Origin: Asticcacaulis sp. MM231
Lineage (GTDB): Bacteria > Pseudomonadota > Alphaproteobacteria > Caulobacterales > Caulobacteraceae
NCBI RefSeq assembly: GCF_964186625.1
Contig: NZ_OZ075108.1
Span: 3,361,001 to 3,425,000, forward strand
Direction of reading: 5' to 3'
Length of the DNA: 64,000 bases
Made by a program: the position numbers and the translations under genes. The notes under the pieces were generated by a model. It had not been told where the DNA came from. It saw only the letters and a list, made by a program, of their open reading frames with translations, and made no database searches. This document shows, piece after piece, positions 1-64,000 of this stretch (position 1 is the first letter of the stretch; each line of letters opens with the position of its first letter).

Positions 1-759
1 GCGCACAACCATCTGGGTACGCTCGGTACCGGCAACCACTTCGTCGAGGTTTGCCTCGACGAAAACGACGCCGTCTGGATCATGCTGCACTCCGGTTCGA
101 GGGGGATCGGCAACCGGATCGGTTCGTACTTCATCGAACGCGCCAAGCACGAGATGAAGTGTTGGTATATCAGCCTGCCCGACGAAGACCTCGCCTATTT
201 GCCGGAGGGTTCCGACCTGTTCGGCGACTACATGGGTGCGGTGTCGTGGGCGCAGAGGTTTGCCCGGGCCAACCGGGAACTGATGATGACAGCGGCCCTT
301 GAGGCTTTGTCCGTATCGGTACCGAAGCGCTTTACCTGCGACTGCGAAGCCGTCAATTGTCACCATAATTACGTGGCGCATGAGCGGCATTTCGGTTCGG
401 ACGTGCTGGTAACCCGGAAGGGTGCCGTGCGGATCACGCCGGAAACGCTGGGCATCATTCCGGGCTCGATGGGCGCCAAGTCGTTCATCGTGCGAGGAAT
501 CGATGGCCAGCCGGCAGCCGAGGCCCTGTGTTCGTGTTCACACGGCGCAGGCCGGGCGATGTCAAGGTCGGAAGCCAAGCGGAGATTCACTCTGGAAGAC
601 CACGCCCTGGCCACGGCCGGCGTGGAGTGCCGGAAGGATTCCGAGGTGATCGATGAGACGCCGGCGGCCTACAAGGATATCGACGCGGTAATGAAGGCTC
701 AGGCCGATCACGTCGAGATCGTGCATACTCTTAAGCAGGTTGTTTGCGTGAAGGGTTAG
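1..759 (+). CDS. rtcB: RtcB-family RNA-splicing ligase, 3' part
   Basis: Open from the first base, so the N-terminus lies outside the window; about 252 C-terminal residues are visible. RtcB is a GTP- and Mn-dependent ligase that joins 2',3'-cyclic-phosphate or 3'-phosphate RNA ends to 5'-OH ends. The visible part carries the conserved HNHLGTLGTGNHFVE motif, the MLHSGSRGIGN motif and, near the C-terminus, CSCSHGAGRAMSRSEA, whose His is the residue that is guanylated in characterised RtcB proteins. The C-terminus is complete and no archease gene follows. Family assignment is firm; the physiological substrate in this bacterium is unknown. Confidence 0.95.
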   Translation, partial: AHNHLGTLGTGNHFVEVCLDENDAVWIMLHSGSRGIGNRIGSYFIERAKHEMKCWYISLPDEDLAYLPEGSDLFGDYMGAVSWAQRFARANRELMMTAALEALSVSVPKRFTCDCEAVNCHHNYVAHERHFGSDVLVTRKGAVRITPETLGIIPGSMGAKSFIVRGIDGQPAAEALCSCSHGAGRAMSRSEAKRRFTLEDHALATAGVECRKDSEVIDETPAAYKDIDAVMKAQADHVEIVHTLKQVVCVKG

Positions 760-858
760 AAGAAGCGTCTGTGGCTCCGGTCACGGGCGCTTTTTCTTTG
801 CTCAGCCGCTAGGCACCATTTGGCCACTCCCGGTAAAGTCATGGTGTGACCATAAATC

Positions 859-1275
859 TTACGGTCTGAAGAACAGACCGAGCCTCAGGCTCTCGCCGAT
901 CCGGCTGGCGCGGATCATGAAATATTCCACCGCCGCCTCGGAAGGCGCGATATCGCGCAGGGTCTGCTCAAACAGATACAGCCATTCGCCGAAATGCGCC
1001 GGCTCGATGGTCGAAACCTTCATATGCGCCTGCATCGGCCGACCGGAATATACACCGGCGTTCAGCGCCACGGATTCCCAGAATGACTTGAGTTTGGCCA
1101 GGTGATCGGGCCAGTCATCGACCGCGCCGTTAAACACCGGCCCTAGTTGCGGATGTACGCGCACGCGCGCATAAAATTCATCGACCAGCTTTGAAATAAA
1201 GGCTTCATCCACACCCATGGCGGCGGCGTCTTGGCGGATTTTCTGGCGGGCGGCGATAGCGTGTTCTGAACTCAT
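859..1275 (-). CDS. group III truncated hemoglobin
   Basis: A 138-residue protein of the usual length for TrHbIII. The region VSTIEPAHFGEWLYLFEQTL holds the likely proximal heme His (PAHFGEW), and the N-terminal half has the VDEFYARVRVHPQLGPVF segment typical of group III. Such proteins bind O2 or NO in the cytoplasm; their exact role is unsettled. It is a single gene, convergent with rtcB and divergent from the sulfur operon, with 171 bp of shared upstream DNA. Confidence 0.85.
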   Translation of the reverse strand: MSSEHAIAARQKIRQDAAAMGVDEAFISKLVDEFYARVRVHPQLGPVFNGAVDDWPDHLAKLKSFWESVALNAGVYSGRPMQAHMKVSTIEPAHFGEWLYLFEQTLRDIAPSEAAVEYFMIRASRIGESLRLGLFFRP

Positions 1276-1446
1276 GCCGGCACTCTATCATGCTGACAGG
1301 CTTTGGCCTATGCGACGGGTTGTCTTCCTTGTTAAGGTCGTTCTCACTGAATAGCGAGCCTTTAGCCGCCCTAAACCCTCAGGCGACAAACCATCGCTTT
1401 AATTTGGCGCCACAAAACCTTACATAGAACCCTGTTAAAGGGGATC

Positions 1447-2865
1447 ATGTTGTATGCTCCCTCTTTTGGTGTTGTCGCGATGCTCGCTTTGCCCCTGTCA
1501 TGGCCACTGGAACACCGTCAGGTCGTCCTGATCGGCGCCGGCGCGTGGGCGATCCGCAAGCTCACCCTGCTGAACCGCACACCCGCTAAAATAACCGTCT
1601 TCGCGCCGCTGGCCGATCTGGCTGACGCGCATGCGCGCTGGCCCGAAACCTCGGAGCTGACTGAGGCGGCCCTGATCATCGTCGCCTTCGAGGATCGGGC
1701 TATGGCGGAAAAGGGCGCCGCCCTGGCCCGCACCTCGCGGGCACCGCTCAATGTGGTCGATTTCCCTGATCTGTCTGATTTCCATGTGCCCGCCATCATC
1801 GACCGCGGATCTTTGAGCATCGGCGTCGCCACCGGCGGCACAGCGCCTGTGTTGGCGCGCGAGACCCGCCGCAAGATCGAGGCCGCCGTACCGCCATCGG
1901 AAACCGAGATCGCCGCCTTCGCCACCGCCCTGTCGCCGCGCCTGCGCGAACTTCTTCCGAACACGGATGATCGTCGTCGCGTTTGGGAAAATGTGCTGCA
2001 ATCGCCCGCTGCCGAACTGGCGCGCGCCGGCAAGATCGATGAAGCCGTTGAACTGGCCCTCACGCTTGTCAATGCCCCGCGCACCGGCGTGGTGCATCTG
2101 GTCGGCGCCGGCCCCGGCGATCCCGAACTCCTGACCCTGAAAGCCCTGCGCCTGCTCTCCGAGGCCGATGTCATCGTTTATGATCGTCTGGTCGGCGACG
2201 GCATCATGGATCTGGCACGCCGCGACGCCGATCGTTTTTATGTCGGCAAGGCGCGCTCCAATCACAGCGTGCTGCAGGAACAGATTCACGAACTGCTGGT
2301 CGAGCAAGCGCGCCTTGGCAAGCGCGTTGTGCGCCTCAAGGGCGGCGATCCGTTCGTGTTCGGCCGTGGCGGCGAAGAAGTCGAGGCCCTGCGCGCCGCC
2401 GGCATCGAGGTCCATATCACGCCGGGCGTCACGGCGGCGCTGGGCTGCGCGGCCTCGGCGTCCGTGCCCCTGACGCACCGTGACCACGCCCAGAGCGTCA
2501 CCTTCATTACCGGCCACGCGAAAGACGGCGATCCAGACAACAACCCGCTGCTGCTCGACTGGTCGGCGCTTTCCGCCCCGCATCATACGCTGGTCGTCTA
2601 TATGGGCGTCGCCACATCGAAGATCCTTTCTGAGAAACTCATGGCGCATGGCCGGATGCCCGATACGCCGGCTCTGATCATCGAGAATGGCACCCGTCCC
2701 AATGAACGCTGCACGCTCGTGTCCTTAAGCACACTGGCGGATACCGTCGCCGCCACCCCGCCCAAAGGCCCGACCCTCGTCATCATCGGCGAGGTAGCAG
2801 GCCTTTACCAGGATCAAAACGCCATAGTCGGCGTCGTTGAAGAAGCCGTGAGACTGAACGCATGA
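1447..2865 (+). CDS. cysG: siroheme synthase (dehydrogenase/ferrochelatase + uroporphyrinogen-III methyltransferase)
   Basis: 472 residues, fused as in CysG. The N-terminal part (about 20-210) is precorrin-2 dehydrogenase/ferrochelatase with the NAD-binding VVLIGAGAWAIRK and the GVATGGTAPVLARE segment. The C-terminal part (about 215-470) is SUMT with VHLVGAGPGDPELLTLKA and VVRLKGGDPFVFGRGGEE. It makes siroheme for the sulfite reductase encoded two genes downstream. ATG 1447 has AAAGGGG four bases upstream; a second in-frame ATG at 1480 would give a more family-like N-terminus but lacks a good ribosome site. Its stop overlaps the next start by four bases. First gene of the sulfate-assimilation operon. 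Confidence 0.95.
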   Translation: MLYAPSFGVVAMLALPLSWPLEHRQVVLIGAGAWAIRKLTLLNRTPAKITVFAPLADLADAHARWPETSELTEAALIIVAFEDRAMAEKGAALARTSRAPLNVVDFPDLSDFHVPAIIDRGSLSIGVATGGTAPVLARETRRKIEAAVPPSETEIAAFATALSPRLRELLPNTDDRRRVWENVLQSPAAELARAGKIDEAVELALTLVNAPRTGVVHLVGAGPGDPELLTLKALRLLSEADVIVYDRLVGDGIMDLARRDADRFYVGKARSNHSVLQEQIHELLVEQARLGKRVVRLKGGDPFVFGRGGEEVEALRAAGIEVHITPGVTAALGCAASASVPLTHRDHAQSVTFITGHAKDGDPDNNPLLLDWSALSAPHHTLVVYMGVATSKILSEKLMAHGRMPDTPALIIENGTRPNERCTLVSLSTLADTVAATPPKGPTLVIIGEVAGLYQDQNAIVGVVEEAVRLNA

Positions 2866-3170
2866 AATTACTAACCGCCAATCGCCTGACCGATGGCCTG
2901 ACCCTGTGGTTTTCCGCCGAAGGCTGGAGCGAGGACGCCGCCCAGGCCGCGCGTCTCGATGATGACGCCGCCGAAGCGCTGCTGACCGAATGGAAGGCGC
3001 GCGAAACCGAGGTGGTCGGTGCCTATCTTATTCCGCTCAGCGCCGCCGATGCACCGGTGCAGCGCGAACATGTGCGCGAATTTGTTCGCGCCAACGGCCC
3101 GACCATCGGCCAGACCGCCGACGAAATCGCCCGTCTGCACGGCCGCGCCGATATCTTCCAGGAGTACTAG
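2862..3170 (+). CDS. DUF2849 domain protein, sulfite-reductase associated
   Basis: 102 residues beginning MKLLTANRLTDGLTLWF, a pattern I recognise as DUF2849, a small protein found almost only between cysG and cysI in alphaproteobacteria. The start overlaps the cysG stop (ATGA) and cysI begins three bases after the stop, so it is translationally coupled. No catalytic motif or membrane segment is visible. By context it probably supports assimilatory sulfite reduction, but its biochemical role is not established. Confidence 0.85.
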   Translation: MKLLTANRLTDGLTLWFSAEGWSEDAAQAARLDDDAAEALLTEWKARETEVVGAYLIPLSAADAPVQREHVREFVRANGPTIGQTADEIARLHGRADIFQEY

Positions 3171-3173
3171 GTC

Positions 3174-4817
3174 ATGTACGTTTACGATTCCTTCGACCAC
3201 GCCTTCGTCCGTGACCGGAACGCTGAATTCGCCGATCAGGTGGCGCGCCGCCTCTCTGGCGAACTGAGCGAAGACCAGTTCAAGCCGCTGCGCCTGATGA
3301 ATGGCCTTTATCTGCAACTGCACGCGTACATGCTGCGTATCGCCGTGCCCTATGGCGTGCTGTCGTCGAAGCAGGTGCGCAAGCTGGCGCACATCGCCCG
3401 CACCTATGACCGCGATTTCGGCCACTTCACCACGCGCCAGAATTTGCAGTTCAACTGGATCAAGCTGGCCGATACGCCGAAGATCCTCGAAGAACTGGCC
3501 GAGGTCGAGATGCACGCCCTGCAAACCTCGGGCAACTGCATCCGCAACACCACGACCGACCAGTTCGCCGGCGCCGCCAGGGATGAGCACGAAGACCCGC
3601 GTCCGTGGGCCGAACTGATCCGCCAGTGGTCATCGAACCACCCGGAATTCACCTTCCTGCCGCGCAAGTTCAAGATCGCCATCACCGGCGCCGACCGCGA
3701 CCGCGCCGCCGTGCGCGTCCACGATATCGGCCTGCACGCCAAGCCGGAAGGTTTCGATCTTTATGTCGGCGGGGGCCTTGGCCGCACGCCTTCGCTGGGC
3801 CATCGCATCAAGACGGGCCTCAAAGGCGAGCAACTGCTGAGCTATCTCGAAGCCTGCCTTCGCGTCTATAACCGCTATGGCCGTCGCGACAACAGCTATA
3901 AGGCGCGAATCAAGATTCTGGTCGCTGCCCTTGGCCCCGATGAATACGCCCGTCAGGTAGAGGAAGAGTGGGAGTTGCTCGACAAGGCCGCTATCGACGC
4001 ACCCGCCGCCGAGATCGTCCGTATCCGGAGCTTCTTCCCCGATCCTGACTTCAAAGACGCGAAATTTGATCGCGTAGCCTATGAACGCGCCCAGACCGCC
4101 GATAAGGCCTTCGCCCGCTGGGTCAAGAACAACACGCTCGCGCACAAGCGCGACGACCATGTGTCAGTGACCATTTCGCTCAAGCCGGTCGGCCTGCCGC
4201 CGGGCGACGCTTCCTCAGCGCAGATGGACGTGATGGCCGATGTGGCCGAACAATATGCCTATAGCGAACTGCGCGTCAGCCACGAGCAGAACGTCATCCT
4301 GCCGCATGTGCCCAAGGCCGATCTTTACGCGCTCTATACCCGCCTCGACGCGGCCAATCTGAGCACGGCCAACGGCGGCAAGATCACCGACATGATCGCC
4401 TGCCCGGGTCTCGACTATTGCTCACTGGCCAATGCCCGCTCCATTCCGCTGGCTCAGGACATTTCGCAACGCTTCGCCGATGCCGACCTGACGGATAAGA
4501 TCGGCGATCTGCAGATCAAGATTTCCGGCTGCATCAATGCCTGCGGTCACCACCATGTCGGCCATATCGGCATTCTGGGCGTCGACAAGCAGGGGATCGA
4601 GTTCTACCAGATCCTGCTCGGTGGCCGCGCTGATGAAAACGCCGCGCTCGGCGTTATCACCGGCAAGGGCTTGCCGGCCGAAGCCGTGCCCGCCGCCATT
4701 GAGCGGGTGGTTCAGCTCTACCTTCAACTGCGCACGAGTGATTCTGAGCGCTTTATCGACGCCGTGGAACGCCTCGGCCGTAACACATTCGCGGAGGCGC
4801 TCCATGAGCCTGCTTAA
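3174..4817 (+). CDS. cysI: nitrite/sulfite reductase hemoprotein subunit
   Basis: 547 residues, the two-lobed siroheme/[4Fe-4S] enzyme that reduces sulfite to sulfide. The cluster and siroheme Cys ligands are visible as CPGLDYC (C410, C416) and CINAC (C453, C457). An N-terminal lobe has GHFTTRQNLQFNWI and the middle has YVGGGLGRTPSLGHRI, both typical of the ferredoxin-type family. There is no flavoprotein cysJ nearby, as usual in alphaproteobacteria, so electrons probably come from ferredoxin or another donor. The stop overlaps the DUF934 gene by 14 bases. Confidence 0.95.
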   Translation: MYVYDSFDHAFVRDRNAEFADQVARRLSGELSEDQFKPLRLMNGLYLQLHAYMLRIAVPYGVLSSKQVRKLAHIARTYDRDFGHFTTRQNLQFNWIKLADTPKILEELAEVEMHALQTSGNCIRNTTTDQFAGAARDEHEDPRPWAELIRQWSSNHPEFTFLPRKFKIAITGADRDRAAVRVHDIGLHAKPEGFDLYVGGGLGRTPSLGHRIKTGLKGEQLLSYLEACLRVYNRYGRRDNSYKARIKILVAALGPDEYARQVEEEWELLDKAAIDAPAAEIVRIRSFFPDPDFKDAKFDRVAYERAQTADKAFARWVKNNTLAHKRDDHVSVTISLKPVGLPPGDASSAQMDVMADVAEQYAYSELRVSHEQNVILPHVPKADLYALYTRLDAANLSTANGGKITDMIACPGLDYCSLANARSIPLAQDISQRFADADLTDKIGDLQIKISGCINACGHHHVGHIGILGVDKQGIEFYQILLGGRADENAALGVITGKGLPAEAVPAAIERVVQLYLQLRTSDSERFIDAVERLGRNTFAEALHEPA

Positions 4818-5334
4818 CTCATCGCATACCCCGCAACTGGTCACCACGGACGGCGAGATCATTCCTGATGGCTGGACCCTGCTGGCCGACGAGGACGAAT
4901 CCGGTTTGGGAATGGGAGGCGTCGACGGTCCCTATGTGCTCGGTTTCGACCGCGCGCTCAAGGCGCTTGATGGCCTCAATGGTCATTACGGCGTCCGCGT
5001 CAACCCGGGCGACGATGTGCGGCTTCTGCTGCCCTTTATCGAGAAGATCACGCTGATCGAGGTGAACTTCCCCGGCTATCGTGATGGCCGCGGCTACTCG
5101 ACCGCCCGCATCCTGCGCGAAGAAGGCTATACGGGCACCATCCGTGCCGTCGGCGATGTGCTGCGCGACCAGCTTTTCCTGATGCTGCGCTGTGGTTTCA
5201 GCGAGTTTCTGGTCAAGGACAAAGACCCGGTGCAAGCCATTGCGGCCGCCAAATCACGCTTCAGCGTATTTTATCAAGGGGCGGCGGATACCAACCGTCC
5301 CGTATGGGCTCTACGGCACCCCGCCGAGGGCTAA
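4804..5334 (+). CDS. DUF934 domain protein of the sulfite-reductase operon
   Basis: 176 residues from ATG 4804, which overlaps the end of cysI. The sequence has a central FPGYRDGRGYSTARILREEG stretch characteristic of DUF934 proteins encoded next to cysI and cysH. The frame is open much further upstream, but that part is an out-of-frame read of cysI. Function is unproven; the constant neighbourhood suggests an accessory or electron-transfer role in sulfite reduction. It lies 13 bases before cysH. Confidence 0.85.
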   Translation: MSLLNSSHTPQLVTTDGEIIPDGWTLLADEDESGLGMGGVDGPYVLGFDRALKALDGLNGHYGVRVNPGDDVRLLLPFIEKITLIEVNFPGYRDGRGYSTARILREEGYTGTIRAVGDVLRDQLFLMLRCGFSEFLVKDKDPVQAIAAAKSRFSVFYQGAADTNRPVWALRHPAEG

Positions 5335-5347
5335 GGAATTCAAAGTT

Positions 5348-6094
5348 ATGACGATTTTGATCGACATACTGAAAGAACAAACGAGAACCGAAGGCGCCTT
5401 GCGCGCCGAGGCCCTGAGCGCTGCCTGGGAACACCTGACGGCGCAGGACATCCTGCGCAAGGCGATCACCGAGCAATTCATCGGCGATATCACCCTCTCG
5501 TCGTCGTTTGGCGCCGATTCCGCCGTGCTGCTGCACATGGTTTCGCAGATTGAGCCAAACCTCCCGGTCATCTTCCTCGATACCGACCGTCACTTCTTCC
5601 AGACGATCCAGTACCGTGATGAACTGGTGACGAAGCTCGGCCTGACCAACCTCGTCAACCTCAAGGCCGATCCGGCGGAAGCCGCCGTGGAGGATGACAA
5701 GAACACCCTATGGCGCACCCAGCCCAACCAGTGCTGTGATCTGCGTAAGGTCCGCCCACTTAATCGCTTCATGGAAGGCTTTGGCGCCTGGATTTCCGGC
5801 CGCAAACGCCACCAGAGCGCCACGCGCACCAGCCTGCCCATCGTCGAATTCGACGGCAAGCATTTCAAGGTCAATCCGCTGGCCACCTGGACCGCGGCCG
5901 ATGTCGAGGCCTATTTCGTCAATCACGACCTGCCTGCGCATCCGCTGGTCGATCAGGGCTTCCCGTCGATCGGCTGCTTCACCTGCACCAAGCCGGTGGC
6001 CGCCGGCGAAGACGCACGCTCAGGCCGTTGGGCCGGCACCGAAAAGGTCGAATGCGGCATCCACAATCCGATCTATGGCGGCGACGGGATTTAA
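5348..6094 (+). CDS. cysH: adenylyl-sulfate / phosphoadenylyl-sulfate reductase
   Basis: 248 residues. It carries the adenylyl-binding SSFGADSAVLLHM loop, FLDTDRHFFQT, the paired Cys of QCCDLRK, a later CFTCTK and the C-terminal ECGIH catalytic Cys. The CC...CxxC set is the [4Fe-4S] type seen in bacterial enzymes that prefer APS over PAPS. It reduces activated sulfate to sulfite for CysI. Start chosen at ATG 5348, with AAGGAATT about ten bases upstream; the longer frame reads back through the DUF934 gene. Last gene of the operon; no sulfate-activation or uptake genes are in the window. Confidence 0.95.
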   Translation: MTILIDILKEQTRTEGALRAEALSAAWEHLTAQDILRKAITEQFIGDITLSSSFGADSAVLLHMVSQIEPNLPVIFLDTDRHFFQTIQYRDELVTKLGLTNLVNLKADPAEAAVEDDKNTLWRTQPNQCCDLRKVRPLNRFMEGFGAWISGRKRHQSATRTSLPIVEFDGKHFKVNPLATWTAADVEAYFVNHDLPAHPLVDQGFPSIGCFTCTKPVAAGEDARSGRWAGTEKVECGIHNPIYGGDGI

Positions 6095-6101
6095 GACATC
6101 T

Positions 6102-6121
6102 CCAAAGCATTTATGCTTTGG
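6102..6121 (+). terminator. hairpin after cysH, possible terminator
   Basis: A perfect 9-bp inverted repeat, CCAAAGCAT/ATGCTTTGG, with a two-base centre just after the cysH stop. No T-run follows, so intrinsic termination is uncertain. Confidence 0.35.
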
Positions 6122-6176
6122 CAAGGGCAACCCCGCCCGAGCTTATGCGAGGCGCCTCGCGGCGTTTGAGCGATAA

Positions 6177-6731
6177 TTAGTGCTTCGTCATCCGCACACG
6201 GCCCCAGTCATAGCCCATCTGGCGGGTGCGCGCCTCGATCGAGTTGCGCACCATCTCGTGCGGCTGGGCGACACGGCTGAGCAGCCACAGGTATCGGCCT
6301 GACGGCTCTCCGACAATGGCCCAGCTATAGTCGTCGGCGCGGTCAAGCACCCAGTAATCGCCGTAAAACGGACCAAAGAACGATACCTTGAGCTTAGCGT
6401 TATCGCTGCCCGGCAAGACCTTGGCCTTACCTTCGGCCATCTTGACCGGTCCCGAAAGGCTGCCCTTGTGGCAGGAATTGATGACGTCGATCAGGCCGTC
6501 CGGACGGGCGCGATACTCGGCGGTGACGCCCTCGCAGTCCTTTTCAAAACGGTTCTCGTAACGCCCGATCTCATACCACAGGCCGCTATACTGCTCGATA
6601 TCGACCGGCTTGGCGGGCTGTGGCACCGAGGCGTTGCCAACCGGCCCAGCGGTCAGACTGGCGCAGGCGGTGAGTGCCAGCACGGCGCCGGAAGCAAGAA
6701 GAAGCGGGAGGATCAGGCGGTTGGGTTTCAT
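6177..6731 (-). CDS. lipocalin-family lipoprotein (Blc-like)
   Basis: 184 residues starting with a lipoprotein signal: basic MKPNR, hydrophobic core and lipobox LTAC (Cys at about 23). The mature part has the bacterial lipocalin signature SGLWYEIGRYENRFEKDC and later YGDYWVLDRADDYSWAIVGE. Bacterial lipocalins of this type sit in the outer membrane and bind fatty acids or lysophospholipids. Single gene, convergent with cysH. Confidence 0.9.
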   Translation of the reverse strand: MKPNRLILPLLLASGAVLALTACASLTAGPVGNASVPQPAKPVDIEQYSGLWYEIGRYENRFEKDCEGVTAEYRARPDGLIDVINSCHKGSLSGPVKMAEGKAKVLPGSDNAKLKVSFFGPFYGDYWVLDRADDYSWAIVGEPSGRYLWLLSRVAQPHEMVRNSIEARTRQMGYDWGRVRMTKH

Positions 6732-6820
6732 GACAAACTCCGGATATGCGCGTTTTTAAGACAGCATCGCGGCTTATGGATAAAGATTCAATGAGGCGAC
6801 GCCGGATATAGCTTAAGGGC

Positions 6821-7249
6821 CTATTGGGGAAGCGTCGATAAACTGCCCCAAAAATCGATCACTCCGCGCACGGCTGCGGCATAGGCCTGACCATCGAACG
6901 GCTTCACCACATAGCCATTGGCGTGGCGCTCATAACAATCACGAACATCTCGGGCGGATTCCGAGCTGGTGAACATCACGACCGGAATAGCCTTGAAATC
7001 GTCAGAGACCTTGACATGATCGAGGAAGGCCTTGCCGTCCATCAACGGCATATTGATATCGAGCAGGATCAGTTGCGGCGTCACCGCGCCCTCGTAGCGG
7101 CCGGCCTTATGCAGACAATCGAGCGCCTGGCGTCCATTGCTGGCCACCTCAACCCGACAGGGCGTGCTGGCCGTCCGCAGGGCGCGTTTCGTCATTTCGA
7201 CATCGCCCAGATTGTCTTCCACCAACAGAATTTCCAAGGCCTCTCCCAT
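6821..7249 (-). CDS. single-domain response regulator
   Basis: 142 residues from ATG 7249; a longer frame reads back into the kinase gene. A lone receiver domain with acidic pocket VEDN, phospho-Asp in LLDINMPLMDG, the conserved Thr/Ser in MFTSSES and Lys in VVKPF. The NLGDVEMTKRAL helix resembles Rcp1-type regulators that pair with phytochrome or cytosolic kinases. There is no output domain. It starts two bases after the stop of the kinase gene and is almost certainly its partner. Confidence 0.9.
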   Translation of the reverse strand: MGEALEILLVEDNLGDVEMTKRALRTASTPCRVEVASNGRQALDCLHKAGRYEGAVTPQLILLDINMPLMDGKAFLDHVKVSDDFKAIPVVMFTSSESARDVRDCYERHANGYVVKPFDGQAYAAAVRGVIDFWGSLSTLPQ

Positions 7250-7251
7250 GC

Positions 7252-8406
7252 CTATGCCTTGTCCGGCAGCGTGAAGCTGAACACGCTGCCCACGCCCGGC
7301 GTTGAACGCACGGTGATATCCCCGCCACATAGCCGGACAAACTTGCGGCAGGTCGAAAGCCCGATCCCGGTGCCGGTATAGTCATCGAAACTGTGCAGGC
7401 GCTGGAAAATCTGGAAGATGCGCTCGTAAAACACCGGATTAATGCCGATACCATTATCGCTGACATCGAAGCGCCAGATGGCGTTGCGACCGCTGCCTTC
7501 ACGGCTGGCCGAAATCGTGATCACCGGCGTGCGGCTGCCATCCTGGAATTTCAGCGCATTACCGATCAGGTTTTGCAGCAGCACGCGCAACAGGGTCGGG
7601 CTGGTGTTGACGACTGGCAGACCTTCGGCCGTCACCACGGCCTGCTTTTGCGCCACGATGTCCTCAAAGCCCTGTATCACCTCAGAAAAGACCTGCTGGC
7701 TGTCGATGGTTTCTAGCACAATGTCCTCACGGCCGATGCGCGAGAAGCTGAGGATATCGCGGATCATCTTCTGCATGCGCACGGCGTTTTCGCGAATATA
7801 ACCAACGTGGCGCTGGCCATCCTCGTCAAGCTGAGCCATCGCATCCTCAGCCAGAAAACCGGCATAGATGTTCATCATCCGCACCGGTTCCTGCATATCG
7901 TGCGAGCAGACATAGGCGAAACGCTCAAGCTCCTCATTCGACTGACGCAGATGGGCATTGAGCTGCAGGATCTGCTCACGCTGCGTGTACAGGTCGAGGT
8001 AGACCTTCACCTTGCTCTTGAGGATATCGGAATTGATCGGTTTGAAGATATAATCGACCGCGCCGATCTCGGCCGCTTCGGTGGCGAAGTGATCTTCCTT
8101 GCTGATGGCGGTGATGAAGATGATCGGCACATTGCGCATACTGGGGCGCGTCTTCATCAGGCGGGCGGTTTCGAAACCGTCCATGATCGGCATCTGCACA
8201 TCGAGGAGGACGATGGCGAAATCATTCTCCAGCACCAGATTGAGGGCTTTTTCACCGGAATCGGCGGTAATGATGGACGCACCAAGTGGCTTCAGCAGGG
8301 CTTCGGTGGCCAACAGGTTTTCCCAGCGATCATCGACCAGCAGGATTTTGGGCCGCGTACCGGAGCCTTGCGCATTATCGTTGCGAAGTGTGTTCATAGC
8401 GCTCAT
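7252..8406 (-). CDS. receiver-histidine kinase hybrid
   Basis: 384 residues from ATG 8406, preceded by GGGG; the open frame extends further but crosses the gltB terminator. Order: receiver domain (about 15-140, ILLVDDR, LLDVQMPIMDG, FKPIN), a short coiled linker, HisKA with phospho-acceptor in VCSHDMQEPVRM, then HATPase with N-box NLIGNALKFQDG, DNGIGI and GTGIGLS. No membrane segment, so it is cytosolic. The N-terminal receiver suggests that it is itself regulated by another kinase. Forms a two-gene unit with the single-domain regulator. Confidence 0.9.
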   Translation of the reverse strand: MSAMNTLRNDNAQGSGTRPKILLVDDRWENLLATEALLKPLGASIITADSGEKALNLVLENDFAIVLLDVQMPIMDGFETARLMKTRPSMRNVPIIFITAISKEDHFATEAAEIGAVDYIFKPINSDILKSKVKVYLDLYTQREQILQLNAHLRQSNEELERFAYVCSHDMQEPVRMMNIYAGFLAEDAMAQLDEDGQRHVGYIRENAVRMQKMIRDILSFSRIGREDIVLETIDSQQVFSEVIQGFEDIVAQKQAVVTAEGLPVVNTSPTLLRVLLQNLIGNALKFQDGSRTPVITISASREGSGRNAIWRFDVSDNGIGINPVFYERIFQIFQRLHSFDDYTGTGIGLSTCRKFVRLCGGDITVRSTPGVGSVFSFTLPDKA

Positions 8407-8507
8407 GCCATACCCCGATGCTCGTTCGCACCTTCTGCAAACTAGGCTGACGTAAACCGGTAAAGAAATCACATTCGGTTTATGCGGTATTTCAGGCACG
8501 GCCAACG

Positions 8508-8536
8508 AAAAAGGCGGCCCTTGCGGACCGCCTTTT
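8508..8536 (-). terminator. intrinsic terminator of gltB
   Basis: On the minus strand, GGCGG..CCGCC arms with a four-base loop are followed by TTTTT, immediately after the gltB stop. The opposite strand also ends in TTTTCTTTT, so it may work both ways. Confidence 0.8.
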
Positions 8537-8539
8537 CTT

Positions 8540-11500
8540 TTAAGCGCTCTTGGCTTGCAGCTTTTGCTGTATGGCCAAAATCTCATTCGGCATAACCTCA
8601 ACGAAGGCCTTCAGGCTGTTATCCCAGTCATCGAGAATGGCCTGCGCGCGCGGCGAAAGCGTCTTCTCAAGGTGGGTGGTGATCAACGCCTTGAGGCGGG
8701 CCACGTTTTCATCCGGTACAGGACGCAAGGTGATGCCTTCGGGGTTGATGTAGCGGGCGAAGGTCTCGTCCGGATCATAGACATAGGCTACACCGCCTGT
8801 CATGCCCGCGCCGAAATTGGCGCCGGACTTACCGAGGATGACGACTTCGCCGCCGGTCATATATTCGCAGGCATGCGCGCCGACGCCTTCGACCACCGTG
8901 GTGGCGCCGGAGTTACGGACGGCGAAGCGTTCGCCCACCGAACCGGCGATATAGAGCTGACCGGAGGTCGCGCCGTAAAGCAGGGTGTTTCCGGCCAGCG
9001 CCTGGCCCTCCTGCCAGGCCTTTGGCCGGATGACGATGGTGGCGCCGGAAAGGCCCTTGCCGACATAGTCGTTGGCTTCACCGATCAGATTGATCGACAG
9101 ACCCTTGACCGCGAAAGCGCCAAGCGACTGGCCAACTGACCCCATCAGGTCGAGCTTGAGGTGATCCTCATCGAGCGTCGAGCCATAGGCGCTGACGATG
9201 TGCGACGAGGTGCGGGTGCCGACGGCGCGCATCGTGTTGCGCACGTCGTAGGTCAACTGCATCTTTTCCTTGCGCTCCAGCATGTAGGCGGCGTCACGGA
9301 CGATCTTGGCGTCGAGCGTATCGGCGACCTCGTTGATCTCGTCATAGCGCGTGATGGTGGCGCCGGGATCGAGATCGACACGGACCAGAAGCGGGTTGAG
9401 GTCGAGGTCATCGAGGTGCACACCGCCGCGCGAGACCTGCTGGAGCAGGTCGGTGCGGCCGGTGGCTTCGCCGAGCGAACGCAGGCCAAGCGAGGCCAGG
9501 ATTTCGCGCACTTCGCGGGCGATGAAGGTGAACAGGTTGATCACCTTTTCCGGCGTGCCGGTGAACTTGGCACGCAGGCGCTCGTCCTGCACGCAGACAC
9601 CGACCGGGCAGGTGTTCGACTGGCACTGACGCACCATCAGACAGCCCATGGCGACCAGCGAAGCCGTGCCGATACCGAATTCATCGGCGCCGAGCAGGGC
9701 GGCGATCACGATATCACGACCGGTGCGCATACCGCCATCGGCGCGCAGACGGATCTGGCCGCGCAGATTGTTGAGCGTCAGCACCTGATGCGCTTCCGAC
9801 AGGCCGAGCTCAAACGGCAGGCCGGCGAACTTGACCGAGGTCAGGGGGGATGCGCCGGTGCCGCCGACATTGCCGGAGACAAGAATGGCGTCGGCCTTGG
9901 CCTTGGCAACGCCGGCCGCGACCGCGCCGATGCCCGATTGCGACACCAGCTTGACGGTGACGCGGGCGCGCGGATTGATCTGTTTCAGGTCATAGATGAG
10001 CTGGGCCAGGTCTTCAATCGAGTAGATGTCATGGTGCGGCGGCGGCGAAATCAGGCCAACACCCGGCGTCGAGTGACGCATGCGGGCGATGAACTCGGTG
10101 ACCTTGAAGCCGGGCAGTTGCCCGCCTTCGCCGGGCTTCGCGCCCTGGGCCACCTTGATTTCGATTTCACGGCATTGGTTGAGGTATTCGGCGGTGACGC
10201 CGAAGCGACCGGATGCGATCTGCTTGATGGCCGAGTTCGGATTGTCACCGTTCGGACGGCGGTGATAACGCTCAGGGTCTTCCCCGCCCTCACCCGACAC
10301 CGACCGCGCGCCGATGCGGTTCATGGCGATGTTCAGGGTTTCGTGGGCTTCGGGGCTGAGCGCGCCGAGCGACATGCCGGGCGTGACGAAACGCTTGCGG
10401 ATTTCGTTGACGCTTTCGACCTCCTCGATGGCGAGCGGCGGCAGCTTGCCTTCCCAGGCGAGCAGGTCGCGCGGGCTGGTCGGGGCCGTCTTCGACATGC
10501 CGGCGATCAGCGAGGAATACTTCTTGAAGACCTCGTAATCATCGCGCGTCGTCGCGTCCTGCAGCAGGTGGATAAGCTTCGGCTGATAGTAGTGGGTCTC
10601 GCCGGCGGCGCGCATCTTGTAGAAGCCGCCGATCGGGGTTACTGGCTTCTTCGCCCACGCATTGAGATGCAGGGCGGTCAGCTTTTGCTCGATGCCCGAA
10701 AGCCCGATGCCAGAGATACGCGATGTCACGCCGGGAAAATATTCGGCCACCAGCGCACGCGACAGGCCAAGCGCCTCGAACTCATAACCACCGCGATAAG
10801 AGGAGATGATCGAAATGCCCTTCTTGGCCAGGATCTTCATCAGACCGGCTTCGATGGCCTTCTTGTAGTTGGTGAAGGCCTTGTGCTCGTTGAAGCCTTC
10901 GTAACGGCCTTGCGCCAGACGTTCCTGCAGGATTTCCAGCGACAGATAGGGGTTGATCGCCGTGGCACCGACGCCGACCAGTACCGCGAAGGTGTGCGCA
11001 TCCATGGCTTCGGAGGTGCGGACGATGATCGAGACGAACGAACGCAGCCCCTGTTGCACGAGGCGCGAGTGGACAGCGGCGGCGGCCAGGATCATCGGCA
11101 CGCCCATCAGATCGGCTGACAGGGCTTCATCGCTCAGCACGATCATGCTGGCCTTGTCGTTGCTCACGGCCTTGACGGCTTCGTCACGCAGGCGTTCGAG
11201 CGCGGCGCTCAGGCCGGCACCCGGCAAGGCACCTTCGCCCGGCACGGGGAAGGTACAGTCGAGCTTGGCGACATGGCCGACATTATCAAACGTAATCATG
11301 CGCTGATACATCAGCGTGCTGAGGAACGGGCTTTCCAGCACGAAGACGTCGGTCTGGGCCTCGTCCTCGGCCAGGATGTTGCCAAGGTTCTTGAAGCGCG
11401 TCTTGAGCGACATGCCTTGCGCTTCACGCAACGGATCGATCGGCGGATTGGTGACCTGCGCGAAGTTCTGGCGGAAATAGTGCGCGATCGGGCGCCACTG

Positions 11501-13051
11501 CTCGGAGAGCACGGCAAGCGGCGTATCGTCGCCCATCGAGCCGATGGCTTCCTTGCCGTCCTTCACCATGGCGTCGAGGACCGTATCGAGGTCTTCGAGC
11601 GTGAAGCCGGCGGCGATCTGGCGACGATGCAGTTCTTCACCGAAATAGACACGCGGCTCCGGCCCCGGCATGATGAGGGGTTCCAGATCGACCATGTTTT
11701 CCAGCCAGCCCGAATAATCGTGCTTGGCCGCCAGTGCGTCGATGATTTCATCCTCGCCGTAGAGCTTGCCGCCTTCGAGATCGACCGCGATCATACGGCC
11801 GGGGGCGATGTGGATGCGGCGCGAAATGCGCTCTTCGGCTACGCCGGTCATGCCGGCTTCGGAACCGACGATCAGCAGGCCGTCCTTGGTTTCGGTCACG
11901 CGCAGAGGGCGCAGGCCGTTGCGATCCTTGCCGGCGATGACCCAGCGGCCGTCAGTGGCGCAGATGGCGGCGGGGCCGTCCCACGGCTCCATCACGGCGT
12001 TGCAATAGGCGTAGAGCGCCTTGTTGGCGTCGGAAGCCGTCTCGTCATTGGCGGTGGCTTCGGGGATCAGCAGGGCCTTAGCCATCGGCGCCGAGCGGCC
12101 GGCGCGGACCAGCAGTTCGAACACGTTGTCGAGCGCGGCGGAATCGGAGCCACGCGGCTGGATGACCGGCTTCACGTCCGAGGCCTGATCGCCAAAGGTG
12201 GTGGCGGCCATACGGATCTCGTGCGACTTCATCCAGTTGATGTTGCCGCGCAGGGTGTTGATTTCACCGTTGTGCGCCAGCATACGGAAGGGCTGGGCCA
12301 GACGCCATTCGGGGAAGGTGTTGGTCGAGAAACGCTGGTGGAAGATGGCGACCGACGAGGTGAAGTCGGGGTCCTTCAGGTCGAGATAGAAGTCATCGAC
12401 CAACTCGGCGCGGAACATGCCCTTATAGATCAGGGTCTTGGCCGAGAACGAGCAGAGATAGAAATCGCCGAGGTGGGCGTCATCGACACGCTTCTCGATG
12501 CGGCGGCGGCAAAGGAACATGGCGCGTTCCAGCGCTTCGCCTTCCAGACCTTCCGGCGCCGCCATCATGATCTGTTCGATTTCCGGACGCGTCGCCATGG
12601 CGCGCTCACCGAGCTGCGTCACGTCGACCGGCGCCTGACGCCAGCCATAGAGGAAGAAACCCGAACGCAGGATTTCCAATTCCACGATGGTGCGGGCGGT
12701 TTCCTGGGCACCGAGATCGGTGCGCGGCAGGAAGACCTGCCCGACGAGGATAGGGCCGGAGCGCGGCTTGTGGCCGATGTTCTCAATCTGCTTACGGAAG
12801 AAGGCCTGTGGCACATTGATCATGATGCCGGCGCCATCGCCTGACTTGCCGTCGGCATCGACGGCGCCGCGGTGGAACAGGGCTTTCAGCGCCTTGACGG
12901 CCAGTTCGACGACCTCACGCTTTTGCGAGCCATCGATGGAACAGACGACACCGACGCCGCAGGCCGAGATTTCGGATTCGGGATCGTAGGCGTGGCCGTC
13001 GATCAGGCGCTGACGTTGGTCTTGGTAGTGCTTGTAAGAGTCGAAGGTCAT
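8540..13051 (-). CDS. gltB: glutamate synthase (NADPH) large subunit
   Basis: 1503 residues, full length. After a 30-residue propeptide the glutaminase starts at Cys31 (ISACGVGVVC), the nucleophile exposed on maturation. A central domain, the FMN domain with GEGGEDPERYHRRPNG and KPGEGGQLPG, and the C-terminal GXGXG helix follow. The 3Fe-4S ligands are seen in CLMVRQCQSNTCPVGVC. It makes two glutamates from glutamine and 2-oxoglutarate. Three bases downstream of gltD, so the pair is co-transcribed. Confidence 0.97.
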   Translation of the reverse strand: MTFDSYKHYQDQRQRLIDGHAYDPESEISACGVGVVCSIDGSQKREVVELAVKALKALFHRGAVDADGKSGDGAGIMINVPQAFFRKQIENIGHKPRSGPILVGQVFLPRTDLGAQETARTIVELEILRSGFFLYGWRQAPVDVTQLGERAMATRPEIEQIMMAAPEGLEGEALERAMFLCRRRIEKRVDDAHLGDFYLCSFSAKTLIYKGMFRAELVDDFYLDLKDPDFTSSVAIFHQRFSTNTFPEWRLAQPFRMLAHNGEINTLRGNINWMKSHEIRMAATTFGDQASDVKPVIQPRGSDSAALDNVFELLVRAGRSAPMAKALLIPEATANDETASDANKALYAYCNAVMEPWDGPAAICATDGRWVIAGKDRNGLRPLRVTETKDGLLIVGSEAGMTGVAEERISRRIHIAPGRMIAVDLEGGKLYGEDEIIDALAAKHDYSGWLENMVDLEPLIMPGPEPRVYFGEELHRRQIAAGFTLEDLDTVLDAMVKDGKEAIGSMGDDTPLAVLSEQWRPIAHYFRQNFAQVTNPPIDPLREAQGMSLKTRFKNLGNILAEDEAQTDVFVLESPFLSTLMYQRMITFDNVGHVAKLDCTFPVPGEGALPGAGLSAALERLRDEAVKAVSNDKASMIVLSDEALSADLMGVPMILAAAAVHSRLVQQGLRSFVSIIVRTSEAMDAHTFAVLVGVGATAINPYLSLEILQERLAQGRYEGFNEHKAFTNYKKAIEAGLMKILAKKGISIISSYRGGYEFEALGLSRALVAEYFPGVTSRISGIGLSGIEQKLTALHLNAWAKKPVTPIGGFYKMRAAGETHYYQPKLIHLLQDATTRDDYEVFKKYSSLIAGMSKTAPTSPRDLLAWEGKLPPLAIEEVESVNEIRKRFVTPGMSLGALSPEAHETLNIAMNRIGARSVSGEGGEDPERYHRRPNGDNPNSAIKQIASGRFGVTAEYLNQCREIEIKVAQGAKPGEGGQLPGFKVTEFIARMRHSTPGVGLISPPPHHDIYSIEDLAQLIYDLKQINPRARVTVKLVSQSGIGAVAAGVAKAKADAILVSGNVGGTGASPLTSVKFAGLPFELGLSEAHQVLTLNNLRGQIRLRADGGMRTGRDIVIAALLGADEFGIGTASLVAMGCLMVRQCQSNTCPVGVCVQDERLRAKFTGTPEKVINLFTFIAREVREILASLGLRSLGEATGRTDLLQQVSRGGVHLDDLDLNPLLVRVDLDPGATITRYDEINEVADTLDAKIVRDAAYMLERKEKMQLTYDVRNTMRAVGTRTSSHIVSAYGSTLDEDHLKLDLMGSVGQSLGAFAVKGLSINLIGEANDYVGKGLSGATIVIRPKAWQEGQALAGNTLLYGATSGQLYIAGSVGERFAVRNSGATTVVEGVGAHACEYMTGGEVVILGKSGANFGAGMTGGVAYVYDPDETFARYINPEGITLRPVPDENVARLKALITTHLEKTLSPRAQAILDDWDNSLKAFVEVMPNEILAIQQKLQAKSA

Positions 13052-13053
13052 GA

Positions 13054-14532
13054 TTATTCCGCAGCTCCCAGCGCGTAGGAGGAAGGCTCGCCATTGGCGT
13101 TGGCCGGTACAAGTAATTCGGTTTGGAGATAGTGGTGGATGTCAGCGGCGGCGTCCTGCCCCTCGCGGACAGCCCATACCACGAGCGACGCGCCACGGAC
13201 GATATCGCCCGCCGCGAAGACGCCCTTGACGGTGGTGGCGAACTCACCGGCCATCACCTTGAGGGTGCCCCAGCGCGACACTTCGAGCTTGGGTTCATTG
13301 AACAGCACCGGCAGGTTTTCCGGCTCGAAACCGAGCGCCTCGATGATCAGGTCGGCGGGCAGGTCGGCTTCGTTGCCGTGGATGTCTTCGATGCCCTGAC
13401 GACCTTGCGCGTCCGGCGTGGTCAGGCGCATGCGCTGGATCTTAAGGCCCGTTACCGTGTCGGCATCGCCGAGCACTGCTTTCGGGGCCGACAGCCACTC
13501 GAAGCGCACGCCTTCTTCTTCGGCATTGGAGACTTCGCGATCCGAACCCGGCATGTTGGCGCGGTCACGGCGATAGACGCAGGTCACCGACTTGGCGCCC
13601 TGACGGGTGGCGGTACGCACGCAATCCATGGCGGTGTCGCCGCCGCCGATAACGACAACGTGCTTGCCTTCGGCATTGAGGCGGCCATTGGCGAAATCTT
13701 CGATCTGATCGCCGAAACCGACCTTGTTGGCCGTGATCAGGTAATCGAGCGCGGCGACCACGCCCTTCGAACCACAGCCCGGCACCGACAGGCGGCGCGT
13801 CTTGTAGACGCCGGTGGCGATCAGGACGGCGTCATGCTTCTCGCGCAGTTCCTCAAACGTGATGTGATCGTCGGCGCCGATGTCGGTGTTCATGACGTAT
13901 TCGACGCCCGAAGCGGCCAGGCGGTCGGTGCGGCGCGCCACGACGTGCTTTTCCAGCTTGAACGACGGGATACCGTAAACCAGAAGGCCGCCGGCGCGAT
14001 CATAGCGGTCATAGATGGTGACCTTATAGCCTTGCGTGCGCAGACGGTCAGCGGCGGCGATGCCGGCCGGCCCCGCGCCGATAATGCCGATCGATTGCGA
14101 ACGCTCGACTTCCGGCACGATCGGCTCGATCCAGCCGTTCTCAAAGGCCATATCGCCGAGATAGCGCTCTACGCTGCCGATGGTGACGTTCTGCCAGCCC
14201 GATTGTTCAAGCACGCAGGAGCCTTCGCACAGACGGTCCTGCGGGCAGATGCGGCCGCAGATTTCCGGCAGGGTCGAGGTCGCCGCCGACAGTTCCCACG
14301 CTTCCTGCGGGCGGCCTTCGGCGGTCAGGCGCAGCCAGTCGGGGATGTTGTTCGACAGGGGGCAGCCATGCTGACAGAAGGGCACGCCGCACTGGGCGCA
14401 GCGCGAGGCCTGATGCGAGGCCTGTGTCGGTTTGAAGTCGGCATAGATCTCGTTGAAATTCTCGATGCGTGTCTTCGCATCGGTTTTCGCCGGTGTCTTT
14501 TTGACTTCAATCACGAAACGGTTCGTATCCAT
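13054..14532 (-). CDS. gltD: glutamate synthase small subunit
   Basis: 492 residues. The N-terminal Fe-S domain has CAQCGVPFCQHGCPL and CGRICPQDRLCEGSC; it is followed by an FAD-binding GIIGAGPAGIAAADRL and an NADPH-binding VVIGGGDTAMDCVRT. It passes electrons from NADPH to GltB. First gene of the gltD-gltB pair; the promoter should lie in the 366 bp before it. Confidence 0.97.
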   Translation of the reverse strand: MDTNRFVIEVKKTPAKTDAKTRIENFNEIYADFKPTQASHQASRCAQCGVPFCQHGCPLSNNIPDWLRLTAEGRPQEAWELSAATSTLPEICGRICPQDRLCEGSCVLEQSGWQNVTIGSVERYLGDMAFENGWIEPIVPEVERSQSIGIIGAGPAGIAAADRLRTQGYKVTIYDRYDRAGGLLVYGIPSFKLEKHVVARRTDRLAASGVEYVMNTDIGADDHITFEELREKHDAVLIATGVYKTRRLSVPGCGSKGVVAALDYLITANKVGFGDQIEDFANGRLNAEGKHVVVIGGGDTAMDCVRTATRQGAKSVTCVYRRDRANMPGSDREVSNAEEEGVRFEWLSAPKAVLGDADTVTGLKIQRMRLTTPDAQGRQGIEDIHGNEADLPADLIIEALGFEPENLPVLFNEPKLEVSRWGTLKVMAGEFATTVKGVFAAGDIVRGASLVVWAVREGQDAAADIHHYLQTELLVPANANGEPSSYALGAAE

Positions 14533-14898
14533 CTCACTACCTTCTCACTCGAAGCGAGCCCAGCGGCCCAATACTCTTTAACAAGCGTGCTAAAAGCGCA
14601 AAACCCTTGCAAAGAAAAGTTCTAATCTCAATCCCGGCAAACGTTCGGCGGCTTTTTTACCACAGATGACATATTTGCCGTTGTTGTTTCTTTTATTACC
14701 AGCTCAAGCGCCACATGGCTCGGCGAAACCTCGCCTCTGACCACCTGGCCTTGCCGAAGCGAAAGCTTCGGAAGTCTATAACGCCTCAGGCCCTGACATG
14801 CGAACCCCCTCGGCTGACCTCGTGACCGCCCGTTTCCGGGTGGGTCTCTGGTCAATCGCGAGGGGGAAAACTCAGTCCAGCCTTTCAGCCTTTTGGTT
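14533..14898. other. gltD-amtB intergenic region
   Basis: 366 bases with no convincing gene. A 75-codon minus-strand frame has unlike codon use and no ribosome site. It contains a strong hairpin at about 14754-14771, CCGAAGC-GAAA-GCTTCGG, with a GNRA loop, plus a weaker CGCCCGTTTCCGGGTGGG hairpin near 14826. These may end the amtB transcript. The gltD promoter must be here, but I could not identify a sigma-54 or other clear element. Confidence 0.4.
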
Positions 14899-16209
14899 TT
14901 ATCCGTGCAGGGTCTCCCCGTGCTGCGATTGATCGAGACCCTCGATCTCCTCTTCCTCTGTTACGCGAAGGCCTGTTGTGTATTTGCAGACCATGAGGAT
15001 AAGGAAGGTAACAAGAGCGCTCCAGCCGATGACCACCACAAGGCCAATCAACTGTTTGAGCACGGTGGCGTGGGCCGCCGCGTCGCCTGTATTTATCGTT
15101 GTGTCGACGAAAACCGCCGTCAGCAGGGCGCCAACGAAACCGCCGATGCCGTGTACACCGAAGGCGTCTAGGCTGTCATCGTAGCGGAACATGTTCTTGA
15201 CGTAAGTCGTGCCAAAATAGCAGGCCACGCCGGTGAGGAGGCCGATGGCCAGGGCGCCGGTCGGGTTGACGAAGCCAGCAGCCGGGGTGATGCCGACAAG
15301 ACCGGCTACGAGACCGGAGACCATGCCGAGCAGGGTCGGCTGCTTGCGCTCGATCCATTCGGGAATGATCCAGCCGACCGCGCCGGTCATGGCGGCGACG
15401 ATGGTGTTGAGCATGGCCACGCTCGCCAGCGAATCCGCCGTCCATTCCGAACCGGCGTTAAAGCCGATCCAGCCGACCAGCAGCATGGAGGCGCCGATCA
15501 TGGTGTAGGCAAGGTTATGCGGGGCCATGTTGTCACGGCCGAACCCCTTGCGCTTGCCGATGACCAGACAGGCGACCAGACCGGCGACACCGGAATTGAC
15601 GTGCACCACGGCGCCGCCGGCGAAATCGAGCACGCCCATGGCGCCCAGGAAACCACCGCCCCACACCCAGTGACAGACCGGCGCATAGACCAGCACGCTC
15701 CACAGGGCGACAAACAGCACAAACGCGGAAAACTTCATGCGCTCGGCGATCGCACCGGCGATCAGGGCCGGCGTGATGATGGCGAAGGTCATCTGATAGG
15801 CGACCCAGAGATATTCCGGCAGGTGCGGCGCGGCGCTATAGGCCGTGTCAGGCTTGACGCCATTCAGCAGGGCGACATCAAAACCGCCGATGAACTTGTT
15901 GATGAAGCTGGCCGCATCACCACCGCCGACGCCAAACGCGAAGCTGTAGCCGATGAAGATCCAGATCACCGAGGCGATCACCGAGGTGGCGACCGATTGG
16001 GCGAGCGTCGAGAGCAGGTTCTTCTTGCGCACCATGCCGCCGTAAAACAGCGCCAGCCCCGGCAGGGTCATGAACAGCACGAGGCAGGTGGCGACCAGCA
16101 TCCAGGCGGTATCGCCGGCGCTGAGATCGAGCACAGCCTGATGCGCCAGCAGTACGGGCTTCGCCGCCTCTGCCGTTGCCGCCGCTGCACTGACCTGTAA
16201 TATCGCCAT
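14899..16209 (-). CDS. amtB: ammonium transporter
   Basis: 436 residues with eleven predicted membrane segments after an Ala-rich N-terminus. Family motifs include LPGLALFYGGMVRKKNLL, PAPVCHWVWGGG-like YAPVCHWVWGGGFLGAMG, and DSLDAFGVHGIGGFVGALL near the C-terminus. It conducts ammonium/ammonia across the inner membrane. The usual neighbour glnK (PII) is absent: 16210-16458 has no gene. Position beside gltDB suggests common nitrogen control. Confidence 0.95.
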   Translation of the reverse strand: MAILQVSAAAATAEAAKPVLLAHQAVLDLSAGDTAWMLVATCLVLFMTLPGLALFYGGMVRKKNLLSTLAQSVATSVIASVIWIFIGYSFAFGVGGGDAASFINKFIGGFDVALLNGVKPDTAYSAAPHLPEYLWVAYQMTFAIITPALIAGAIAERMKFSAFVLFVALWSVLVYAPVCHWVWGGGFLGAMGVLDFAGGAVVHVNSGVAGLVACLVIGKRKGFGRDNMAPHNLAYTMIGASMLLVGWIGFNAGSEWTADSLASVAMLNTIVAAMTGAVGWIIPEWIERKQPTLLGMVSGLVAGLVGITPAAGFVNPTGALAIGLLTGVACYFGTTYVKNMFRYDDSLDAFGVHGIGGFVGALLTAVFVDTTINTGDAAAHATVLKQLIGLVVVIGWSALVTFLILMVCKYTTGLRVTEEEEIEGLDQSQHGETLHG

Positions 16210-16291
16210 ATGGTTTTAGCCTCTTAGTATTGCAAAGCCCGGCTCTTTACGCAGCACACCGTTTTTCAGCGCACGGACTTTTCATCCATGT

Positions 16292-16301
16292 GTGTGCACA
16301 C
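16292..16301. promoter_or_regulatory. palindrome upstream of amtB, possible operator
   Basis: GTGTGCACAC is a perfect 10-bp palindrome about 85 bp before the amtB start, in a stretch that is otherwise AT-rich. No NtrC consensus is evident. An operator role is a guess from position only. Confidence 0.25.
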
Positions 16302-16458
16302 GCGAGATCGAGGGTATTTTTTGTCCATAGCGGAAGATTGCCGCGATTAAAAGACAAATTTTTCCGCAAAGCCAACTCATTTTGAGAAATTTTCCGACCC
16401 CATGGCAAAATACCGCGCCCGACCGTCATGTTGCTCAAGAATCGCGTCAGTTTGCTTT

Positions 16459-17619
16459 TCAGCCCTCAAACGACAACACGGCCGCGACGATCTCATCCTG
16501 TGTGGCCGCATCGAGATAGGGGCTGAACGGCAGGCTGATCACGGTCTTCGACTTGGCCTCCGAGACCGCCAGATCGCCGGTGCCAGAGGTGAACATGCTG
16601 TAGCCCGGCTGCTGATGCAGCGGAATCGGATAATAGACCGCCGACGGCACGCCCTTTTCGCGCAGGTGCAACTGCAGCGCGTCGCGGTTGGCGTGCTCGA
16701 TGGTGTATTGCGCCCAGGTCGAGACATAACCTTCCTTCACGTGCGGCACCGAGATCACCTTGCCCCCCAGCAGCTCATTATAACGCCTCGCCACATTCTG
16801 GCGCAGGGCGATTTCCTCGGCGAAGATGTTGAGTTTTTCGATCAGCACAGCCGCCTGGATGGTATCGAGGCGCGAATTCATGCCGATGCGGACATTGAGG
16901 TACTTGGCCTCGTGGGTGTAATTCATGGTCGCCGCGTCGGTGGCGGTGGCGCCGCCGTGGACGCGGAACGACACCAAGCGCTCCATCAGGGCGTCGTCAT
17001 TGGTGGCGACCGCGCCGCCATCACCATAACAGCCCAGCGGCTTGGCCGGATAGAAGCTGGTCGCCGTCGCCACGCACCATTCCAGCGGCTGCTTGCCCTC
17101 GATGGTGCAGCCAAAGCCCTGTGCCGAGTTGCAGATCAGATGGAGGCCGTACTTTTTGGCAATGACCGAAAGCGCCGGATAATCGGCCGGCTGACCAAAC
17201 AGATCAACAGCGATGATGGCGGCGGGCTTAAGGCGGCCCTCTTTTAGCACAGCCTCGATGGACGCTTCCAGCTTGACCGGATCGATATTGTAGGTGTCGG
17301 CCTGGATATCGACGAACACCGGCTCGGCGCCGGTCATCGGCACGACTTCAGCGGTGGCAACAAAGGTAAAAGCCGGCACGAACACGGCATCGCCCTTACC
17401 GACACCCAATCCCAGAAGGATCAGCTCGATAGCATCGGTGCCGTTGGCGCAGGACAGGGTGTGCTTCGAGCCGGCGAAGGCCGACATATTGGCCTCGAAG
17501 CTGCGCACCTCAGGCCCCATGATATAGGCGCCGTGCTTGATCACCTTGAGGACAGCCTCCTCGATCTTCGCGCCGATACGTTCGCGCTGGATACCGAGGT
17601 CGATAAACGGAATTGCCAT
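16459..17619 (-). CDS. DegT/DnrJ/EryC1/StrS-family PLP enzyme, atypical active site
   Basis: 386 residues of the sugar-aminotransferase fold. The PLP-binding Lys193 lies in SFYPAKPLGCYGDGGA and the phosphate-binding NGTDAIELIL loop is present. The closest relatives by motif are WbpE-like UDP-3-oxo-sugar aminotransferases. However, the usual EDAAQ, whose Asp pairs with the pyridine nitrogen, reads CNSAQ here (Asn164). That change should alter PLP chemistry or activity. A single gene, not adjacent to a sugar dehydratase or dehydrogenase, so the substrate cannot be named. Confidence 0.8.
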   Translation of the reverse strand: MAIPFIDLGIQRERIGAKIEEAVLKVIKHGAYIMGPEVRSFEANMSAFAGSKHTLSCANGTDAIELILLGLGVGKGDAVFVPAFTFVATAEVVPMTGAEPVFVDIQADTYNIDPVKLEASIEAVLKEGRLKPAAIIAVDLFGQPADYPALSVIAKKYGLHLICNSAQGFGCTIEGKQPLEWCVATATSFYPAKPLGCYGDGGAVATNDDALMERLVSFRVHGGATATDAATMNYTHEAKYLNVRIGMNSRLDTIQAAVLIEKLNIFAEEIALRQNVARRYNELLGGKVISVPHVKEGYVSTWAQYTIEHANRDALQLHLREKGVPSAVYYPIPLHQQPGYSMFTSGTGDLAVSEAKSKTVISLPFSPYLDAATQDEIVAAVLSFEG

Positions 17620-17937
17620 GATACTTGAACCTTGAAGCTGCCCGCCCGCCTGAATGTTGTGAGCGGCCAGTTGCCTTTAAAGCGCCCAAGGATTCAATGC
17701 ACCTCAAAAGACATTACCCAAGGTTTCAGTAAAGCTTAACATCGTATACGATTTTAGTTGATATCGACGCGCGAGCCAGCTATAGGGAGCGAGCATCAAG
17801 AGCGGATCACCTCCGCGCCAACCTGCCTTCCCCGGCAAGGTGGCGGCTCCTCAAAGAGCGATGCGGCCGATGTCCGGCAACGAAACGGGATCTATCCAGC
17901 CTCCCTTTCGAGACCTTCATGCTTATGGGCCTGAAAC
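17620..17937. other. intergenic region without recognised gene
   Basis: 318 bases between two divergent genes. It holds an imperfect hairpin around 17818-17846 (CCAACCTGCC with GGCAAGGTGG) and an AT-rich stretch at 17720-17765 that may include the minus-strand promoter. Nothing else supported. Confidence 0.3.
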
Positions 17938-18234
17938 TTGAACGCGCACGTCTCCTTCACCGAACCCGACGACGATCTGGCCCGCGATGTTTTCGCCAGC
18001 CTCAGCCACATCGTTTCCCTCACCACGCTGTCTCCTTTTGACATCGACAGCACAGTCAGCCGCATGGGTTTGGCTATAAGCCGCTTGCAGCAATATAGGC
18101 TGAGTGGCGCTTACCAGCATCGCTTTCGCGTGAGCGGCTTGACGCCCGGGGAAGCCCGTCGCATGACCGACCGGCTGGCGCACCTGCCCGGCGTCGCCGG
18201 AGCGCAGGTTGAACACCTGATCAGCCGTGTATAA
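17938..18234 (+). CDS. small conserved-looking hypothetical protein
   Basis: 98 residues. GC-rich third positions over the whole frame argue that it is coding. An in-frame TGA lies just upstream (17932), so the start must be TTG 17938 or a later codon; no good ribosome site is seen. The C-terminal half (FRVSGLTPGEARRMTDRLAHLPGV region) resembles a small ACT- or ferredoxin-like beta-alpha-beta fold, but I do not recognise a family. An opposite-strand frame covers the same bases and is less likely. Confidence 0.5.
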   Translation: MNAHVSFTEPDDDLARDVFASLSHIVSLTTLSPFDIDSTVSRMGLAISRLQQYRLSGAYQHRFRVSGLTPGEARRMTDRLAHLPGVAGAQVEHLISRV

Positions 18235-18389
18235 TTTCAAAATCTACGGCCTCTGCCGATGACAAACCACTATTGTCTGACTATATAGAGGCGCACAACA
18301 TTCCCTTGTGAGCGCTACCACAACGGCCTATAGAGCCGTCCCAGTGCTTGCTTCATAACGCCACACACATCCTCAGGAGAGCTTCGGCC

Positions 18390-19823
18390 ATGACCACTAA
18401 AGGCAATCTGATCAACGGCGAATGGGTCGTCATCGACAAGACCTTCAACGACATCAACCCTTCGGACACCAACGACATCGTCGGCACCTATTCGACAGCG
18501 GGTGAAGCCGAGGTCTCGGCCGCCATCGCCGCGGCGAAGGAAGCTTATCTGACCTGGCAGTTCTCGACGCCGCAACAGCGCTTCGATGTGCTCGACAACG
18601 CCGGCACCGAAATCCTCGCCCGCAAGGCCGAACTCGGCGCGCTGTTGTCGCGCGAAGAAGGCAAGACCCTGCCGGAAGGTATCGGCGAAGTCACCCGCGC
18701 CGGTCACATCTTCAAGTATTTTGCCGGTGAAGCCCTGCGCGCCCATGGCGAAGTGCTCGATTCCGTCCGTCCTGGCGTCAAGGTGGAAATCACCCGCGAG
18801 CCGGTCGGCGTCATTGGCCTGATCTGCCCGTGGAACTTCCCCATCGCCATCCCGGCCTGGAAGATGGCCCCGGCCATCGCTTTCGGCAACACGGTTGTCT
18901 GCAAGCCTGCCGAACTGACCCCCGCCTGTGCGTGGGAACTGGCCGACATCCTCAACCGCGCCGGCCTGCCCAAGGGCGTGCTGAACGTGGTCTTCGCCCG
19001 TGGCTCGGTCGCCGGCCCGCTGCTGATCGACGGCTGTGACGCCATCTCCTTCACCGGCTCCGTGCCCACCGGCACCCGCGTCCGTGATCAGGCCGTGGCC
19101 AAGGGCAAGCGCGTCCAGTGCGAAATGGGCGGCAAGAACCCCGTCGTCGTGCTCGATGACGCCGACCTCAACATCGCCGTCAATTCGGTGCTGAACTCGT
19201 CCTTCTTCTCCTCCGGTCACCGCTGCACGGCCTCGTCGCGCATCATCGTCACCGAAGGCATCGCCGACCAGTTCGTCGCCAAGCTTGCCGAAGCCGCCAA
19301 GGCCATCAAGGTCGGCGACAGCAGAGCTGACGGCGTCCAGATGGGCCCGATCGCTTCGCAGGAACAACTCACCATCGCCCGTGACGCGGTCGCCAAGGCC
19401 AAGGCTGAAGGCGGCGTGGTGCTCTCCGGCGGCGAAGACCTGACCTTTGGCACCCCCGGCTACTATTACGCCCCGACCCTGATCGACAAGACCACCCCGG
19501 ACATGTCGATCAACAAGGAAGAGGTCTTCGGACCGGTCGCCTCGGTCATCCGCGTCAAGGATCTCGAAGAAGCCATCAAGGTCGCCAACGACACCGAGTT
19601 CGGTCTGTCGGCAGGCATCTGCACCTCGTCGCTGAAGTCGGCCGAAACCTTCAAGCGCCGTTCGGAAGCCGGCATGGTCATGGTCAATCTGCCGACCGCC
19701 GGTGTTGACTACCACGTCCCGTTCGGTGGCCGTAAGGGTTCCAGCTTCGGCCCGCGCGAACAAGGCGCGTACGCCAAGGAATTCTACACCATCGTGAAGA
19801 CGGCTTATCAGTTCGCCGGCTAA
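18390..19823 (+). CDS. aldehyde dehydrogenase, 2-oxoglutarate-semialdehyde type
   Basis: 477 residues from ATG 18390, with CAGGAG eleven bases upstream. NAD(P)-ALDH motifs are in order: PWNFPIAIPAWKMAPAI, FTGSVPTGTRVRD, catalytic Glu in QCEMGGKNP, and nucleophile Cys in SSGHRCTASSR. The overall pattern matches alpha-ketoglutaric-semialdehyde dehydrogenases that end oxidative pentose, hexarate or hydroxyproline pathways. Stand-alone gene, so the pathway cannot be fixed from context. Confidence 0.88.
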   Translation: MTTKGNLINGEWVVIDKTFNDINPSDTNDIVGTYSTAGEAEVSAAIAAAKEAYLTWQFSTPQQRFDVLDNAGTEILARKAELGALLSREEGKTLPEGIGEVTRAGHIFKYFAGEALRAHGEVLDSVRPGVKVEITREPVGVIGLICPWNFPIAIPAWKMAPAIAFGNTVVCKPAELTPACAWELADILNRAGLPKGVLNVVFARGSVAGPLLIDGCDAISFTGSVPTGTRVRDQAVAKGKRVQCEMGGKNPVVVLDDADLNIAVNSVLNSSFFSSGHRCTASSRIIVTEGIADQFVAKLAEAAKAIKVGDSRADGVQMGPIASQEQLTIARDAVAKAKAEGGVVLSGGEDLTFGTPGYYYAPTLIDKTTPDMSINKEEVFGPVASVIRVKDLEEAIKVANDTEFGLSAGICTSSLKSAETFKRRSEAGMVMVNLPTAGVDYHVPFGGRKGSSFGPREQGAYAKEFYTIVKTAYQFAG

Positions 19824-19848
19824 ACCGTCCGAACACGGATAAAGTGAA

Positions 19849-19877
19849 AAGCGGCTCCGAAAGGGGCCGCTTTTTTA
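19849..19877 (+). terminator. intrinsic terminator of the aldehyde dehydrogenase gene
   Basis: AAGCGGCTCC-gaaa-GGGGCCGCTT hairpin followed by TTTTTATT, 25 bases after the stop. Confidence 0.85.
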
Positions 19878-20146
19878 TTGTTCGATTTTGAAAATAATTG
19901 TCGGCGCGTCACCAGAATGAGCAAGTAGCCAATACAGTTGCCTCTCCCACACATTTCGCACTATCAATTATCTCTTTCAAACATCAGAGAATATTCCCTC
20001 GACGGTTAAAAAACCTGGCCAATAAGGCAACATTACACCTCTTATTCCGCCATAGACCATCGAATCGAATGTTCGCATATCCCTGCCATCTTCACGCAAT
20101 TTAGGATACAGTAACCTACTTCCCATTCTCCAGAAAGGCTTGTCCC

Positions 20147-20551
20147 ATGTCCGCCTTCTTCCCGTGGTTAGACCCGAACAACTGGCCATCCATTGCGCCA
20201 GCCAATCTCAATCAGCCGATCCTGCCAGGCTGGTCGTTCTTCACCGTTAATGAAAGTAATTCCTCGGCGCCGGATACGGAACGTCGCATCGTTTCGCAGG
20301 ACTCCTACGGTCGCCAGATCGGCCGCCTGATGGACGTTGTCGACGTGCTGGTTAAGGAAGCCGAGAAGGTCAATCCAACGCTGAAGGATGACACCCGCGT
20401 TAAAGCCCTGGAAGAGCTAAAAGGCCGAATTGACCTCGCTAAACAGGCGGCTCAGGCGGCACGTCAGGATCGCTTAATCGAAGACCTTCTGGCTTTGAAA
20501 GACAAGGACAAGGATAGGTTTGCGGCCGTGATGGCCGCCGTCAGGCCGTAA
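20147..20551 (+). CDS. conserved hypothetical protein (PNNWPS...PILPGWSF)
   Basis: 134 residues with a ribosome site AGAAAGG before ATG 20147. The N-terminus SAFFPWLDPNNWPSIAP and the later QDSYGRQIGRLMDVVDVLV are features I associate with a small uncharacterised family in Caulobacterales. The C-terminal half is charged and helical, probably coiled coil (KALEELKGRIDLAKQAAQ). No signal peptide or membrane segment. The 266 bp upstream are unusually AT-rich and gene-free. Overlaps the end of the convergent GGDEF-EAL gene by 11 bp. Confidence 0.7.
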   Translation: MSAFFPWLDPNNWPSIAPANLNQPILPGWSFFTVNESNSSAPDTERRIVSQDSYGRQIGRLMDVVDVLVKEAEKVNPTLKDDTRVKALEELKGRIDLAKQAAQAARQDRLIEDLLALKDKDKDRFAAVMAAVRP

Positions 20552-22724
20552 GCTTGTCCGCGCTCGCTTTTTCGCACCACTCCAGCACCTCCGCAAGCGG
20601 TTTCGGGCGGCTGTAGTAAAAGCCCTGCAGGTACTGACAGCCGGCCAGTTTCAGCAGGCGCACATGGTCCTCCGTCTCGACGCCCTCGGCCGTCACCGAG
20701 ATATGCAGGGCCTGGGCGATAGCCACCGTGCCGGCCACAAGCGCGGCCGCCTGCGGATCGCGGTCCACCGTTCCCGCCAGAGACTTGTCGATCTTGATCT
20801 TGTCGAAGGCATAACGGCGCAGATAGCCGATGCTCGAATAACCGGTGCCGAAATCATCCAGCGCCATCGAAACCCCCAGCGCCTTGAGATTGGCGATGGC
20901 GGCGACAGCCCGCGCAGGATTTTCGATCAGGTAGCCTTCCGTCACTTCCAGCTCCAGCCGTTCCACCGGGAAACCTGTCTCTTCCAGCGTTTTTGCCACC
21001 TTGGCCTCAAGCTCCGGATCGCGGAACTGCGCCGGCGACAAGTTGACGCTCAGGCGCAAACCCGGCACGGCGCCGAGATCGAGACAGGCCTTCCGCAGCA
21101 CGAACTGGCCCAGCGGATGGATCAGGCCGCTGCACTCGGCGACATCGATAAACTGGTCCGGCATCATCGCCCCTTCGGGGCGTCGCGGCCAGCGCACCAG
21201 CGCCTCGACGCTGCTGATCACACCGCTGCGGGCCTCGACGATCGGCTGATAGACAACATCGAATTCGTCATTTTCCAGACCTTTACGAATACCATCCTCG
21301 ATCTCGGTCTTGCGCAGGCGCTCGGCATCGAGCGTGGCGTCGTAGAGGGTAATGCGGTTCTTGCCGGCGCTCTTGGACTCATACATCGCCATATCGGCAC
21401 GGCGGAACAGTTCCTCGCTACGCACCGCCTTGATATCCGCCGTGGCGACGCCGATACTGGCGCCAACCTGCAGACTGCGTTCGTCTATATGGACGGGCCG
21501 CGCGAAAAAATCGAGGACACTCTGGGCAAAATCCAGGGAGGGCTTCATGGCCTCGGACCCTGTCAGCACCATGGCGAATTCGTCACCGCCCATGCGCGCC
21601 AGCATGGCGCCGGGCGGCAGCTTGCTTTTCAGCATCGCCGCCACCATCACAATAAGCTTGTCACCGATGGCGTGACCGTAAATATCATTGACCTCCTTGA
21701 AGCCATCGAGATCGAGATAAACGACGGTCTTATAGACCGAAGACCCGCCGAATTCTGGATTTCTGCACCAGTTCGAACAGCGCCCGGCGATTGGGCAGGC
21801 CACTCAGGCCATCGGTCAGGGCCAGGGTCCGCGCCAGTTTCTCGCTCTTGGCCATTTTATAGAGGGCAAAAGCGCTGACCAAAACAAAGATCAGGATAAT
21901 CAGCGCCGTAACGCCCGCGACTTGGCGAATACTGCCGGACGCCGCACGCGCAGCCTCCTTGCCGGGCCGGCGCTCCGTCCAGGTCAGTTGGCCAATCTTG
22001 CCGGCCTCGCCACGCAAAGCATAAGCCGGCGCAACCTGTTCCGCCGCCGGGGCCAGACGCAAACCGGCCAGCCCAAAGGTCTCGCTCATCGCGCTGAGTT
22101 TGGCCGGTGTCAGGTGGCGCGTCATGACCAGATAACGCCGCACGGTGCCCAGATTGGCAATGCCGGAATCCGAACGCCGGATCAGGGTGATGGCGACCAG
22201 AGCCGGGCCTGAACGGGTTTTGGAAAAGCCTGTCACCACGCCCTTGCCGTCGCGCAACAGGGCGCCATTGTGCTCTACCTGCGCTTTGAAGTCCTTGCCG
22301 AAACGCTCCAGCCCGCCGCGCATATAGGCCTTGCCGCGCGATGCCCCCCACAGGATGCGGTATTGTTCATCAAGGATATAGACGCCGTCATAACCGTTGC
22401 GATCGCTGGCCTTGCCGCCCAGGTCGACCGCAGCCATTGCGTTTCAAGACCGCGGCCATAGATCTGTTCCTGACCACCGTTCCACACAGCATTGTCCAGC
22501 AGGGTTTCGGTCAGGCTGGCGGTCTGGGTCGTGAGGGCGGCCTGCGCCGTTTCCTGCGCCCGGTGGGTATCAATATCGTTGGTCTTCTCGGTGACGATCG
22601 CCAGCGACGTATGGAGCAGCACCATCACGGCCATCACCAGAACGATACCGGACACGAACACCAGCGTGAACAGGGTCCGCGCCTTAAGATTGACAACCCA
22701 TTGCAACAGCTTCTGCATGTGCAC
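20541..22724 (-). pseudogene. CHASE4-like sensor GGDEF-EAL protein, two apparent frameshifts
   Basis: Three overlapping frames together make one 727-residue protein. Frame 1 (22724 to about 22430): N-terminal membrane helix and start of a periplasmic CHASE4-like domain. Frame 2 (to about 21755): rest of that domain, second membrane helix and SGLPNRRALFELVQ, the start of GGDEF. Frame 3: LDLDGFKEVNDIYGH, an intact RMGGDEFAMV, then EAL (VYQPIVEARSGVISSVEALV, DDFGTGYSS). The protein would make or break cyclic di-GMP. One base missing near 22427 and one extra near 21750-21763 restore an exact multiple of three. It may be a real pseudogene or a sequence error. Confidence 0.8.
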
Positions 22725-22804
22725 CTATCCCTCAGAAGAGAGATAGTATGCTGTGCAAACGTGAATTTCTTACTTACAAGCGGTATGCGGGTATTTCAGG
22801 GTTT

Positions 22805-23287
22805 TCAGAGCTTGAGCACGTCGCCCTCGGGTGCCCCACGGCCCAGGCGGTCCGGCAGGGGCTGGCCTTCAGGAATGAACTCCATCGCCACAGAATTCAA
22901 ACAGTAACGCAGGCCGGTGGGCCTTGGGCCGTCTTCAAAGACATGGCCAAGGTGTGAATCGCAGCGGGCGCAGCGGATTTCGATCCGCGTCATGCCATGA
23001 GAGCGGTCGACAATGTTGCGGATGTGATCCTTGTCGATGCCTTGATAAAAGCTTGGCCAGCCGGAGCCCGAATGGAACTTGGCGTGGCTGTCGAAGAGCG
23101 GCAGGTCGCAGAGATTGCAGACATAGGCGCCCTCGTCTTCGTATTCATCGAACTTGCCGCAGAAGGCCGGTTCGGTGCCGGCATTGAGCAGGATCCGGCG
23201 GGCTTCCGGATCAAGCCGCGCGGCCAGTTGCTGCTTTTGCTCTGCCGTGGGCGGGGTGAGGTCGAAACCGAGCGAAGATTTGGTCAT
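22805..23287 (-). CDS. msrB: peptide-methionine (R)-S-oxide reductase
   Basis: 160 residues. Two Zn CxxC pairs (CNLC, CARC), substrate motif FHSGSGWPSF, and catalytic Cys in RYCLNS are all present. It repairs oxidised Met residues in the cytoplasm. It lies 46 bp after the pseH-like gene on the same strand, so it may be read through from that operon, but functionally it looks separate. Confidence 0.95.
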   Translation of the reverse strand: MTKSSLGFDLTPPTAEQKQQLAARLDPEARRILLNAGTEPAFCGKFDEYEDEGAYVCNLCDLPLFDSHAKFHSGSGWPSFYQGIDKDHIRNIVDRSHGMTRIEIRCARCDSHLGHVFEDGPRPTGLRYCLNSVAMEFIPEGQPLPDRLGRGAPEGDVLKL

Positions 23288-23333
23288 CCAGACTTACCTT
23301 TCTTCTCCCGTCCTTTTACAGGTGGGAGGAAAC

Positions 23334-23906
23334 TTACTGCTCCCTATATACGGTCTCCTCGCCCCACCAGTTATCCTTGTGCGGAAATTTTTTGCGAAAA
23401 TCCGCCCAGTGCGCCGCCGACAGCTCGAAAATATGCAGGTCGTGGCGCACGCCGTCCTTCAGGGCGTGATCCTTCAACACACCGACATGGCGATAGCCGT
23501 TAAACTGCTGAAGGCGCACGGTGCGCTCGTTCCAGGCCACGACATGGTTGACGATCTTGTGCAGCCCCATCGTGACGAAGGCATGGTTGAGCGTGCCAAC
23601 GAAGTTATAGATGGTCAGTTCTTTGGGCGCGGCCGCATCACCGACATAGACCCCGATTTCCCCAATGCCGGAAGCCCGGTCGGTGACGGTAATCGACGCA
23701 TAGCCGACGTCGCGGCCTTCGATCTGGATAATACAGTGCTGATAATCGTCACGCGCGTTGCAGCGCTCGATCCAGGCTTTCTGGCGCTCGATATCGTAGG
23801 GCACATCGGTCAGCATATATTGCGTGATATGCGGCGCGGTGCGCCAGTCGAGCAGCATCTGGGCGTCATCGGGTGTGATACGGCGGTAGCTGAGAAAACT
23901 ATACAT
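23334..23906 (-). CDS. pseH: GNAT acetyltransferase, PseH-like
   Basis: 190 residues from ATG 23906, overlapping the pseG stop by eight bases. GNAT fold with YRRITPDDAQMLLDWRTAPH at the N-terminus, as in PseH/FlmH, and the acyl-CoA region around NHAFVTMGLHKIVNHV. PseH N-acylates UDP-4-amino-4,6-dideoxy-AltNAc, the third step of pseudaminic acid synthesis. Position next to pseG supports this. Given the acyl-ACP genes upstream in the same operon, the acyl group may be something other than acetyl. Confidence 0.8.
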   Translation of the reverse strand: MYSFLSYRRITPDDAQMLLDWRTAPHITQYMLTDVPYDIERQKAWIERCNARDDYQHCIIQIEGRDVGYASITVTDRASGIGEIGVYVGDAAAPKELTIYNFVGTLNHAFVTMGLHKIVNHVVAWNERTVRLQQFNGYRHVGVLKDHALKDGVRHDLHIFELSAAHWADFRKKFPHKDNWWGEETVYREQ

Positions 23907-24888
23907 GGCGCAAGGCCTCCACAATTCGGCGCGGCCCTTCACCATCGACCACGGCATGAGCGTTACGGGCGATCTCGGCCAGACGCGCCGGGTCATCCAG
24001 CAGCGCCTTGACCTGCGCACCGAGATCATCGGGTAGTCCGGCGCGCGCATCGATTACCGGATAGGGGCAGGCCTTCAGCGCCGCGGCCTGATTGTCATAG
24101 ACCACCAGAACCAGCGCCGGCAGGCCCATGGCCGCCACCTCGCCGACACTCCCGCCCGCCGCCGTGATCACCAGGGCGCTGCCAGCCAAAACCCTTGCTA
24201 CACTTGGGGGAGACGCGTAGAGGCGATATCGTTCTAACTTTTGTTCTAATTTTGTTAGATCGTTTGTATGAACATTGGCGGGACCCGCGATTGTCCTCAC
24301 GTGGACACTTTCTATGTTTCGATAGATCCCTTCTATACAAAGGCTTGTGAGCTGTGAAGGGTCGCTGCCGCCAAACATGATGGTGACAAACGGTGCCTCC
24401 GCGCTAACCGGACAGGCTTGGGTGAACTCTTTGCGGATCAGGGCATAGTCAGGACCGAGCCTTAGCCTTGCGCGTGTTTTTCGCTTGTAATCCGCCGGTT
24501 TCGCCGCCTGCGCCGGATTGATCAGCAGGTCGCAATCGAAGCGTTCGAGCACATTGAGATCATCCACGACGGCTACACGCACGGCCTGGCTTTGCAGGGC
24601 GATATAGTCCTCAGTAGCGGCATAGCCATCGATCAGCAGCCAATCCTTGCGCGTCAAATCCAGTGCCGCCATACCCATGAAATCGGCGGCGCTGCCCAAA
24701 GAACCATCGATGCGCACACCTTTGGCGCCGATCTCTTCCAGCCGCGCCATGACCGCCTCACCCAGTTCATTGAGCAGGAAGGTGACCTCGATGCCTTGGG
24801 CTCGTGCTTCTTCGGCAATGGCGAAACAGCGCATGAAATGGCCAAGGCCGATCTGGGTCGAGGCTTCGGTGCGAATAAACAGCCGCAT
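23899..24888 (-). CDS. pseG: UDP-2,4-diacetamido-2,4,6-trideoxy-altropyranose hydrolase
   Basis: 329 residues from ATG 24888, which overlaps the KAS III stop (ATGA). GT-B-type fold with the general-base loop RTEASTQIGLGHFMRC and a UDP-binding C-terminal half (ITAAGGSVGEVAAMGLPALV). PseG removes UDP to release the 2,4-diacylamino sugar that PseI condenses with PEP. Family assignment is good; the exact sugar isomer is inferred from the neighbouring pse genes. Confidence 0.88.
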   Translation of the reverse strand: MRLFIRTEASTQIGLGHFMRCFAIAEEARAQGIEVTFLLNELGEAVMARLEEIGAKGVRIDGSLGSAADFMGMAALDLTRKDWLLIDGYAATEDYIALQSQAVRVAVVDDLNVLERFDCDLLINPAQAAKPADYKRKTRARLRLGPDYALIRKEFTQACPVSAEAPFVTIMFGGSDPSQLTSLCIEGIYRNIESVHVRTIAGPANVHTNDLTKLEQKLERYRLYASPPSVARVLAGSALVITAAGGSVGEVAAMGLPALVLVVYDNQAAALKACPYPVIDARAGLPDDLGAQVKALLDDPARLAEIARNAHAVVDGEGPRRIVEALRHV

Positions 24889-25892
24889 CAGGCCACCCGG
24901 ATGATATCGTGACAGAGCGGCGCCTCGGTTTGCCACACCGCCGTCGACCAGGACCAGCCAACGCCGAAACCGCACAACAGCAAGGTGAGCTGCGGGGCCG
25001 CGGCCACCTTGCTCAGATGATCGCACAGCGCCAAAGGGATCGAGGTCGATGTGGTATTGCCGAAATCACGCACGGCATAAACCAGTTGGTCCTCGCGCGC
25101 CTTAATCTTCTGGCCGAGCGTTTTCAGCATTATGGCGTTCGCCTGATGCAGCACCACGTAGTCCATATCGCCCATGGTCTTGCCGGCCTCATGGAGCGCG
25201 CGTTCAATCGAAGGCGCCACCTGCTTGAGCGAGAACGCCATGACCTGTGTGCCGTCCATGAAGAGTTCCGGCGCGCCAGGCTCAGCCAGACCGCCGGTTT
25301 TTGAGATCAGATAGGGCGCACCGGAGCCATCGGAACCCAGGTCAAACGCGATCTGTCCGTGCTCGGAAAGTTCGAGCGCCGTCACCGCCACGGCGTCACC
25401 AAACAAAGGCGCCAGCGCACGATTCAACTCCGAAATCATATGCGAGGTAATATCGCCCGTCACCAGAAGCGCGCGCCGGATGTTGCCGGACTGCATCATC
25501 GCGTGGGCGACCGAAAGCCCGTAGACATAGCCGGAACAGCCCAGGCTGATATCGAAAGCCGCGGTCGATTTGGCCAATCCCAACCTGTTTTGCAGCAAGC
25601 TGGCGGTGCCGGGCAGCGGATAATCGGGCGTTTGAGTCACCACGATCAGCAGATCGATGCTGTCCGGCGTCCAGCCCAGCCTTTCCAGCAGCACCACAGC
25701 CGCGGCCTCACCCAACTGGCTGACCGTATGACGATCAGCGACCGGACGGCGCTCGATGCCCGTGGCGGCCATGATCTTGGCCATGGTTTCGGCGCCAAAA
25801 CTGGCCGCCAGGTCGGCGTTCTCGCTGACAGCCTCCGGCATTGCGGTAACGATCCCGCACAGTTTCGGGGCTCTGGCTGTGAAACTGACCAT
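24888..25892 (-). CDS. 3-oxoacyl-ACP synthase III (KAS III) homologue 1
   Basis: 334 residues with the complete Cys119 (DISLGCSGYVYGL), His249 (VLHQANAIM), Asn279 (DFGNTTSTSIP) triad. KAS III enzymes condense a primer acyl-CoA or acyl-ACP with malonyl-ACP. It is embedded by ATGA overlaps between an SDR gene and pseG, so it belongs to the acyl-modification operon rather than to general fatty-acid synthesis. Substrate unknown. Confidence 0.88.
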   Translation of the reverse strand: MVSFTARAPKLCGIVTAMPEAVSENADLAASFGAETMAKIMAATGIERRPVADRHTVSQLGEAAAVVLLERLGWTPDSIDLLIVVTQTPDYPLPGTASLLQNRLGLAKSTAAFDISLGCSGYVYGLSVAHAMMQSGNIRRALLVTGDITSHMISELNRALAPLFGDAVAVTALELSEHGQIAFDLGSDGSGAPYLISKTGGLAEPGAPELFMDGTQVMAFSLKQVAPSIERALHEAGKTMGDMDYVVLHQANAIMLKTLGQKIKAREDQLVYAVRDFGNTTSTSIPLALCDHLSKVAAAPQLTLLLCGFGVGWSWSTAVWQTEAPLCHDIIRVA

Positions 25893-26638
25893 CAGGACGT
25901 GAGTCCCCCGTCAACCACCAGGGTTTGCCCCGTGATAAAGCCGGCCTCTTCGGACAGCAGGAAGCGCACCAGATGAACGATATCGGCCAGCTCGCACAAC
26001 CGGCCAAGGGGGGTGCGGCGGACAATCTGGTCGAGTTGCCGGTCGTCCAGACCTTCGGACAGCGCCGTCTTCATATAGCCCGGCGCTACCGAATTGACCG
26101 TGATGCCGATGCGTCCGACCTCACGCGACAAGGCGCGGGAAAAGCCATCCAGGCCAGCCTTGGACGCCGCGTAGGCGCTCAGGCCCGTGTAGCCGCGCAG
26201 GCCCGTGATCGAGGAAATATTGATGATGCGACCGGGTTTGCGAGTCTTCATCATGCGCCGCAGGGCTGACCGCGCCAGACAGATCGCGCCGGTCAGATTG
26301 ACCTGCAGGACGCGCTCTATGTCGCTGACCGGCAGGGTGGACAGGATGCCTTCGACCGACATGCCGGCATTATTGACCACGCCCCATAGGCGCTGACCGT
26401 CAAAGGCCGCGACCGCGCTGCTGACAAAGGCCTCGATGGCTGTTGTATCGGCCATATCGACCGCCTGCCAGACGAACTTGCCACCATGGACATCCTTCAG
26501 CGCCTGCAAATCCTCGCCAAAGGTGGTGCTGCAACCGGCCACGCCATAGCCCTGCGCCAGCAGGTCGCGAGCCAGCGCCAGACCCAGGCCCCGGCTGACG
26601 CCGCTGACGATCAGCCATTTGTGCGGAAGCTCATTCAT
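25892..26638 (-). CDS. short-chain dehydrogenase (FabG-like) 1
   Basis: 248 residues of classical SDR: NAD(P) loop SGVSRGLGLALA, NNAG, catalytic Ser in INISSITG and YAASK. The C-terminal FITGQTLVVDGGL is typical of FabG-type 3-oxoacyl-ACP reductases. Overlaps both neighbours by four bases. The likely role is to reduce the beta-keto product of the adjacent KAS III to a 3-hydroxyacyl-ACP. Confidence 0.85.
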   Translation of the reverse strand: MNELPHKWLIVSGVSRGLGLALARDLLAQGYGVAGCSTTFGEDLQALKDVHGGKFVWQAVDMADTTAIEAFVSSAVAAFDGQRLWGVVNNAGMSVEGILSTLPVSDIERVLQVNLTGAICLARSALRRMMKTRKPGRIINISSITGLRGYTGLSAYAASKAGLDGFSRALSREVGRIGITVNSVAPGYMKTALSEGLDDRQLDQIVRRTPLGRLCELADIVHLVRFLLSEEAGFITGQTLVVDGGLTS

Positions 26639-27705
26639 ACGGACCTCGATTTCTTGCCGGTGGCGCTGATATCGAGCGCGTCGACATAGCGCAGGCTGAC
26701 CGGACGCTGCGCACGCGGCAGCCCCTGCAAGTGTGCCTTGATTTGCGCTTCATCAAAACCGGAATCTGGCTTGAGCACGATATCCGCCACCAGCACATGA
26801 CCTGTGATGGGATTAGGCCTCGCTGAAACGCGCACATCTTGTATGAACGAAAGTTCTAACAGGCATGATTCCACCGCTTCCGGATAGACCTTGACACCGC
26901 CCACATTGACCATGGCGTCGCGGCGCCCCCTGAAGAGAACACGATTTGGCGTCAGTTCGACAATATCGCCGGTATCGAGCCCTTTCACTTCGAGCGTTTC
27001 CTGTTCGGTGACGGACAGATCATCGTTCAGCCAGTCGCGCGGAAAACCGGCCAGACCGTCCTGTACCGAAAAGACGGTGCCGGCCTCGGTCGTGGCGTAG
27101 ATATGACGCAGATGTGCCTGCGGGAAGCGCGCTTTCACAGCATCCAGCAGGGTCTGATCGGCCGCCTCACCGCCCAGGGTCACGCTTTTGAGGGGCAGCG
27201 ATCGGTCACCGAGCGCCATGAGGAAGGCGCGCCAGAAGGTCGGCGTGCCGGAGATATGCGTGGCCTGTTCCGCCACCGCCAGATCGGCCAGATCGGCTAT
27301 GCTGGCACCATGGCCCGGTGCGATCAGGATATGGCCACCGGCCATAGCGGTGAGGATCACCTGAAGGCCGGCAAAACTTCCCGGATGAAAGGTCAGGAGC
27401 CAGCGCGCCCTGTCACCACCGGCCCTGATCCGTGCTTTCAGACGGTCGCGGCTATGCCCCACCCATTTCGGCGCGCCGGTCGTACCGGACGTCTGCAGCC
27501 ACACCTTATCCTCGGCGACTTGCGGCAACGGCACCGAGGCGTCGCGCACCACGAAAACATCGCCGGTTCCCAGAAGCGCAGCGACCACACCCTTTACACC
27601 CGTTTTCGCAACCTCGACGACCGACTCGCCATCCGGGCGTAAATCGTCGCTCGAAAGCGTATGATCACCTTCGATCAGGGTGAAACCGGGGTTCAGGGCG
27701 TCCAT
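26635..27705 (-). CDS. short AMP-dependent acyl ligase (acyl-ACP/CoA synthetase-like)
   Basis: 356 residues from ATG 27705. ANL-superfamily motifs: P-loop LQTSGTTGAPKWVG (about 70-84), YATTEAG, LFRGRRDAMVNVGGVKVYP and a C-terminal Lys in SATGKKSRSV. Usual members have about 500 residues with 150 or more before the P-loop; here only about 70 precede it, so the N-terminal subdomain is much reduced. Directly follows the ACP gene, so it may load a free acid on that carrier. Another possibility is a CoA ligase. Confidence 0.8.
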   Translation of the reverse strand: MDALNPGFTLIEGDHTLSSDDLRPDGESVVEVAKTGVKGVVAALLGTGDVFVVRDASVPLPQVAEDKVWLQTSGTTGAPKWVGHSRDRLKARIRAGGDRARWLLTFHPGSFAGLQVILTAMAGGHILIAPGHGASIADLADLAVAEQATHISGTPTFWRAFLMALGDRSLPLKSVTLGGEAADQTLLDAVKARFPQAHLRHIYATTEAGTVFSVQDGLAGFPRDWLNDDLSVTEQETLEVKGLDTGDIVELTPNRVLFRGRRDAMVNVGGVKVYPEAVESCLLELSFIQDVRVSARPNPITGHVLVADIVLKPDSGFDEAQIKAHLQGLPRAQRPVSLRYVDALDISATGKKSRSV

Positions 27706-27706
27706 T

Positions 27707-27943
27707 TCAGCCGCCAAACAGTGCGGCAAGTTCCCCTGCCGTATGGAACAGCACAAAGCCGTTGGCGAAGGGCGTCAGGCCGGTTTTTTCTTCCAAAGTC
27801 ACCACAAGCGTCGCCAGATCGAGGCTGTCGATATCATAGGGACCATTGAGCAGCGGCGTATCGGCGTTGATCTCGCCGGTCTGCGCGCCCTTATCATGCA
27901 GGAGCGTGCGAAGGTCTTCACGGATCATGTCGAGGGCAGTCAT
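27707..27943 (-). CDS. acyl carrier protein 1
   Basis: 78 residues, acidic and helical, with the phosphopantetheine Ser in DIDSLDLATLV. Start ATG 27943 overlaps the hydrolase stop (TAATG). A long upstream extension of the frame is a read of the hydrolase gene. It lies between a hydrolase and an acyl ligase, so it is probably the dedicated carrier for the pathway. Confidence 0.85.
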   Translation of the reverse strand: MTALDMIREDLRTLLHDKGAQTGEINADTPLLNGPYDIDSLDLATLVVTLEEKTGLTPFANGFVLFHTAGELAALFGG

Positions 27944-28761
27944 TACGGCAAAAATTCCTTCAGGTGAGCGACAACGGTGGCAGAGGCCTCCATATGCGGC
28001 AGATGGCCGGCGCCTTCGATCAGGTGCAAGGGCGCGGATGTGGGCAGGCGATGCGCTTGTGGCATGGGGATCAAACGGTCGTGGTCGCCCCACATGATCT
28101 GAACCGGACACATGACGCGGTTCCAGTCAAAACCTTCGGGCGAAAGCGCCAGACCATAGGCCTTGGCGTTGCCGAGCAAAGCTTTCAGCCCCTCACGGCG
28201 CGCCGGATCGGCCGCCGCATTTTGCAATGAGGCGGTCAGGGACGCGCCGAGATTTTGCCCGCGCGGCCCAAGTAACTGACGTGCCAGGGCTTCAGCATCG
28301 TCACCGCCCAAAAAGGCATCCAGCGCGTCAAGGTGGAAATTGCCACCAAGCCCCGCCGGTGCGATCAGCGACAGCGATTTGACGCGCTCAGCATGACTCA
28401 AAACAAAACCGAGCGCGATCTTGGCGCCCATGGAATGGCCAACGATATGCGCGGACGCAATATCGAGGACATCAAACGCTTCTTTCAGCCAGCCGGTCAT
28501 AAAGACCAGCGACGCATCGCCAACATCGGACGCGCCGCGGCCATGACCCGGCAGATCGAGCGCGATCAGGCGGTATGTCGCGGCAAGCGGCACAAGGCAC
28601 AGTTGCCAGGTCAGGAGGTCGGCGCCGAACCCATGGACAAAGACCACGGTTTCACCCGCCGGATTGCCCATTTCGAGATAGCTGAGCGGTCCGTGGCTGT
28701 GCTTTTCCGACAGCGACAGACTGATTTTACGCGACGGCTTGATCGGCGCATGTGCGTTCAC
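27943..28761 (-). CDS. alpha/beta hydrolase, possible thioesterase or acyltransferase
   Basis: 272 residues from GTG 28761, which overlaps the SDR stop as GTGA; the much longer open frame has no codon bias outside this. Nucleophile Ser in VGHSMGAKIALG, oxyanion FVHGFGADLLTW, acid Asp in MWGDHDRLIP and His in GAGHLPHME. In this operon it may release or transfer the acyl chain from ACP. It is not distinctive enough to name a substrate. Confidence 0.8.
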   Translation of the reverse strand: MNAHAPIKPSRKISLSLSEKHSHGPLSYLEMGNPAGETVVFVHGFGADLLTWQLCLVPLAATYRLIALDLPGHGRGASDVGDASLVFMTGWLKEAFDVLDIASAHIVGHSMGAKIALGFVLSHAERVKSLSLIAPAGLGGNFHLDALDAFLGGDDAEALARQLLGPRGQNLGASLTASLQNAAADPARREGLKALLGNAKAYGLALSPEGFDWNRVMCPVQIMWGDHDRLIPMPQAHRLPTSAPLHLIEGAGHLPHMEASATVVAHLKEFLP

Positions 28762-29516
28762 GCCAGAAATCCTCCGTCTACGGACAGTATCGAACCGGTG
28801 ATCCAGCGCGAGGTGTCGGCCAGGAGGAAAGCTATGGCGGCGGCGACATCGTCCGGCCTTCCGAGGCCAAGCGGGTGCATATCGACCACGCGTTTGAAAT
28901 TCTCTTCCGAGAGGATAGTGCGAAACTGATCCGACATCGGCGTATCGACCATGGCCGGCGCGACCGCGTTGACCCGCACGCCATCGCGCACCAGTTCGAC
29001 GCCCAGTCCCTTCACGGCCGAAACGATGCCCCCCTTGGATGAGGCATAGACCACATTGCCGGGCGCTGTGCGCAGCGCGGCCGACGACGAGCAATAGACC
29101 AGAGAGGCCGGAGAACCGTGGCAGGCCTTGAGGCGGAAGGCCTGCGCCAGCATCAGGGCAGCGCCGAGATTCTGCGTCAGGACGTCCATCACGAAGGCCG
29201 AGTTGATCGACTGGATCGGCTTAGTGGCCTGCACGCCGGCGCAATGGGCGATGCCGTTGAGCGGCCCGATGTCGGCGCACAGGGCTTTCAGCCACGGCAC
29301 GATGGCGTCTAGATCGGCAAGATCAAACAGACGGCCGATATGGCCATGACCTTCTAACGCTGCCAATGTTTCGTCCAGGCGCGCCTCATTGCGCCCCGAA
29401 GCCACGACGCGCGCGCCCAGCTTCGACAGATAGATGGCCGTCGCCTTGCCGATACCGCTGGTGGCGCCAGTGACGAGGATGGTACGGCCTTCGAGGGACA
29501 TGGGATTAAATGTCAT
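28758..29516 (-). CDS. short-chain dehydrogenase (FabG-like) 2
   Basis: 252 residues. SDR motifs TGATSGIGKATA, HCAG, YCSSSAAL and YASSK, ending in WITGSILSVDGGF. Start ATG overlaps the Rieske gene stop by four bases. A second reductase for the same operon: one may act on the 3-oxoacyl chain and the other on a hydroxylated intermediate or the sugar. Confidence 0.85.
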   Translation of the reverse strand: MTFNPMSLEGRTILVTGATSGIGKATAIYLSKLGARVVASGRNEARLDETLAALEGHGHIGRLFDLADLDAIVPWLKALCADIGPLNGIAHCAGVQATKPIQSINSAFVMDVLTQNLGAALMLAQAFRLKACHGSPASLVYCSSSAALRTAPGNVVYASSKGGIVSAVKGLGVELVRDGVRVNAVAPAMVDTPMSDQFRTILSEENFKRVVDMHPLGLGRPDDVAAAIAFLLADTSRWITGSILSVDGGFLA

Positions 29517-30607
29517 ATTACACTTTCCATGCGCTTCGCGTAGGCCTGCTGAAAATGGGCGATGCGGCCTTCCAGTTCGCCCAGAACAGGCGGGCGCTCG
29601 GGGGGGGCATCGCGTGTGCCAAATTGCGCCACGGCGCAGATGTCGCGGTCCTCGTTACGCACCTGCGCGGAGAAAGCTTTCAGGCTGTCGATCACCATGC
29701 CGCGCGCGGCCCGCCCATTGTTCCTGGCCAGCCAGGAGGTCGAGTGGATGCGCAGGGTTTGCGGCCCCGTCGGCTCGAAGGTCTGGAAGGTCAGGAAGGC
29801 GCCGGCGGAAAAGGTGACGACGATATTGGGGAAGATCAGGAAGTTGCCATATTGCGGATAGCGTTCGGAGGGCTCGAGCCTGATGCTTTTCGCCACCTGC
29901 CCCCACCATTTCAGCGAGCGCTCTTTCAGATGGCCGACATAGCGGCTGTGCTCGGCGTCGGTCGAGATTTTCAGGTCGATGCTGAGGATCAGGCCAAAGC
30001 TTTCAGCATGGACCAGCGGCACATGATAGCCTTCAGCGGCGTTATCCATGCCAAGCTTCCAGTTGGCCGCCCAGTCATAGCTTTCCTGTTCGAAATGGTC
30101 CGGGCAAATCTCGCTGACGTGTTTGAGATCGTCATAAAAACTGCCGAGGAATTCGGCCACTGAAGGGCCGCCACGCTTCATCCGCACGAAGACGAAATGA
30201 CCGACCGTTTCCAGTTCATAGCTCTCCAGCGACAGCGCCACCTTATCGGTCTCATCGAGCCCAAAGCTTTGCTTATTGAGCGGCACGCCGATCGGCTTGC
30301 CGAAGTCATCATAGGTCCAGCCGTGATAGGGGCATTGCAGGATGCGATTGCCCTTGCCGCACTGAATCTTCGAGAAACGATGCGAGCAGACATTGCGGAA
30401 GGCCTTCAGCTCACCGCCGAAATTCTGCACCACGATGGAATGCGGCCCGATCTGCGCCGTGATAAAATCCTTGTCGTTTTGCAGATCGCGCACAAAACCG
30501 ACGCATAACCACGACGGCTTGAAAACATGCTCGATCTCGGCCGCCAGGACGTCCTCGCGCCAGTAATGATCTGCCGGAATATGTCCAAGTCTGTCCTGAT
30601 ACGTCAT
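29513..30607 (-). CDS. Rieske non-heme iron oxygenase, alpha subunit type
   Basis: 364 residues from ATG 30607. The Rieske cluster ligands are C74, H76 (NVCSHRF) and C92, H95 (CPYHGW). The mononuclear iron site is DNAAEGYHVPLVH, with E192, H195 and H200. Ring-hydroxylating and N- or C-oxygenating enzymes share this layout. No ferredoxin or reductase subunit gene is nearby, so electrons must come from elsewhere. It sits inside the acyl operon by ATGA overlaps on both sides, which is an unusual place for this family. Confidence 0.88.
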   Translation of the reverse strand: MTYQDRLGHIPADHYWREDVLAAEIEHVFKPSWLCVGFVRDLQNDKDFITAQIGPHSIVVQNFGGELKAFRNVCSHRFSKIQCGKGNRILQCPYHGWTYDDFGKPIGVPLNKQSFGLDETDKVALSLESYELETVGHFVFVRMKRGGPSVAEFLGSFYDDLKHVSEICPDHFEQESYDWAANWKLGMDNAAEGYHVPLVHAESFGLILSIDLKISTDAEHSRYVGHLKERSLKWWGQVAKSIRLEPSERYPQYGNFLIFPNIVVTFSAGAFLTFQTFEPTGPQTLRIHSTSWLARNNGRAARGMVIDSLKAFSAQVRNEDRDICAVAQFGTRDAPPERPPVLGELEGRIAHFQQAYAKRMESVI

Positions 30608-31704
30608 CAGGCCAGCTCGACGATCTGCGGGGCCGGCATGGGGCCGACGGTCAACTTGATGGCGCTCCACGACCAGCCGACGCCGAAACCCATCATGATC
30701 AGGCTTTGCGGCTTATCGAAAACCTGCGAGAGTTTCGCAGCGATGGTCAGCGGAATCGAGGCCGACGAGGTGTTGCCGAAGGTTTCCATGGCCACCGGCA
30801 CCTTGTCTTCCGGCAGGCCCGACTTCTTGCGCAAATGGTTGAGCATGAAGACATTGGCCTGATGGAACAGGACGTAATCGACGTCTTCGATCGTCGTGCC
30901 CGACGTTTCAAAGATCGCTTTGACCAGGCCCGGCACGTTTTTCAGCGTGAAATTGAAAACCTCGGTGCCGTTAAGATGCAGGCGCGACTTGCGGTACAAC
31001 TCCTCAAGTTTTTCGGGGCTGTGCGGCTCTTTCGGCGGCAACAAGGGGTGCTTCAAACCACCGGCTTCGACCATGATATGCGCCGCACCCGAACCATCTG
31101 TGCCAAAGACACCATACCAGTCAGAGTTTGGCCAGCGAGAATTTGGCATGTCGTCCGCCTGCGGATCAATTTCCAGCGCCGTGGCCGAGCCGGCGTCACC
31201 AAACAGCGGAATGGTGCTGCGATCGCCTTCCAGAAGCTTCGAGGTACTGACGTCACCGGCCAGAACCAGAGCCCGCGCCGGACGGCCGGAGACTTTCAGG
31301 GTCTGCATCAGCGAGGCCGCCGTCCACAGGCCATAGGCATAGCCGGAACAGCCGAGATTGATATCGAAGGCGAGGCAGGAACCTAGCCCCAAGCGCGCCT
31401 GCAGGGCGCAGGCGGTGGAGGGAATGACGAAATCGGCGCTTTGCGTCACCATGATCAGCACATCGATAAAGTCGCGCGCCCAGCCCAGTTCATCAAGCAG
31501 GCCATCCGCCGCTTTCTGACACAGATCAGAGGTCAGGATATCCGGACGGGCGATATGACGCGAACGCACACCAATCGTGCCGATCAGGCGTTCGCGCTCC
31601 GCCTCGTCGGGGATCAGGTTTTCCTCGGCCAGGGTGCGCGTTTGCGCCGGCACGCAGGCACGTATGCCACGTAAACTGACGCCTTTCAGAACTGCCTCGG
31701 TCAT
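30607..31704 (-). CDS. 3-oxoacyl-ACP synthase III (KAS III) homologue 2
   Basis: 365 residues, first gene of the minus-strand acyl/pse operon. Triad: Cys119 (DINLGCSGYAYGL), His281 (FHQANVFML) and Asn311 (TFGNTSSASIP). An insertion of about 30 residues around 180-240 makes it longer than FabH (about 320). The two KAS III copies in the operon are only moderately alike, so they probably have different substrates rather than being a recent duplication. Confidence 0.88.
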   Translation of the reverse strand: MTEAVLKGVSLRGIRACVPAQTRTLAEENLIPDEAERERLIGTIGVRSRHIARPDILTSDLCQKAADGLLDELGWARDFIDVLIMVTQSADFVIPSTACALQARLGLGSCLAFDINLGCSGYAYGLWTAASLMQTLKVSGRPARALVLAGDVSTSKLLEGDRSTIPLFGDAGSATALEIDPQADDMPNSRWPNSDWYGVFGTDGSGAAHIMVEAGGLKHPLLPPKEPHSPEKLEELYRKSRLHLNGTEVFNFTLKNVPGLVKAIFETSGTTIEDVDYVLFHQANVFMLNHLRKKSGLPEDKVPVAMETFGNTSSASIPLTIAAKLSQVFDKPQSLIMMGFGVGWSWSAIKLTVGPMPAPQIVELA

Positions 31705-31839
31705 GACCGCACCTCAATTACGCAACGCTTATCGGTGATTCGCTTGCGCGACCCCACCATAACACTTCGCATTAACCCTTTAAGGGAATATTGACGGAAT
31801 CAGGATTTCACTGAAGCCTTACGTTTCCGGAGTACCCCC
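31705..31839. promoter_or_regulatory. divergent promoter region of the acyl genes
   Basis: 135 bases between the minus-strand operon (from 31704) and the plus-strand ACP (31840). It contains CATTAACCCTTTAAGGGAATATTG, here at about 31771-31794, an AT-rich stretch with a TTAA pair that is too closely spaced for CtrA. Both transcripts must start here; no certain -35/-10 could be assigned. A CGGAG ribosome site precedes ATG 31840. Confidence 0.5.
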
Positions 31840-32061
31840 ATGGATAAGCCCGCCTTTTTCGCCGCCGTCGCCGAGATCCTCGAAGCCGATCCCGCTGGCT
31901 TGACCGGCGCTGAGACCATCAACGATATCGGCAACTGGGACAGCCTGTCGGTCATCTCGTTCGTCGCCATGGTCGATAGCGATATGGACCAGATCGTCGA
32001 TGCCGAAATGCTGAAGGACGCCAAGACCCTGAACGACCTGGCGGCGCTCGTCGGCCTGTAG
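31840..32061 (+). CDS. acyl carrier protein 2
   Basis: 73 residues, acidic, with phosphopantetheine Ser in GNWDSLSVISF. Starts with MDKPAFFAAVAEILEADP. Divergent from the KAS III operon and followed 15 bases later by the PhyH gene, so it is probably the carrier for that oxygenase's substrate. Distinct in sequence from the other ACP in the cluster. Confidence 0.85.
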   Translation: MDKPAFFAAVAEILEADPAGLTGAETINDIGNWDSLSVISFVAMVDSDMDQIVDAEMLKDAKTLNDLAALVGL

Positions 32062-32076
32062 AAAGTCGGGCCTGTC

Positions 32077-32997
32077 ATGGTTTCTTTAGCCGAGCGCCTG
32101 AAGACCCGCGTGCCGAACTGGCAGCGCTTCTTTCAGCGCGCCCGCGAAGACGCCCGCAACCCGGCCTATGACCTGCTGCCGGTGCTGGGGCTCGATCAGC
32201 GCAACGGCTTCTCCCGCACGCTTGCGGCCTTTTCGCCCAAAACGCCGGGCTTCAGGCTAACCGACGCTCAGGCGATCCTGCATGAGCAGTTGCGCCGCGA
32301 TGGCCTGACGGGCTTGCAACCGCCCCTGCCGGCCGGCGTGCTCAGCGATCTTGTCAGCTATTTCAAGACCACCCCGTGCCACGATCCCTATCGCCCGCAC
32401 CTTGGTCTTTTTGACTGGGATCAGCCACCGTCTGATGAGATCAATATCGGATATTATACCTGGGAAGAGGTTCTGCGCGCGCCGCACATGCTCGACCTGA
32501 TGAATGATCCGGATATTCTGGCCGTCGCCGAGGCCTATCTCGGCTGCAAGCCGGTGATCGACAATATCGGGGCCGCCTGGGGGTATCCCGGCCGCAACAC
32601 CGCCAAGGGCGTCCAACGCTTTCACCGCGATTACGACTGTTCGCGCTGCTTCAAGGCTTTCTATTATCTGACCGATATCGACGCGATGTCAGGGCCGCAC
32701 ACATACGTCAGGGGCTCGCATCAGGATCGGCGGCTGGAAAGCGGCAAGGCCCAGACCGACGACGCCATCATCGAGGCCTTCGGCGCGGACGCCATCGAGA
32801 CCATCACTGCGCCGGCCGGCTCGTGGTTCCTTGAGGATGTTTACGGCTTCCATAAAGGGCAGTTGCCGGCCGACAAGCCGCGCCTGCTGCTGGCGATCGA
32901 GTATAATCTCTACCCGTCGCCGCTGTCTCCCAAACAGCCGCTAATGGAACGCGTGCCGCAGCATGATCCCTATATCAATAAGCTCTTCCTGAAATGA
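32077..32997 (+). CDS. phytanoyl-CoA dioxygenase (PhyH)-like Fe/2-oxoglutarate oxygenase
   Basis: 306 residues. The iron facial triad is H183 and D185 (RFHRDYD) and H259 (GFHKG), with Arg269 as the probable 2-oxoglutarate anchor. PhyH-type enzymes hydroxylate acyl-CoA, acyl-ACP or tethered amino-acid chains, often at alpha or beta carbons. The ACP gene just before it suggests a carrier-bound substrate. This is the second oxygenase in the acyl cluster. Confidence 0.83.
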   Translation: MVSLAERLKTRVPNWQRFFQRAREDARNPAYDLLPVLGLDQRNGFSRTLAAFSPKTPGFRLTDAQAILHEQLRRDGLTGLQPPLPAGVLSDLVSYFKTTPCHDPYRPHLGLFDWDQPPSDEINIGYYTWEEVLRAPHMLDLMNDPDILAVAEAYLGCKPVIDNIGAAWGYPGRNTAKGVQRFHRDYDCSRCFKAFYYLTDIDAMSGPHTYVRGSHQDRRLESGKAQTDDAIIEAFGADAIETITAPAGSWFLEDVYGFHKGQLPADKPRLLLAIEYNLYPSPLSPKQPLMERVPQHDPYINKLFLK

Positions 32998-33042
32998 GAC
33001 TTTTATGAAGAATAACCCCATTTCAGTTCCTTTCCTGGTCGC

Positions 33043-33079
33043 GCACTTTATCCGAAAAGTGCCGATACCTTGTCGGATT
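33043..33079. repeat. paired hairpins before pseF
   Basis: GCACTTT-atccg-AAAAGTGC at 33043-33062 is followed by CCGA-taccttg-TCGG. The first arm nearly matches the element after rlmH (GCACTTTCCGAAAAGTG), which suggests a dispersed intergenic repeat. Confidence 0.5.
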
Positions 33080-33087
33080 GCGCTTGT

Positions 33088-33774
33088 ATGAAACGCGTCG
33101 CCATCATCCCCGCCCGCGGCGGCTCGAAACGTATTCCGCGCAAGAACATCAAGCCGTTTTTCGGCCAGCCCATGATCGGCTATTCCATCCGCGCGGCGCA
33201 AGAGTCCGGCCTGTTCGACAGCATCGTTGTCTCGACCGATGACGAGGAAATCGCCGATGTTGCGCGGTCCTTCGGCGCCGATATCCCCTTCATGCGCCCC
33301 GCCGATCTCGCCAATGATCATGCCGGCACCGGTGCGGTCGTCGTCCATGCCCTGCAATGGTTCGCTGAACACGGTATGGCCTATGACGCCGCCTGCTGCA
33401 TCTACGCCACCGCCCCGCTGCTCGATCCCGAACGCCTGAGAGAAGGCTGGGACAGATTGCAGGGCAAGCGCTTTGCTTTTTCCGTCACCTCGTACGCCTT
33501 CCCGATCCAGCGCGCCCTGAAAAAGACCGCCGATGGCAGCGTCGATATGTTCTGGCCGGAAAACCTGACCAAGCGCTCACAGGATCTGGAACCCGCCTAT
33601 CATGATGCGGCGCAATTCTACTGGGGCTGGAGCGACGCCTGGGTGAACGGTGAAACCGCTTTCTCCCCCATCTCCGCGCCGGTCATCCTGCCTCGCACGC
33701 AGGTGGTCGATATCGATTCGCCCGAAGACTGGGAAGTCGCGGAAGTGACCTACCGCGTGCTGAAAGGCGTTTAG
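33088..33774 (+). CDS. pseF: pseudaminic acid cytidylyltransferase
   Basis: 228 residues from ATG 33088. The CMP-sialate synthetase signature IPARGGSKRIPRKNIKPFF opens the protein and FDSIVVSTDDEEIADVA follows; the length and the AQFYWGW segment fit PseF rather than sialic NeuA. It activates pseudaminate with CTP for a glycosyltransferase. It lies downstream of the ACP/PhyH pair on the same strand. Ends four bases before the convergent TRIC-like gene. Confidence 0.88.
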   Translation: MKRVAIIPARGGSKRIPRKNIKPFFGQPMIGYSIRAAQESGLFDSIVVSTDDEEIADVARSFGADIPFMRPADLANDHAGTGAVVVHALQWFAEHGMAYDAACCIYATAPLLDPERLREGWDRLQGKRFAFSVTSYAFPIQRALKKTADGSVDMFWPENLTKRSQDLEPAYHDAAQFYWGWSDAWVNGETAFSPISAPVILPRTQVVDIDSPEDWEVAEVTYRVLKGV

Positions 33775-33778
33775 CGTT

Positions 33779-34411
33779 CTAGTATTCCGTCTCACCGCCG
33801 CCCTGCGCAAAGCCTGGCAGGCGCAGATTGTAGCGGATGGCGCAGGCCCGCAGGGCCACACCAGCGAAAAATCCGACCAGGGCCGCCAGCCAGAAATCGG
33901 CCCCCATCAGGGTCATACCCGCGAAGACGCCCGCGCTGAGCAGGGCCGCCGTGACATAGATTTCGCGGCTCATCAGCAGATTGGGTTCTCCCGCCAGCAC
34001 GTCACGGATCACGCCCCCGAAACACGAGGTCAGAACCCCCATGATGATCGCCGAGAAGGGGTGAACACCGAGGCTCAGGGCCTTGGCCGTTCCGACGACC
34101 GCATAGGCCGCCAGCCCGACGGCGTCGAGCCACAGCAGCGCACGGAAGCGCCAGCCGCGCCTGGCGAAGATCCAAACCCCTACCGCCGCCACCAGACAGG
34201 CCACAATATAGCCGGGCCGCTGCACCCAGAAGACCGGCGCACCGATCAGCAGGTCTCGCATGGTGCCGCCGCCGACGCCCGTAATGGCGGCGAAGAAGCC
34301 GAAGGTGACGATATCCTGACGTGTGCGCGCGGCGGCCAAAGCGCCCGATGCGGCGAAAACGGCGACGGCGGCATAGTCAAGCCAGTAAAGGGCGGTCTCA
34401 AAAGCGGTCAT
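33779..34411 (-). CDS. UPF0126/TRIC-like seven-helix membrane protein
   Basis: 210 residues from ATG 34411. Two repeats of the family core are visible, GVGGGTMRDLLIG and SCFGGVIRDVLAGEP, each followed by hydrophobic helices. Bacterial members are monovalent cation channels or have been linked to glycine uptake. It appears unrelated to the pse genes that flank it. Confidence 0.88.
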   Translation of the reverse strand: MTAFETALYWLDYAAVAVFAASGALAAARTRQDIVTFGFFAAITGVGGGTMRDLLIGAPVFWVQRPGYIVACLVAAVGVWIFARRGWRFRALLWLDAVGLAAYAVVGTAKALSLGVHPFSAIIMGVLTSCFGGVIRDVLAGEPNLLMSREIYVTAALLSAGVFAGMTLMGADFWLAALVGFFAGVALRACAIRYNLRLPGFAQGGGETEY

Positions 34412-34497
34412 GACGGGCGACTTATCACATCCGTTAAGGGTAGTGCCAGTGCGTGGGCGATATGCTACCGAGGTTTTTACAACCATGGGGGACGAAC

Positions 34498-35627
34498 GTG
34501 CAGACCTTAAAAGCTTTCATAGATCGGGAGATCACCGGCCCCTTGCTGAAGCGCAAGGCAATCGCCTGGATGGCTTGCGCGCCTTGTGTGCCCTGGCGGT
34601 CGTGGGGGATCATTGCGGCTTGCCACTGGATGCCCTGTCGCTCATCGCCGTCTGGATCTTCTTTGCGATCAGTGGTTTCCTTATTTTTCCCATTCTCTTC
34701 CGCGCCCGCCAGCCCATCGAAAACGACCAAACACGCGTGCTGGAAGAGATCCGCCTGTTGATGACAGACCGCGCCCTGCGTATCCTGCCGATCTATTACG
34801 GCATCCTGCTGGCGGTATGGCTATGGGGTCAGGTCTCACCGCAAGACGAGCAATACCTCGAACTGCTCAAAGGATGGCCCTGGTTCGTTACCTATACGAC
34901 CAACCTCTATATAACGCATGTGATCCACGACTGGGTCGACGCCTTTAGTGTGTTCTGGTCACTGGCGATCGAGAAGCAGTTTTACTTCCTCTTCGCGCCC
35001 TGCTTCCTTATGTTACCTAGCCGTTTGTGGCGCCCGGCGCTCATAACCGGCGCCCTTCTGCTGATGGTCATCGTCCTCGTGTTTTACCGCCACGATACTG
35101 AACTCGGCAGTTATACCAATTCGTTCTCAGGCTTTTACGCCATCAGTCTGGGTGGTCTGGCGGGCTTAGGCGGTTACAACCTGCAGGTCAAACTGCGCCG
35201 TTTCGCTGACCCACTTCTGTTGGCTCTCATGGCCCTGATTGTCATCTCGTCGGCGCTGCACGGCAGCCCAAAGGGCTTTATGCTGAGCCTGTTCAGCCTG
35301 CCCCTGATCGCCGGCGCCTTGCTGATCACCACGGCGTCCGCACAACTAAGCCGGTTGGTACGCCTGCTCGAGGTATGGCCGTTGCACCTGTTGGGTATCG
35401 TGTCTTATGGATTTTACATTATCCATCTGTTCGGCATACTGCTGGCTGGCTAAATCGTCGACGCCCTGCCTTTCGTCTTTGGCGAGCTGGCCTATTCAGG
35501 CGCCGTTTTCGTCATCGCCTCGCTCATCAGCCTGCTCATCGCCTGCCTGACCTACCTCCTGATAGAGCGCCCCTTTCTCAAGCTCAATCAAAAACCCGCG
35601 AAGCTGTCTCCGGCTTCGCGGGCTTAA
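34498..35627 (+). pseudogene. acyltransferase-3 (OafA-like) gene 1, frameshift and premature stop
   Basis: Integral-membrane acyltransferase of about 376 residues. GTG 34498 has GGGGGA upstream and the N-terminus QTLKAFIDREITGPLLKRKA matches that of the second copy (MQALTGFFRR..). One missing base near 34560 moves the reading to LDGLRALCALAVVGDHCGL, with the catalytic His, and RALRILPIYYG. TAA at 35451 then interrupts the last part; translation beyond it gives a final helix and YLLIERPFLKL, the usual family C-terminus. Such proteins acetylate surface sugars. At least the nonsense codon cannot be explained by a one-base indel. Confidence 0.8.
35591..35622 (-). terminator. intrinsic terminator of the glycine-zipper gene
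   Basis: Perfect 10-bp arms CCCGCGAAGC / GCTTCGCGGG with an 8-base loop; on the minus strand it is followed by TTTT. It lies 25 bases past the stop at 35647 and inside the dead end of the acyltransferase gene. Confidence 0.75.
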
Positions 35628-35646
35628 ATGTTAAGGGCAACTCACC

Positions 35647-36195
35647 TTACCAGCGGTGACGGTGGCCGTAATAGGGGCGGTCATAGGGGCGGTCATAACC
35701 ATAGGGGCGGCGATAGACTTGGCCATAGCCATAGGACGGACGGCTGCTGTAAAAAACGGTGACATAGCCGCGCGGTGGGGGTGGCGGGGCATAATAGCCG
35801 TCGTCATAGGCGTAGTAGGCGTCCTGATAGCAGGCCACGCTATCACCGCCGACTGACGAGCCCAGTATGCCTCCGACCATGGCGCCGCCGATCGTATTCC
35901 CGCCACGGTTCCAACGATCAGACAGACCGTTGCCGACCATCCCGCCCAGGACAGCACCAACAATCGTGCCGGTGGCGCGGGCGCTGGCCTGGCGCTGATA
36001 GCAGTAGCCATCGGACTGGTCACGCGGCAGGGTGGTGGCGCTACGTGTGTCGCGCGCCTGATCGGCGCGACCGCGTTCATACGCCTGTTGCAACTCGATC
36101 TGGCTGTAGGGGCGCATCTCTTGCGCCAGAACCGGCTGGGCCAGCATCACAATGGCGCCGGCTGCCATGCCGCATAGTAAAAGATGATGTTTCAT
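35647..36195 (-). CDS. secreted glycine-zipper protein with Tyr/Arg-rich tail
   Basis: 182 residues. Signal peptide ending VLAQ; a glycine-zipper 2TM region (GTIVGAVLGGMVGNGLSD and GAMVGGILGSSVGGDSVACY); and a C-terminal tail of repeated YGYDRP/PYDRP units ending HRHRW. Glycine-zipper proteins of this sort sit in the outer membrane or periplasm. No enzymatic motif. It is flanked by an acyltransferase and pirin, with no operon partner. Confidence 0.8.
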   Translation of the reverse strand: MKHHLLLCGMAAGAIVMLAQPVLAQEMRPYSQIELQQAYERGRADQARDTRSATTLPRDQSDGYCYQRQASARATGTIVGAVLGGMVGNGLSDRWNRGGNTIGGAMVGGILGSSVGGDSVACYQDAYYAYDDGYYAPPPPPRGYVTVFYSSRPSYGYGQVYRRPYGYDRPYDRPYYGHRHRW

Positions 36196-36315
36196 ACGCT
36201 CAGCTCCAACTGTAGAGGGGAACCTATCCTAAAATTATGACCTTCGCATGGCCTGCCGCTTGACCTCTGTGTCATATACGGTCAGCGTGCGCCCGCTTGT
36301 AAAGGAGTACCTGAC

Positions 36316-37155
36316 ATGACCACCAAACCGGTTCTCGACCTGCATCCCGCCACGCGCGATGATATCGCCGATCTGGTGACGCGCCGCCCCGTGCCCAGCC
36401 GAAGGCTCAACAATATCGGCGCCTTTCTCTTCCTCAAACACCACGGCCCGCAGACCTACGCGCCGGGCAATCGCGGCCTGCCGTTCGGCCCGCATCCGCA
36501 TCGCGGCTTCGAGACCGTGACCTTCATCCTGGAAGGCGATCTGGCCCACCGCGATTCCGGCGGCCACGAAAGCGTCATCCTCGCCGGCGGCGTGCAGTGG
36601 ATGACGGCCGGCAGCGGTCTCGTCCACGAAGAGGTATCGCCCGAAGCCTTCAAACGCGCCGGCGGCCCGATGGAGATTCTCCAGCTCTGGGTCAACCTGC
36701 CGTCACACCTGAAAATGACCGCGCCGCGCTATACGGGCGTGCAGAAAAACCAGATCCCCACCATCGAGGCCGAGGGGGTGACGCTCAATCTCATTTCCGG
36801 CGAATGGCGCGACCTTAAAGGTGCGATTACCTCCCTGACCGGCGTCTTCATGACCGCGCTCGATATGAAGGCCGGCGGCCGGATCATGTTCGACGGCCTC
36901 ACAGGCCGCGATGTTTTCTGCTATGTCGTGCGCGGCGATGTCGCGGTCAATGGCACCGATGTCAGTCACTTCAACCTGGTCGAATTTGGCGAGGGCGATC
37001 TGGTCGATATCGAAGCGGTAAAAGACAGCGTCCTTCTGTTCGGCCACGCCGCGCCGATCAACGAGCCGATCGTCGCGCATGGTCCTTTCGTCATGAACAC
37101 CATGCAGGAAATCCATCAAGCCTATGCCGATTATCAGGCGGGTAAGTTCGGCTAG
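36316..37155 (+). CDS. pirin family protein
   Basis: 279 residues of double-stranded beta-helix type. The metal-binding N-terminal cupin has FGPHPHRGFETVTFILEG and later the GSGLVHEEVSPE segment with the other ligands. The C-terminal cupin ends in HGPFVMNTMQEIHQA. Pirins bind Fe and some have quercetinase activity; in bacteria the role is mostly unknown. AAAGGAG precedes ATG 36316. Confidence 0.92.
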   Translation: MTTKPVLDLHPATRDDIADLVTRRPVPSRRLNNIGAFLFLKHHGPQTYAPGNRGLPFGPHPHRGFETVTFILEGDLAHRDSGGHESVILAGGVQWMTAGSGLVHEEVSPEAFKRAGGPMEILQLWVNLPSHLKMTAPRYTGVQKNQIPTIEAEGVTLNLISGEWRDLKGAITSLTGVFMTALDMKAGGRIMFDGLTGRDVFCYVVRGDVAVNGTDVSHFNLVEFGEGDLVDIEAVKDSVLLFGHAAPINEPIVAHGPFVMNTMQEIHQAYADYQAGKFG

Positions 37156-37208
37156 TTGTCGTATCTACTTCTATCTGATAAGTTTATTCAGGACTTATGG
37201 GGACGACT

Positions 37209-37986
37209 ATGCAGGCATTGACGGGTTTCTTTCGCAGGACGATCTTTGATCCGATCCTTTGCAACCGCAAGGCTGTGCTTGGCCTCGATGGTTTGCGCGG
37301 CTTTTTGCGCCGTTGAGGTATGCGCCTGCCATGCGGGCATACCGGAGGGGGGCCTTGCCAGCATTTGCGTCTGGATCTTTTTCGTGATCAGCAGCTTTCT
37401 GCTGGCGCTCTATATCTATTGTCAGTTCGCGCCCAGCAGCTACGAATATATGTGCATGATGCGCGGCCTGCCGTGGTTCCTCACCTATACAGGCAACATA
37501 TATGCTGAGTTCACGCCGGAAAATATGCTGAACTCGATTGGCCACTTCTGGTCGCTGGCCGTGGAGCAGCAATTTTATTTCCTGTTGGCACCCTTGCTGC
37601 TGTTCGTGCCGGGAAAATACTGGAAACGCCTTCTTATTGGCTTTTCAGTCTTTTCCATCGCGCTCGGTGGAGCGCTCGGCTTAACCCAAACCTTCTTCAC
37701 GCCGATTTATACGTCGTTTCTCGGCTTTTACTTTGCAACGCTCGGCGGGCTTGCCGGCTTGAGCAGGCTGGCGGATATTCGCGTAGGCAAGGTCACGCTG
37801 GAGTCCTTACGCCCTTATGCCGATCCGTTGCTGATCGGTATTTTTGCCCTGATCGTTTTCTGCGGCCTTTCCCAGGGGCATCTGGCTGTGATCAACGACG
37901 CGACAACGACTGTATTTACGCCCCTGTTCGCTACAGCGCTTGTCCTTTCCATAAGTGCATTCCCGCAAACCGGCTTTGTCCGCTTC
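37209..37986 (+). pseudogene. acyltransferase-3 gene 2, 5' part (frameshift, internal deletion, split by IS)
   Basis: ATG 37209 with GGGGACGACT upstream. The frame runs MQALTGFFRRTIFDP to LDGLRG and then, past a run of five T at 37302-37306, shifts to FCAVEVCACHAGI...VWIFFVISSFL. Removing one T restores the frame. Relative to copy 1 it lacks about 45 residues, including the RALRILPIYYG region thought essential in this family. It breaks off after ..FVRF where the IS110-family element begins; the remainder is at 39394-39666. Clearly inactive. Confidence 0.8.
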
Positions 37987-39393
37987 TGTAACGGGCCACT
38001 TAAAGTCAATCCCTTTTGAGCCATTTCCGATCGCCGGCTTCGTGCTTCTGTCCGCAGTCATCTCTGAGAGCGCTGCATGATGGTGTAGGAAAAAGGCTCG
38101 GCCGACCAATCTTTAGGTCGCAGTCCTATTCGGCTGCGAGCGGACATGCGGTCTGACCGATCCTCGCGTCCCGGCGAAGGGACCTGGCTCAGGCCGAGGA
38201 TGGTAGAGCGGCCTGAGGGTGTAATATGTCAGGCCATGGCAGCCCTTTCTGTTTGGGTAGCCGCAAAGTCCTGCCCATTGCGGAGCATGGCATGCATGAT
38301 GACGCCGAGCTTCCTGGCCAAGGCGACCTTGGCCTTTTTCAGGCCCGAGCGCGTGGCAATCGCTGTCGCCCACGCTTTCAGGCGTATGGCTTTGCTGGGC
38401 CGGATCATGATTGTGTTCGCCGCCTCGTAAAGAGCTGTGCGTACGCTGGCATCCCCCGTCTTTGAGATGCGGCCGGTGTAGTCTGTTTCTCCTGACTGAT
38501 ACTTTCGCGGGGTCAGTCCGAAGTGTGGACCAATGTCGCGTGACGAGGAGAACCGCTCGGCTTGGTCGATAGCAGATACAAAAGTCAGCGAGGTTAGAGG
38601 GCCGACGCCGGGTATGGTCATCAGTCGACACGTTCGCTGGTCGGCCTTTGCCATAGCTAGAACCTTTCGATGGAGAAGGTTGAACTGCTCCAGAAGGGCC
38701 TGTCGGGCGTCGAGTATTGACCTGGCGATCTGCGTCAGCGTCTCATGACCTTCGCAAAGTTCAAGTATCCGAGCTTCGAATCCTCCGGTTGATATGGCGC
38801 CGACCTTCAGGCCAAAGCCCCGAAGAATACCACGAAGACTTTTCTCGATGTCTAGAAGCTTTGTTTGCAGAAGCTTGCGTGCGGTCAAGACCGCACGGAC
38901 TTCCTGAGCCGGCTGAGATTTGCAATGTACAGGGCGGAACCAGCCCAGCCGCATCAGTTGAGCAATGCCGCGAGCATCCTTCTTGTCGGTCTTGACCGGC
39001 ATAATTTTAAACGCCGTGCGCACATGCCGGGTCTCGATCAGTTCGCAGGATAACCCTTTGGCCGTCATCTCGGCATAGAGCCATTGCGACAACGGACCGG
39101 CTTCAAGGCCGATGAGCTCGAGCTCAGCTCCGAAGGCCGCAAACCACGCGACCAGGGATTTCAGGATCGCTCAACGCTTCGCCTTTGCGACAAATTTTGC
39201 CCGCCGCATCGACAACGCATACACTTGAACGTTCCAAAGACACATCAATTCCGGCATAGTATTTCATGGTCGTCTCTCGATGATGCTTGGCGCAGGCCAC
39301 TAACCTGACGCCGTTGGTTGATGACACCATCATTCTGAGGGACGACCACCAAAGCGCAAGCCCTGGCTAAAGCCGGCCCGTTACCCCATCTTT
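37987..39393 (-). mobile_element. IS110-family (IS1111-like) element in an acyltransferase gene
   Basis: About 1.4 kb. Near the ends are inverted GTAACGGGCC (37988-37997) and GGCCCGTTAC (39375-39384), a few bases inside the junctions, as in subterminal repeats of the IS1111 group. The interrupted protein resumes in frame after the element (FVRF | MEIAPMHF). There is no evident target duplication, which fits the family. About 120 bp lie before and 240 bp after the transposase frame. The exact ends are uncertain by several bases. Confidence 0.75.
38229..39267 (-). pseudogene. IS110-family transposase (frameshifted)
   Basis: ATG 39267 begins MKYYAGIDVSLERSSVCVVD, the RuvC-like DEDD first motif of IS110 transposases. 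After LSDPE the frame shifts; the rest (WFAAFGAELELIGLEAGPL, then TDKKDARGIAQLM, and the C-terminal PGVGPLTSLTFVSAI and GLTPRKYQSGE Tnp_20 motifs) is intact. Deleting one A from GAAATC at 39157-39162 gives DPESLVAWF and a continuous 345-residue protein. It could be an error, since all catalytic parts are kept. Confidence 0.8.
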
Positions 39394-39666
39394 ATGGAAA
39401 TCGCCCCGATGCACTTCGTCGGTGTCGTGTCCTACGGCTTCTATGTGTTCCATATGCTGATCATAGCGCGGATGGACCGTTTTATTACCGACCATCTGCC
39501 CAATATCTCAGACCATGTCTTTGCCGTTGAGCTTTTCCTGATGACCGTCCCTGTCACCCTGGTCATCGCAACCCTCTCCTACGCCTATTACGAGCGCCCC
39601 TTCCTGAAGATGCGCAAGGGCTGGAACCCGTTCCGGCCGACGATCAAAGCGGCAGCTGCGGACTAA
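39394..39666 (+). pseudogene. acyltransferase-3 gene 2, 3' part
   Basis: 90 residues, MEIAPMHFVGVVSYGFYVFH to YAYYERPFLKMRKGW, matching the C-terminal helices of acyltransferase copy 1. This is the end of the gene begun at 37209, now cut off by the IS110-family element. Confidence 0.8.
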
Positions 39667-39707
39667 TACTAGCCCGAGCCGGCGCGAGCCCGCCATGCGG
39701 CTTTGAG

Positions 39708-40760
39708 TTAAAGAGAGATCATGTCGTCGGCGAGCGGCTCACCACGCATCAGGTCACGGCTGGCCGCCTTGCCGACCACGTCCCACAGGCGTGATGGCGG
39801 AAGGCCAAGGCCCGGACGGATCGAGCGTATATTGTCCTTGGTCAGCGCCTCGCCGGCCTTGACGTCCTTCACCACATAGAGCGAGCGCCGGAAGGTTTTC
39901 GAACCCTGCTCGGTGCCGAGCGTCTCATAATGGACGCGACCCAGAGCCCGCCAGGCGTCCTTACAGTCACGCACCAGCGCCGCAAACTCGGCGGGTTCCA
40001 GCGAAAAGCCGGAATCAGGACCGCCGTCCGCGCGGGCGAGGGTAAAATGCTTTTCGATCACGCAGCCGCCCACCGCCACCGACGCCACGCTGGCCGCGGT
40101 GCCGAAGGTATGGTCGGAGAGACCGGAGACGCAGCCGAATTTTTGGCCAAGATCGGGCACGGTGCGGACATTGGCGTCAGCGATATTGGCCGGATATTCC
40201 GATACACAATGCAAGAGGATGATTTCGCCGGTGCCGAACTTGCGCGCGGTCTGGACCGCCGCATCGATCTCACGCGCATTGGCCATGCCGGTCGACATGA
40301 TCATCGGCTTGCCCTGTTGCGCCACGTAAGCGACGAGCGGCAGATCAACCAGTTCGAACGAGGCGATCTTGTAGGCCGGCGCCTCAAGCCCCGCCAGCAG
40401 ATCGACCGCCGTTTCGTCGAAGGGCGATGAAAACATCGTCACACCGTGCTTTTTAGCCCGCTCGAACAGCGCCGGATGCCAGTCCCACGGTGTGTGGGCT
40501 TCCTGATACAGTTCATAAAGCGAACGGCCGTCCCACAGGCCGCCATGGAGATGAAACTCCGGCCGGTCCGAATCCAGGGTGATGGTGTCGGCGGTGTAGG
40601 TCTGGAGCTTGATGGCGTCGCAGCCGGTCTCAGCCGCCGCATCGATCATTTTCAGGGCGCGATCGAGCGAGCCGTTGTGATTGCCGGAGAGTTCGCAAAT
40701 GATATAGGGCTCATGATCGGCGCCGATCTTGCGACCATCGATAACAACTTCCAAACTCAT
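39708..40760 (-). CDS. pseI: pseudaminic acid synthase
   Basis: 350 residues. NeuB-type TIM barrel with PEP-binding ELSGNHNGSLDRALKMI, DAIKLQTYTADTITL, and a C-terminal SAF antifreeze-like domain (SLYVVKDVKAGEALT). The SGNHNGS form is typical of PseI over sialic or legionaminic synthases. It condenses PEP with 6-deoxy-AltdiNAc from PseG. Stop overlaps nothing, but its start overlaps the pseC stop by four bases, so pseB, pseC and pseI form an operon. Confidence 0.92.
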   Translation of the reverse strand: MSLEVVIDGRKIGADHEPYIICELSGNHNGSLDRALKMIDAAAETGCDAIKLQTYTADTITLDSDRPEFHLHGGLWDGRSLYELYQEAHTPWDWHPALFERAKKHGVTMFSSPFDETAVDLLAGLEAPAYKIASFELVDLPLVAYVAQQGKPMIMSTGMANAREIDAAVQTARKFGTGEIILLHCVSEYPANIADANVRTVPDLGQKFGCVSGLSDHTFGTAASVASVAVGGCVIEKHFTLARADGGPDSGFSLEPAEFAALVRDCKDAWRALGRVHYETLGTEQGSKTFRRSLYVVKDVKAGEALTKDNIRSIRPGLGLPPSRLWDVVGKAASRDLMRGEPLADDMISL

Positions 40761-41944
40761 CCCAGCACCTCACGCAACGCCTCAATGACCCGCGCCGGGT
40801 CATCATCGCTCATGTCAGCATAAAGCGGTAAAGAGAGTGTGTTTTGGTAAAAACGATCAGCGCCAGGCAGCGCACGCTGGGCAAGCGCTTGGGTCTGCCA
40901 CCATGGCTGGCGATGCACCGGGATGTAATGAACCTGCGTGCCGATACCGCGTTGGCGCAAACCGGCCATGACGGCCGCGCGCGTGGTGCCGAGACCCGCG
41001 AAATCGATGTTCACCGCGAAAAGATGGAACACCGCATCATGTTCCGAAGACTTCCAGTTTACCGGAATGTTCGTTTCTTCCAGTACCGCTTGATAGGCCC
41101 TGACCAGGGTTTTGCGGCGGCCTGCGAAGTCCGGCAGTCGCTGCAACTGTGACAGTCCGAGCGCACAATTCAGGTCCGGCAAACGATAGTTATAACCTAG
41201 GCATTGTTGCTCATAGACCCACGGGCCGGTATCGCCTTCGCCGTCATAACGCAGACCCACGAAATGCGCTGGATCGCGCTCGATTCCGTGTGAACGCAAG
41301 GCGCGCAGGCGTTGCGCCAGCACCGGATCATGGGTGGTGATCGCCCCGCCCTCGCCGGTGGTCAGGGTCTTGACGGGGTGAAATGAAAAGCAGGCCATGT
41401 TGGAGGCTTGGCAACTGCCGACCGCACCTTGCGGCCCCACCGTGCCGATGGCGTGGCAGGCGTCTTCGATAAGGAACGAACCGCGCTCGTCACATACTTC
41501 ATGAATATGGGAAAGATCGACAGGCCGGCCGGCATAATGGACAGGAATCACCCCACCGAGACGATAACCATGATGATCTCGCTCCAGGACTTTAAGTGCC
41601 TCATCGAAACTTTCATCGGTGATCAGGCCTGTGACCGGATCGACATCGGCGAAGATCACCGGCGCACCGCAATAGGCGACGCAATTGGCCGAGGCAGCGA
41701 AGGTGATGGCCGGCACAATCACGGCGCAGCGCGCCGACAGTTCCTCGGTCATGACCGCCAGATGCAGGGCCGCCGTGCCGTTGGCAACCACCACCGCCTC
41801 CTTAGCACCCACGGCATCGGCCAGCGCCTTTTCGAAGCGTTCGACCAGAGGGCCGGTGGTCAGGAAATCGGAGCGCAGAGCCGCCACCACCGCCTCAATA
41901 TCGGCCTCGCTGATCGACTGGCGGCCATAGGGAAGAAAGGTCAT
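40757..41944 (-). CDS. pseC: UDP-4-amino-4,6-dideoxy-AltNAc aminotransferase
   Basis: 395 residues. DegT-family enzyme with the normal PLP Asp (LIEDACHAIG) and Lys (FSFHPVKTLTTGEGG), in contrast to the atypical homologue at 16459. The N-terminal LPYGRQSISEADIEAVV is typical of PseC. It transaminates the PseB product at C4. Twenty-two bases separate it from pseB. Confidence 0.92.
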   Translation of the reverse strand: MTFLPYGRQSISEADIEAVVAALRSDFLTTGPLVERFEKALADAVGAKEAVVVANGTAALHLAVMTEELSARCAVIVPAITFAASANCVAYCGAPVIFADVDPVTGLITDESFDEALKVLERDHHGYRLGGVIPVHYAGRPVDLSHIHEVCDERGSFLIEDACHAIGTVGPQGAVGSCQASNMACFSFHPVKTLTTGEGGAITTHDPVLAQRLRALRSHGIERDPAHFVGLRYDGEGDTGPWVYEQQCLGYNYRLPDLNCALGLSQLQRLPDFAGRRKTLVRAYQAVLEETNIPVNWKSSEHDAVFHLFAVNIDFAGLGTTRAAVMAGLRQRGIGTQVHYIPVHRQPWWQTQALAQRALPGADRFYQNTLSLPLYADMSDDDPARVIEALREVLG

Positions 41945-41966
41945 ATCATCGCCCTATCAGAAGCCC

Positions 41967-43019
41967 TCACGACAGGTACGCCTTCATCATGTCCTTGATG
42001 CCTGTGGCGTCCAGACGCTCTTCATTGTTGTCGCTGGCATAGGAGAAGCCCTCATCGACCTTCCTGATGCCGCGCACCTTGGAGAAGCTCTTGCGGGTAT
42101 ATTCGGCGAATTCCGGCTCGATGACATAGCGGTCGTCGAGCTCATAGGTCGAGCGGGAGTCATCGGCTGAGATCATCATCTCGTGCAACTTCTCACCGGG
42201 ACGGATGCCGATAACCGTCTGGGTGGCTTCCGGCGCCATGGCGGTGGCCAGATCGGTGACCAGGGTCGCCGGGATCTTCGGCACAAAAATCTCACCGCCC
42301 TGGGTCAGTTCCAGACAGGACAGGACAAAGGCCACGCCCTGATCGAGCGAGATCCAGAAGCGCGTCATGCGGGGATCGGTGATCGGCAGGTCAGTCGCGC
42401 CTTTTTCCAGCAGGCGCTTGAAGAAGGGCACCACTGAACCGCGCGAGCCGACGACATTGCCATAGCGCACCACGCAAAAGCGCGTGCCGATATCACCCGA
42501 CATATTGTTGGCGGCGACGAAGATCTTGTCGGAGGCCAGCTTGGTGGCGCCATAGAGATTGATCGGCGAGCACGCCTTGTCGGTGGAGAGCGCCACCACC
42601 TGCCTGACACGGGCGGCAAACGCGGCAGCCACCACATTTTCCGCGCCATTGATATTGGTGGCGATACATTCCGACGGGTTATATTCAGCCGCCGGCACCT
42701 GCTTCAGCGCCGCCGCATGGATGACGACATCGACGCCGCGGAAGGCCATGTTCAGGCGTTCGCGGTCGCGCACATCGCCCAGGAAGAAGCGCATCTTCGA
42801 CATTTTCACCTTGTCGAAGCGTTCCTCCAGCTCGTTCTTCATCTCGTATTGCTTGAGTTCGTCACGTGACAGGATGATCACCTTGCGCGGATCATATGTC
42901 TCCAGAAGGGTCTGGACCATGCGGCGACCGAACGAGCCGGTGCCGCCGGTGATCAGCACGACCTTGTTCTTGACCGGATCGGTCTGTGGCGAGAAATCAC
43001 GATGAAGAAGTGCGGTCAT
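41967..43019 (-). CDS. pseB: UDP-GlcNAc 4,6-dehydratase (inverting)
   Basis: 350 residues from ATG 43019, which has AAGG seven bases upstream; an ATG at 43040 would add seven residues. NAD loop ITGGTGSFGRRM, FLGDVRDRERL, ALSTDKACSPINLYGATK with the Met/Tyr-Lys pattern of FlmA/PseB, and PVTDPRMTRFWIS-like PITDPRMTRFWISL. It starts pseudaminic acid synthesis. The 5' side has a CtrA-like box, fitting flagellar control. Confidence 0.93.
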   Translation of the reverse strand: MTALLHRDFSPQTDPVKNKVVLITGGTGSFGRRMVQTLLETYDPRKVIILSRDELKQYEMKNELEERFDKVKMSKMRFFLGDVRDRERLNMAFRGVDVVIHAAALKQVPAAEYNPSECIATNINGAENVVAAAFAARVRQVVALSTDKACSPINLYGATKLASDKIFVAANNMSGDIGTRFCVVRYGNVVGSRGSVVPFFKRLLEKGATDLPITDPRMTRFWISLDQGVAFVLSCLELTQGGEIFVPKIPATLVTDLATAMAPEATQTVIGIRPGEKLHEMMISADDSRSTYELDDRYVIEPEFAEYTRKSFSKVRGIRKVDEGFSYASDNNEERLDATGIKDMMKAYLS

Positions 43020-43083
43020 CTGGCGCCTTGATACTGACATCCGGACGCAATCCGTCCGTGGCCGGCAGTTTGCCCGTGTGCGG

Positions 43084-43099
43084 TTAAAGGGGCGTTAAC
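43084..43099. promoter_or_regulatory. candidate CtrA-binding site before pseB
   Basis: TTAA-AGGGGCG-TTAAC, an exact match to the Caulobacter CtrA consensus TTAA-N7-TTAAC, about 65 bp upstream of the pseB start. A second TTAA pair with six-base spacing lies at about 43108-43122. Recognition is by consensus only. Confidence 0.55.
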
Positions 43100-43136
43100 T
43101 ATGATTGTTAATGGAGATTAACAACGCTACGATCTC

Positions 43137-43902
43137 TCATGCGATCAAGCGGCGACGCCATACATCGCGTAAGGCTTGCGGTATAAGCCACCACGGTTCG
43201 ATAAAATAGCGCTCGAACAGACGCTGAGGTTCATGGAAGAACCTGACCAGCCATTCGATGCCAAGCCGGCCCGTCCAGCGCGGCGGCGTGTACATGACGC
43301 CGGCCTCATAATCAAAGGCGGCCCCGACCGGCAGGATGACGCAATCGGGCAAGCGCTCAAGATTGGTGAGAATCCAGGTTTCCTGACGCGGCATACCCAT
43401 TCCAACCAGCAGGACGTCCGGACGTTTCGCCTTCAGGTCGGCTAATAGCGCCTCGTTATCCGCCCCTTTCATGTCGAAAAAGCCGGTATGCAGGTCGAGG
43501 TGCACCTTCGGAAAACGCGCAAGGATCGCCGCCTTCGAGGCGTCATTATGCGCGGCTTCACCGCCGACATGATAGACACGCCAGTTATGCGTTTGCGCCA
43601 ACGCCCAGAAATCTTCGCGGAAATCGAGATAGGTGCAGCGATGATCGCGCGACACCGGATGGCCCATGAGTTTGGCCCAGGCGATCATCGGCGTCGAATT
43701 CGATCTCGATCAGATCGGCCTTTTCGTAAAAGGCACGCATGTCGGCGCGCTTCTGGAACAAATAAAGGCTGTGCAGGTTGTGATTGGCCACGATGGCGCG
43801 CTCTTTCGCCGCCACCTTGCGGCCAACGAACTCCATCACACAGGCAGGGGTCACTCTATCGACCTCAGCCCCTAAAAGCGAAAAGCGGCATGGTGTTTTC
43901 AT
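43137..43902 (-). pseudogene. WecG/TagA/CpsF-family glycosyltransferase, apparent frameshift
   Basis: N-terminal part (from ATG 43902) has FSLLGAEVDRVTPACVMEF and ANHNLHSLYLF; it shifts after ADLIEIE. The other frame carries on with MIAWAKLMGHPVSRDHR, VYHVGGEAAHNDASKAAIL, PDVLLVGMGMPRQETWI and the C-terminal WLVRFFHEPQRLFERYF. GAATTC at 43696-43701 in place of GATTC explains the break and would give IEIDSTPMIAW, as in homologues, for a 254-residue enzyme. Such enzymes add ManNAc-type sugars to lipid-linked glycans. It may be functional if the indel is an error. Confidence 0.82.
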
Positions 43903-43959
43903 GCCGCCAATCTAAACCCGTAACTTTGATATTCCCTCAAAAAACAGGGTAAATAAGTC

Positions 43960-44634
43960 TTATTCCACCGGGCGCAGGGTGATCTCAACGCGGCGGTTCT
44001 TGGCGCGGCCTTCGGCGGTATCATTGCTGGCGATCGGACGCGATTCACCCATACCGGCGACATAGATACGCTCGCTCTTGACCTTGCGGGCCACCAGATA
44101 ACCGGCCGTGGCATTGGCGCGGCGCTCGGACAGATCGAGGTTAAACGCGTCCGAACCCTGGCTGTCGGCATGGCCGACCACGTCGATATAGGTCGAAGGA
44201 TACTGGTTCAGGATGGTGGCGACATCATCCAGCACCGGCAGGAAGGAACCGGCGATATCGGCGCTGCCGGTCGAGAAGGTCACGTCCGACGGCAGGTTGA
44301 GGACGATGTTGTCGCCTTGACGGGTGACATAGACGCCGCGCGATTCCAGTTGGGCGCGCAGGTCCTTGGACTGGCGATCCATATAAGCGCCAACGCCCGC
44401 ACCGGCCAAGGCGCCGATACCGGCGCCAATGACGGCGTTCTTACGGCGGTCGTTCTTGTTGGATAGGGCGCCCAGCACGGCACCTGCGCCTGCGCCGATC
44501 AGGGCGCCGGACTTGGTCTTGCTGCTCGTCTTGACGCCATTGCTGGTATCGACGGTTTCACAACCAGCCAGCAGAAAGGCCGCGCCGGTCAGGGCCAGAA
44601 CCACGTTGCGGCTCGACAGTTTGAAAGTACGCAT
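43960..44634 (-). CDS. OmpA-family lipoprotein with glycine zipper (YiaD-like)
   Basis: 224 residues. Lipobox LLAGC (Cys about 25); glycine-zipper stretches GALIGAGAGAVLGALSN and GAGIGALAGAGVGAYMDRQ (about 43-87); and a C-terminal OmpA peptidoglycan-binding domain with VVGHADSQGSDAFNLDLSE and NRRVEITLRP. It anchors the outer membrane to the wall. Confidence 0.92.
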   Translation of the reverse strand: MRTFKLSSRNVVLALTGAAFLLAGCETVDTSNGVKTSSKTKSGALIGAGAGAVLGALSNKNDRRKNAVIGAGIGALAGAGVGAYMDRQSKDLRAQLESRGVYVTRQGDNIVLNLPSDVTFSTGSADIAGSFLPVLDDVATILNQYPSTYIDVVGHADSQGSDAFNLDLSERRANATAGYLVARKVKSERIYVAGMGESRPIASNDTAEGRAKNRRVEITLRPVE

Positions 44635-44880
44635 TGAATAACTCCTCAGATGTATGTTTTCGACCGCGTTCGGCGGTCAGCCTTAAAATGGCGGGGCCAA
44701 ATTCAGGTCAGCCCCTTAACCATCGCACAGGACGGGTAAGGAGGCTGGCAGGAACACCGCGCGGACTCGTTAGGATTTCATAAGGCCATGGTGTTGATCC
44801 ACAGGCGCAAATAAAAACTCATGGGTAAACTTTACAGATAACCGTCTGAACACAGCATGAAGGCATAGATAGGGCGCAGG

Positions 44881-46689
44881 TTAACCTTGCCCGGTCTGCG
44901 GTGCGCAACGCCAGACTGTCTTGGTCTCCGGCGCCATGGTCAGATAGGTCTGGGACAAACCGCGCACACGGGCAAGATTGTCAGCCAGCGCCGTCAACGC
45001 ACCCTGATCGGCATGGGCCGAGCAGCGGAACGAGCCAAGCGCGCTCATCTGCCCCTTGAAGGCCGCGTACTGCGCCGGCTCCATCCGGTATTCGTAACGA
45101 ATAAAGGTGGTGGCGTCGGCCGCCAGTTCCATGCGCGCCGCCACCGGATTGGCGTCACCGGTGGTGAAACGCAAAAGCGTGCCATTGGCCTGTGGCTCGT
45201 AGGGCGTGCGATCATTGACGCAGGCGTGGATGGCGTCAAAATCGAACTCGACCGGACCGGCGTCGCTCAAAGGGTTACTCGACGCCGCCTTGTCGATGGC
45301 GCAGACCATGTGGACGGCCGCCGCGGCTGCCACCGGCGCGGCCACCTTGGGCTTGGTCAGGCGGCGATAAATGTCGTGATCCTTGATGAGGAAGGTCGCC
45401 ACAGCGATGATGATGACGGCCGCCAGGAAGATCCAGCCCCACGGGATCGGGTGCTTGACGCGCGAGGTAATGGCCGTGCGCACCTTTTCGAGATGGTCCG
45501 TCCGTACTCTTTCCGCGCGCACCGGCTTGGTCTTGCCGGGCTTCGGTGACTCCGACGGCGTCTCATCCGAAAAAGCGGTCGGTGCGCCGTGTTCCTTGCG
45601 ATGAATCTCGGCGCGATGCAGGATTTCACGACGGATAATCAGGCCGATCAGCACCAGCACCAGCCCCGACAGCACGATCATGGCGCCCAGTTGCAAACGC
45701 TCCAGAGTGGCGCGGTCGGCTTCGGCCTTCTTCTGCTCGGCCAGGCGCTGAACCTGCGCTTCGGCGGCGGCGGCCAGTACGCGCGACAGGGCATCGTCCT
45801 TGACGATCTCGTCCTCGCTCTTGGCGTAACAAGGCGCGCTGACCAGGCCTGGGCTGACACCCGCCGAGCTCAGGAAGGTGTTGAGCGCCGACACATGGGT
45901 GGCGACGAACTGGCCCGCCGAAATATCGAGATTGCCGCCGGCCGACATGGTGGAGGGCGCCGTCCAGGTGTTGACTCCGACCACCTGACCGCATTCATTG
46001 AGCAGCGGTCCGCCGGAATTGCCATGGTTGATCGGCGCGGTGTGGAACAGGGTCTCGACGCGGCTGCCGTCCGGGTTGGTGGAGGCAAACAGCGCGATGG
46101 AGCCTTGCGTCACATAGGCGTCGGCCGGTTCCAGCAAGGCGGTGCCGGAGCGGTTCAGCAGGTGATCCGTGACGTCCGGATAGCCCATCGAAACGACGCG
46201 TTCGTTCTTGTAAGGGGTCAGATACAGCTTGAGCGGCGGGATTTTCAGCCCGGGCGCGGCCAGCAGGGCCAGATCGCCTTCGACCCACGGCTTGACCAGT
46301 TGCACCGGCTGGTAGCTGGCGCCGGAATCCTTATGCGGCACGATATAGATATCGGCGCTGGAAGCTTCGGGCGGCACCTGGATGACGTGGTAATTGGTGA
46401 CGATATAGCCGGGCGCCACCACAAAACCTGAGCCCATGCCGACCGTATCGAGCGGCACGCCGCCATAGCCGCGATAGACGACCAGAACGCGCACCACCGA
46501 CTGCTCGGAGCTTCTCAAAGCCTTGGTGGAATTGACCGGCTGCAGGTCGGAATCGGCAATCTGCTGCGCGATGGAGGGGTTGGAATCCGCACTGTCACTC
46601 TGCGCCCAGCCATGGCTCGGCAGACTGGCGATGGTCAGGCATAACAGGGACGCGGCGGCCATAACCATGCCGGCTGCCCTCGTCCACAT
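44881..46689 (-). CDS. membrane-linked trypsin-like serine protease with C-terminal extension
   Basis: 602 residues from ATG 46689 (AAGG upstream; ATG 46713 is an alternative). Signal segment to GWAQ, then an S1C-like protease domain with His101 (VTNYHVI), Asp139 (EGDLALL) and Ser225 (NHGNSGGPLL). Two later helices (about 365-385 and 445-462) enclose a basic loop rich in K/R/P, followed by a novel-looking C-terminal domain with four Cys. There is no PDZ, so it differs from DegP. Probably periplasmic or facing the envelope. Confidence 0.85.
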   Translation of the reverse strand: MWTRAAGMVMAAASLLCLTIASLPSHGWAQSDSADSNPSIAQQIADSDLQPVNSTKALRSSEQSVVRVLVVYRGYGGVPLDTVGMGSGFVVAPGYIVTNYHVIQVPPEASSADIYIVPHKDSGASYQPVQLVKPWVEGDLALLAAPGLKIPPLKLYLTPYKNERVVSMGYPDVTDHLLNRSGTALLEPADAYVTQGSIALFASTNPDGSRVETLFHTAPINHGNSGGPLLNECGQVVGVNTWTAPSTMSAGGNLDISAGQFVATHVSALNTFLSSAGVSPGLVSAPCYAKSEDEIVKDDALSRVLAAAAEAQVQRLAEQKKAEADRATLERLQLGAMIVLSGLVLVLIGLIIRREILHRAEIHRKEHGAPTAFSDETPSESPKPGKTKPVRAERVRTDHLEKVRTAITSRVKHPIPWGWIFLAAVIIIAVATFLIKDHDIYRRLTKPKVAAPVAAAAAVHMVCAIDKAASSNPLSDAGPVEFDFDAIHACVNDRTPYEPQANGTLLRFTTGDANPVAARMELAADATTFIRYEYRMEPAQYAAFKGQMSALGSFRCSAHADQGALTALADNLARVRGLSQTYLTMAPETKTVWRCAPQTGQG

Positions 46690-46918
46690 CCTAACCTTAC
46701 GACCCTCACCCATACTCGAAACAACCCGTATCCGCCTTAGCAGCACAAAACACCGCGCCCTCATCACGAGTTGCGTTACACCTCCTGCGGTCATAACCGA
46801 GTTTGTTGCAAAAATCATCCCCTGAGCGAAGGTTAATCGGGGTTGTGGGATTTTAGTTGCTCTTGTCGGCTAAGGGCTGGCAGCTTATGAAGGCCCAACC
46901 CTTTCAAGAGTGCCTGAC

Positions 46919-47872
46919 ATGCCCGATACCCCCGCCCCCGTTTCCGCTATTCCGCCTGTACCGCTAGCACTGTATGAGGCCGATTTCGCTGCCTTTTCAC
47001 AGAGCCTTGGCGCGGCGTTCGAGCGTTACGGCTTCGCAGTGCTTGGCGGCCATGGGCTTGATCCGGCCTTGCTTGATCGGGCGCTCAGCGCCACCAAGGC
47101 CTTCTTCGCCCTGCCCGAAGCCACCAAGTTGCATTATCGCCAGACCGGCATGGGCGGCGCGCGGGGTTATACGCCCTTCGGCATCGAGACCGCCAAGGGC
47201 GCCACGCACCACGATCTCAAGGAATTCTGGCATATCGGCCGCGAGCTCCCCGCAGGTCATCCGTATACGGACTATATGCCGGAAAACCTGTGGCCGCAGG
47301 AGATCGCCGGCTTCCATGCCAGCACCTACGCGCTCTACGAAGCGCTCGATACGCTCGGCAAGAAGGTGCTGCGCGCCATCGCCACCTATCTGAAGCTCGA
47401 TGCGGAGTTTTTCACGTCCACGGTCAAGGATGGCAACAGCGTGTTGCGCCTGCTGCACTATCCGCCGATGACCACGCCGGGTGAGAGCGTCCGCGCCGGC
47501 GCGCATGGCGATATCAATGTCATCACCCTGTTGCTGGGCGCTGAGGAGCCCGGCCTGCAACTGCTCGACCGCGACGGCCAGTGGCTGCCGATCACCCCTC
47601 CCGCCGACTGCATTGTCTGCAATATCGGCGACATGCTGTCACGCCTGACCAACAGGGTTCTGCCGTCGACCCAGCACCGCGTCATCAATCCGGCTGAGGG
47701 GCGCAAGGATTTCGCGCGGTATTCGACGCCGTTCTTCCTGCATTTCGAGCCGCCCTATGTGATCGAAACCCTGCCGAACTGCATCACGCCTGAGCATCCC
47801 GATCTGGGGGCCGAACCGATCACGGCGCAGGACTTCCTGATGCAGAGGCTGCGCGAGATCAAGCTGGCGTAA
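46919..47872 (+). CDS. isopenicillin-N-synthase-like Fe/2-oxoglutarate oxygenase
   Basis: 317 residues from ATG 46919 (AAGAG upstream; GTG 46910 is possible). N-terminal DIOX_N with AFERYGFAVLGGHG, followed by the 2OG-FeII domain: HGD in GAHGDINVITLLL, distal His in STQHRVINP, and Arg in FARYSTPFF. Members oxidise amino acids, small acids or natural products; the substrate is not evident. Its stop runs straight into the hairpin repeat. Confidence 0.88.
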   Translation: MPDTPAPVSAIPPVPLALYEADFAAFSQSLGAAFERYGFAVLGGHGLDPALLDRALSATKAFFALPEATKLHYRQTGMGGARGYTPFGIETAKGATHHDLKEFWHIGRELPAGHPYTDYMPENLWPQEIAGFHASTYALYEALDTLGKKVLRAIATYLKLDAEFFTSTVKDGNSVLRLLHYPPMTTPGESVRAGAHGDINVITLLLGAEEPGLQLLDRDGQWLPITPPADCIVCNIGDMLSRLTNRVLPSTQHRVINPAEGRKDFARYSTPFFLHFEPPYVIETLPNCITPEHPDLGAEPITAQDFLMQRLREIKLA

Positions 47873-48002
47873 CTTACGGGGCGTGGGGTCTGTGACCCCA
47901 CAAACCTTACCCCTTCAAAGAAAAACCCGGCCCTTTTGGGGTCGGGTTTTTCTTTGAAAAGAGATGAAGTCTTGGGGCCATTGGCCCCAAACCCCGTAAG
48001 TT
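47871..48002. repeat. three-hairpin palindromic repeat, copy 1
   Basis: 132 bp between the stops of two convergent genes. Outer arms AACTTACGGGG / CCCCGTAAGTT (11 bp). Inside: hairpin 1 GTGGGGTC-TGT-GACCCCAC (47883-47901); hairpin 2 with 16-bp arms TTCAAAGAAAAACCCG / CGGGTTTTTCTTTGAA (47914-47958), a bidirectional terminator; hairpin 3 TTGGGGCC-ATT-GGCCCCAA (47972-47990). Copy 2 at 50275 keeps the layout but changes hairpin 2 and the outer stem on both sides. Confidence 0.85.
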
Positions 48003-48765
48003 ATGTCATCTGTTCCAGCCACGCCTCGAACTCTTTCCGACGATGGCGGCTTAACGGCAGCTTCAAACCCGTATTCAACTCGACCAAGCCGTTTCTGTAA
48101 TCCTTGACCGCACCATCGTGGACCCAGTGCGAACGATGAATCTGGAAGCCGTCTTTTAACAATTCGACCGCCTCGGTCAGGGTCATATGGATCAGCGCCT
48201 CGCCGCGCGCCGTGTAAATGCGCAGATAATGATCTTCCGACGACATGGCCAGCACAGCGCTGCGTTTCAGCGCGAACGGCAAGCGATGCGCCAGGGGGAA
48301 CGCCTCCCCTGCCACCGCTGGCTCATTCTTTGGCAACCGGCTATGGCGCAGCCATGCCACCAGCGTGATGCCGGCCTGCACCACCCATATCACGAACAGG
48401 TTCTGCCACAGCAGGTCCGTGAAGTGAACAAACCGCAAGGCGCCTCGGCCGAAAACATGCAGCGAGCCCCAGACGATAACGGCCGCCGGCAAGACCAGAA
48501 CGGCATCGTAAAGCAACGCTACCCACAAGGGCCAATTGCCGGCGAAAAAGCGCCGCGCCAGCCGGTAAGCGCCCTCCATGATAACGAAGCCAATAACCGT
48601 AAAACACAGCGAAAAATGTGCGCAACGCTCCCAGAAATCCATGGTGGTATAGCTGCCGAAAGGCCCGAACAAGGCCAGCAACAGCCCCAGAAAAGGCATG
48701 GTCAGCAACGCCTGCAATGAGCGATGCGGCGCATAGCGAAAGCGTAAGAGACGAAACGAATCCAT
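48001..48765 (-). CDS. membrane LytTR-family transcription regulator
   Basis: 254 residues from ATG 48765. Four hydrophobic segments (about 20-145) then a C-terminal LytTR DNA-binding domain (VLAMSSEDHYLRIYTARG, FQIHRSHWV, LPLSRHRRKEFEAWL). Regulators of this form sit in the inner membrane without a receiver domain. It is divergent from the membrane hydrolase gene at 48857, its likely target or partner. Confidence 0.88.
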   Translation of the reverse strand: MDSFRLLRFRYAPHRSLQALLTMPFLGLLLALFGPFGSYTTMDFWERCAHFSLCFTVIGFVIMEGAYRLARRFFAGNWPLWVALLYDAVLVLPAAVIVWGSLHVFGRGALRFVHFTDLLWQNLFVIWVVQAGITLVAWLRHSRLPKNEPAVAGEAFPLAHRLPFALKRSAVLAMSSEDHYLRIYTARGEALIHMTLTEAVELLKDGFQIHRSHWVHDGAVKDYRNGLVELNTGLKLPLSRHRRKEFEAWLEQMT

Positions 48766-48856
48766 TGGCGAAATTTGGCGACCATCCACGAAAGACGCCA
48801 AGACTACGAGGCACGCGCCCCATAAGCAAGCGAGGTCACATTCACAGGAGAGCCCC

Positions 48857-49847
48857 ATGCTCAAACACCTTCTTCGCGGTCTTATCCTTATACCTCTTGT
48901 CATGATCACTGTCGTCGGCGGCATACTGATCTTCACAGCCCCGAAAGCGCCGCCCCCTATCGCCGCCGTCGAAAAGGCCAATGATCCGTTCGCGCGTTTC
49001 AGCCGCGAACTGCCCGCTTATCATTACCTGACGGCGCGGGATGGCGGTAAGCTCGCCTATCATTATTATGCCGGCAAACCCGTTGGCGGCGTGGCCATTC
49101 TGGTGCATGGCTCCTCCGGCACGTCACTGGCCGTTCACGGTCTGGCCAAGGCCTATGCCGCGCGCGGCATCACCGTCTACGCGCCTGATCTGCGCGGTCA
49201 TGGCATAAGTTCCCGGCCCGAACGGCCGGCTTGGAGATATCGTCTATCGCGGGCAATACGAAGACGATCTCGATGATCTGGTGAAGCTTATTGAACGCGA
49301 ACATCCCGGCGAGAAGCGCCTGCTGATCGGGCATTCGATGGGCGGTGCCGTCATCCTGCGCACCGCATCAAGTCGCTATGCCGGTAACTTCAACGGCTAT
49401 CTGGCGCTGTCGCCTTTCATCGCGCCCAACACACCCATGGATCGCCCCTCGCAGGGCGGTTGGACGGTGGTCAGCGTGCCGCGCATCGTCGTCCTGACCA
49501 TTCTCAACCGCTTCGGTATTTCGGCGCTTGACCACCTGACCGTTCTGGCCATGGCGGTGCCGGAAAACGACAACCAGCGTCCGCGCACCTATAGTCACGC
49601 CCTGCTGGCATCAGCCAATCTGCAACAGGACTGGCAGGCCAGACTGGCGGCGATCCGGCAACCGACGCGCATCCTGATCGGCGCCCATGATGAGCTTTTC
49701 ACAGCTTCGGCTTATCCTGTCGAAATCGGTAAGGCCAATACGAAGATCGCTGTGACAATTCTGCCGGATCAGGGACACATGACGATGATGTTTGATGAAA
49801 AAGCCTTAGCCGCAGAAACCGATACAGCGGTCGATATGCTGAGATAA
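48857..49847 (+). pseudogene. membrane-anchored alpha/beta hydrolase, apparent frameshift
   Basis: Frame 1 from ATG 48857 (CAGGAG upstream): N-terminal helix, VHGSSGTSLAVHGLAKAYA and APDLRGHGISS. Frame 2: NGRLGDIVYRGQYEDDLDDL, nucleophile in LIGHSMGGAVIL, Asp in IGAHDELF and His in DQGHMTM. Removing one base between about 49211 and 49221, for example a C of CCC, gives a 329-residue monoacylglycerol-lipase-like protein. All catalytic residues are present, so it may be intact in the organism. Confidence 0.8.
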
Positions 49848-49850
49848 ACC

Positions 49851-49866
49851 TATGGGGTTTGGGGTC
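49851..49866. repeat. partial copy of the three-hairpin repeat
   Basis: TATGGGGTTTGGGGTC matches the reverse complement of the end of copy 2 in 15 of 16 positions. It lies between two convergent gene ends, like the full copies. Confidence 0.55.
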
Positions 49867-49870
49867 CCAG

Positions 49871-50245
49871 TCAGTCAAATACCTGACTGCTGGTCTTCAC
49901 GCGGATGCGCTTCCGGTAAAGCCAATTGCCATAAATCACGGTCAACCAAGCCAACGGCAACCATACAATCTCGACCATGCCTAGCGACGACAGCAGAGAA
50001 GGTAATATTACTGAAATGTCTGCGCCAAATTTGACCAGATTGATATACATTGAGACATAAGGCACGAGCGTCAAAATGCCGAAACCAATGGCAATGACAA
50101 TTGCAGTTAGCCTTCCCGTCTTGATGCCTTTCCAGAACGTCATCAGCCAAACAGCTACGAGCGCCCCCCCAAGTATAACAACCGGAAGCCACCACGTTCC
50201 GCTTTGAACTACATAATAGGTATCTTGAGCGGCATAATTTACCAA
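49871..50245 (-). CDS. small membrane protein, unknown
   Basis: 124 residues with three hydrophobic helices (about 18-37, 46-68, 93-108) and a basic C-terminus. TTG 50245 has GGAG seven bases upstream; the nearby ATG at 50250 runs into a stop after three codons, so TTG is preferred. I do not recognise a family. It is flanked by a partial and a full copy of the hairpin repeat. Confidence 0.6.
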   Translation of the reverse strand: MVNYAAQDTYYVVQSGTWWLPVVILGGALVAVWLMTFWKGIKTGRLTAIVIAIGFGILTLVPYVSMYINLVKFGADISVILPSLLSSLGMVEIVWLPLAWLTVIYGNWLYRKRIRVKTSSQVFD

Positions 50246-50274
50246 GGCATACTCCAGAGATCATTGCGTATAGC

Positions 50275-50396
50275 TATGGGGCGTGGGGTCTGTGACCCTA
50301 CAAACCTTGCCTTGTTCCGAAGAAGCCTGTCCCTCAAAGGGGCCGGGCTTCTTCGGAAAGAGAGAAGACTTGGGGCCGCAGGCCCCAAACCCCATA
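50275..50396. repeat. three-hairpin palindromic repeat, copy 2
   Basis: 122 bp. Outer arms TATGGGG / CCCCATA; hairpin 1 GTGGGGTC-TGT-GACCCTAC (50283-50301); hairpin 2 arms TTCCGAAGAAGCC / GGCTTCTTCGGAA (50315-50358); hairpin 3 TTGGGGCC-GCA-GGCCCCAA (50370-50388). GGGGCGTGGGGTCTGTGACC and the hairpin 3 arms are shared with copy 1; hairpin 2 has different bases but still pairs. Confidence 0.85.
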
Positions 50397-50398
50397 CC

Positions 50399-52273
50399 TT
50401 ATATCGAGCCTTCCCAGCCGCAGGTCTGGCCCTTATTCTGTTCTTCCAACCACGCATTCAGCGGTGCGAAATAATCCAGAATCGCCGTCGCATCCATGTC
50501 GCGCTTGCCGGTGAAGGCTTCCAGCGCGTCCGGCCAGGGCTTTGATTGCCCCATCTCCAGCATGGCGTTCAGCTTTTCACCCACGGCGCGCTCGCCATAG
50601 ATCGAGCAACGCGCCAGCGGACCCTTCCAGCCGGCCTGATCGCAGGCCGCGCGCTGGAACTGGAACTGGAGGATCGCCGCCAGGAAATAGCGCGTATAGG
50701 GCACGCTGGCCGCCACGTGGTATTTCGCGCCCGGATCGAAGGCATTGGACGGACGCACGGCCGGCGCCGAAAGCCCCTGATACTTGCCCACCAGTTCCCA
50801 CCAGCGCTGATTATACTGCGCCTCGGTGATCTTGCCGGAGAACACCTCCCAGCGCCAGCGATCGACCTCCACGCCGAACGGCAGGAAGGCAACCTTCTGC
50901 AAGGCCATCTTGAGCAGGTAAGGGATATCCTCGGATTCGTCCGGCACCTTATCGAGCAGGCCGATCTGGTTGAGATAGGTCGGGGTCACCGAACTCAGGC
51001 CGACGAAATCACCGATCGCTTCGTGGAAACCGTCATTGGCGCTGTTCTTGAACAGGAACGGCTGATCCTTGTAGGCGCGCTGATAGAAGTTGTGCCCCAG
51101 TTCGTGGTGGACGGTGTAGAAGTCCTCGCCATTGACATTGGTACACATCTTGATGCGCACGTCGGACAGGTTATCGACGTCCCAGGCCGAGGCGTGGCAG
51201 ACGACTTCGCGGTCCTTCGGACGGGTGAACTGCGAGCGCTCCCAGAAGGTCTGCGGCAGGGCCGCGAAACCGAGCGAGGTGTAGAAGCTCTCGCCGGTCT
51301 TGACCATCTTGATGGGATCGTACTTCTTCTGCACCAGCAGCTTATCGAGGCTATAGGACGACTTGATGCCTTTTGGCGCCACCACGTCATAGATGTTCGA
51401 CCAATCCTGCGCCCACATATTGCCGAGCAGGTCGGCGCGGATCGGTCCGAACTTCGGCTGCACGCTATCGCCATATTTCTCATTGAGCTTGCGGCGCGTA
51501 TAGCAATGCAGATTTTTATAGAAGGGCGCGACCTGCGACCACAGGCGGTCGGTCTCGGTGGCGAAGGCATCCGGCGCCATGTCATAACCCGAACGCCACA
51601 GCGCGCCGGTATCCTTGAAGCCCAGCCCTTCGGCGCCGGCATTGGAAAGCTGCGCCAGCTTGGCGTAGTCGCCCTTCATGGGCGCGGCAATGCTCATCCA
51701 GCCTTCCCACATGGCGCGGGTGACCTTCGGATCGCGCGACGCGGCCATGGTGCGCGAGGCCTCGTCGAGATTATAGACCTTGCCGTTCCAGGTGAATTTT
51801 CCGGTCGAATAGGTCGAACCCAGGCGGGTATTGACCGCCGCCAGATCGGCCGCGGCGCCGGGTTTGTCGGCCGCCGGTAAAACCTGCGACACCCGCAACA
51901 GCAACAGCTTGCGGCGCGTCACCGCATCGACATCAACGTCATTATATTTAGCGGCTTGCAGCGCCAGGCTGACCTGAGCCTCATTGAGCGCGGCATCGGC
52001 GCGGGTCTGGAGCCACTCTGTGTCATAATTGATGAAGGTGGCGCCCATCCACTGCACATGCTGGGCATATTCGTTGAGCGCTGCCAGCTTGGCTTCGGCC
52101 TCATCGGCGAAGGCCTTGGCTTCGGCCGGGGTGGGCTTGGCGGCCGCGACCGGCGGGGCCGCCGGTTCGGGGGCGGCAGGCGGTGCTTCGGCGACCGGCG
52201 CCATCGGGGCTGAGGTGGTGGCGCAGCCCGTCAGCAGGGCAAGACACGCGGCGGACGCTAATAGACGCTTCAT
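50399..52273 (-). CDS. M2-family peptidyl-dipeptidase (ACE-like) lipoprotein
   Basis: 624 residues from ATG 52273, with GGGAGG eight bases upstream. A lipobox LLTGC (Cys about 17) and Ala/Pro linker precede the M2 domain. Zn site HHELGH near residue 389 with the third ligand in NDGFHEAIGDF; substrate-site RYFLAAILQFQFQ follows. M2 enzymes remove C-terminal dipeptides. The protein is probably on the outer membrane, facing the periplasm. The stop lies at the edge of the hairpin repeat. Confidence 0.93.
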   Translation of the reverse strand: MKRLLASAACLALLTGCATTSAPMAPVAEAPPAAPEPAAPPVAAAKPTPAEAKAFADEAEAKLAALNEYAQHVQWMGATFINYDTEWLQTRADAALNEAQVSLALQAAKYNDVDVDAVTRRKLLLLRVSQVLPAADKPGAAADLAAVNTRLGSTYSTGKFTWNGKVYNLDEASRTMAASRDPKVTRAMWEGWMSIAAPMKGDYAKLAQLSNAGAEGLGFKDTGALWRSGYDMAPDAFATETDRLWSQVAPFYKNLHCYTRRKLNEKYGDSVQPKFGPIRADLLGNMWAQDWSNIYDVVAPKGIKSSYSLDKLLVQKKYDPIKMVKTGESFYTSLGFAALPQTFWERSQFTRPKDREVVCHASAWDVDNLSDVRIKMCTNVNGEDFYTVHHELGHNFYQRAYKDQPFLFKNSANDGFHEAIGDFVGLSSVTPTYLNQIGLLDKVPDESEDIPYLLKMALQKVAFLPFGVEVDRWRWEVFSGKITEAQYNQRWWELVGKYQGLSAPAVRPSNAFDPGAKYHVAASVPYTRYFLAAILQFQFQRAACDQAGWKGPLARCSIYGERAVGEKLNAMLEMGQSKPWPDALEAFTGKRDMDATAILDYFAPLNAWLEEQNKGQTCGWEGSI

Positions 52274-52325
52274 AACAGACCTCCCAAGGTGAATGCCGAG
52301 AGGGAAAGGCATTTGGTGGCGGGCG

Positions 52326-52872
52326 TCAAGACCATTCATTATGCGCTTTCAACCAATCAAGAAGCTTGAAAATCACATCCTCAAAATCCGGCAAGTCCGG
52401 CAAACCCGGATTCGGAAAGAACTTATATGCCAAATAGGCGCTCATGAGAATGAACCCAAAACCATAAATTCTGAATTTATCCGATGGAATGGCCAGTGTT
52501 ATTTCGCGTTTAGGCTTTTCTACTCCATCCTGCGCTACCATAGAATTTAGGTGGTGATTAATATCATTGGCTGCCGCAATAGATCTGGCCTTCACGACCA
52601 ACCAGAGCCCTACCAGCATGGGCGAGAGTATGAGCACCGGCACGCTCGTTTTCAAAGCAATCAGCAAGACGGTATGGAAGGGTACATACTGGAGCGGCAA
52701 GAGCAGAAGCGGGCTGGCGATCATAACGCAGCCAAAGAAAATCAGAACCATTGCAAAGGCAAAACTGAAAAAGCTGTTCAAAGGTTTGCGTGCGCTCAAA
52801 AACAGCACATCAATCTCTCGCGCAGACACACCATTGTATCCGGCCAGACGGTTACGCTTGCTTCGCCATCTA
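52326..52872 (-). pseudogene. membrane-protein gene, 3' part cut by IS701/IS630
   Basis: Codes for ..RWRSKRNRLAGYNGVS.., two strong helices (SFAFAMVLIFFGCVMIASPLL region and TSVPVLILSPMLVGLWLVV) and a C-terminal helix before WLKAHNEWS. Joined to 55444-55535 across the two insertion sequences it makes an unbroken 212-residue protein (92 + 547 bases = 213 codons). I do not recognise a family. The apparent longer frame into the IS is an artefact. It is AT-richer than its neighbours. Confidence 0.8.
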
Positions 52873-52873
52873 G

Positions 52874-54303
52874 CACTACTTTGGCATATTATTCTTGGCG
52901 GGCTCGGCGAGGCGTTTGTCACAGTGGGGACAGCGCCTTGGTGGCGGTCGCATGAAGAGGTCGAGAATGGCCTGGCGGATGGCGGGCATTGTCGGCTGAG
53001 GCGGTGGCCCCCCGACTTTTTTTTCGTCCCGCTGCTTTGAGGCGGCGGGATTGGAGAAATGCAAAAGCGATCATCGCCATTAGACAATGTCGGTGCAAAC
53101 CGGTCCATGACCTGCCTTCGAAGTGATCAAGCCCAAGCTCTTCCTTGAGTTGCTGATGTGCCTGTTCGCAGATCCACCTTGCCTTGATAGCCGCGGCTAG
53201 CATCTTGAGGGGGGCGTCGGCAGGCAGGTTTGACAGGTAGTATTTCTGTTCTCCGGTTGAACGCCTTTCCCCGACCAGCCAGACCTCCTCCTCGCCAGGC
53301 ATGGCTTGGACACGACCGTCGCTCATACGATGCCTGTGGCCATCTGCGACCCGAACGCGGCAAGCGGCAAACTGGCAGTTCAGCTTGCCTTTGGTTCCGC
53401 GCCGCCAACTTACTTTCTTCCATTTCCCATCAGCCAACATCTTTTCGGCAGAGACAGCAACATCGTCAGGGACATGGTATTTGCGCCGCCTTCCGGTTGC
53501 CGCTTCCGGGAAGATTAGGCCGACGTCTGCCTGATACACATTCTGACGCCGTGATATGCCGACGGCCCACAACAGGTCGCGCTTGCTCAGGGCCTCGCGG
53601 AACGGCCCGCTTGACCCATAGCCAGCATCGGCCAGCACGCACCCGAACCGGGCCCCAGAGGCTATAACACGATCAATTTCCTCAATGGCGATCTCCGGCT
53701 TTGTCAGGGCAACCTGGCATTCTTGCGGGACCCGAGCCCGGTTCATCCGCGCGACATCATTCGTCCAACTCTCGGGCAAGAACAGGCGCAGGCCCACCAT
53801 CACAGGCACTTCGCGCGATGCCAGCGTCACCGAAACAAGCGACTGGCAGTTGGACGTCTTGCCAAGCGAGGAAGCATATTGCGCCGCCACGCCAACCGAA
53901 TGGCTGCCCTTTTTCGGCAGCGCCGTGTCATCGATGACAAGATAACCGGCATCATCCCCCACCAGACGGTCGGCCTCCTTCAGGAGAACGGCTTCAAGCG
54001 GTCCACTTTCCCAAACGCCGTCAGAGACAAAATGATGGAGTTGGTCATAGCCAAACTCGCCATCGCGGGCGGCCATCGGCTGGACACTCTTGCGGTCACC
54101 CGGGCCAATCAGGCCTGCAATATAGGCAGGGCACAGCCGCATCCGGGTCTTATGCCGCAAGGCCACCAGGAAGGGCGTCAACCAATCTTCCAAATCTACG
54201 CGCCAATGTTCCGACATCGCCAGTCTCCTTAAAGCTGGCTCTCTATGAATCACGCAATGTCAGCCGGGGGAATCCTCAAAATTCATTTTCTGCCAAAGTA
54301 GTG
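52874..54303 (-). mobile_element. IS701-family insertion sequence
   Basis: 1430 bp with perfect terminal inverted repeats CACTACTTTGGCA / TGCCAAAGTAGTG and a 4-bp target duplication CTAG on both sides (52870-52873, 54304-54307), as expected for IS701. It carries one transposase gene. It inserted exactly at the end of the neighbouring IS630 copy: its target CTAG includes the IS630 TA duplication and the first base of that element. Confidence 0.92.
52919..54217 (-). CDS. IS701-family transposase
   Basis: 432 residues from ATG 54217. DDE features include GYLVIDDTALPKKGSHSVGV with the first Asp, CVLADAGYGSSGPFREAL with the second, and ARWICEQAHQQLKEELGLDH with the Glu. N-terminal MSEHWRVDLEDWL is typical. 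The frame is complete and the inverted repeats are perfect, so the copy is probably active. Confidence 0.93.
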   Translation of the reverse strand: MSEHWRVDLEDWLTPFLVALRHKTRMRLCPAYIAGLIGPGDRKSVQPMAARDGEFGYDQLHHFVSDGVWESGPLEAVLLKEADRLVGDDAGYLVIDDTALPKKGSHSVGVAAQYASSLGKTSNCQSLVSVTLASREVPVMVGLRLFLPESWTNDVARMNRARVPQECQVALTKPEIAIEEIDRVIASGARFGCVLADAGYGSSGPFREALSKRDLLWAVGISRRQNVYQADVGLIFPEAATGRRRKYHVPDDVAVSAEKMLADGKWKKVSWRRGTKGKLNCQFAACRVRVADGHRHRMSDGRVQAMPGEEEVWLVGERRSTGEQKYYLSNLPADAPLKMLAAAIKARWICEQAHQQLKEELGLDHFEGRSWTGLHRHCLMAMIAFAFLQSRRLKAAGRKKSRGATASADNARHPPGHSRPLHATATKALSPL

Positions 54304-55383
54304 CTAGTGTTGTGACTTTAACGCCTGTCGCCCCCTGGCGACCTTTTCAAGAATGTCTGTAGCGGATTTGGTCCAAACGAAGGGCTTTGGATCGGCGTTG
54401 TGATGATCGAGATAGTCTTGAATTGCGCCTTCGAGTTCGGCGACACTCTTGAACACGCCGCAGCGGATGCGATCGCCTGTTATCAAGCCGAAAAAGCGTT
54501 CGACCTGATTGAGCCAGGACGCCGAAGTGGGGGTGAAATGCATGTGGAAGCGAGGATGTTTGGCCAGCCATGCTTTGACCGCCGGATGCTTATGGGTGGC
54601 ATAGTTGTCGGCGATCAGGTGCAGGTCGAAGCCCTTGGGCGTGCTGCGGTCGATGAGTCGAAGGAATTTGAGCCATTCCTGGTGCCGATGACGTTTCATG
54701 CATTCGCCGATCACCCTGCCGGTGGCGACATCGAGGGCGGCGAACAGTGTCGTCGTGCCATGCCGCTTATAGTCGTGGGTCATCGTTCCCGCCCGCCCCT
54801 TCTTCATTGGCAGGCCCGGTTGGGTGCGGTCCAGCGCCTGGATCTGTGACTTCTCATCGACCGAGAACACCAGTGCCCGGTCCGGCGGATCAAGATAGAG
54901 ACCGACGACGTCCGTCACCTTCTCGACGAACTGCTTGTCGTTCGACAGTTTGAACGTCTTGGTCAAATGGGGCTTGAGCCCATGCGCGCTCCAAATGCGC
55001 TGTACGCTGGTGTGGCTCAGACCCACCGCCTTGGCAAGCGTGCGCGCGCTCCATTGCGTGGCAGCCGGTGGCTTCTGTCGCAGCGTCATCTCGACCACAC
55101 GCGCAATGACTTCGGCGCTCAACGGCGTCTTACGGCCAGGCCGGGTCGCGTCGCGCCCAAGCCCATCGACACCCTGCTCAAGATAACGATCGCGCCAGCG
55201 GTAGGCCGTCTTCTTGGTCTTGCCCAGCGTCCGCACAATCGACGCCAAACTCGCCGCGTCCGCCCACATCAGCACGATCCGCGCACGCCAAACAAGCTTC
55301 TGCGGCGTGTTCCGGTCCGCCACCCAACCTTCCAACCGCACCCGAGCCTCAGGCGACAGCAACAGCCTTTTGTCCATGTCCAT
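54304..55383 (-). CDS. IS630-family transposase
   Basis: 359 residues from ATG 55383 (a TTG start at 55413 is possible). N-terminal helix-turn-helix (SIVRTLGKTKKTAYRWRDRY), second HTH around WSARTLAKAVGLSHTSVQRI, then DDE: FSVDEKSQIQALDR, HLIADNYATHKHP and PTSASWLNQVERFF. Complete. The TAG stop codon (54306-54304) uses the TA target duplication outside the element. Confidence 0.93.
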   Translation of the reverse strand: MDMDKRLLLSPEARVRLEGWVADRNTPQKLVWRARIVLMWADAASLASIVRTLGKTKKTAYRWRDRYLEQGVDGLGRDATRPGRKTPLSAEVIARVVEMTLRQKPPAATQWSARTLAKAVGLSHTSVQRIWSAHGLKPHLTKTFKLSNDKQFVEKVTDVVGLYLDPPDRALVFSVDEKSQIQALDRTQPGLPMKKGRAGTMTHDYKRHGTTTLFAALDVATGRVIGECMKRHRHQEWLKFLRLIDRSTPKGFDLHLIADNYATHKHPAVKAWLAKHPRFHMHFTPTSASWLNQVERFFGLITGDRIRCGVFKSVAELEGAIQDYLDHHNADPKPFVWTKSATDILEKVARGRQALKSQH

Positions 55384-55441
55384 CGACACAGACTCGCATA
55401 TTTGCAAGATCAAGGGAATCCATCCGTTGATTCCGCAACAC
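54307..55441 (-). mobile_element. IS630-family insertion sequence
   Basis: 1135 bp between TA dinucleotides (54305-54306 and 55442-55443). Imperfect terminal repeats GTGTTGTGACTT and GTGTTGCGGAAT (outer end first). It interrupts a membrane-protein gene after the codons for ..TFLL. It was there before the IS701 copy, which used its end as target. Confidence 0.88.
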
Positions 55442-55443
55442 TA

Positions 55444-55535
55444 GGCAGCAGGAATGTGATGGCAAAATTAAAGAGCAAGAAGACTAGGCATCCGTACATC
55501 ACCATCGAATATCCAGTAGTCAATATATTGAGCAT
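55444..55535 (-). pseudogene. membrane-protein gene, 5' part cut by IS630
   Basis: ATG 55535 with GGGGGAAT upstream. Encodes MLNILTTGYSMVMYGC and a hydrophobic helix up to TFLL, after which IS630 begins. Continuation is at 52326-52872; the reading frame is kept exactly if one TA is counted. Confidence 0.75.
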
Positions 55536-55565
55536 AGCCGTATTCCCCCAAAGCTTGCCTCTTAT

Positions 55566-56354
55566 CTATTCCGCCGCGCAGGCATCCAGCCCCTGACTGA
55601 CCACGGTCCGCGCATTGGCGGCGATGCGGCCGGAGCGCTTGTTGCCCTTGGCCTTGCGCTTGATCGGATTGGGCAGGATGGCCGCCAGTTGCGCCGCTTC
55701 CGCGCGGCTGAGCGTCTTTGCGCTGTGACCAAACCAGTATTGCGAGGCGGCCTCGGCGCCATAGACGCCAGGCCCCATCTCGATCGAATTGAGATAGACC
55801 TCCATGATCCGGTCCTTCGACCACATATGCTCGATCAGGAAGGTGTAATAGACCTCAAAACCCTTGCGCACCCACGAACGATCTGGCCACAGGAAGACAT
55901 TCTTGGCGGTCTGCTGCGAAATGGTCGAAGCGCCGCGCTTCTTCTTGTGGGTGGCGTTGTAGCGTTGGGCCTTTTCGATGGCCTGGATATCGAAGCCGTC
56001 GTGCGTGCAGAACTTGGCGTCTTCCGAGGCGATGACGGCGCGCTTGAGATTGTCCGAGATCTGCGACGCCGGCACCCAGCGGTGATCGAGGCCATTACCA
56101 TGACCAAGCCGCTCGATCATCAGCAGCGTAATCGGCACCGGCACAAAGCGATGGATGGCGACCGACAGGATCGAAAAGGCGAAGAAGCCGACGACACAGC
56201 CGACGGCGAAACGGAACGGACGGAATTTACGTTTAAGAGGCACAGGCTTTACAGGTGGTGGTGGTGTGGTGTCTTCCGGAGGGGCATCATAGATGACCTC
56301 TTCACTCAGACCCGGAATGTCATTCTCCGGCTCATCGCCCTTACCGTCACTCAT
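55566..56354 (-). CDS. mtgA: monofunctional peptidoglycan glycosyltransferase
   Basis: 262 residues. Pro-rich cytosolic N-terminus, one membrane helix (about 47-67), then GT51 motifs: catalytic Glu in VIASEDAKFCTHDGFD, RGASTISQQTAKNVFLW, and DRIMEVYLNSIEMGPGVYG. It polymerises lipid II at the inner membrane. Twenty bases downstream of the WD40 gene and possibly co-transcribed. Confidence 0.95.
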   Translation of the reverse strand: MSDGKGDEPENDIPGLSEEVIYDAPPEDTTPPPPVKPVPLKRKFRPFRFAVGCVVGFFAFSILSVAIHRFVPVPITLLMIERLGHGNGLDHRWVPASQISDNLKRAVIASEDAKFCTHDGFDIQAIEKAQRYNATHKKKRGASTISQQTAKNVFLWPDRSWVRKGFEVYYTFLIEHMWSKDRIMEVYLNSIEMGPGVYGAEAASQYWFGHSAKTLSRAEAAQLAAILPNPIKRKAKGNKRSGRIAANARTVVSQGLDACAAE

Positions 56355-56374
56355 GCACGCCCCCAGCGTCCAAA

Positions 56375-57367
56375 TTACTCCGCAGGTTCGAATATATAGA
56401 CGGTTCCGTCCTCATCACCAAACAGAATGCGCGTGCCCTCGCCGGAGAGCGACAGCGAGGTGATGGCCGCGCCCTTTTCGCCCTTGATCCACTCAATGTG
56501 GGTCGATTGCAGCTCAGCCAGCCAGACGCGGCCGTCCTCGGTGCCGGCGGCCAGAATGGTTTCCTCGGGCGCACCTGCCACGCAACTGACCATGGTGCCT
56601 TCCAGCGGATTGATCTCGGAAGCTTCCTCGCCCATCGGGCCGTTGGCGCGCAGGAAGGGCCAGACCACCGCGCCATTGGCGCCGGAGGTGGCCAGAAGCT
56701 TGCCCTTGGCAAAGAAGTTCAGGCTCTTGATCTTGGCGGGATAGCCGCCCATCCGCATGTCTTTCGAATCCTTCAGCCGCCAACCGTGCAGGGCACTTTC
56801 CTGCATGGCGGTGATGACGAATTCGCTCGACGGCGCCATGGCGATTTTCGTGTGTGAACCGGCCCAGAACAGCTTGGTCGGCTTTTGCTTTTCATCGATG
56901 CGGGCGAACCACACAACCACGCCATTATAGGTGGCGCAGTAGAGCTTGCGCGCCTTCGGATCGAAGACGAGATCGGAGACCGAATGCTCATGCGTGAAGA
57001 TTTTGCTCTCTTTCTTGAGCAGATCGAGCACATGTACCTTCTTGGCGGTGGCGTAGGCGATCACCTGGCCTTCGGGCGCCACAGCGATGACGTCGATCCA
57101 CGCCCCCTTGTGCGACGCCAATTCGATCGGGCCGGCTTCCTTCGTTGTCCACACCACGCGGCCATCATCGCCACCGGTGATGACGCCAAGGCCGGTCGGG
57201 TGGATGACAGCGCTCAGGATGCTGGCGTCAGGGTGCGCGTCATAGCGCGCGTTGGCTTCGGGGAAAACGACGCGGCCATCGGCCAGCGCCACCACGGGCT
57301 CATCGAGCGCATCGAACAGGGCGGCGACCACATAGGAGTCGAAGGAGTTTTGATAAGCAAAGGTCAT
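56375..57367 (-). CDS. WD40-repeat beta-propeller protein
   Basis: 330 residues from ATG 57367. Six or seven WD-like blades, for example AVIHPTGLGVITGGDDGRVV, AVAPEGQVIAYATAKKVHVL and AAGTEDGRVWLAEL, ending GDEDGTVYIFEP. No signal peptide or enzyme domain. Genes of this kind often stand next to COG0523 GTPases in alphaproteobacteria, as here, which suggests a link with metal handling; this is inference. Confidence 0.8.
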   Translation of the reverse strand: MTFAYQNSFDSYVVAALFDALDEPVVALADGRVVFPEANARYDAHPDASILSAVIHPTGLGVITGGDDGRVVWTTKEAGPIELASHKGAWIDVIAVAPEGQVIAYATAKKVHVLDLLKKESKIFTHEHSVSDLVFDPKARKLYCATYNGVVVWFARIDEKQKPTKLFWAGSHTKIAMAPSSEFVITAMQESALHGWRLKDSKDMRMGGYPAKIKSLNFFAKGKLLATSGANGAVVWPFLRANGPMGEEASEINPLEGTMVSCVAGAPEETILAAGTEDGRVWLAELQSTHIEWIKGEKGAAITSLSLSGEGTRILFGDEDGTVYIFEPAE

Positions 57368-57404
57368 GAGGGCGCTTATAAGCAAGGAGATGGGATTTGA
57401 ACAC

Positions 57405-57525
57405 CCTTCTCCTCCCCTGATTTATCGGGGGAGGTGTCAGCGCGAGGCTCGCAGAGCCGGTGTCGCTGACGGAGGGGGCGCTTTGGGAGGGAGACAAAGC
57501 CCCTCCCCCGTAAACAGGGGAGGAA
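57405..57525. repeat. C/G-rich palindromic intergenic element
   Basis: Three hairpins: CCTCCCC-tgatttat-cGGGGGAGG (57411-57434), GTCAGCG ... CGCTGAC with an inner GGCTC-gca-GAGCC (57436-57470), and CCTCCCCCGTAAACAGGGGAGG (57502-57523). It fills the gap between two minus-strand genes. Elements of similar sequence are known to me as dispersed repeats in Caulobacterales genomes; only one copy is in this window. Confidence 0.6.
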
Positions 57526-57533
57526 CTGATGGC

Positions 57534-58632
57534 TTACGCCGCGATGCAAGCCTCAAAGCCGGCCTTGATCGCCGCCGTATCGAGATGACGGCCGATAAAC
57601 ACGGCGCGCGACACACGCTTTTCGCCTTCGCGCCATTCGCCCTGCAGCTCGCCTTCGAGGATCATGTGAACGGCCTGGAAGACCAGACGCTTGTCCTCAC
57701 CCTTCACGTCGAGAATGCCCTTGGCGCGCAGGATGTCCTGTCCCTTTTCGGCCAGCAGCTTATCGAGCCACTGGGTAAAGCGAATGCCATCGATCGGCGT
57801 TGCGGCGCTCAGCGAGATGCTCTTGATCTCTTCGTCGTGGATCGGATTGATGGTGTGGCTGCAATGCTCATCATGGACGTGACCGGCCTCACCGTGCGCG
57901 GGGCCGTGATCATGGTGGTGGTGGTCATGCCCGTGATCGTGACCATGATGATCGTGATCGTGGTGATGATGGTCGTGATCATCATGACCGATGCTGTCCA
58001 TCTTGGTCAGATCAAAGCGGTGCTGATTGAGCAGCGAAGCGATATCGACGAAAGACCGCTGGGCGCGCGTGATGCTGGCCAGCGGGTTCAGGCCCTTCAG
58101 GCGGCCTTCAATCTCATCAAGCTTGGCGTCATCAACCAGATCGGTTTTGTTGAGGATAATATGGTCGGCAAAGGCGATCTGTTCCTTGACCACGCGGTCG
58201 GTCCTGAGCGCTTCATCAAAGTGCAGGGCATCGACCAGGGCGGTCACCGAATTCGAGATAGGTCTTGGCCTTGATGTCCTCATCGACAAAGAAGGTCTGC
58301 GCCACCGGGCCAGGATCGGCCAGGCCCGTAGTCTCGACGATGATGGCGTCAAACCGGCCTTTGCGCTTCATCAGACCGGCCAGGATACGGATCAGGTCGC
58401 CGCGCACCGTGCAGCAGATACAGCCATTGTTCATTTCAAACACTTCTTCATCGGCGCCGACGATCAAGTCGTTGTCGATGCCGATTTCGCCGAACTCATT
58501 GACGATGACGGCGTATTTCTTGCCATGGTTTTCCGACAGGATGCGGTTGAGCAGGGTCGTCTTGCCGGCGCCCAGATAGCCGGTCAGGACGGTGACGGGG
58601 GTTTTTGCGGTGACAGAAGCGGTATCGGCCAT
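57534..58632 (-). pseudogene. COG0523 (CobW/ZigA-like) G3E GTPase, apparent frameshift
   Basis: Frame 1 from ATG 58632: P-loop LTGYLGAGKTTLL, metal motif CICC in NNGCICCTVRGDL, and IVETTGLADPGPV. After KTYLE it shifts; frame 2 has VTALVDALHFDEAL, NKTDLV, a very His-rich loop (about 205-255, runs of HDH/HHH) and a C-terminal CobW_C domain. GAATTC at 58249-58254 in place of GATTC explains the break, giving YLDSVTALVD and 365 residues. Likely a Zn-related metallochaperone. Confidence 0.85.
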
Positions 58633-58915
58633 GGTGGTGTTACTTTATAAAGGTGGAAAGGGTCTGCCGCTTAGTTAAGCCTTCGCGCATTGAAATCAAG
58701 CCTTGAGTTATATAGAAGCAGGTGAGGACTTTGTTTTGAAAGTGTGGCGGCAATAAAATAGCCAATTACGCTTCTAAACCCGTTGACTCACCGACATATC
58801 CTTGTATAAGTCGCCGCCTCTCGCCCGGAGCCTTATGGTTCCTGGGGCGTTTTTCCATTCTCCCGCGCAGGACTTTTCTCTATAAAGCCCCGTGCCTACG
58901 CAAAGGTTCTTGACC

Positions 58916-59440
58916 ATGTACGCGGTCATCAAAACAGGCGGTAAGCAATACCGTGTATCGGCTGGCGATCTGATCGTTGTCGAAAAGCTCGAAGGCGAAG
59001 CCGGCGCGGCTGTTAAGTTCAACGAAGTGCTGATGCTCGGCGATGAAGCCGGTGCAGTCGTCGGCGCCCCGCTGGTTGACGGCGGCGTTGTCGAAGCCAC
59101 CCTGATCGAAACCCGCAAGGGCGAGAAGGTTCGCATCTTCAAGAAGACCCGTCGTCAGGGTTATCGCCGTACCCGCGGCCATCGCCAACTGCAGTCGGTT
59201 CTGCGCATCACCTCGATCCTCGGCGCCGGCAAGTCGGCAAAGTGGGAAGGCACCGTTTCGCTGACCACGAAGGCCGAACTCGACGCCCGCGCCCGTAACC
59301 TGGCGCCGCGCAACCTGGCCGCCGCCATCGCAACCCCGGCTGTCGAAGCTGAGGCCCCTGTTGCGGCTGAAAAGCCCAAGAAGGCCCCCGCCAAGAAGAA
59401 GACCGAAACCACCGCAGCCGACGATTCTGGCGAAGCGTAA
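58916..59440 (+). CDS. rplU: 50S ribosomal protein L21 with C-terminal extension
   Basis: 174 residues from ATG 58916, with AAAGG ten bases before. The L21 core MYAVIKTGGKQYRVSAGD to QGYRRTRGHRQ takes about 105 residues. It is followed by a 70-residue Ala/Lys/Glu-rich tail (KKAPAKKKTETTAADD), longer than in E. coli and common in alphaproteobacteria. First of the usual rplU-rpmA-obgE group. Confidence 0.95.
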   Translation: MYAVIKTGGKQYRVSAGDLIVVEKLEGEAGAAVKFNEVLMLGDEAGAVVGAPLVDGGVVEATLIETRKGEKVRIFKKTRRQGYRRTRGHRQLQSVLRITSILGAGKSAKWEGTVSLTTKAELDARARNLAPRNLAAAIATPAVEAEAPVAAEKPKKAPAKKKTETTAADDSGEA

Positions 59441-59467
59441 GATTAAAGTTTAAGAGGACACCCTCCC

Positions 59468-59737
59468 ATGGCCCACAAAAAATCTGGCGGCTCGTCACGT
59501 AACGGCCGCGACTCACAGTCCAAGCGTCTTGGCGTCAAGAAGTACGGCGGCGAACTCGTTCTCGCCGGCAACATCTTGGTTCGTCAACGCGGCACCAAGT
59601 TCTTCGCTGGTGACAATGTCGGCCTCGGCCGCGATCACACCCTCTTCGCCACGGCGACAGGCAATGTGAAGTTCACCACAAAGCGCGACGACCGTTGTTA
59701 CGTGTCGATCCTGCCGGTGGCTGCGGCCGCTGAATAA
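59468..59737 (+). CDS. rpmA: 50S ribosomal protein L27
   Basis: 89 residues, [19 protein letters not shown] then [20 protein letters not shown]. The N-terminal tail reaches toward the peptidyl-transferase centre in known ribosomes. GAGGACACCCTCCC precedes the ATG. Twenty-seven bases after rplU. Confidence 0.97.
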
Positions 59738-59798
59738 GCACGCCTTCGATATTTCGGATCGTGCTTAAGTTTTTAAGCCGATCCGGACCGAGTTTAGA

Positions 59799-59833
59799 GC
59801 GGGAGTCCGGATTTTACCGGGCTCCCGTTTTTC
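59799..59833 (+). terminator. intrinsic terminator after rpmA
   Basis: GCGGGAGTCCGG-attta-CCGGGCTCCCG followed by TTTTTCG, about 60 bases past the stop. Confidence 0.85.
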
Positions 59834-59988
59834 GTTTTCAGTTGTGCCGAATTTGGAAGCAACGGCCAAATTAGAAACAACTGAATGTGATCCCGCTCTT
59901 CGAGACCTGTGGTGGAACTGACACAGTTTGACCCTAAATAGACCTCAGCCTGCGGCTATACCAGCGCCGGGGCTACGGAGTGAGAGAG

Positions 59989-61747
<1,759 letters not shown>

Positions 61748-61751
61748 AAGC

Positions 61752-62402
61752 GTGTTTCGCGCTGGCCTTGCCCCGATGCGGCCTGCCGTCTCCTCCGGGG
61801 GATTGCGCAGCGGTTTTCATCTCGAACCCGGCATGAAGATCGGCCTGTTTGGCGGATCATTCAATCCGGCGCACGAGGGGCATCGCCACGTCGCCGCCAC
61901 GGCGCGTGAAAAGCTGGGGCTCGACCGCATCATCTGGCTGGTGTCACCGCAGAACCCGCTGAAGTCGAAGGCGGAGACCGCGCCCTTAAGCACCCGTATC
62001 GCGCAGATAAAGCCCTTTATCGGCCCGATGGATATCATCTCCGACTTCGAGACGCGCATCCACGCCACCTATACGCTCGATACCCTGCGCGCCCTCAAGG
62101 CCCGCTATCCCGGCGTTCATTTTGTCTGGATCATGGGGGGCGACAGCCTGGCGCAATTCCATAAGTGGCGCGGCTGGACACAGATCGTCCATATGGTGCC
62201 GATCGCCGTCGTGTCGCGTCCCGGCGCCTTGATGAAGGCGCGCTTCTCACCCGCGGCACAGCGTTTCGGTCACTACCGGATCGATGAACGCGCCGCCTCG
62301 ACCCTGGCCCTTCGCCGCCCTCCCGCCTGGACCTATATCAAAGGTCCGTTACACAGCCATTCATCGACGGCTTTACGCCTGAAATTGAAGGCAAAACGCT
62401 AA
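61752..62402 (+). CDS. nadD: nicotinate-nucleotide adenylyltransferase
   Basis: 216 residues if GTG 61752 is used; the family core begins at PGMKIGLFGGSFNPAHEGH, so ATG 61833 (189 residues) is possible. N-terminal extensions of this kind are common in alphaproteobacterial NadD. The HxGH-type AHEGH, VWIMGGDSLAQFHKW and C-terminal HSSTALR (ISSTxIR position) are seen. It makes deamido-NAD. Confidence 0.9.
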   Translation: MFRAGLAPMRPAVSSGGLRSGFHLEPGMKIGLFGGSFNPAHEGHRHVAATAREKLGLDRIIWLVSPQNPLKSKAETAPLSTRIAQIKPFIGPMDIISDFETRIHATYTLDTLRALKARYPGVHFVWIMGGDSLAQFHKWRGWTQIVHMVPIAVVSRPGALMKARFSPAAQRFGHYRIDERAASTLALRRPPAWTYIKGPLHSHSSTALRLKLKAKR

Positions 62403-62479
62403 AACACGATAATCCCGATGAAAGGGTGACCTCTGGCGCAGTTTGTGCTATGTACCCTCTTCAAGACGCGCATTTTGAT

Positions 62480-62504
62480 CCAAAAAGTTCTGACACTTTT
62501 TTGG
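62480..62504. repeat. hairpin before rsfS
   Basis: CCAAAAAG-ttctgaca-CTTTTTTGG, followed by AATGCGCTTGCAT, which resembles the ATTGCGCTTGTAT placed after the hairpins before pseF. It is perhaps a member of the same dispersed element. Confidence 0.4.
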
Positions 62505-62518
62505 AATGCGCTTGCATA

Positions 62519-62989
62519 GTGGATCATAAAGGAACCCAAGCCCTGTCTCGTCAACCCGCGCAAACTGCGCCCGAAGCCCCTCAGTTTGAGGCTCCCGAAG
62601 CTGTTGTCAACGCTTCCCACGAAGCTCCCTCGACCGAAGATATGCTGCCGCTGGAAACCCTGATCGTCGAACGTCTCGACGATGACAAGGCTCAGGACAT
62701 CGTATGTATCGATCTCAAAGGCAAGTCCTCGGTCGCCGATACCCTGATCATCGCATCCGGTCGTTCGCACCGCCATGTCGGCGCGCTGGCCGATCACGTC
62801 GTGCGCGCCCTCAAGGAAAAAGGCTTCGGCAAGGCCAAGATCGAAGGCCTGCCGGCTTGCGATTGGGTTCTGATCGATGTGGGCGATGTTGTTGTGCATA
62901 TCTTCCGTCCGGAAGTCCGCGCCTTCTACAATATCGAAAAGATCTGGTCGCTGTCGGCTGACGGCACGGGCCACACGATTCAAGCCTAG
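62519..62989 (+). CDS. rsfS: ribosomal silencing factor RsfS
   Basis: The RsfS core runs from LETLIVERLDDDKAQDIVCI to HIFRPEVRAFYNIEKIW (about 115 residues), preceded by a Pro/Ala/Glu-rich leader. It binds L14 and blocks subunit joining in starvation. The start is unclear: GTG 62519 is used here; the only good ribosome site, AAAGGAA at 62528-62534, points to a CTG at 62543; ATG 62642 would give just the core. Lies between nadD and rlmH, as usual. Confidence 0.85.
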   Translation: MDHKGTQALSRQPAQTAPEAPQFEAPEAVVNASHEAPSTEDMLPLETLIVERLDDDKAQDIVCIDLKGKSSVADTLIIASGRSHRHVGALADHVVRALKEKGFGKAKIEGLPACDWVLIDVGDVVVHIFRPEVRAFYNIEKIWSLSADGTGHTIQA

Positions 62990-62999
62990 GCTAGGCCTG

Positions 63000-63491
63000 A
63001 TGCGTCTCACGCTCTGCGCCGTCGGGAAACTGGGCGCGACCGTCGAAAACACCCTCGTGAAAGACTATCTGAACCGCGCCACCTTAACCGGGCGCGGTTT
63101 AGGCATTTCGCCTGTGGACCTGCTCGAGGTCGAAGCCAAAAAAGGCGCCAAGGCCGCCACCTCAGCGCTGCTGAAAGCACAGGAGATGGAGGCGATCAAG
63201 GTCGCACTCAGTGAGGGCGGCATCCTGATCACCTGCGATGAGCATGGCGAGCCACTGACTTCGCGCCAGATCGCCACGCGCCTGAATACCTACAAGGACC
63301 GCGGCGAGCGTCGCGTCACCTTTCTGATCGGCGGGGCCGATGGCCTTGATCCGGCCCTGCTGAAAGCCTCGGCCTTTTCGCTTGCCTTCGGGCCACAGAC
63401 TTGGCCGCACGCCCTTGTGCGCGTGATGCTGGCCGAACAGATGTACCGCGCCACCACCATTCTGGCCGGATTGCCCTATCATCGCGATTAG
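63000..63491 (+). CDS. rlmH: 23S rRNA (pseudouridine-1915-N3)-methyltransferase
   Basis: 163 residues from ATG 63000. SPOUT-class: MRLTLCAVGKLGATVENTLV at the N-terminus, SAM-knot FLIGGADGLDPALL, and HALVRVMLAEQMYRATTI near the end. Eleven bases after rsfS. Methylates helix 69 in complete 70S ribosomes. Confidence 0.95.
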   Translation: MRLTLCAVGKLGATVENTLVKDYLNRATLTGRGLGISPVDLLEVEAKKGAKAATSALLKAQEMEAIKVALSEGGILITCDEHGEPLTSRQIATRLNTYKDRGERRVTFLIGGADGLDPALLKASAFSLAFGPQTWPHALVRVMLAEQMYRATTILAGLPYHRD

Positions 63492-63540
63492 AGCACTTTC
63501 CGAAAAGTGTAACGCACTTTTCAGATCAAAAAGTGCGTCA
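63492..63540. repeat. paired hairpins after rlmH
   Basis: CACTTT-ccga-AAAGTG followed by ACGCACTTTT-cagatca-AAAAGTGCGT (63512-63538). No T-run on the plus side. The first hairpin is close to the one at 33043. Confidence 0.55.
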
Positions 63541-63630
63541 AAACAAAAATTAGCCTTACACCCCATGACATTTTGCACTGCACCATTTATACGTGGGCGC
63601 GGTAAAACTTGGTATGGAGTGGGTGTCGTC

Positions 63631-64000
63631 ATGAGTGTAAATGCGTTGCTGGAAGGTCGTTACCGCGCTTTTCTGTTTGATATGGACGGTACGTTGCTGA
63701 ATTCCATGGCCTCGGCCGAGCGCGTCTGGGGCGCCTGGGCCAAACGTCAGGGGCTTGATGTTGAAGCCTTCCTGCCCACCATTCACGGCGCCCGCTCGGT
63801 TGATACGATCGCCGCCCTGAAAATTCCGGGCCTTGATCCGGCAGTCGAGGCGCATGGCATTACGCAGGATGAGATTAAAACCGCCGACGGTATCGTGGAA
63901 ATTTCCGGTGCCCATAAATTTCTGAGCGCCCTGCCCGCCGATCGCTGGGCCATCGTCACCTCAGCGCCGCGCGCCCTGGCCGAAGCCCGCATCAAGGCAG
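63631..64000 (+). CDS. HAD-superfamily sugar-phosphatase-like hydrolase, 5' part
   Basis: 123 residues before the window ends. ATG 63631 with GGAG eleven bases upstream. HAD motif I FLFDMDGTLLNS, a cap region, and motif II VTSAPRALAEARI, the pattern of phosphoglycolate/beta-phosphoglucomutase-like members. Substrate unknown. Confidence 0.9.
   Translation, partial: MSVNALLEGRYRAFLFDMDGTLLNSMASAERVWGAWAKRQGLDVEAFLPTIHGARSVDTIAALKIPGLDPAVEAHGITQDEIKTADGIVEISGAHKFLSALPADRWAIVTSAPRALAEARIKA

Follow-up and report, generated by a model that had tools for sequence, protein, structure and literature searches.

In Pseudomonas, acyl-supply genes (acp, vioS, vioR, vioB) are found beside amino-sugar genes (PMC3927599). 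The viosamine island of P. syringae pv. tabaci 6605 and the P. aeruginosa PAK glycosylation island (acp, vioS, vioR, vioB; orfB-E) combine an acyl carrier protein (ACP), a KAS III and a 3-oxoacyl-ACP reductase, and the product is a 3-hydroxy-1-oxobutyl group on the 4-amine of a sugar bound for flagellin (PMC3927599). Pseudaminic acid (Pse) islands in Aeromonas also carry an ACP, a 3-oxoacyl-ACP reductase and an AMP synthetase; in the group II polar flagellin islands these accompany pseBC and pseFGHI, the linking sugar of A. piscicola AH-3 is a Pse derivative of 376.14 Da, and the authors of the group II work suggest a liposugar component (PMC7874193). Flagellin islands with ACP, ligase and FabG genes are likewise described in Enterobacteriaceae. 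Unusual acyl groups on the sugar itself are also on record: C. jejuni NCTC 11168 replaces an N-acetyl of its nonulosonic acid with an oxygenated short acyl, 2,3-di-O-methylglyceroyl (PMC3068675), and S. boydii type 7 makes 7-N-(R)-3-hydroxybutanoyl Pse from its psb genes, Psb5 being the predicted acyltransferase (PMC3628348). C. crescentus, of the same order as the genome studied here (Caulobacterales), has a Pse pathway and FlmG-dependent flagellin glycosylation (PMC7591256). These papers are cited from excerpts, and statements on their content refer to those excerpts.

We analysed a 64,000-nucleotide stretch of Asticcacaulis sp. MM231 (the window), in which a Pse pathway is interleaved with an acyl cassette. 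We think it reasonably probable that the Pse pathway here is served by an ACP-based acyl supply of its own, and that a PseH-type GNAT puts the chain on the 4-amine of the sugar (N7 of Pse).

Gene content and layout of the locus

The minus strand carries, in this order, KAS1, a KAS III-type beta-ketoacyl-ACP synthase (30607..31704); RO, the alpha subunit of a Rieske non-haem iron oxygenase (29513..30607); SDR1, a short-chain dehydrogenase/reductase (28758..29516; PF13561/PF00106); ABH, an alpha/beta hydrolase with a GTG start (27943..28761); ACP1 (27707..27943); a short AMP-ligase, AMPL (26635..27705); SDR2, a FabG-like reductase (25892..26638); KAS2, a second KAS III (24888..25892); pseG, the UDP-sugar hydrolase (23899..24888); and the gene for a PseH-type GNAT (23334..23906; PF13302). 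Divergent from these, on the plus strand, lie ACP2 (31840..32061), a PhyH-like gene for a putative 2-oxoglutarate dioxygenase (32077..32997) and pseF, the CMP-Pse synthetase (33070..33774). The remaining pathway genes lie at 39.7-43.0 kb, all on the minus strand: pseI, the Pse synthase (39708..40760), pseC, the 4-aminotransferase (40757..41944), and pseB, the inverting 4,6-dehydratase (41967..43040). All of the named genes are open reading frames in the order given, and the tight minus-strand operon with a divergent ACP, PhyH-like gene and pseF, as put forward in the preliminary description, is confirmed; by coordinates the overlaps are 1 base for KAS1/RO, 4 for RO/SDR1, 4 for SDR1/ABH, 1 for ABH/ACP1, 4 for AMPL/SDR2, 1 for SDR2/KAS2, 1 for KAS2/PseG and 8 for PseG/PseH. 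At the ACP1/AMPL junction there is a 1-base gap if the ligase starts at the internal ATG at 27705, as is likely; counted from the TTG at 27756, which opens the reading frame, the two overlap by 50 bases. Between the divergent operons a conserved element, TTTAAGNNAATRTTGA (31779..31794, plus strand), is found exactly in 14 of the 17 intergenic regions of the genus. We rejected it as a promoter element shared with the flagellin genes: it is absent from the 20 kb flagellin region, and a genome search allowing at most one mismatch gave one match, as did the reversed control.

Pfam assigns both KAS III proteins PF08541 and PF08545, RO the Rieske and Ring_hydroxyl_A domains (PF00355, PF00848), ABH Abhydrolase_6 (PF12697), both ACPs the PP-binding domain (PF00550; 25.7 bits for ACP1 and 28.3 for ACP2, cut-off 20.8) and AMPL AMP-binding and AMP-binding_C (PF00501, PF13193), the best PF00501 stretch of this short ligase beginning at profile position 168 of 384. 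SDR2 best matches TIGR01830 among NCBIfam models (200.9 bits, below the cut-off of 297.75). Both synthases fall below the curated fabH cut-off (TIGR00747, 292.1 bits), KAS1 with 172.4 and KAS2 with 196, so the name KAS III, which had been given to them without this qualification, rests on the Pfam domains and on a kept Cys-His-Asn set that we take to be the KAS III (FabH) triad. Its columns in KAS1 (C119, H281, N311) are invariant in 13 aligned genus sequences, and those of KAS2 are kept in 7 copies. RO has what we take to be the CxH/CxxH Rieske cluster together with H195, H200 and D320, presumably the 2-His-1-carboxylate oxygenase site, all invariant in 14 sequences. The ABH motif GHSMG is found in 13 of 14 copies from relatives, and the DSLD serine of ACP1 and the DSLS serine of ACP2 are each conserved in 7 copies. 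The designation PhyH survives in part: the window protein scores 16.6 bits with PF05721, under the cut-off of 22 (another copy, L024, 12.1), but an orthologue (L071) reaches 26.8, and the HxD...H...R residues (H183xD185, H259, R269), presumably the PhyH/2OG dioxygenase motif, are invariant in 9 copies.

Five enzymes of the CMP-Pse pathway exceed their curated cut-offs, with PseB at 513 against 407.75 bits (TIGR03589), PseC, the aminotransferase adjoining pseI, at 466.6 against 423.5 (TIGR03588), PseG at 174.5 against 153.55 (TIGR03590), PseI at 513.5 against 340.25 (TIGR03586) and PseF at 325.2 against 205.7 (TIGR03584). For PseH the score is 62.2 bits, under the cut-off of 93.1 (TIGR03585), and the protein belongs to a separate clade.

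A distinct branch of PseH

In a tree of PseH sequences, those linked to a KAS III, the window's PseH among them, form one clade (99/97), with 2 changes on the tree against a shuffled mean of 19. Left out of this tree were nine GNATs without KAS III (L224-L229, L231, L233, L235), two sequences on long branches (L209, L215), two identical to others in the set (L100 and L150, identical to L216 and L220) and two KAS III-linked sequences from Bacteroidota (L110, L146), which are 22-26% identical, lack pse genes and fell outside the clade in an earlier tree that took them in. For one PseH (L218) no KAS III was found in its 20 kb or in further stretches fetched; on the same contig, however, that genome has a KAS1 at a distance of about 55 kb.

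Within the genus the string RGKGLG is found in all 5 non-cassette PseH and in none of the 18 cassette PseH. A looser Q/RxxGxG/A pattern occurs in 6 of the 18, but aligned to the strand preceding the loop. Loss of this GNAT P-loop motif was considered as proof of a switch of acyl donor and dropped as strong evidence: several non-KAS PseH elsewhere also lack the motif, and PseH from H. pylori itself has an atypical P-loop (PMC4964394), so that the loss weighs little. Nitrospirillum PseH retains a glycine-rich loop.

Conservation and linkage to pseudaminic acid genes

KAS1, the Rieske gene and the cassette type of PseH have identical distributions in Asticcacaulis, each being present in the same 18 genomes out of 25. 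The core gene order is found in 17 loci of the genus, the window included. Because of this recurrence, and of dN/dS values of 0.03-0.24 against A. benevestitus (11 genes where computable), the arrangement is more than chance. Two further pse loci in the genus (L075, L076) have no acyl-gene matches in 20 kb, and their PseH is of the other, canonical type. The PhyH-like gene is present in 13 of the 17 loci and ABH in 15 (it is missing from L064 and L066), which means that a product common to all loci cannot depend on either. The AMP-ligase (E up to 1e-30) and KAS2 also coincide, both being present in the same 14 genomes out of 25; we set this aside as support, since 7 of these genomes have the ligase outside the cassette, at 40-41% identity. 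Five of these outlying ligases (L027-L031) have an ACP and a FabG-like gene with them and two (L032, L033) do not; the one scanned of the five, L027, also has MBOAT, GT2 and GMC genes. Such ligases may serve other pathways.

Outside the genus, close KAS1 homologues lie beside pse genes in 16 of 17 cases, compared with 1 of 52 distant ones, and the linkage spans Alpha- and Betaproteobacteria and one Paenibacillus. The link between the acyl cassette and pseudaminic acid is real, and the view that these acyl genes belong with pse is borne out; looked at through KAS1, close homologues of the set do not form a unit conserved without pse genes. KAS III/SDR pairs that are more remote in sequence do exist at other loci, not linked to pse. 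Azospirillum and Herbaspirillum have most of the cassette, and its core is shared by Nitrospirillum, Acetobacter and others. A search of 385 genomes of the class that relied on PseH similarity alone yielded 8 matches outside the genus, 6 of them with a KAS III in the fetched stretch. Among 398 genomes of the phylum there were 17 PseH over the cut-off, one of them with a clear KAS III; this one lies inside the KAS III-linked clade. There were 49 plasmid records with a PseI match, 6 of which were examined.

A recurrence that adjoins flagellin is found in Azospirillum brasilense Sp7, with pseG, pseI, PseH, two KAS III, RO, ABH, two ACPs, an AMP-ligase and SDRs; its 31 kb stretch gave no match to PseB, PseC or PseF. 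It counts against our reading that the polar flagellin glycan of this strain is described as Rha, Fuc, Gal and GlcNAc, with Pse not among them (PMC3958885). In the window's own genome FlmG-like genes (C1:1712301-1715382) adjoin flagellins (C1:1717049-1720009), which were detected with the Pfam flagellin model; the A. brasilense flagellin as a query found no match in this genome.

Proposed pathway and alternatives

From gene content, order, conservation and linkage we infer a series of enzymatic steps, together with an acyl structure, its position and its target. PseB and PseC would make UDP-4-amino-4,6-dideoxy-AltNAc. KAS1 would condense a short acyl-CoA with malonyl-ACP2, and SDR1 would reduce the product to a 3-hydroxyacyl-ACP, to which the Rieske enzyme, joined by the PhyH-like enzyme in 13 of the 17 loci of the genus, would add further oxygens; the group would thus be short, probably 3-hydroxylated and further oxygenated. 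Instead of acetyl, the PseH-type GNAT would put this chain on the 4-amine (N7 of Pse), after which CMP-Pse would be completed by PseG, PseI and PseF. ACP1, AMPL, SDR2 and KAS2 may be a second, optional module for loading and extending a different acid, and the FlmG-like transferases beside the flagellins probably attach the sugar to flagellin. We hold more tentatively, at somewhat less than an even chance, that this is a recurring and hitherto undescribed system for Pse with an oxygenase-tailored C4-type acyl at N7, having a private ACP, KAS III and KR, an exchangeable Rieske enzyme and an ACP-dependent PseH branch. By arithmetic, the Pse residue would then weigh about 360.15 (3-hydroxybutyryl), 376.15 (dihydroxybutyryl) or 392.14 Da, against 316.13 for Pse5Ac7Ac.

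The two oxygenases might act instead on the sugar or sugar-nucleotide, which we regard as rather unlikely. In A. benevestitus it is the Rieske gene that has been replaced, with 94-98% DNA identity retained by its neighbours, something that a tailoring step acting anywhere on the molecule would allow; however, KAS III and Rieske matches stand together at non-pse loci in 7 of 52 cases among distant KAS1 homologues, so this pairing is not confined to Pse, though the substrate is not decided thereby.

The assignment of chain placement to PseH, one of the options put forward earlier, draws indirect support from the KAS III-linked clade and from the finding that 14 of the 18 cassette genomes have no PseH-like match (E up to 1e-5) besides the cassette PseH. 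A C. crescentus mutant without flmH and its two paralogues is unlike neuB or flmA mutants (PMC7591256), so the step can be redundant and the argument from an only PseH-like gene is weaker. It is conceivable, though we judge it unlikely, that PseH acetylates with acetyl-CoA while the cassette's chain goes to N5, a hydroxyl or a neighbouring sugar, with ABH, a KAS III serving as acyltransferase or a membrane acyltransferase placing it there; C. jejuni 11168 carries its di-O-methylglyceroyl at N5 (PMC3068675). ABH is widespread in the genus loci with its catalytic serine motif mostly kept, and two acyltransferase-3 genes lie nearby (34410-35453 and 37246-38019; the latter scores under the Pfam cut-off), but the second is interrupted in the window, both match only as fragments in A. 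benevestitus, ABH is missing from two loci, and it is PseH, not ABH or the acyltransferase-3 genes, that tracks KAS III in all 18 genomes. It is very improbable that the cassette makes a lipid or signal of its own and simply happens to lie beside pse: a small acyl product would need no more than two KAS III, two ACPs, a ligase and a hydrolase, but the exact co-occurrence within the genus, the interleaving with pseF, pseG and pseH and the breadth of the pse linkage all stand against it.

If the proposed pathway is right, an acyl-ACP-using PseH branch becomes testable in Asticcacaulis and in A. brasilense Sp7, a laboratory strain, the locus supplies candidates for the genes behind oxygenated acyl groups on nonulosonic acids, and a KAS III-linked PseH with a Rieske gene would be a genomic signature predicting bacteria with non-acetyl pseudaminic acids. 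Cells bearing the cassette probably add an unusual decoration to a surface sugar, perhaps one on their flagella, and replacement of a single oxygenase while the rest of the operon stays fixed would be in keeping with selection for surface-sugar variation.

Comparison with known systems

The window has the KAS III, KR and ACP beside a 4-amino-sugar pathway that mark the viosamine type, as well as the pse genes, ACP, 3-oxoacyl-ACP reductase and AMP synthetase that mark the Aeromonas group II islands. We presume that the Pse locus of C. jejuni NCTC 11168 also has ACP and KAS III genes; its unusual acyl differs in lying at N5 (PMC3068675). The viosamine island differs in its sugar, dTDP-viosamine rather than Pse, and in its excerpted gene list, which has one KAS III, one ACP and a methyltransferase in place of any Rieske or PhyH gene (PMC3927599). 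The Aeromonas group II islands differ in having luxE, luxC and many glycosyltransferases, and their description, as excerpted, mentions no KAS III or Rieske gene (PMC7874193); no protein named luxC, luxE or Fgi-1 occurs among the Pfam-scanned window proteins, judged by Pfam names only. S. boydii type 7 shares the 3-hydroxyacyl at N7 proposed here but makes it with its psb genes, so a KAS III reserved for this purpose may be dispensable; the excerpt mentions no dedicated KAS III set (PMC3628348). In C. crescentus FlmH is listed as an N-acetyltransferase, and the text makes no mention of an acyl carrier or a hydroxybutyryl group (PMC7591256). A literature search found no paper on a KAS III and Rieske version in a pse locus. 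The uniqueness claimed for this locus in the preliminary description was overstated, as acyl genes beside amino-sugar genes are known and the cassette recurs in other genera, though the exact combination is unreported in the literature searched. As the viosamine island and the Aeromonas group II islands illustrate, acyl supply beside amino-sugar genes is a known kind of arrangement.

Organisation of the locus

The preliminary description placed an acyl gene set in a minus-strand operon, and the coordinates bear this out: ten genes run from KAS1, a KAS III-type synthase (31704–30607), through the Rieske oxygenase (30607–29513), the reductase SDR1 (29516–28758), the alpha/beta hydrolase ABH (28761–27943), the carrier protein ACP1 (27943–27707), the AMP-ligase (27705, or 27756, to 26635), SDR2 (26638–25892), a second KAS III-type synthase, KAS2 (25892–24888), and PseG (24888–23899) to PseH (23906–23334), with ACP2 (31840–32061), a PhyH-like gene (32077–32997) and PseF (33070–33774) on the plus strand. 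The pseudaminic acid (Pse) locus had also been called complete; all pathway steps are indeed present, with PseH scoring below its curated cut-off. KAS1 and KAS2 both score below the curated FabH cut-off and both retain Cys, His and Asn. The DSL serine is retained in ACP1 and ACP2, the cluster and iron ligands in the Rieske enzyme and HxD...H...R in the PhyH-like protein, and the ABH motif GHSMG is present in 13 of 14 relatives' copies.

Between the divergent operons lies the 16-base TTTAAGNNAATRTTGA (31779–31794), which 14 of 17 genus loci share without mismatch; it matches once in the window against 0.23 expected, with at least one match in 18 of 100 shuffles, and its 17-base form matches once in the genome, as does a reversed control. 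Elsewhere in the window, an acyltransferase-3 gene (37246–39666) is broken by an IS110-family element (transposase 38229–39092); in Asticcacaulis benevestitus this gene and its neighbour match as fragments only. A DegT-type aminotransferase (16459–17619) lies near msrB in 14 of the 20 genus loci that were checked (81–92% identity), also in one stretch (L075) whose pse locus is without the acyl cassette.

Conservation and change within Asticcacaulis

The window comes from an Asticcacaulis genome. Of 25 genomes of the genus, the same 18 hold Rieske, the cassette-type PseH and KAS1, the last scored per genome from the second hit when searching with KAS2. Seventeen loci show both sides of the divergent arrangement; KAS1, Rieske, SDR1, PseG, PseH, ACP2 and PseF occur in all 17, and the remainder vary (ABH 15, KAS2 14, PhyH 13, ACP1 9, SDR2 9, AMP-ligase 7). 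The content is graded. Two loci (L064, L066) have only KAS1, Rieske, SDR1, PseG and PseH with ACP2, PhyH and PseF; L063 adds ABH, and L067–L071 add ABH and KAS2. The A. taihuensis locus (L061) and L062 have ABH, KAS2, ACP1 and SDR2 and are without PhyH, and seven genomes, including that of the window, additionally carry the AMP-ligase. One locus (L065) stops at a contig edge, with KAS1 and Rieske on another contig of the same genome. Two genomes (G020, G016) have pseG, pseF and a canonical PseH with the P-loop string RGKGLG, and searches for the acyl genes in 20 kb at their pse loci gave no matches.

Twelve genes are 94–98% identical in DNA between the window and A. benevestitus, with dN/dS of 0.03–0.24 in the eleven for which it is computable. 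The Rieske gene is the only one replaced: A. benevestitus has two divergent Rieske genes (L021, 12852–15039) against one in the window, their proteins being 52% and 55% identical to the window copy (dS about 1.9). In a quick tree, built without bootstrap, the window copy clusters with those of L061 and L062, and the A. benevestitus pair therefore looks like the changed state.

Occurrence outside the genus

A scan of one genome per species by KAS1 alignment confirmed 117 loci; of the best 80, which we retained, 69 lie outside Asticcacaulis. Among these, pse genes lie in the fetched flanks of 16 of 17 loci at KAS1 identity of at least 43.5%, the exception (L116) being a 5 kb contig, compared with 1 of 52 below this line, which was chosen after the results were seen (Fisher p = 1.5e-13, the loci being non-independent and some flanks short). 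Rieske matches occur in 10 of 17 close and 7 of 52 distant loci. Carriers include Nitrospirillum, Acetobacter lambici, several Rhodospirillales, Niveispirillum (flanks with PseG only) and Herbaspirillum sp. YR522, which also has the AMP-ligase and KAS2. In the distant group, KAS III/SDR pairs occur in other loci, frequently accompanied by a match to a DegT-type aminotransferase.

By annotation and tblastn, plasmid p3 of Azospirillum brasilense Sp7 carries in order pseG, SDR, KAS III, Rieske (SRPBCC), SDR, GNAT and a nucleotidyltransferase, then a TPR protein, glycosyltransferases, pseI, ACP, ABH, ACP, AMP-ligase, SDR, KAS III and flagellin; PseB, PseC, PseF and PhyH gave no matches in this 31 kb stretch. 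In the same strain, overexpression of the sigma factor RpoE6 is reported to raise a minor flagellin and an adjoining beta-ketoacyl-ACP synthase/FabG pair (PMC12826043). KAS III is absent from 25 kb at the pse loci of S. meliloti Rm41, S. fredii NGR234, Sphingobium TKS and Mesorhizobium 113-3-3, and at the PseI locus of S. fredii CCBAU 83666. AMP-ligase and FabG-like matches, but no KAS III match, are present at two further pse loci from Proteobacteria (L204, L209). Within Asticcacaulis, the stretch L027 (6634–17368) has another ACP/AMP-ligase/FabG-like trio remote from pse, accompanied by MBOAT, GT2, epimerase and GMC genes; the trio recurs in L028–L031.

Phylogeny of PseH

In a tree of 57 PseH sequences, the 26 linked to KAS III form one clade (99/97), which also contains L218. 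On this tree the KAS III label requires 2 changes, compared with 19 on average after shuffling, and none of 500 shuffles reached so low a value; sampling is biased, since many of the linked sequences were recovered by their similarity to KAS1 or PseH. Two counts start independently of KAS III. A search of 385 genomes of the class by PseH similarity gave 8 matches beyond the genus. KAS III lies in the fetched stretch at 6, and at least two of these (L216, L220) are genomes that the KAS1 scan also found. The PseH family model, applied to 398 genomes of the phylum, gave 17 matches over cut-off in 15 genomes; KAS III is clear at one (L210), within the linked clade, and L197 has only a 26% KAS III match. 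Seven pse-linked PseH without KAS III (L212–L214, L223, L230, L232, L234) form a separate branch. The KAS III-linked pse locus of Paenibacillus anaericanus, the single distant case, has a PseH that joins this KAS III-linked clade by a long branch, possibly reflecting cross-phylum transfer.

Proposed product and target

We infer that an acyl chain would be built on ACP2 by KAS1 and SDR1, oxygenated by the Rieske enzyme, alone or together with the PhyH-like enzyme, and moved by PseH to the 4-amine; the PseH P-loop change fits an ACP donor without proving one. The Pse derivative of Aeromonas piscicola AH-3 is reported at 376.14 Da (PMC7874193). By our arithmetic this equals Pse5Ac7Ac with one acetyl replaced by dihydroxybutyryl (376.148), an assignment of our own, absent from the accessible text of that source, and other formulas may fit.

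The window's own genome has five flagellin matches, three of them (C1:1717049–1720009) adjoining two tandem FlmG-like genes (C1:1712301–1715382), and one more FlmG-like gene on C3; the FlmG-like label rests on position and on 29–41% similarity to the TPR protein of A. brasilense. This arrangement suggests flagellin as the target of the sugar. The published A. brasilense flagellin glycan is without Pse in the accessible text of PMC3958885. The sugar could instead be destined for a surface polysaccharide, to which the WecG-family transferase adjoining pseB in the genus may point. In the window this WecG/TagA gene (43137–43902) is split over two frames with 10 bases between the matching parts, which are 9 bases apart and in frame in relatives (L291–L295), by either a real frameshift or a sequencing error.

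Comparison with known islands

The preliminary description knew of no such pathway, and within the open-licence literature, the limit of our search, we found no description of a pse locus with KAS III and Rieske. The claim of novelty narrows with the acyl-supply genes themselves, already known in pse, viosamine and flagellin islands: the AH-3 group II island contains an ACP, a 3-oxoacyl-ACP reductase and an AMP synthetase (PMC7874193), and viosamine islands are described in PMC3927599. The locus is thus a variant rather than wholly new, a KAS III and Rieske version of a known island type that is present in several genera.
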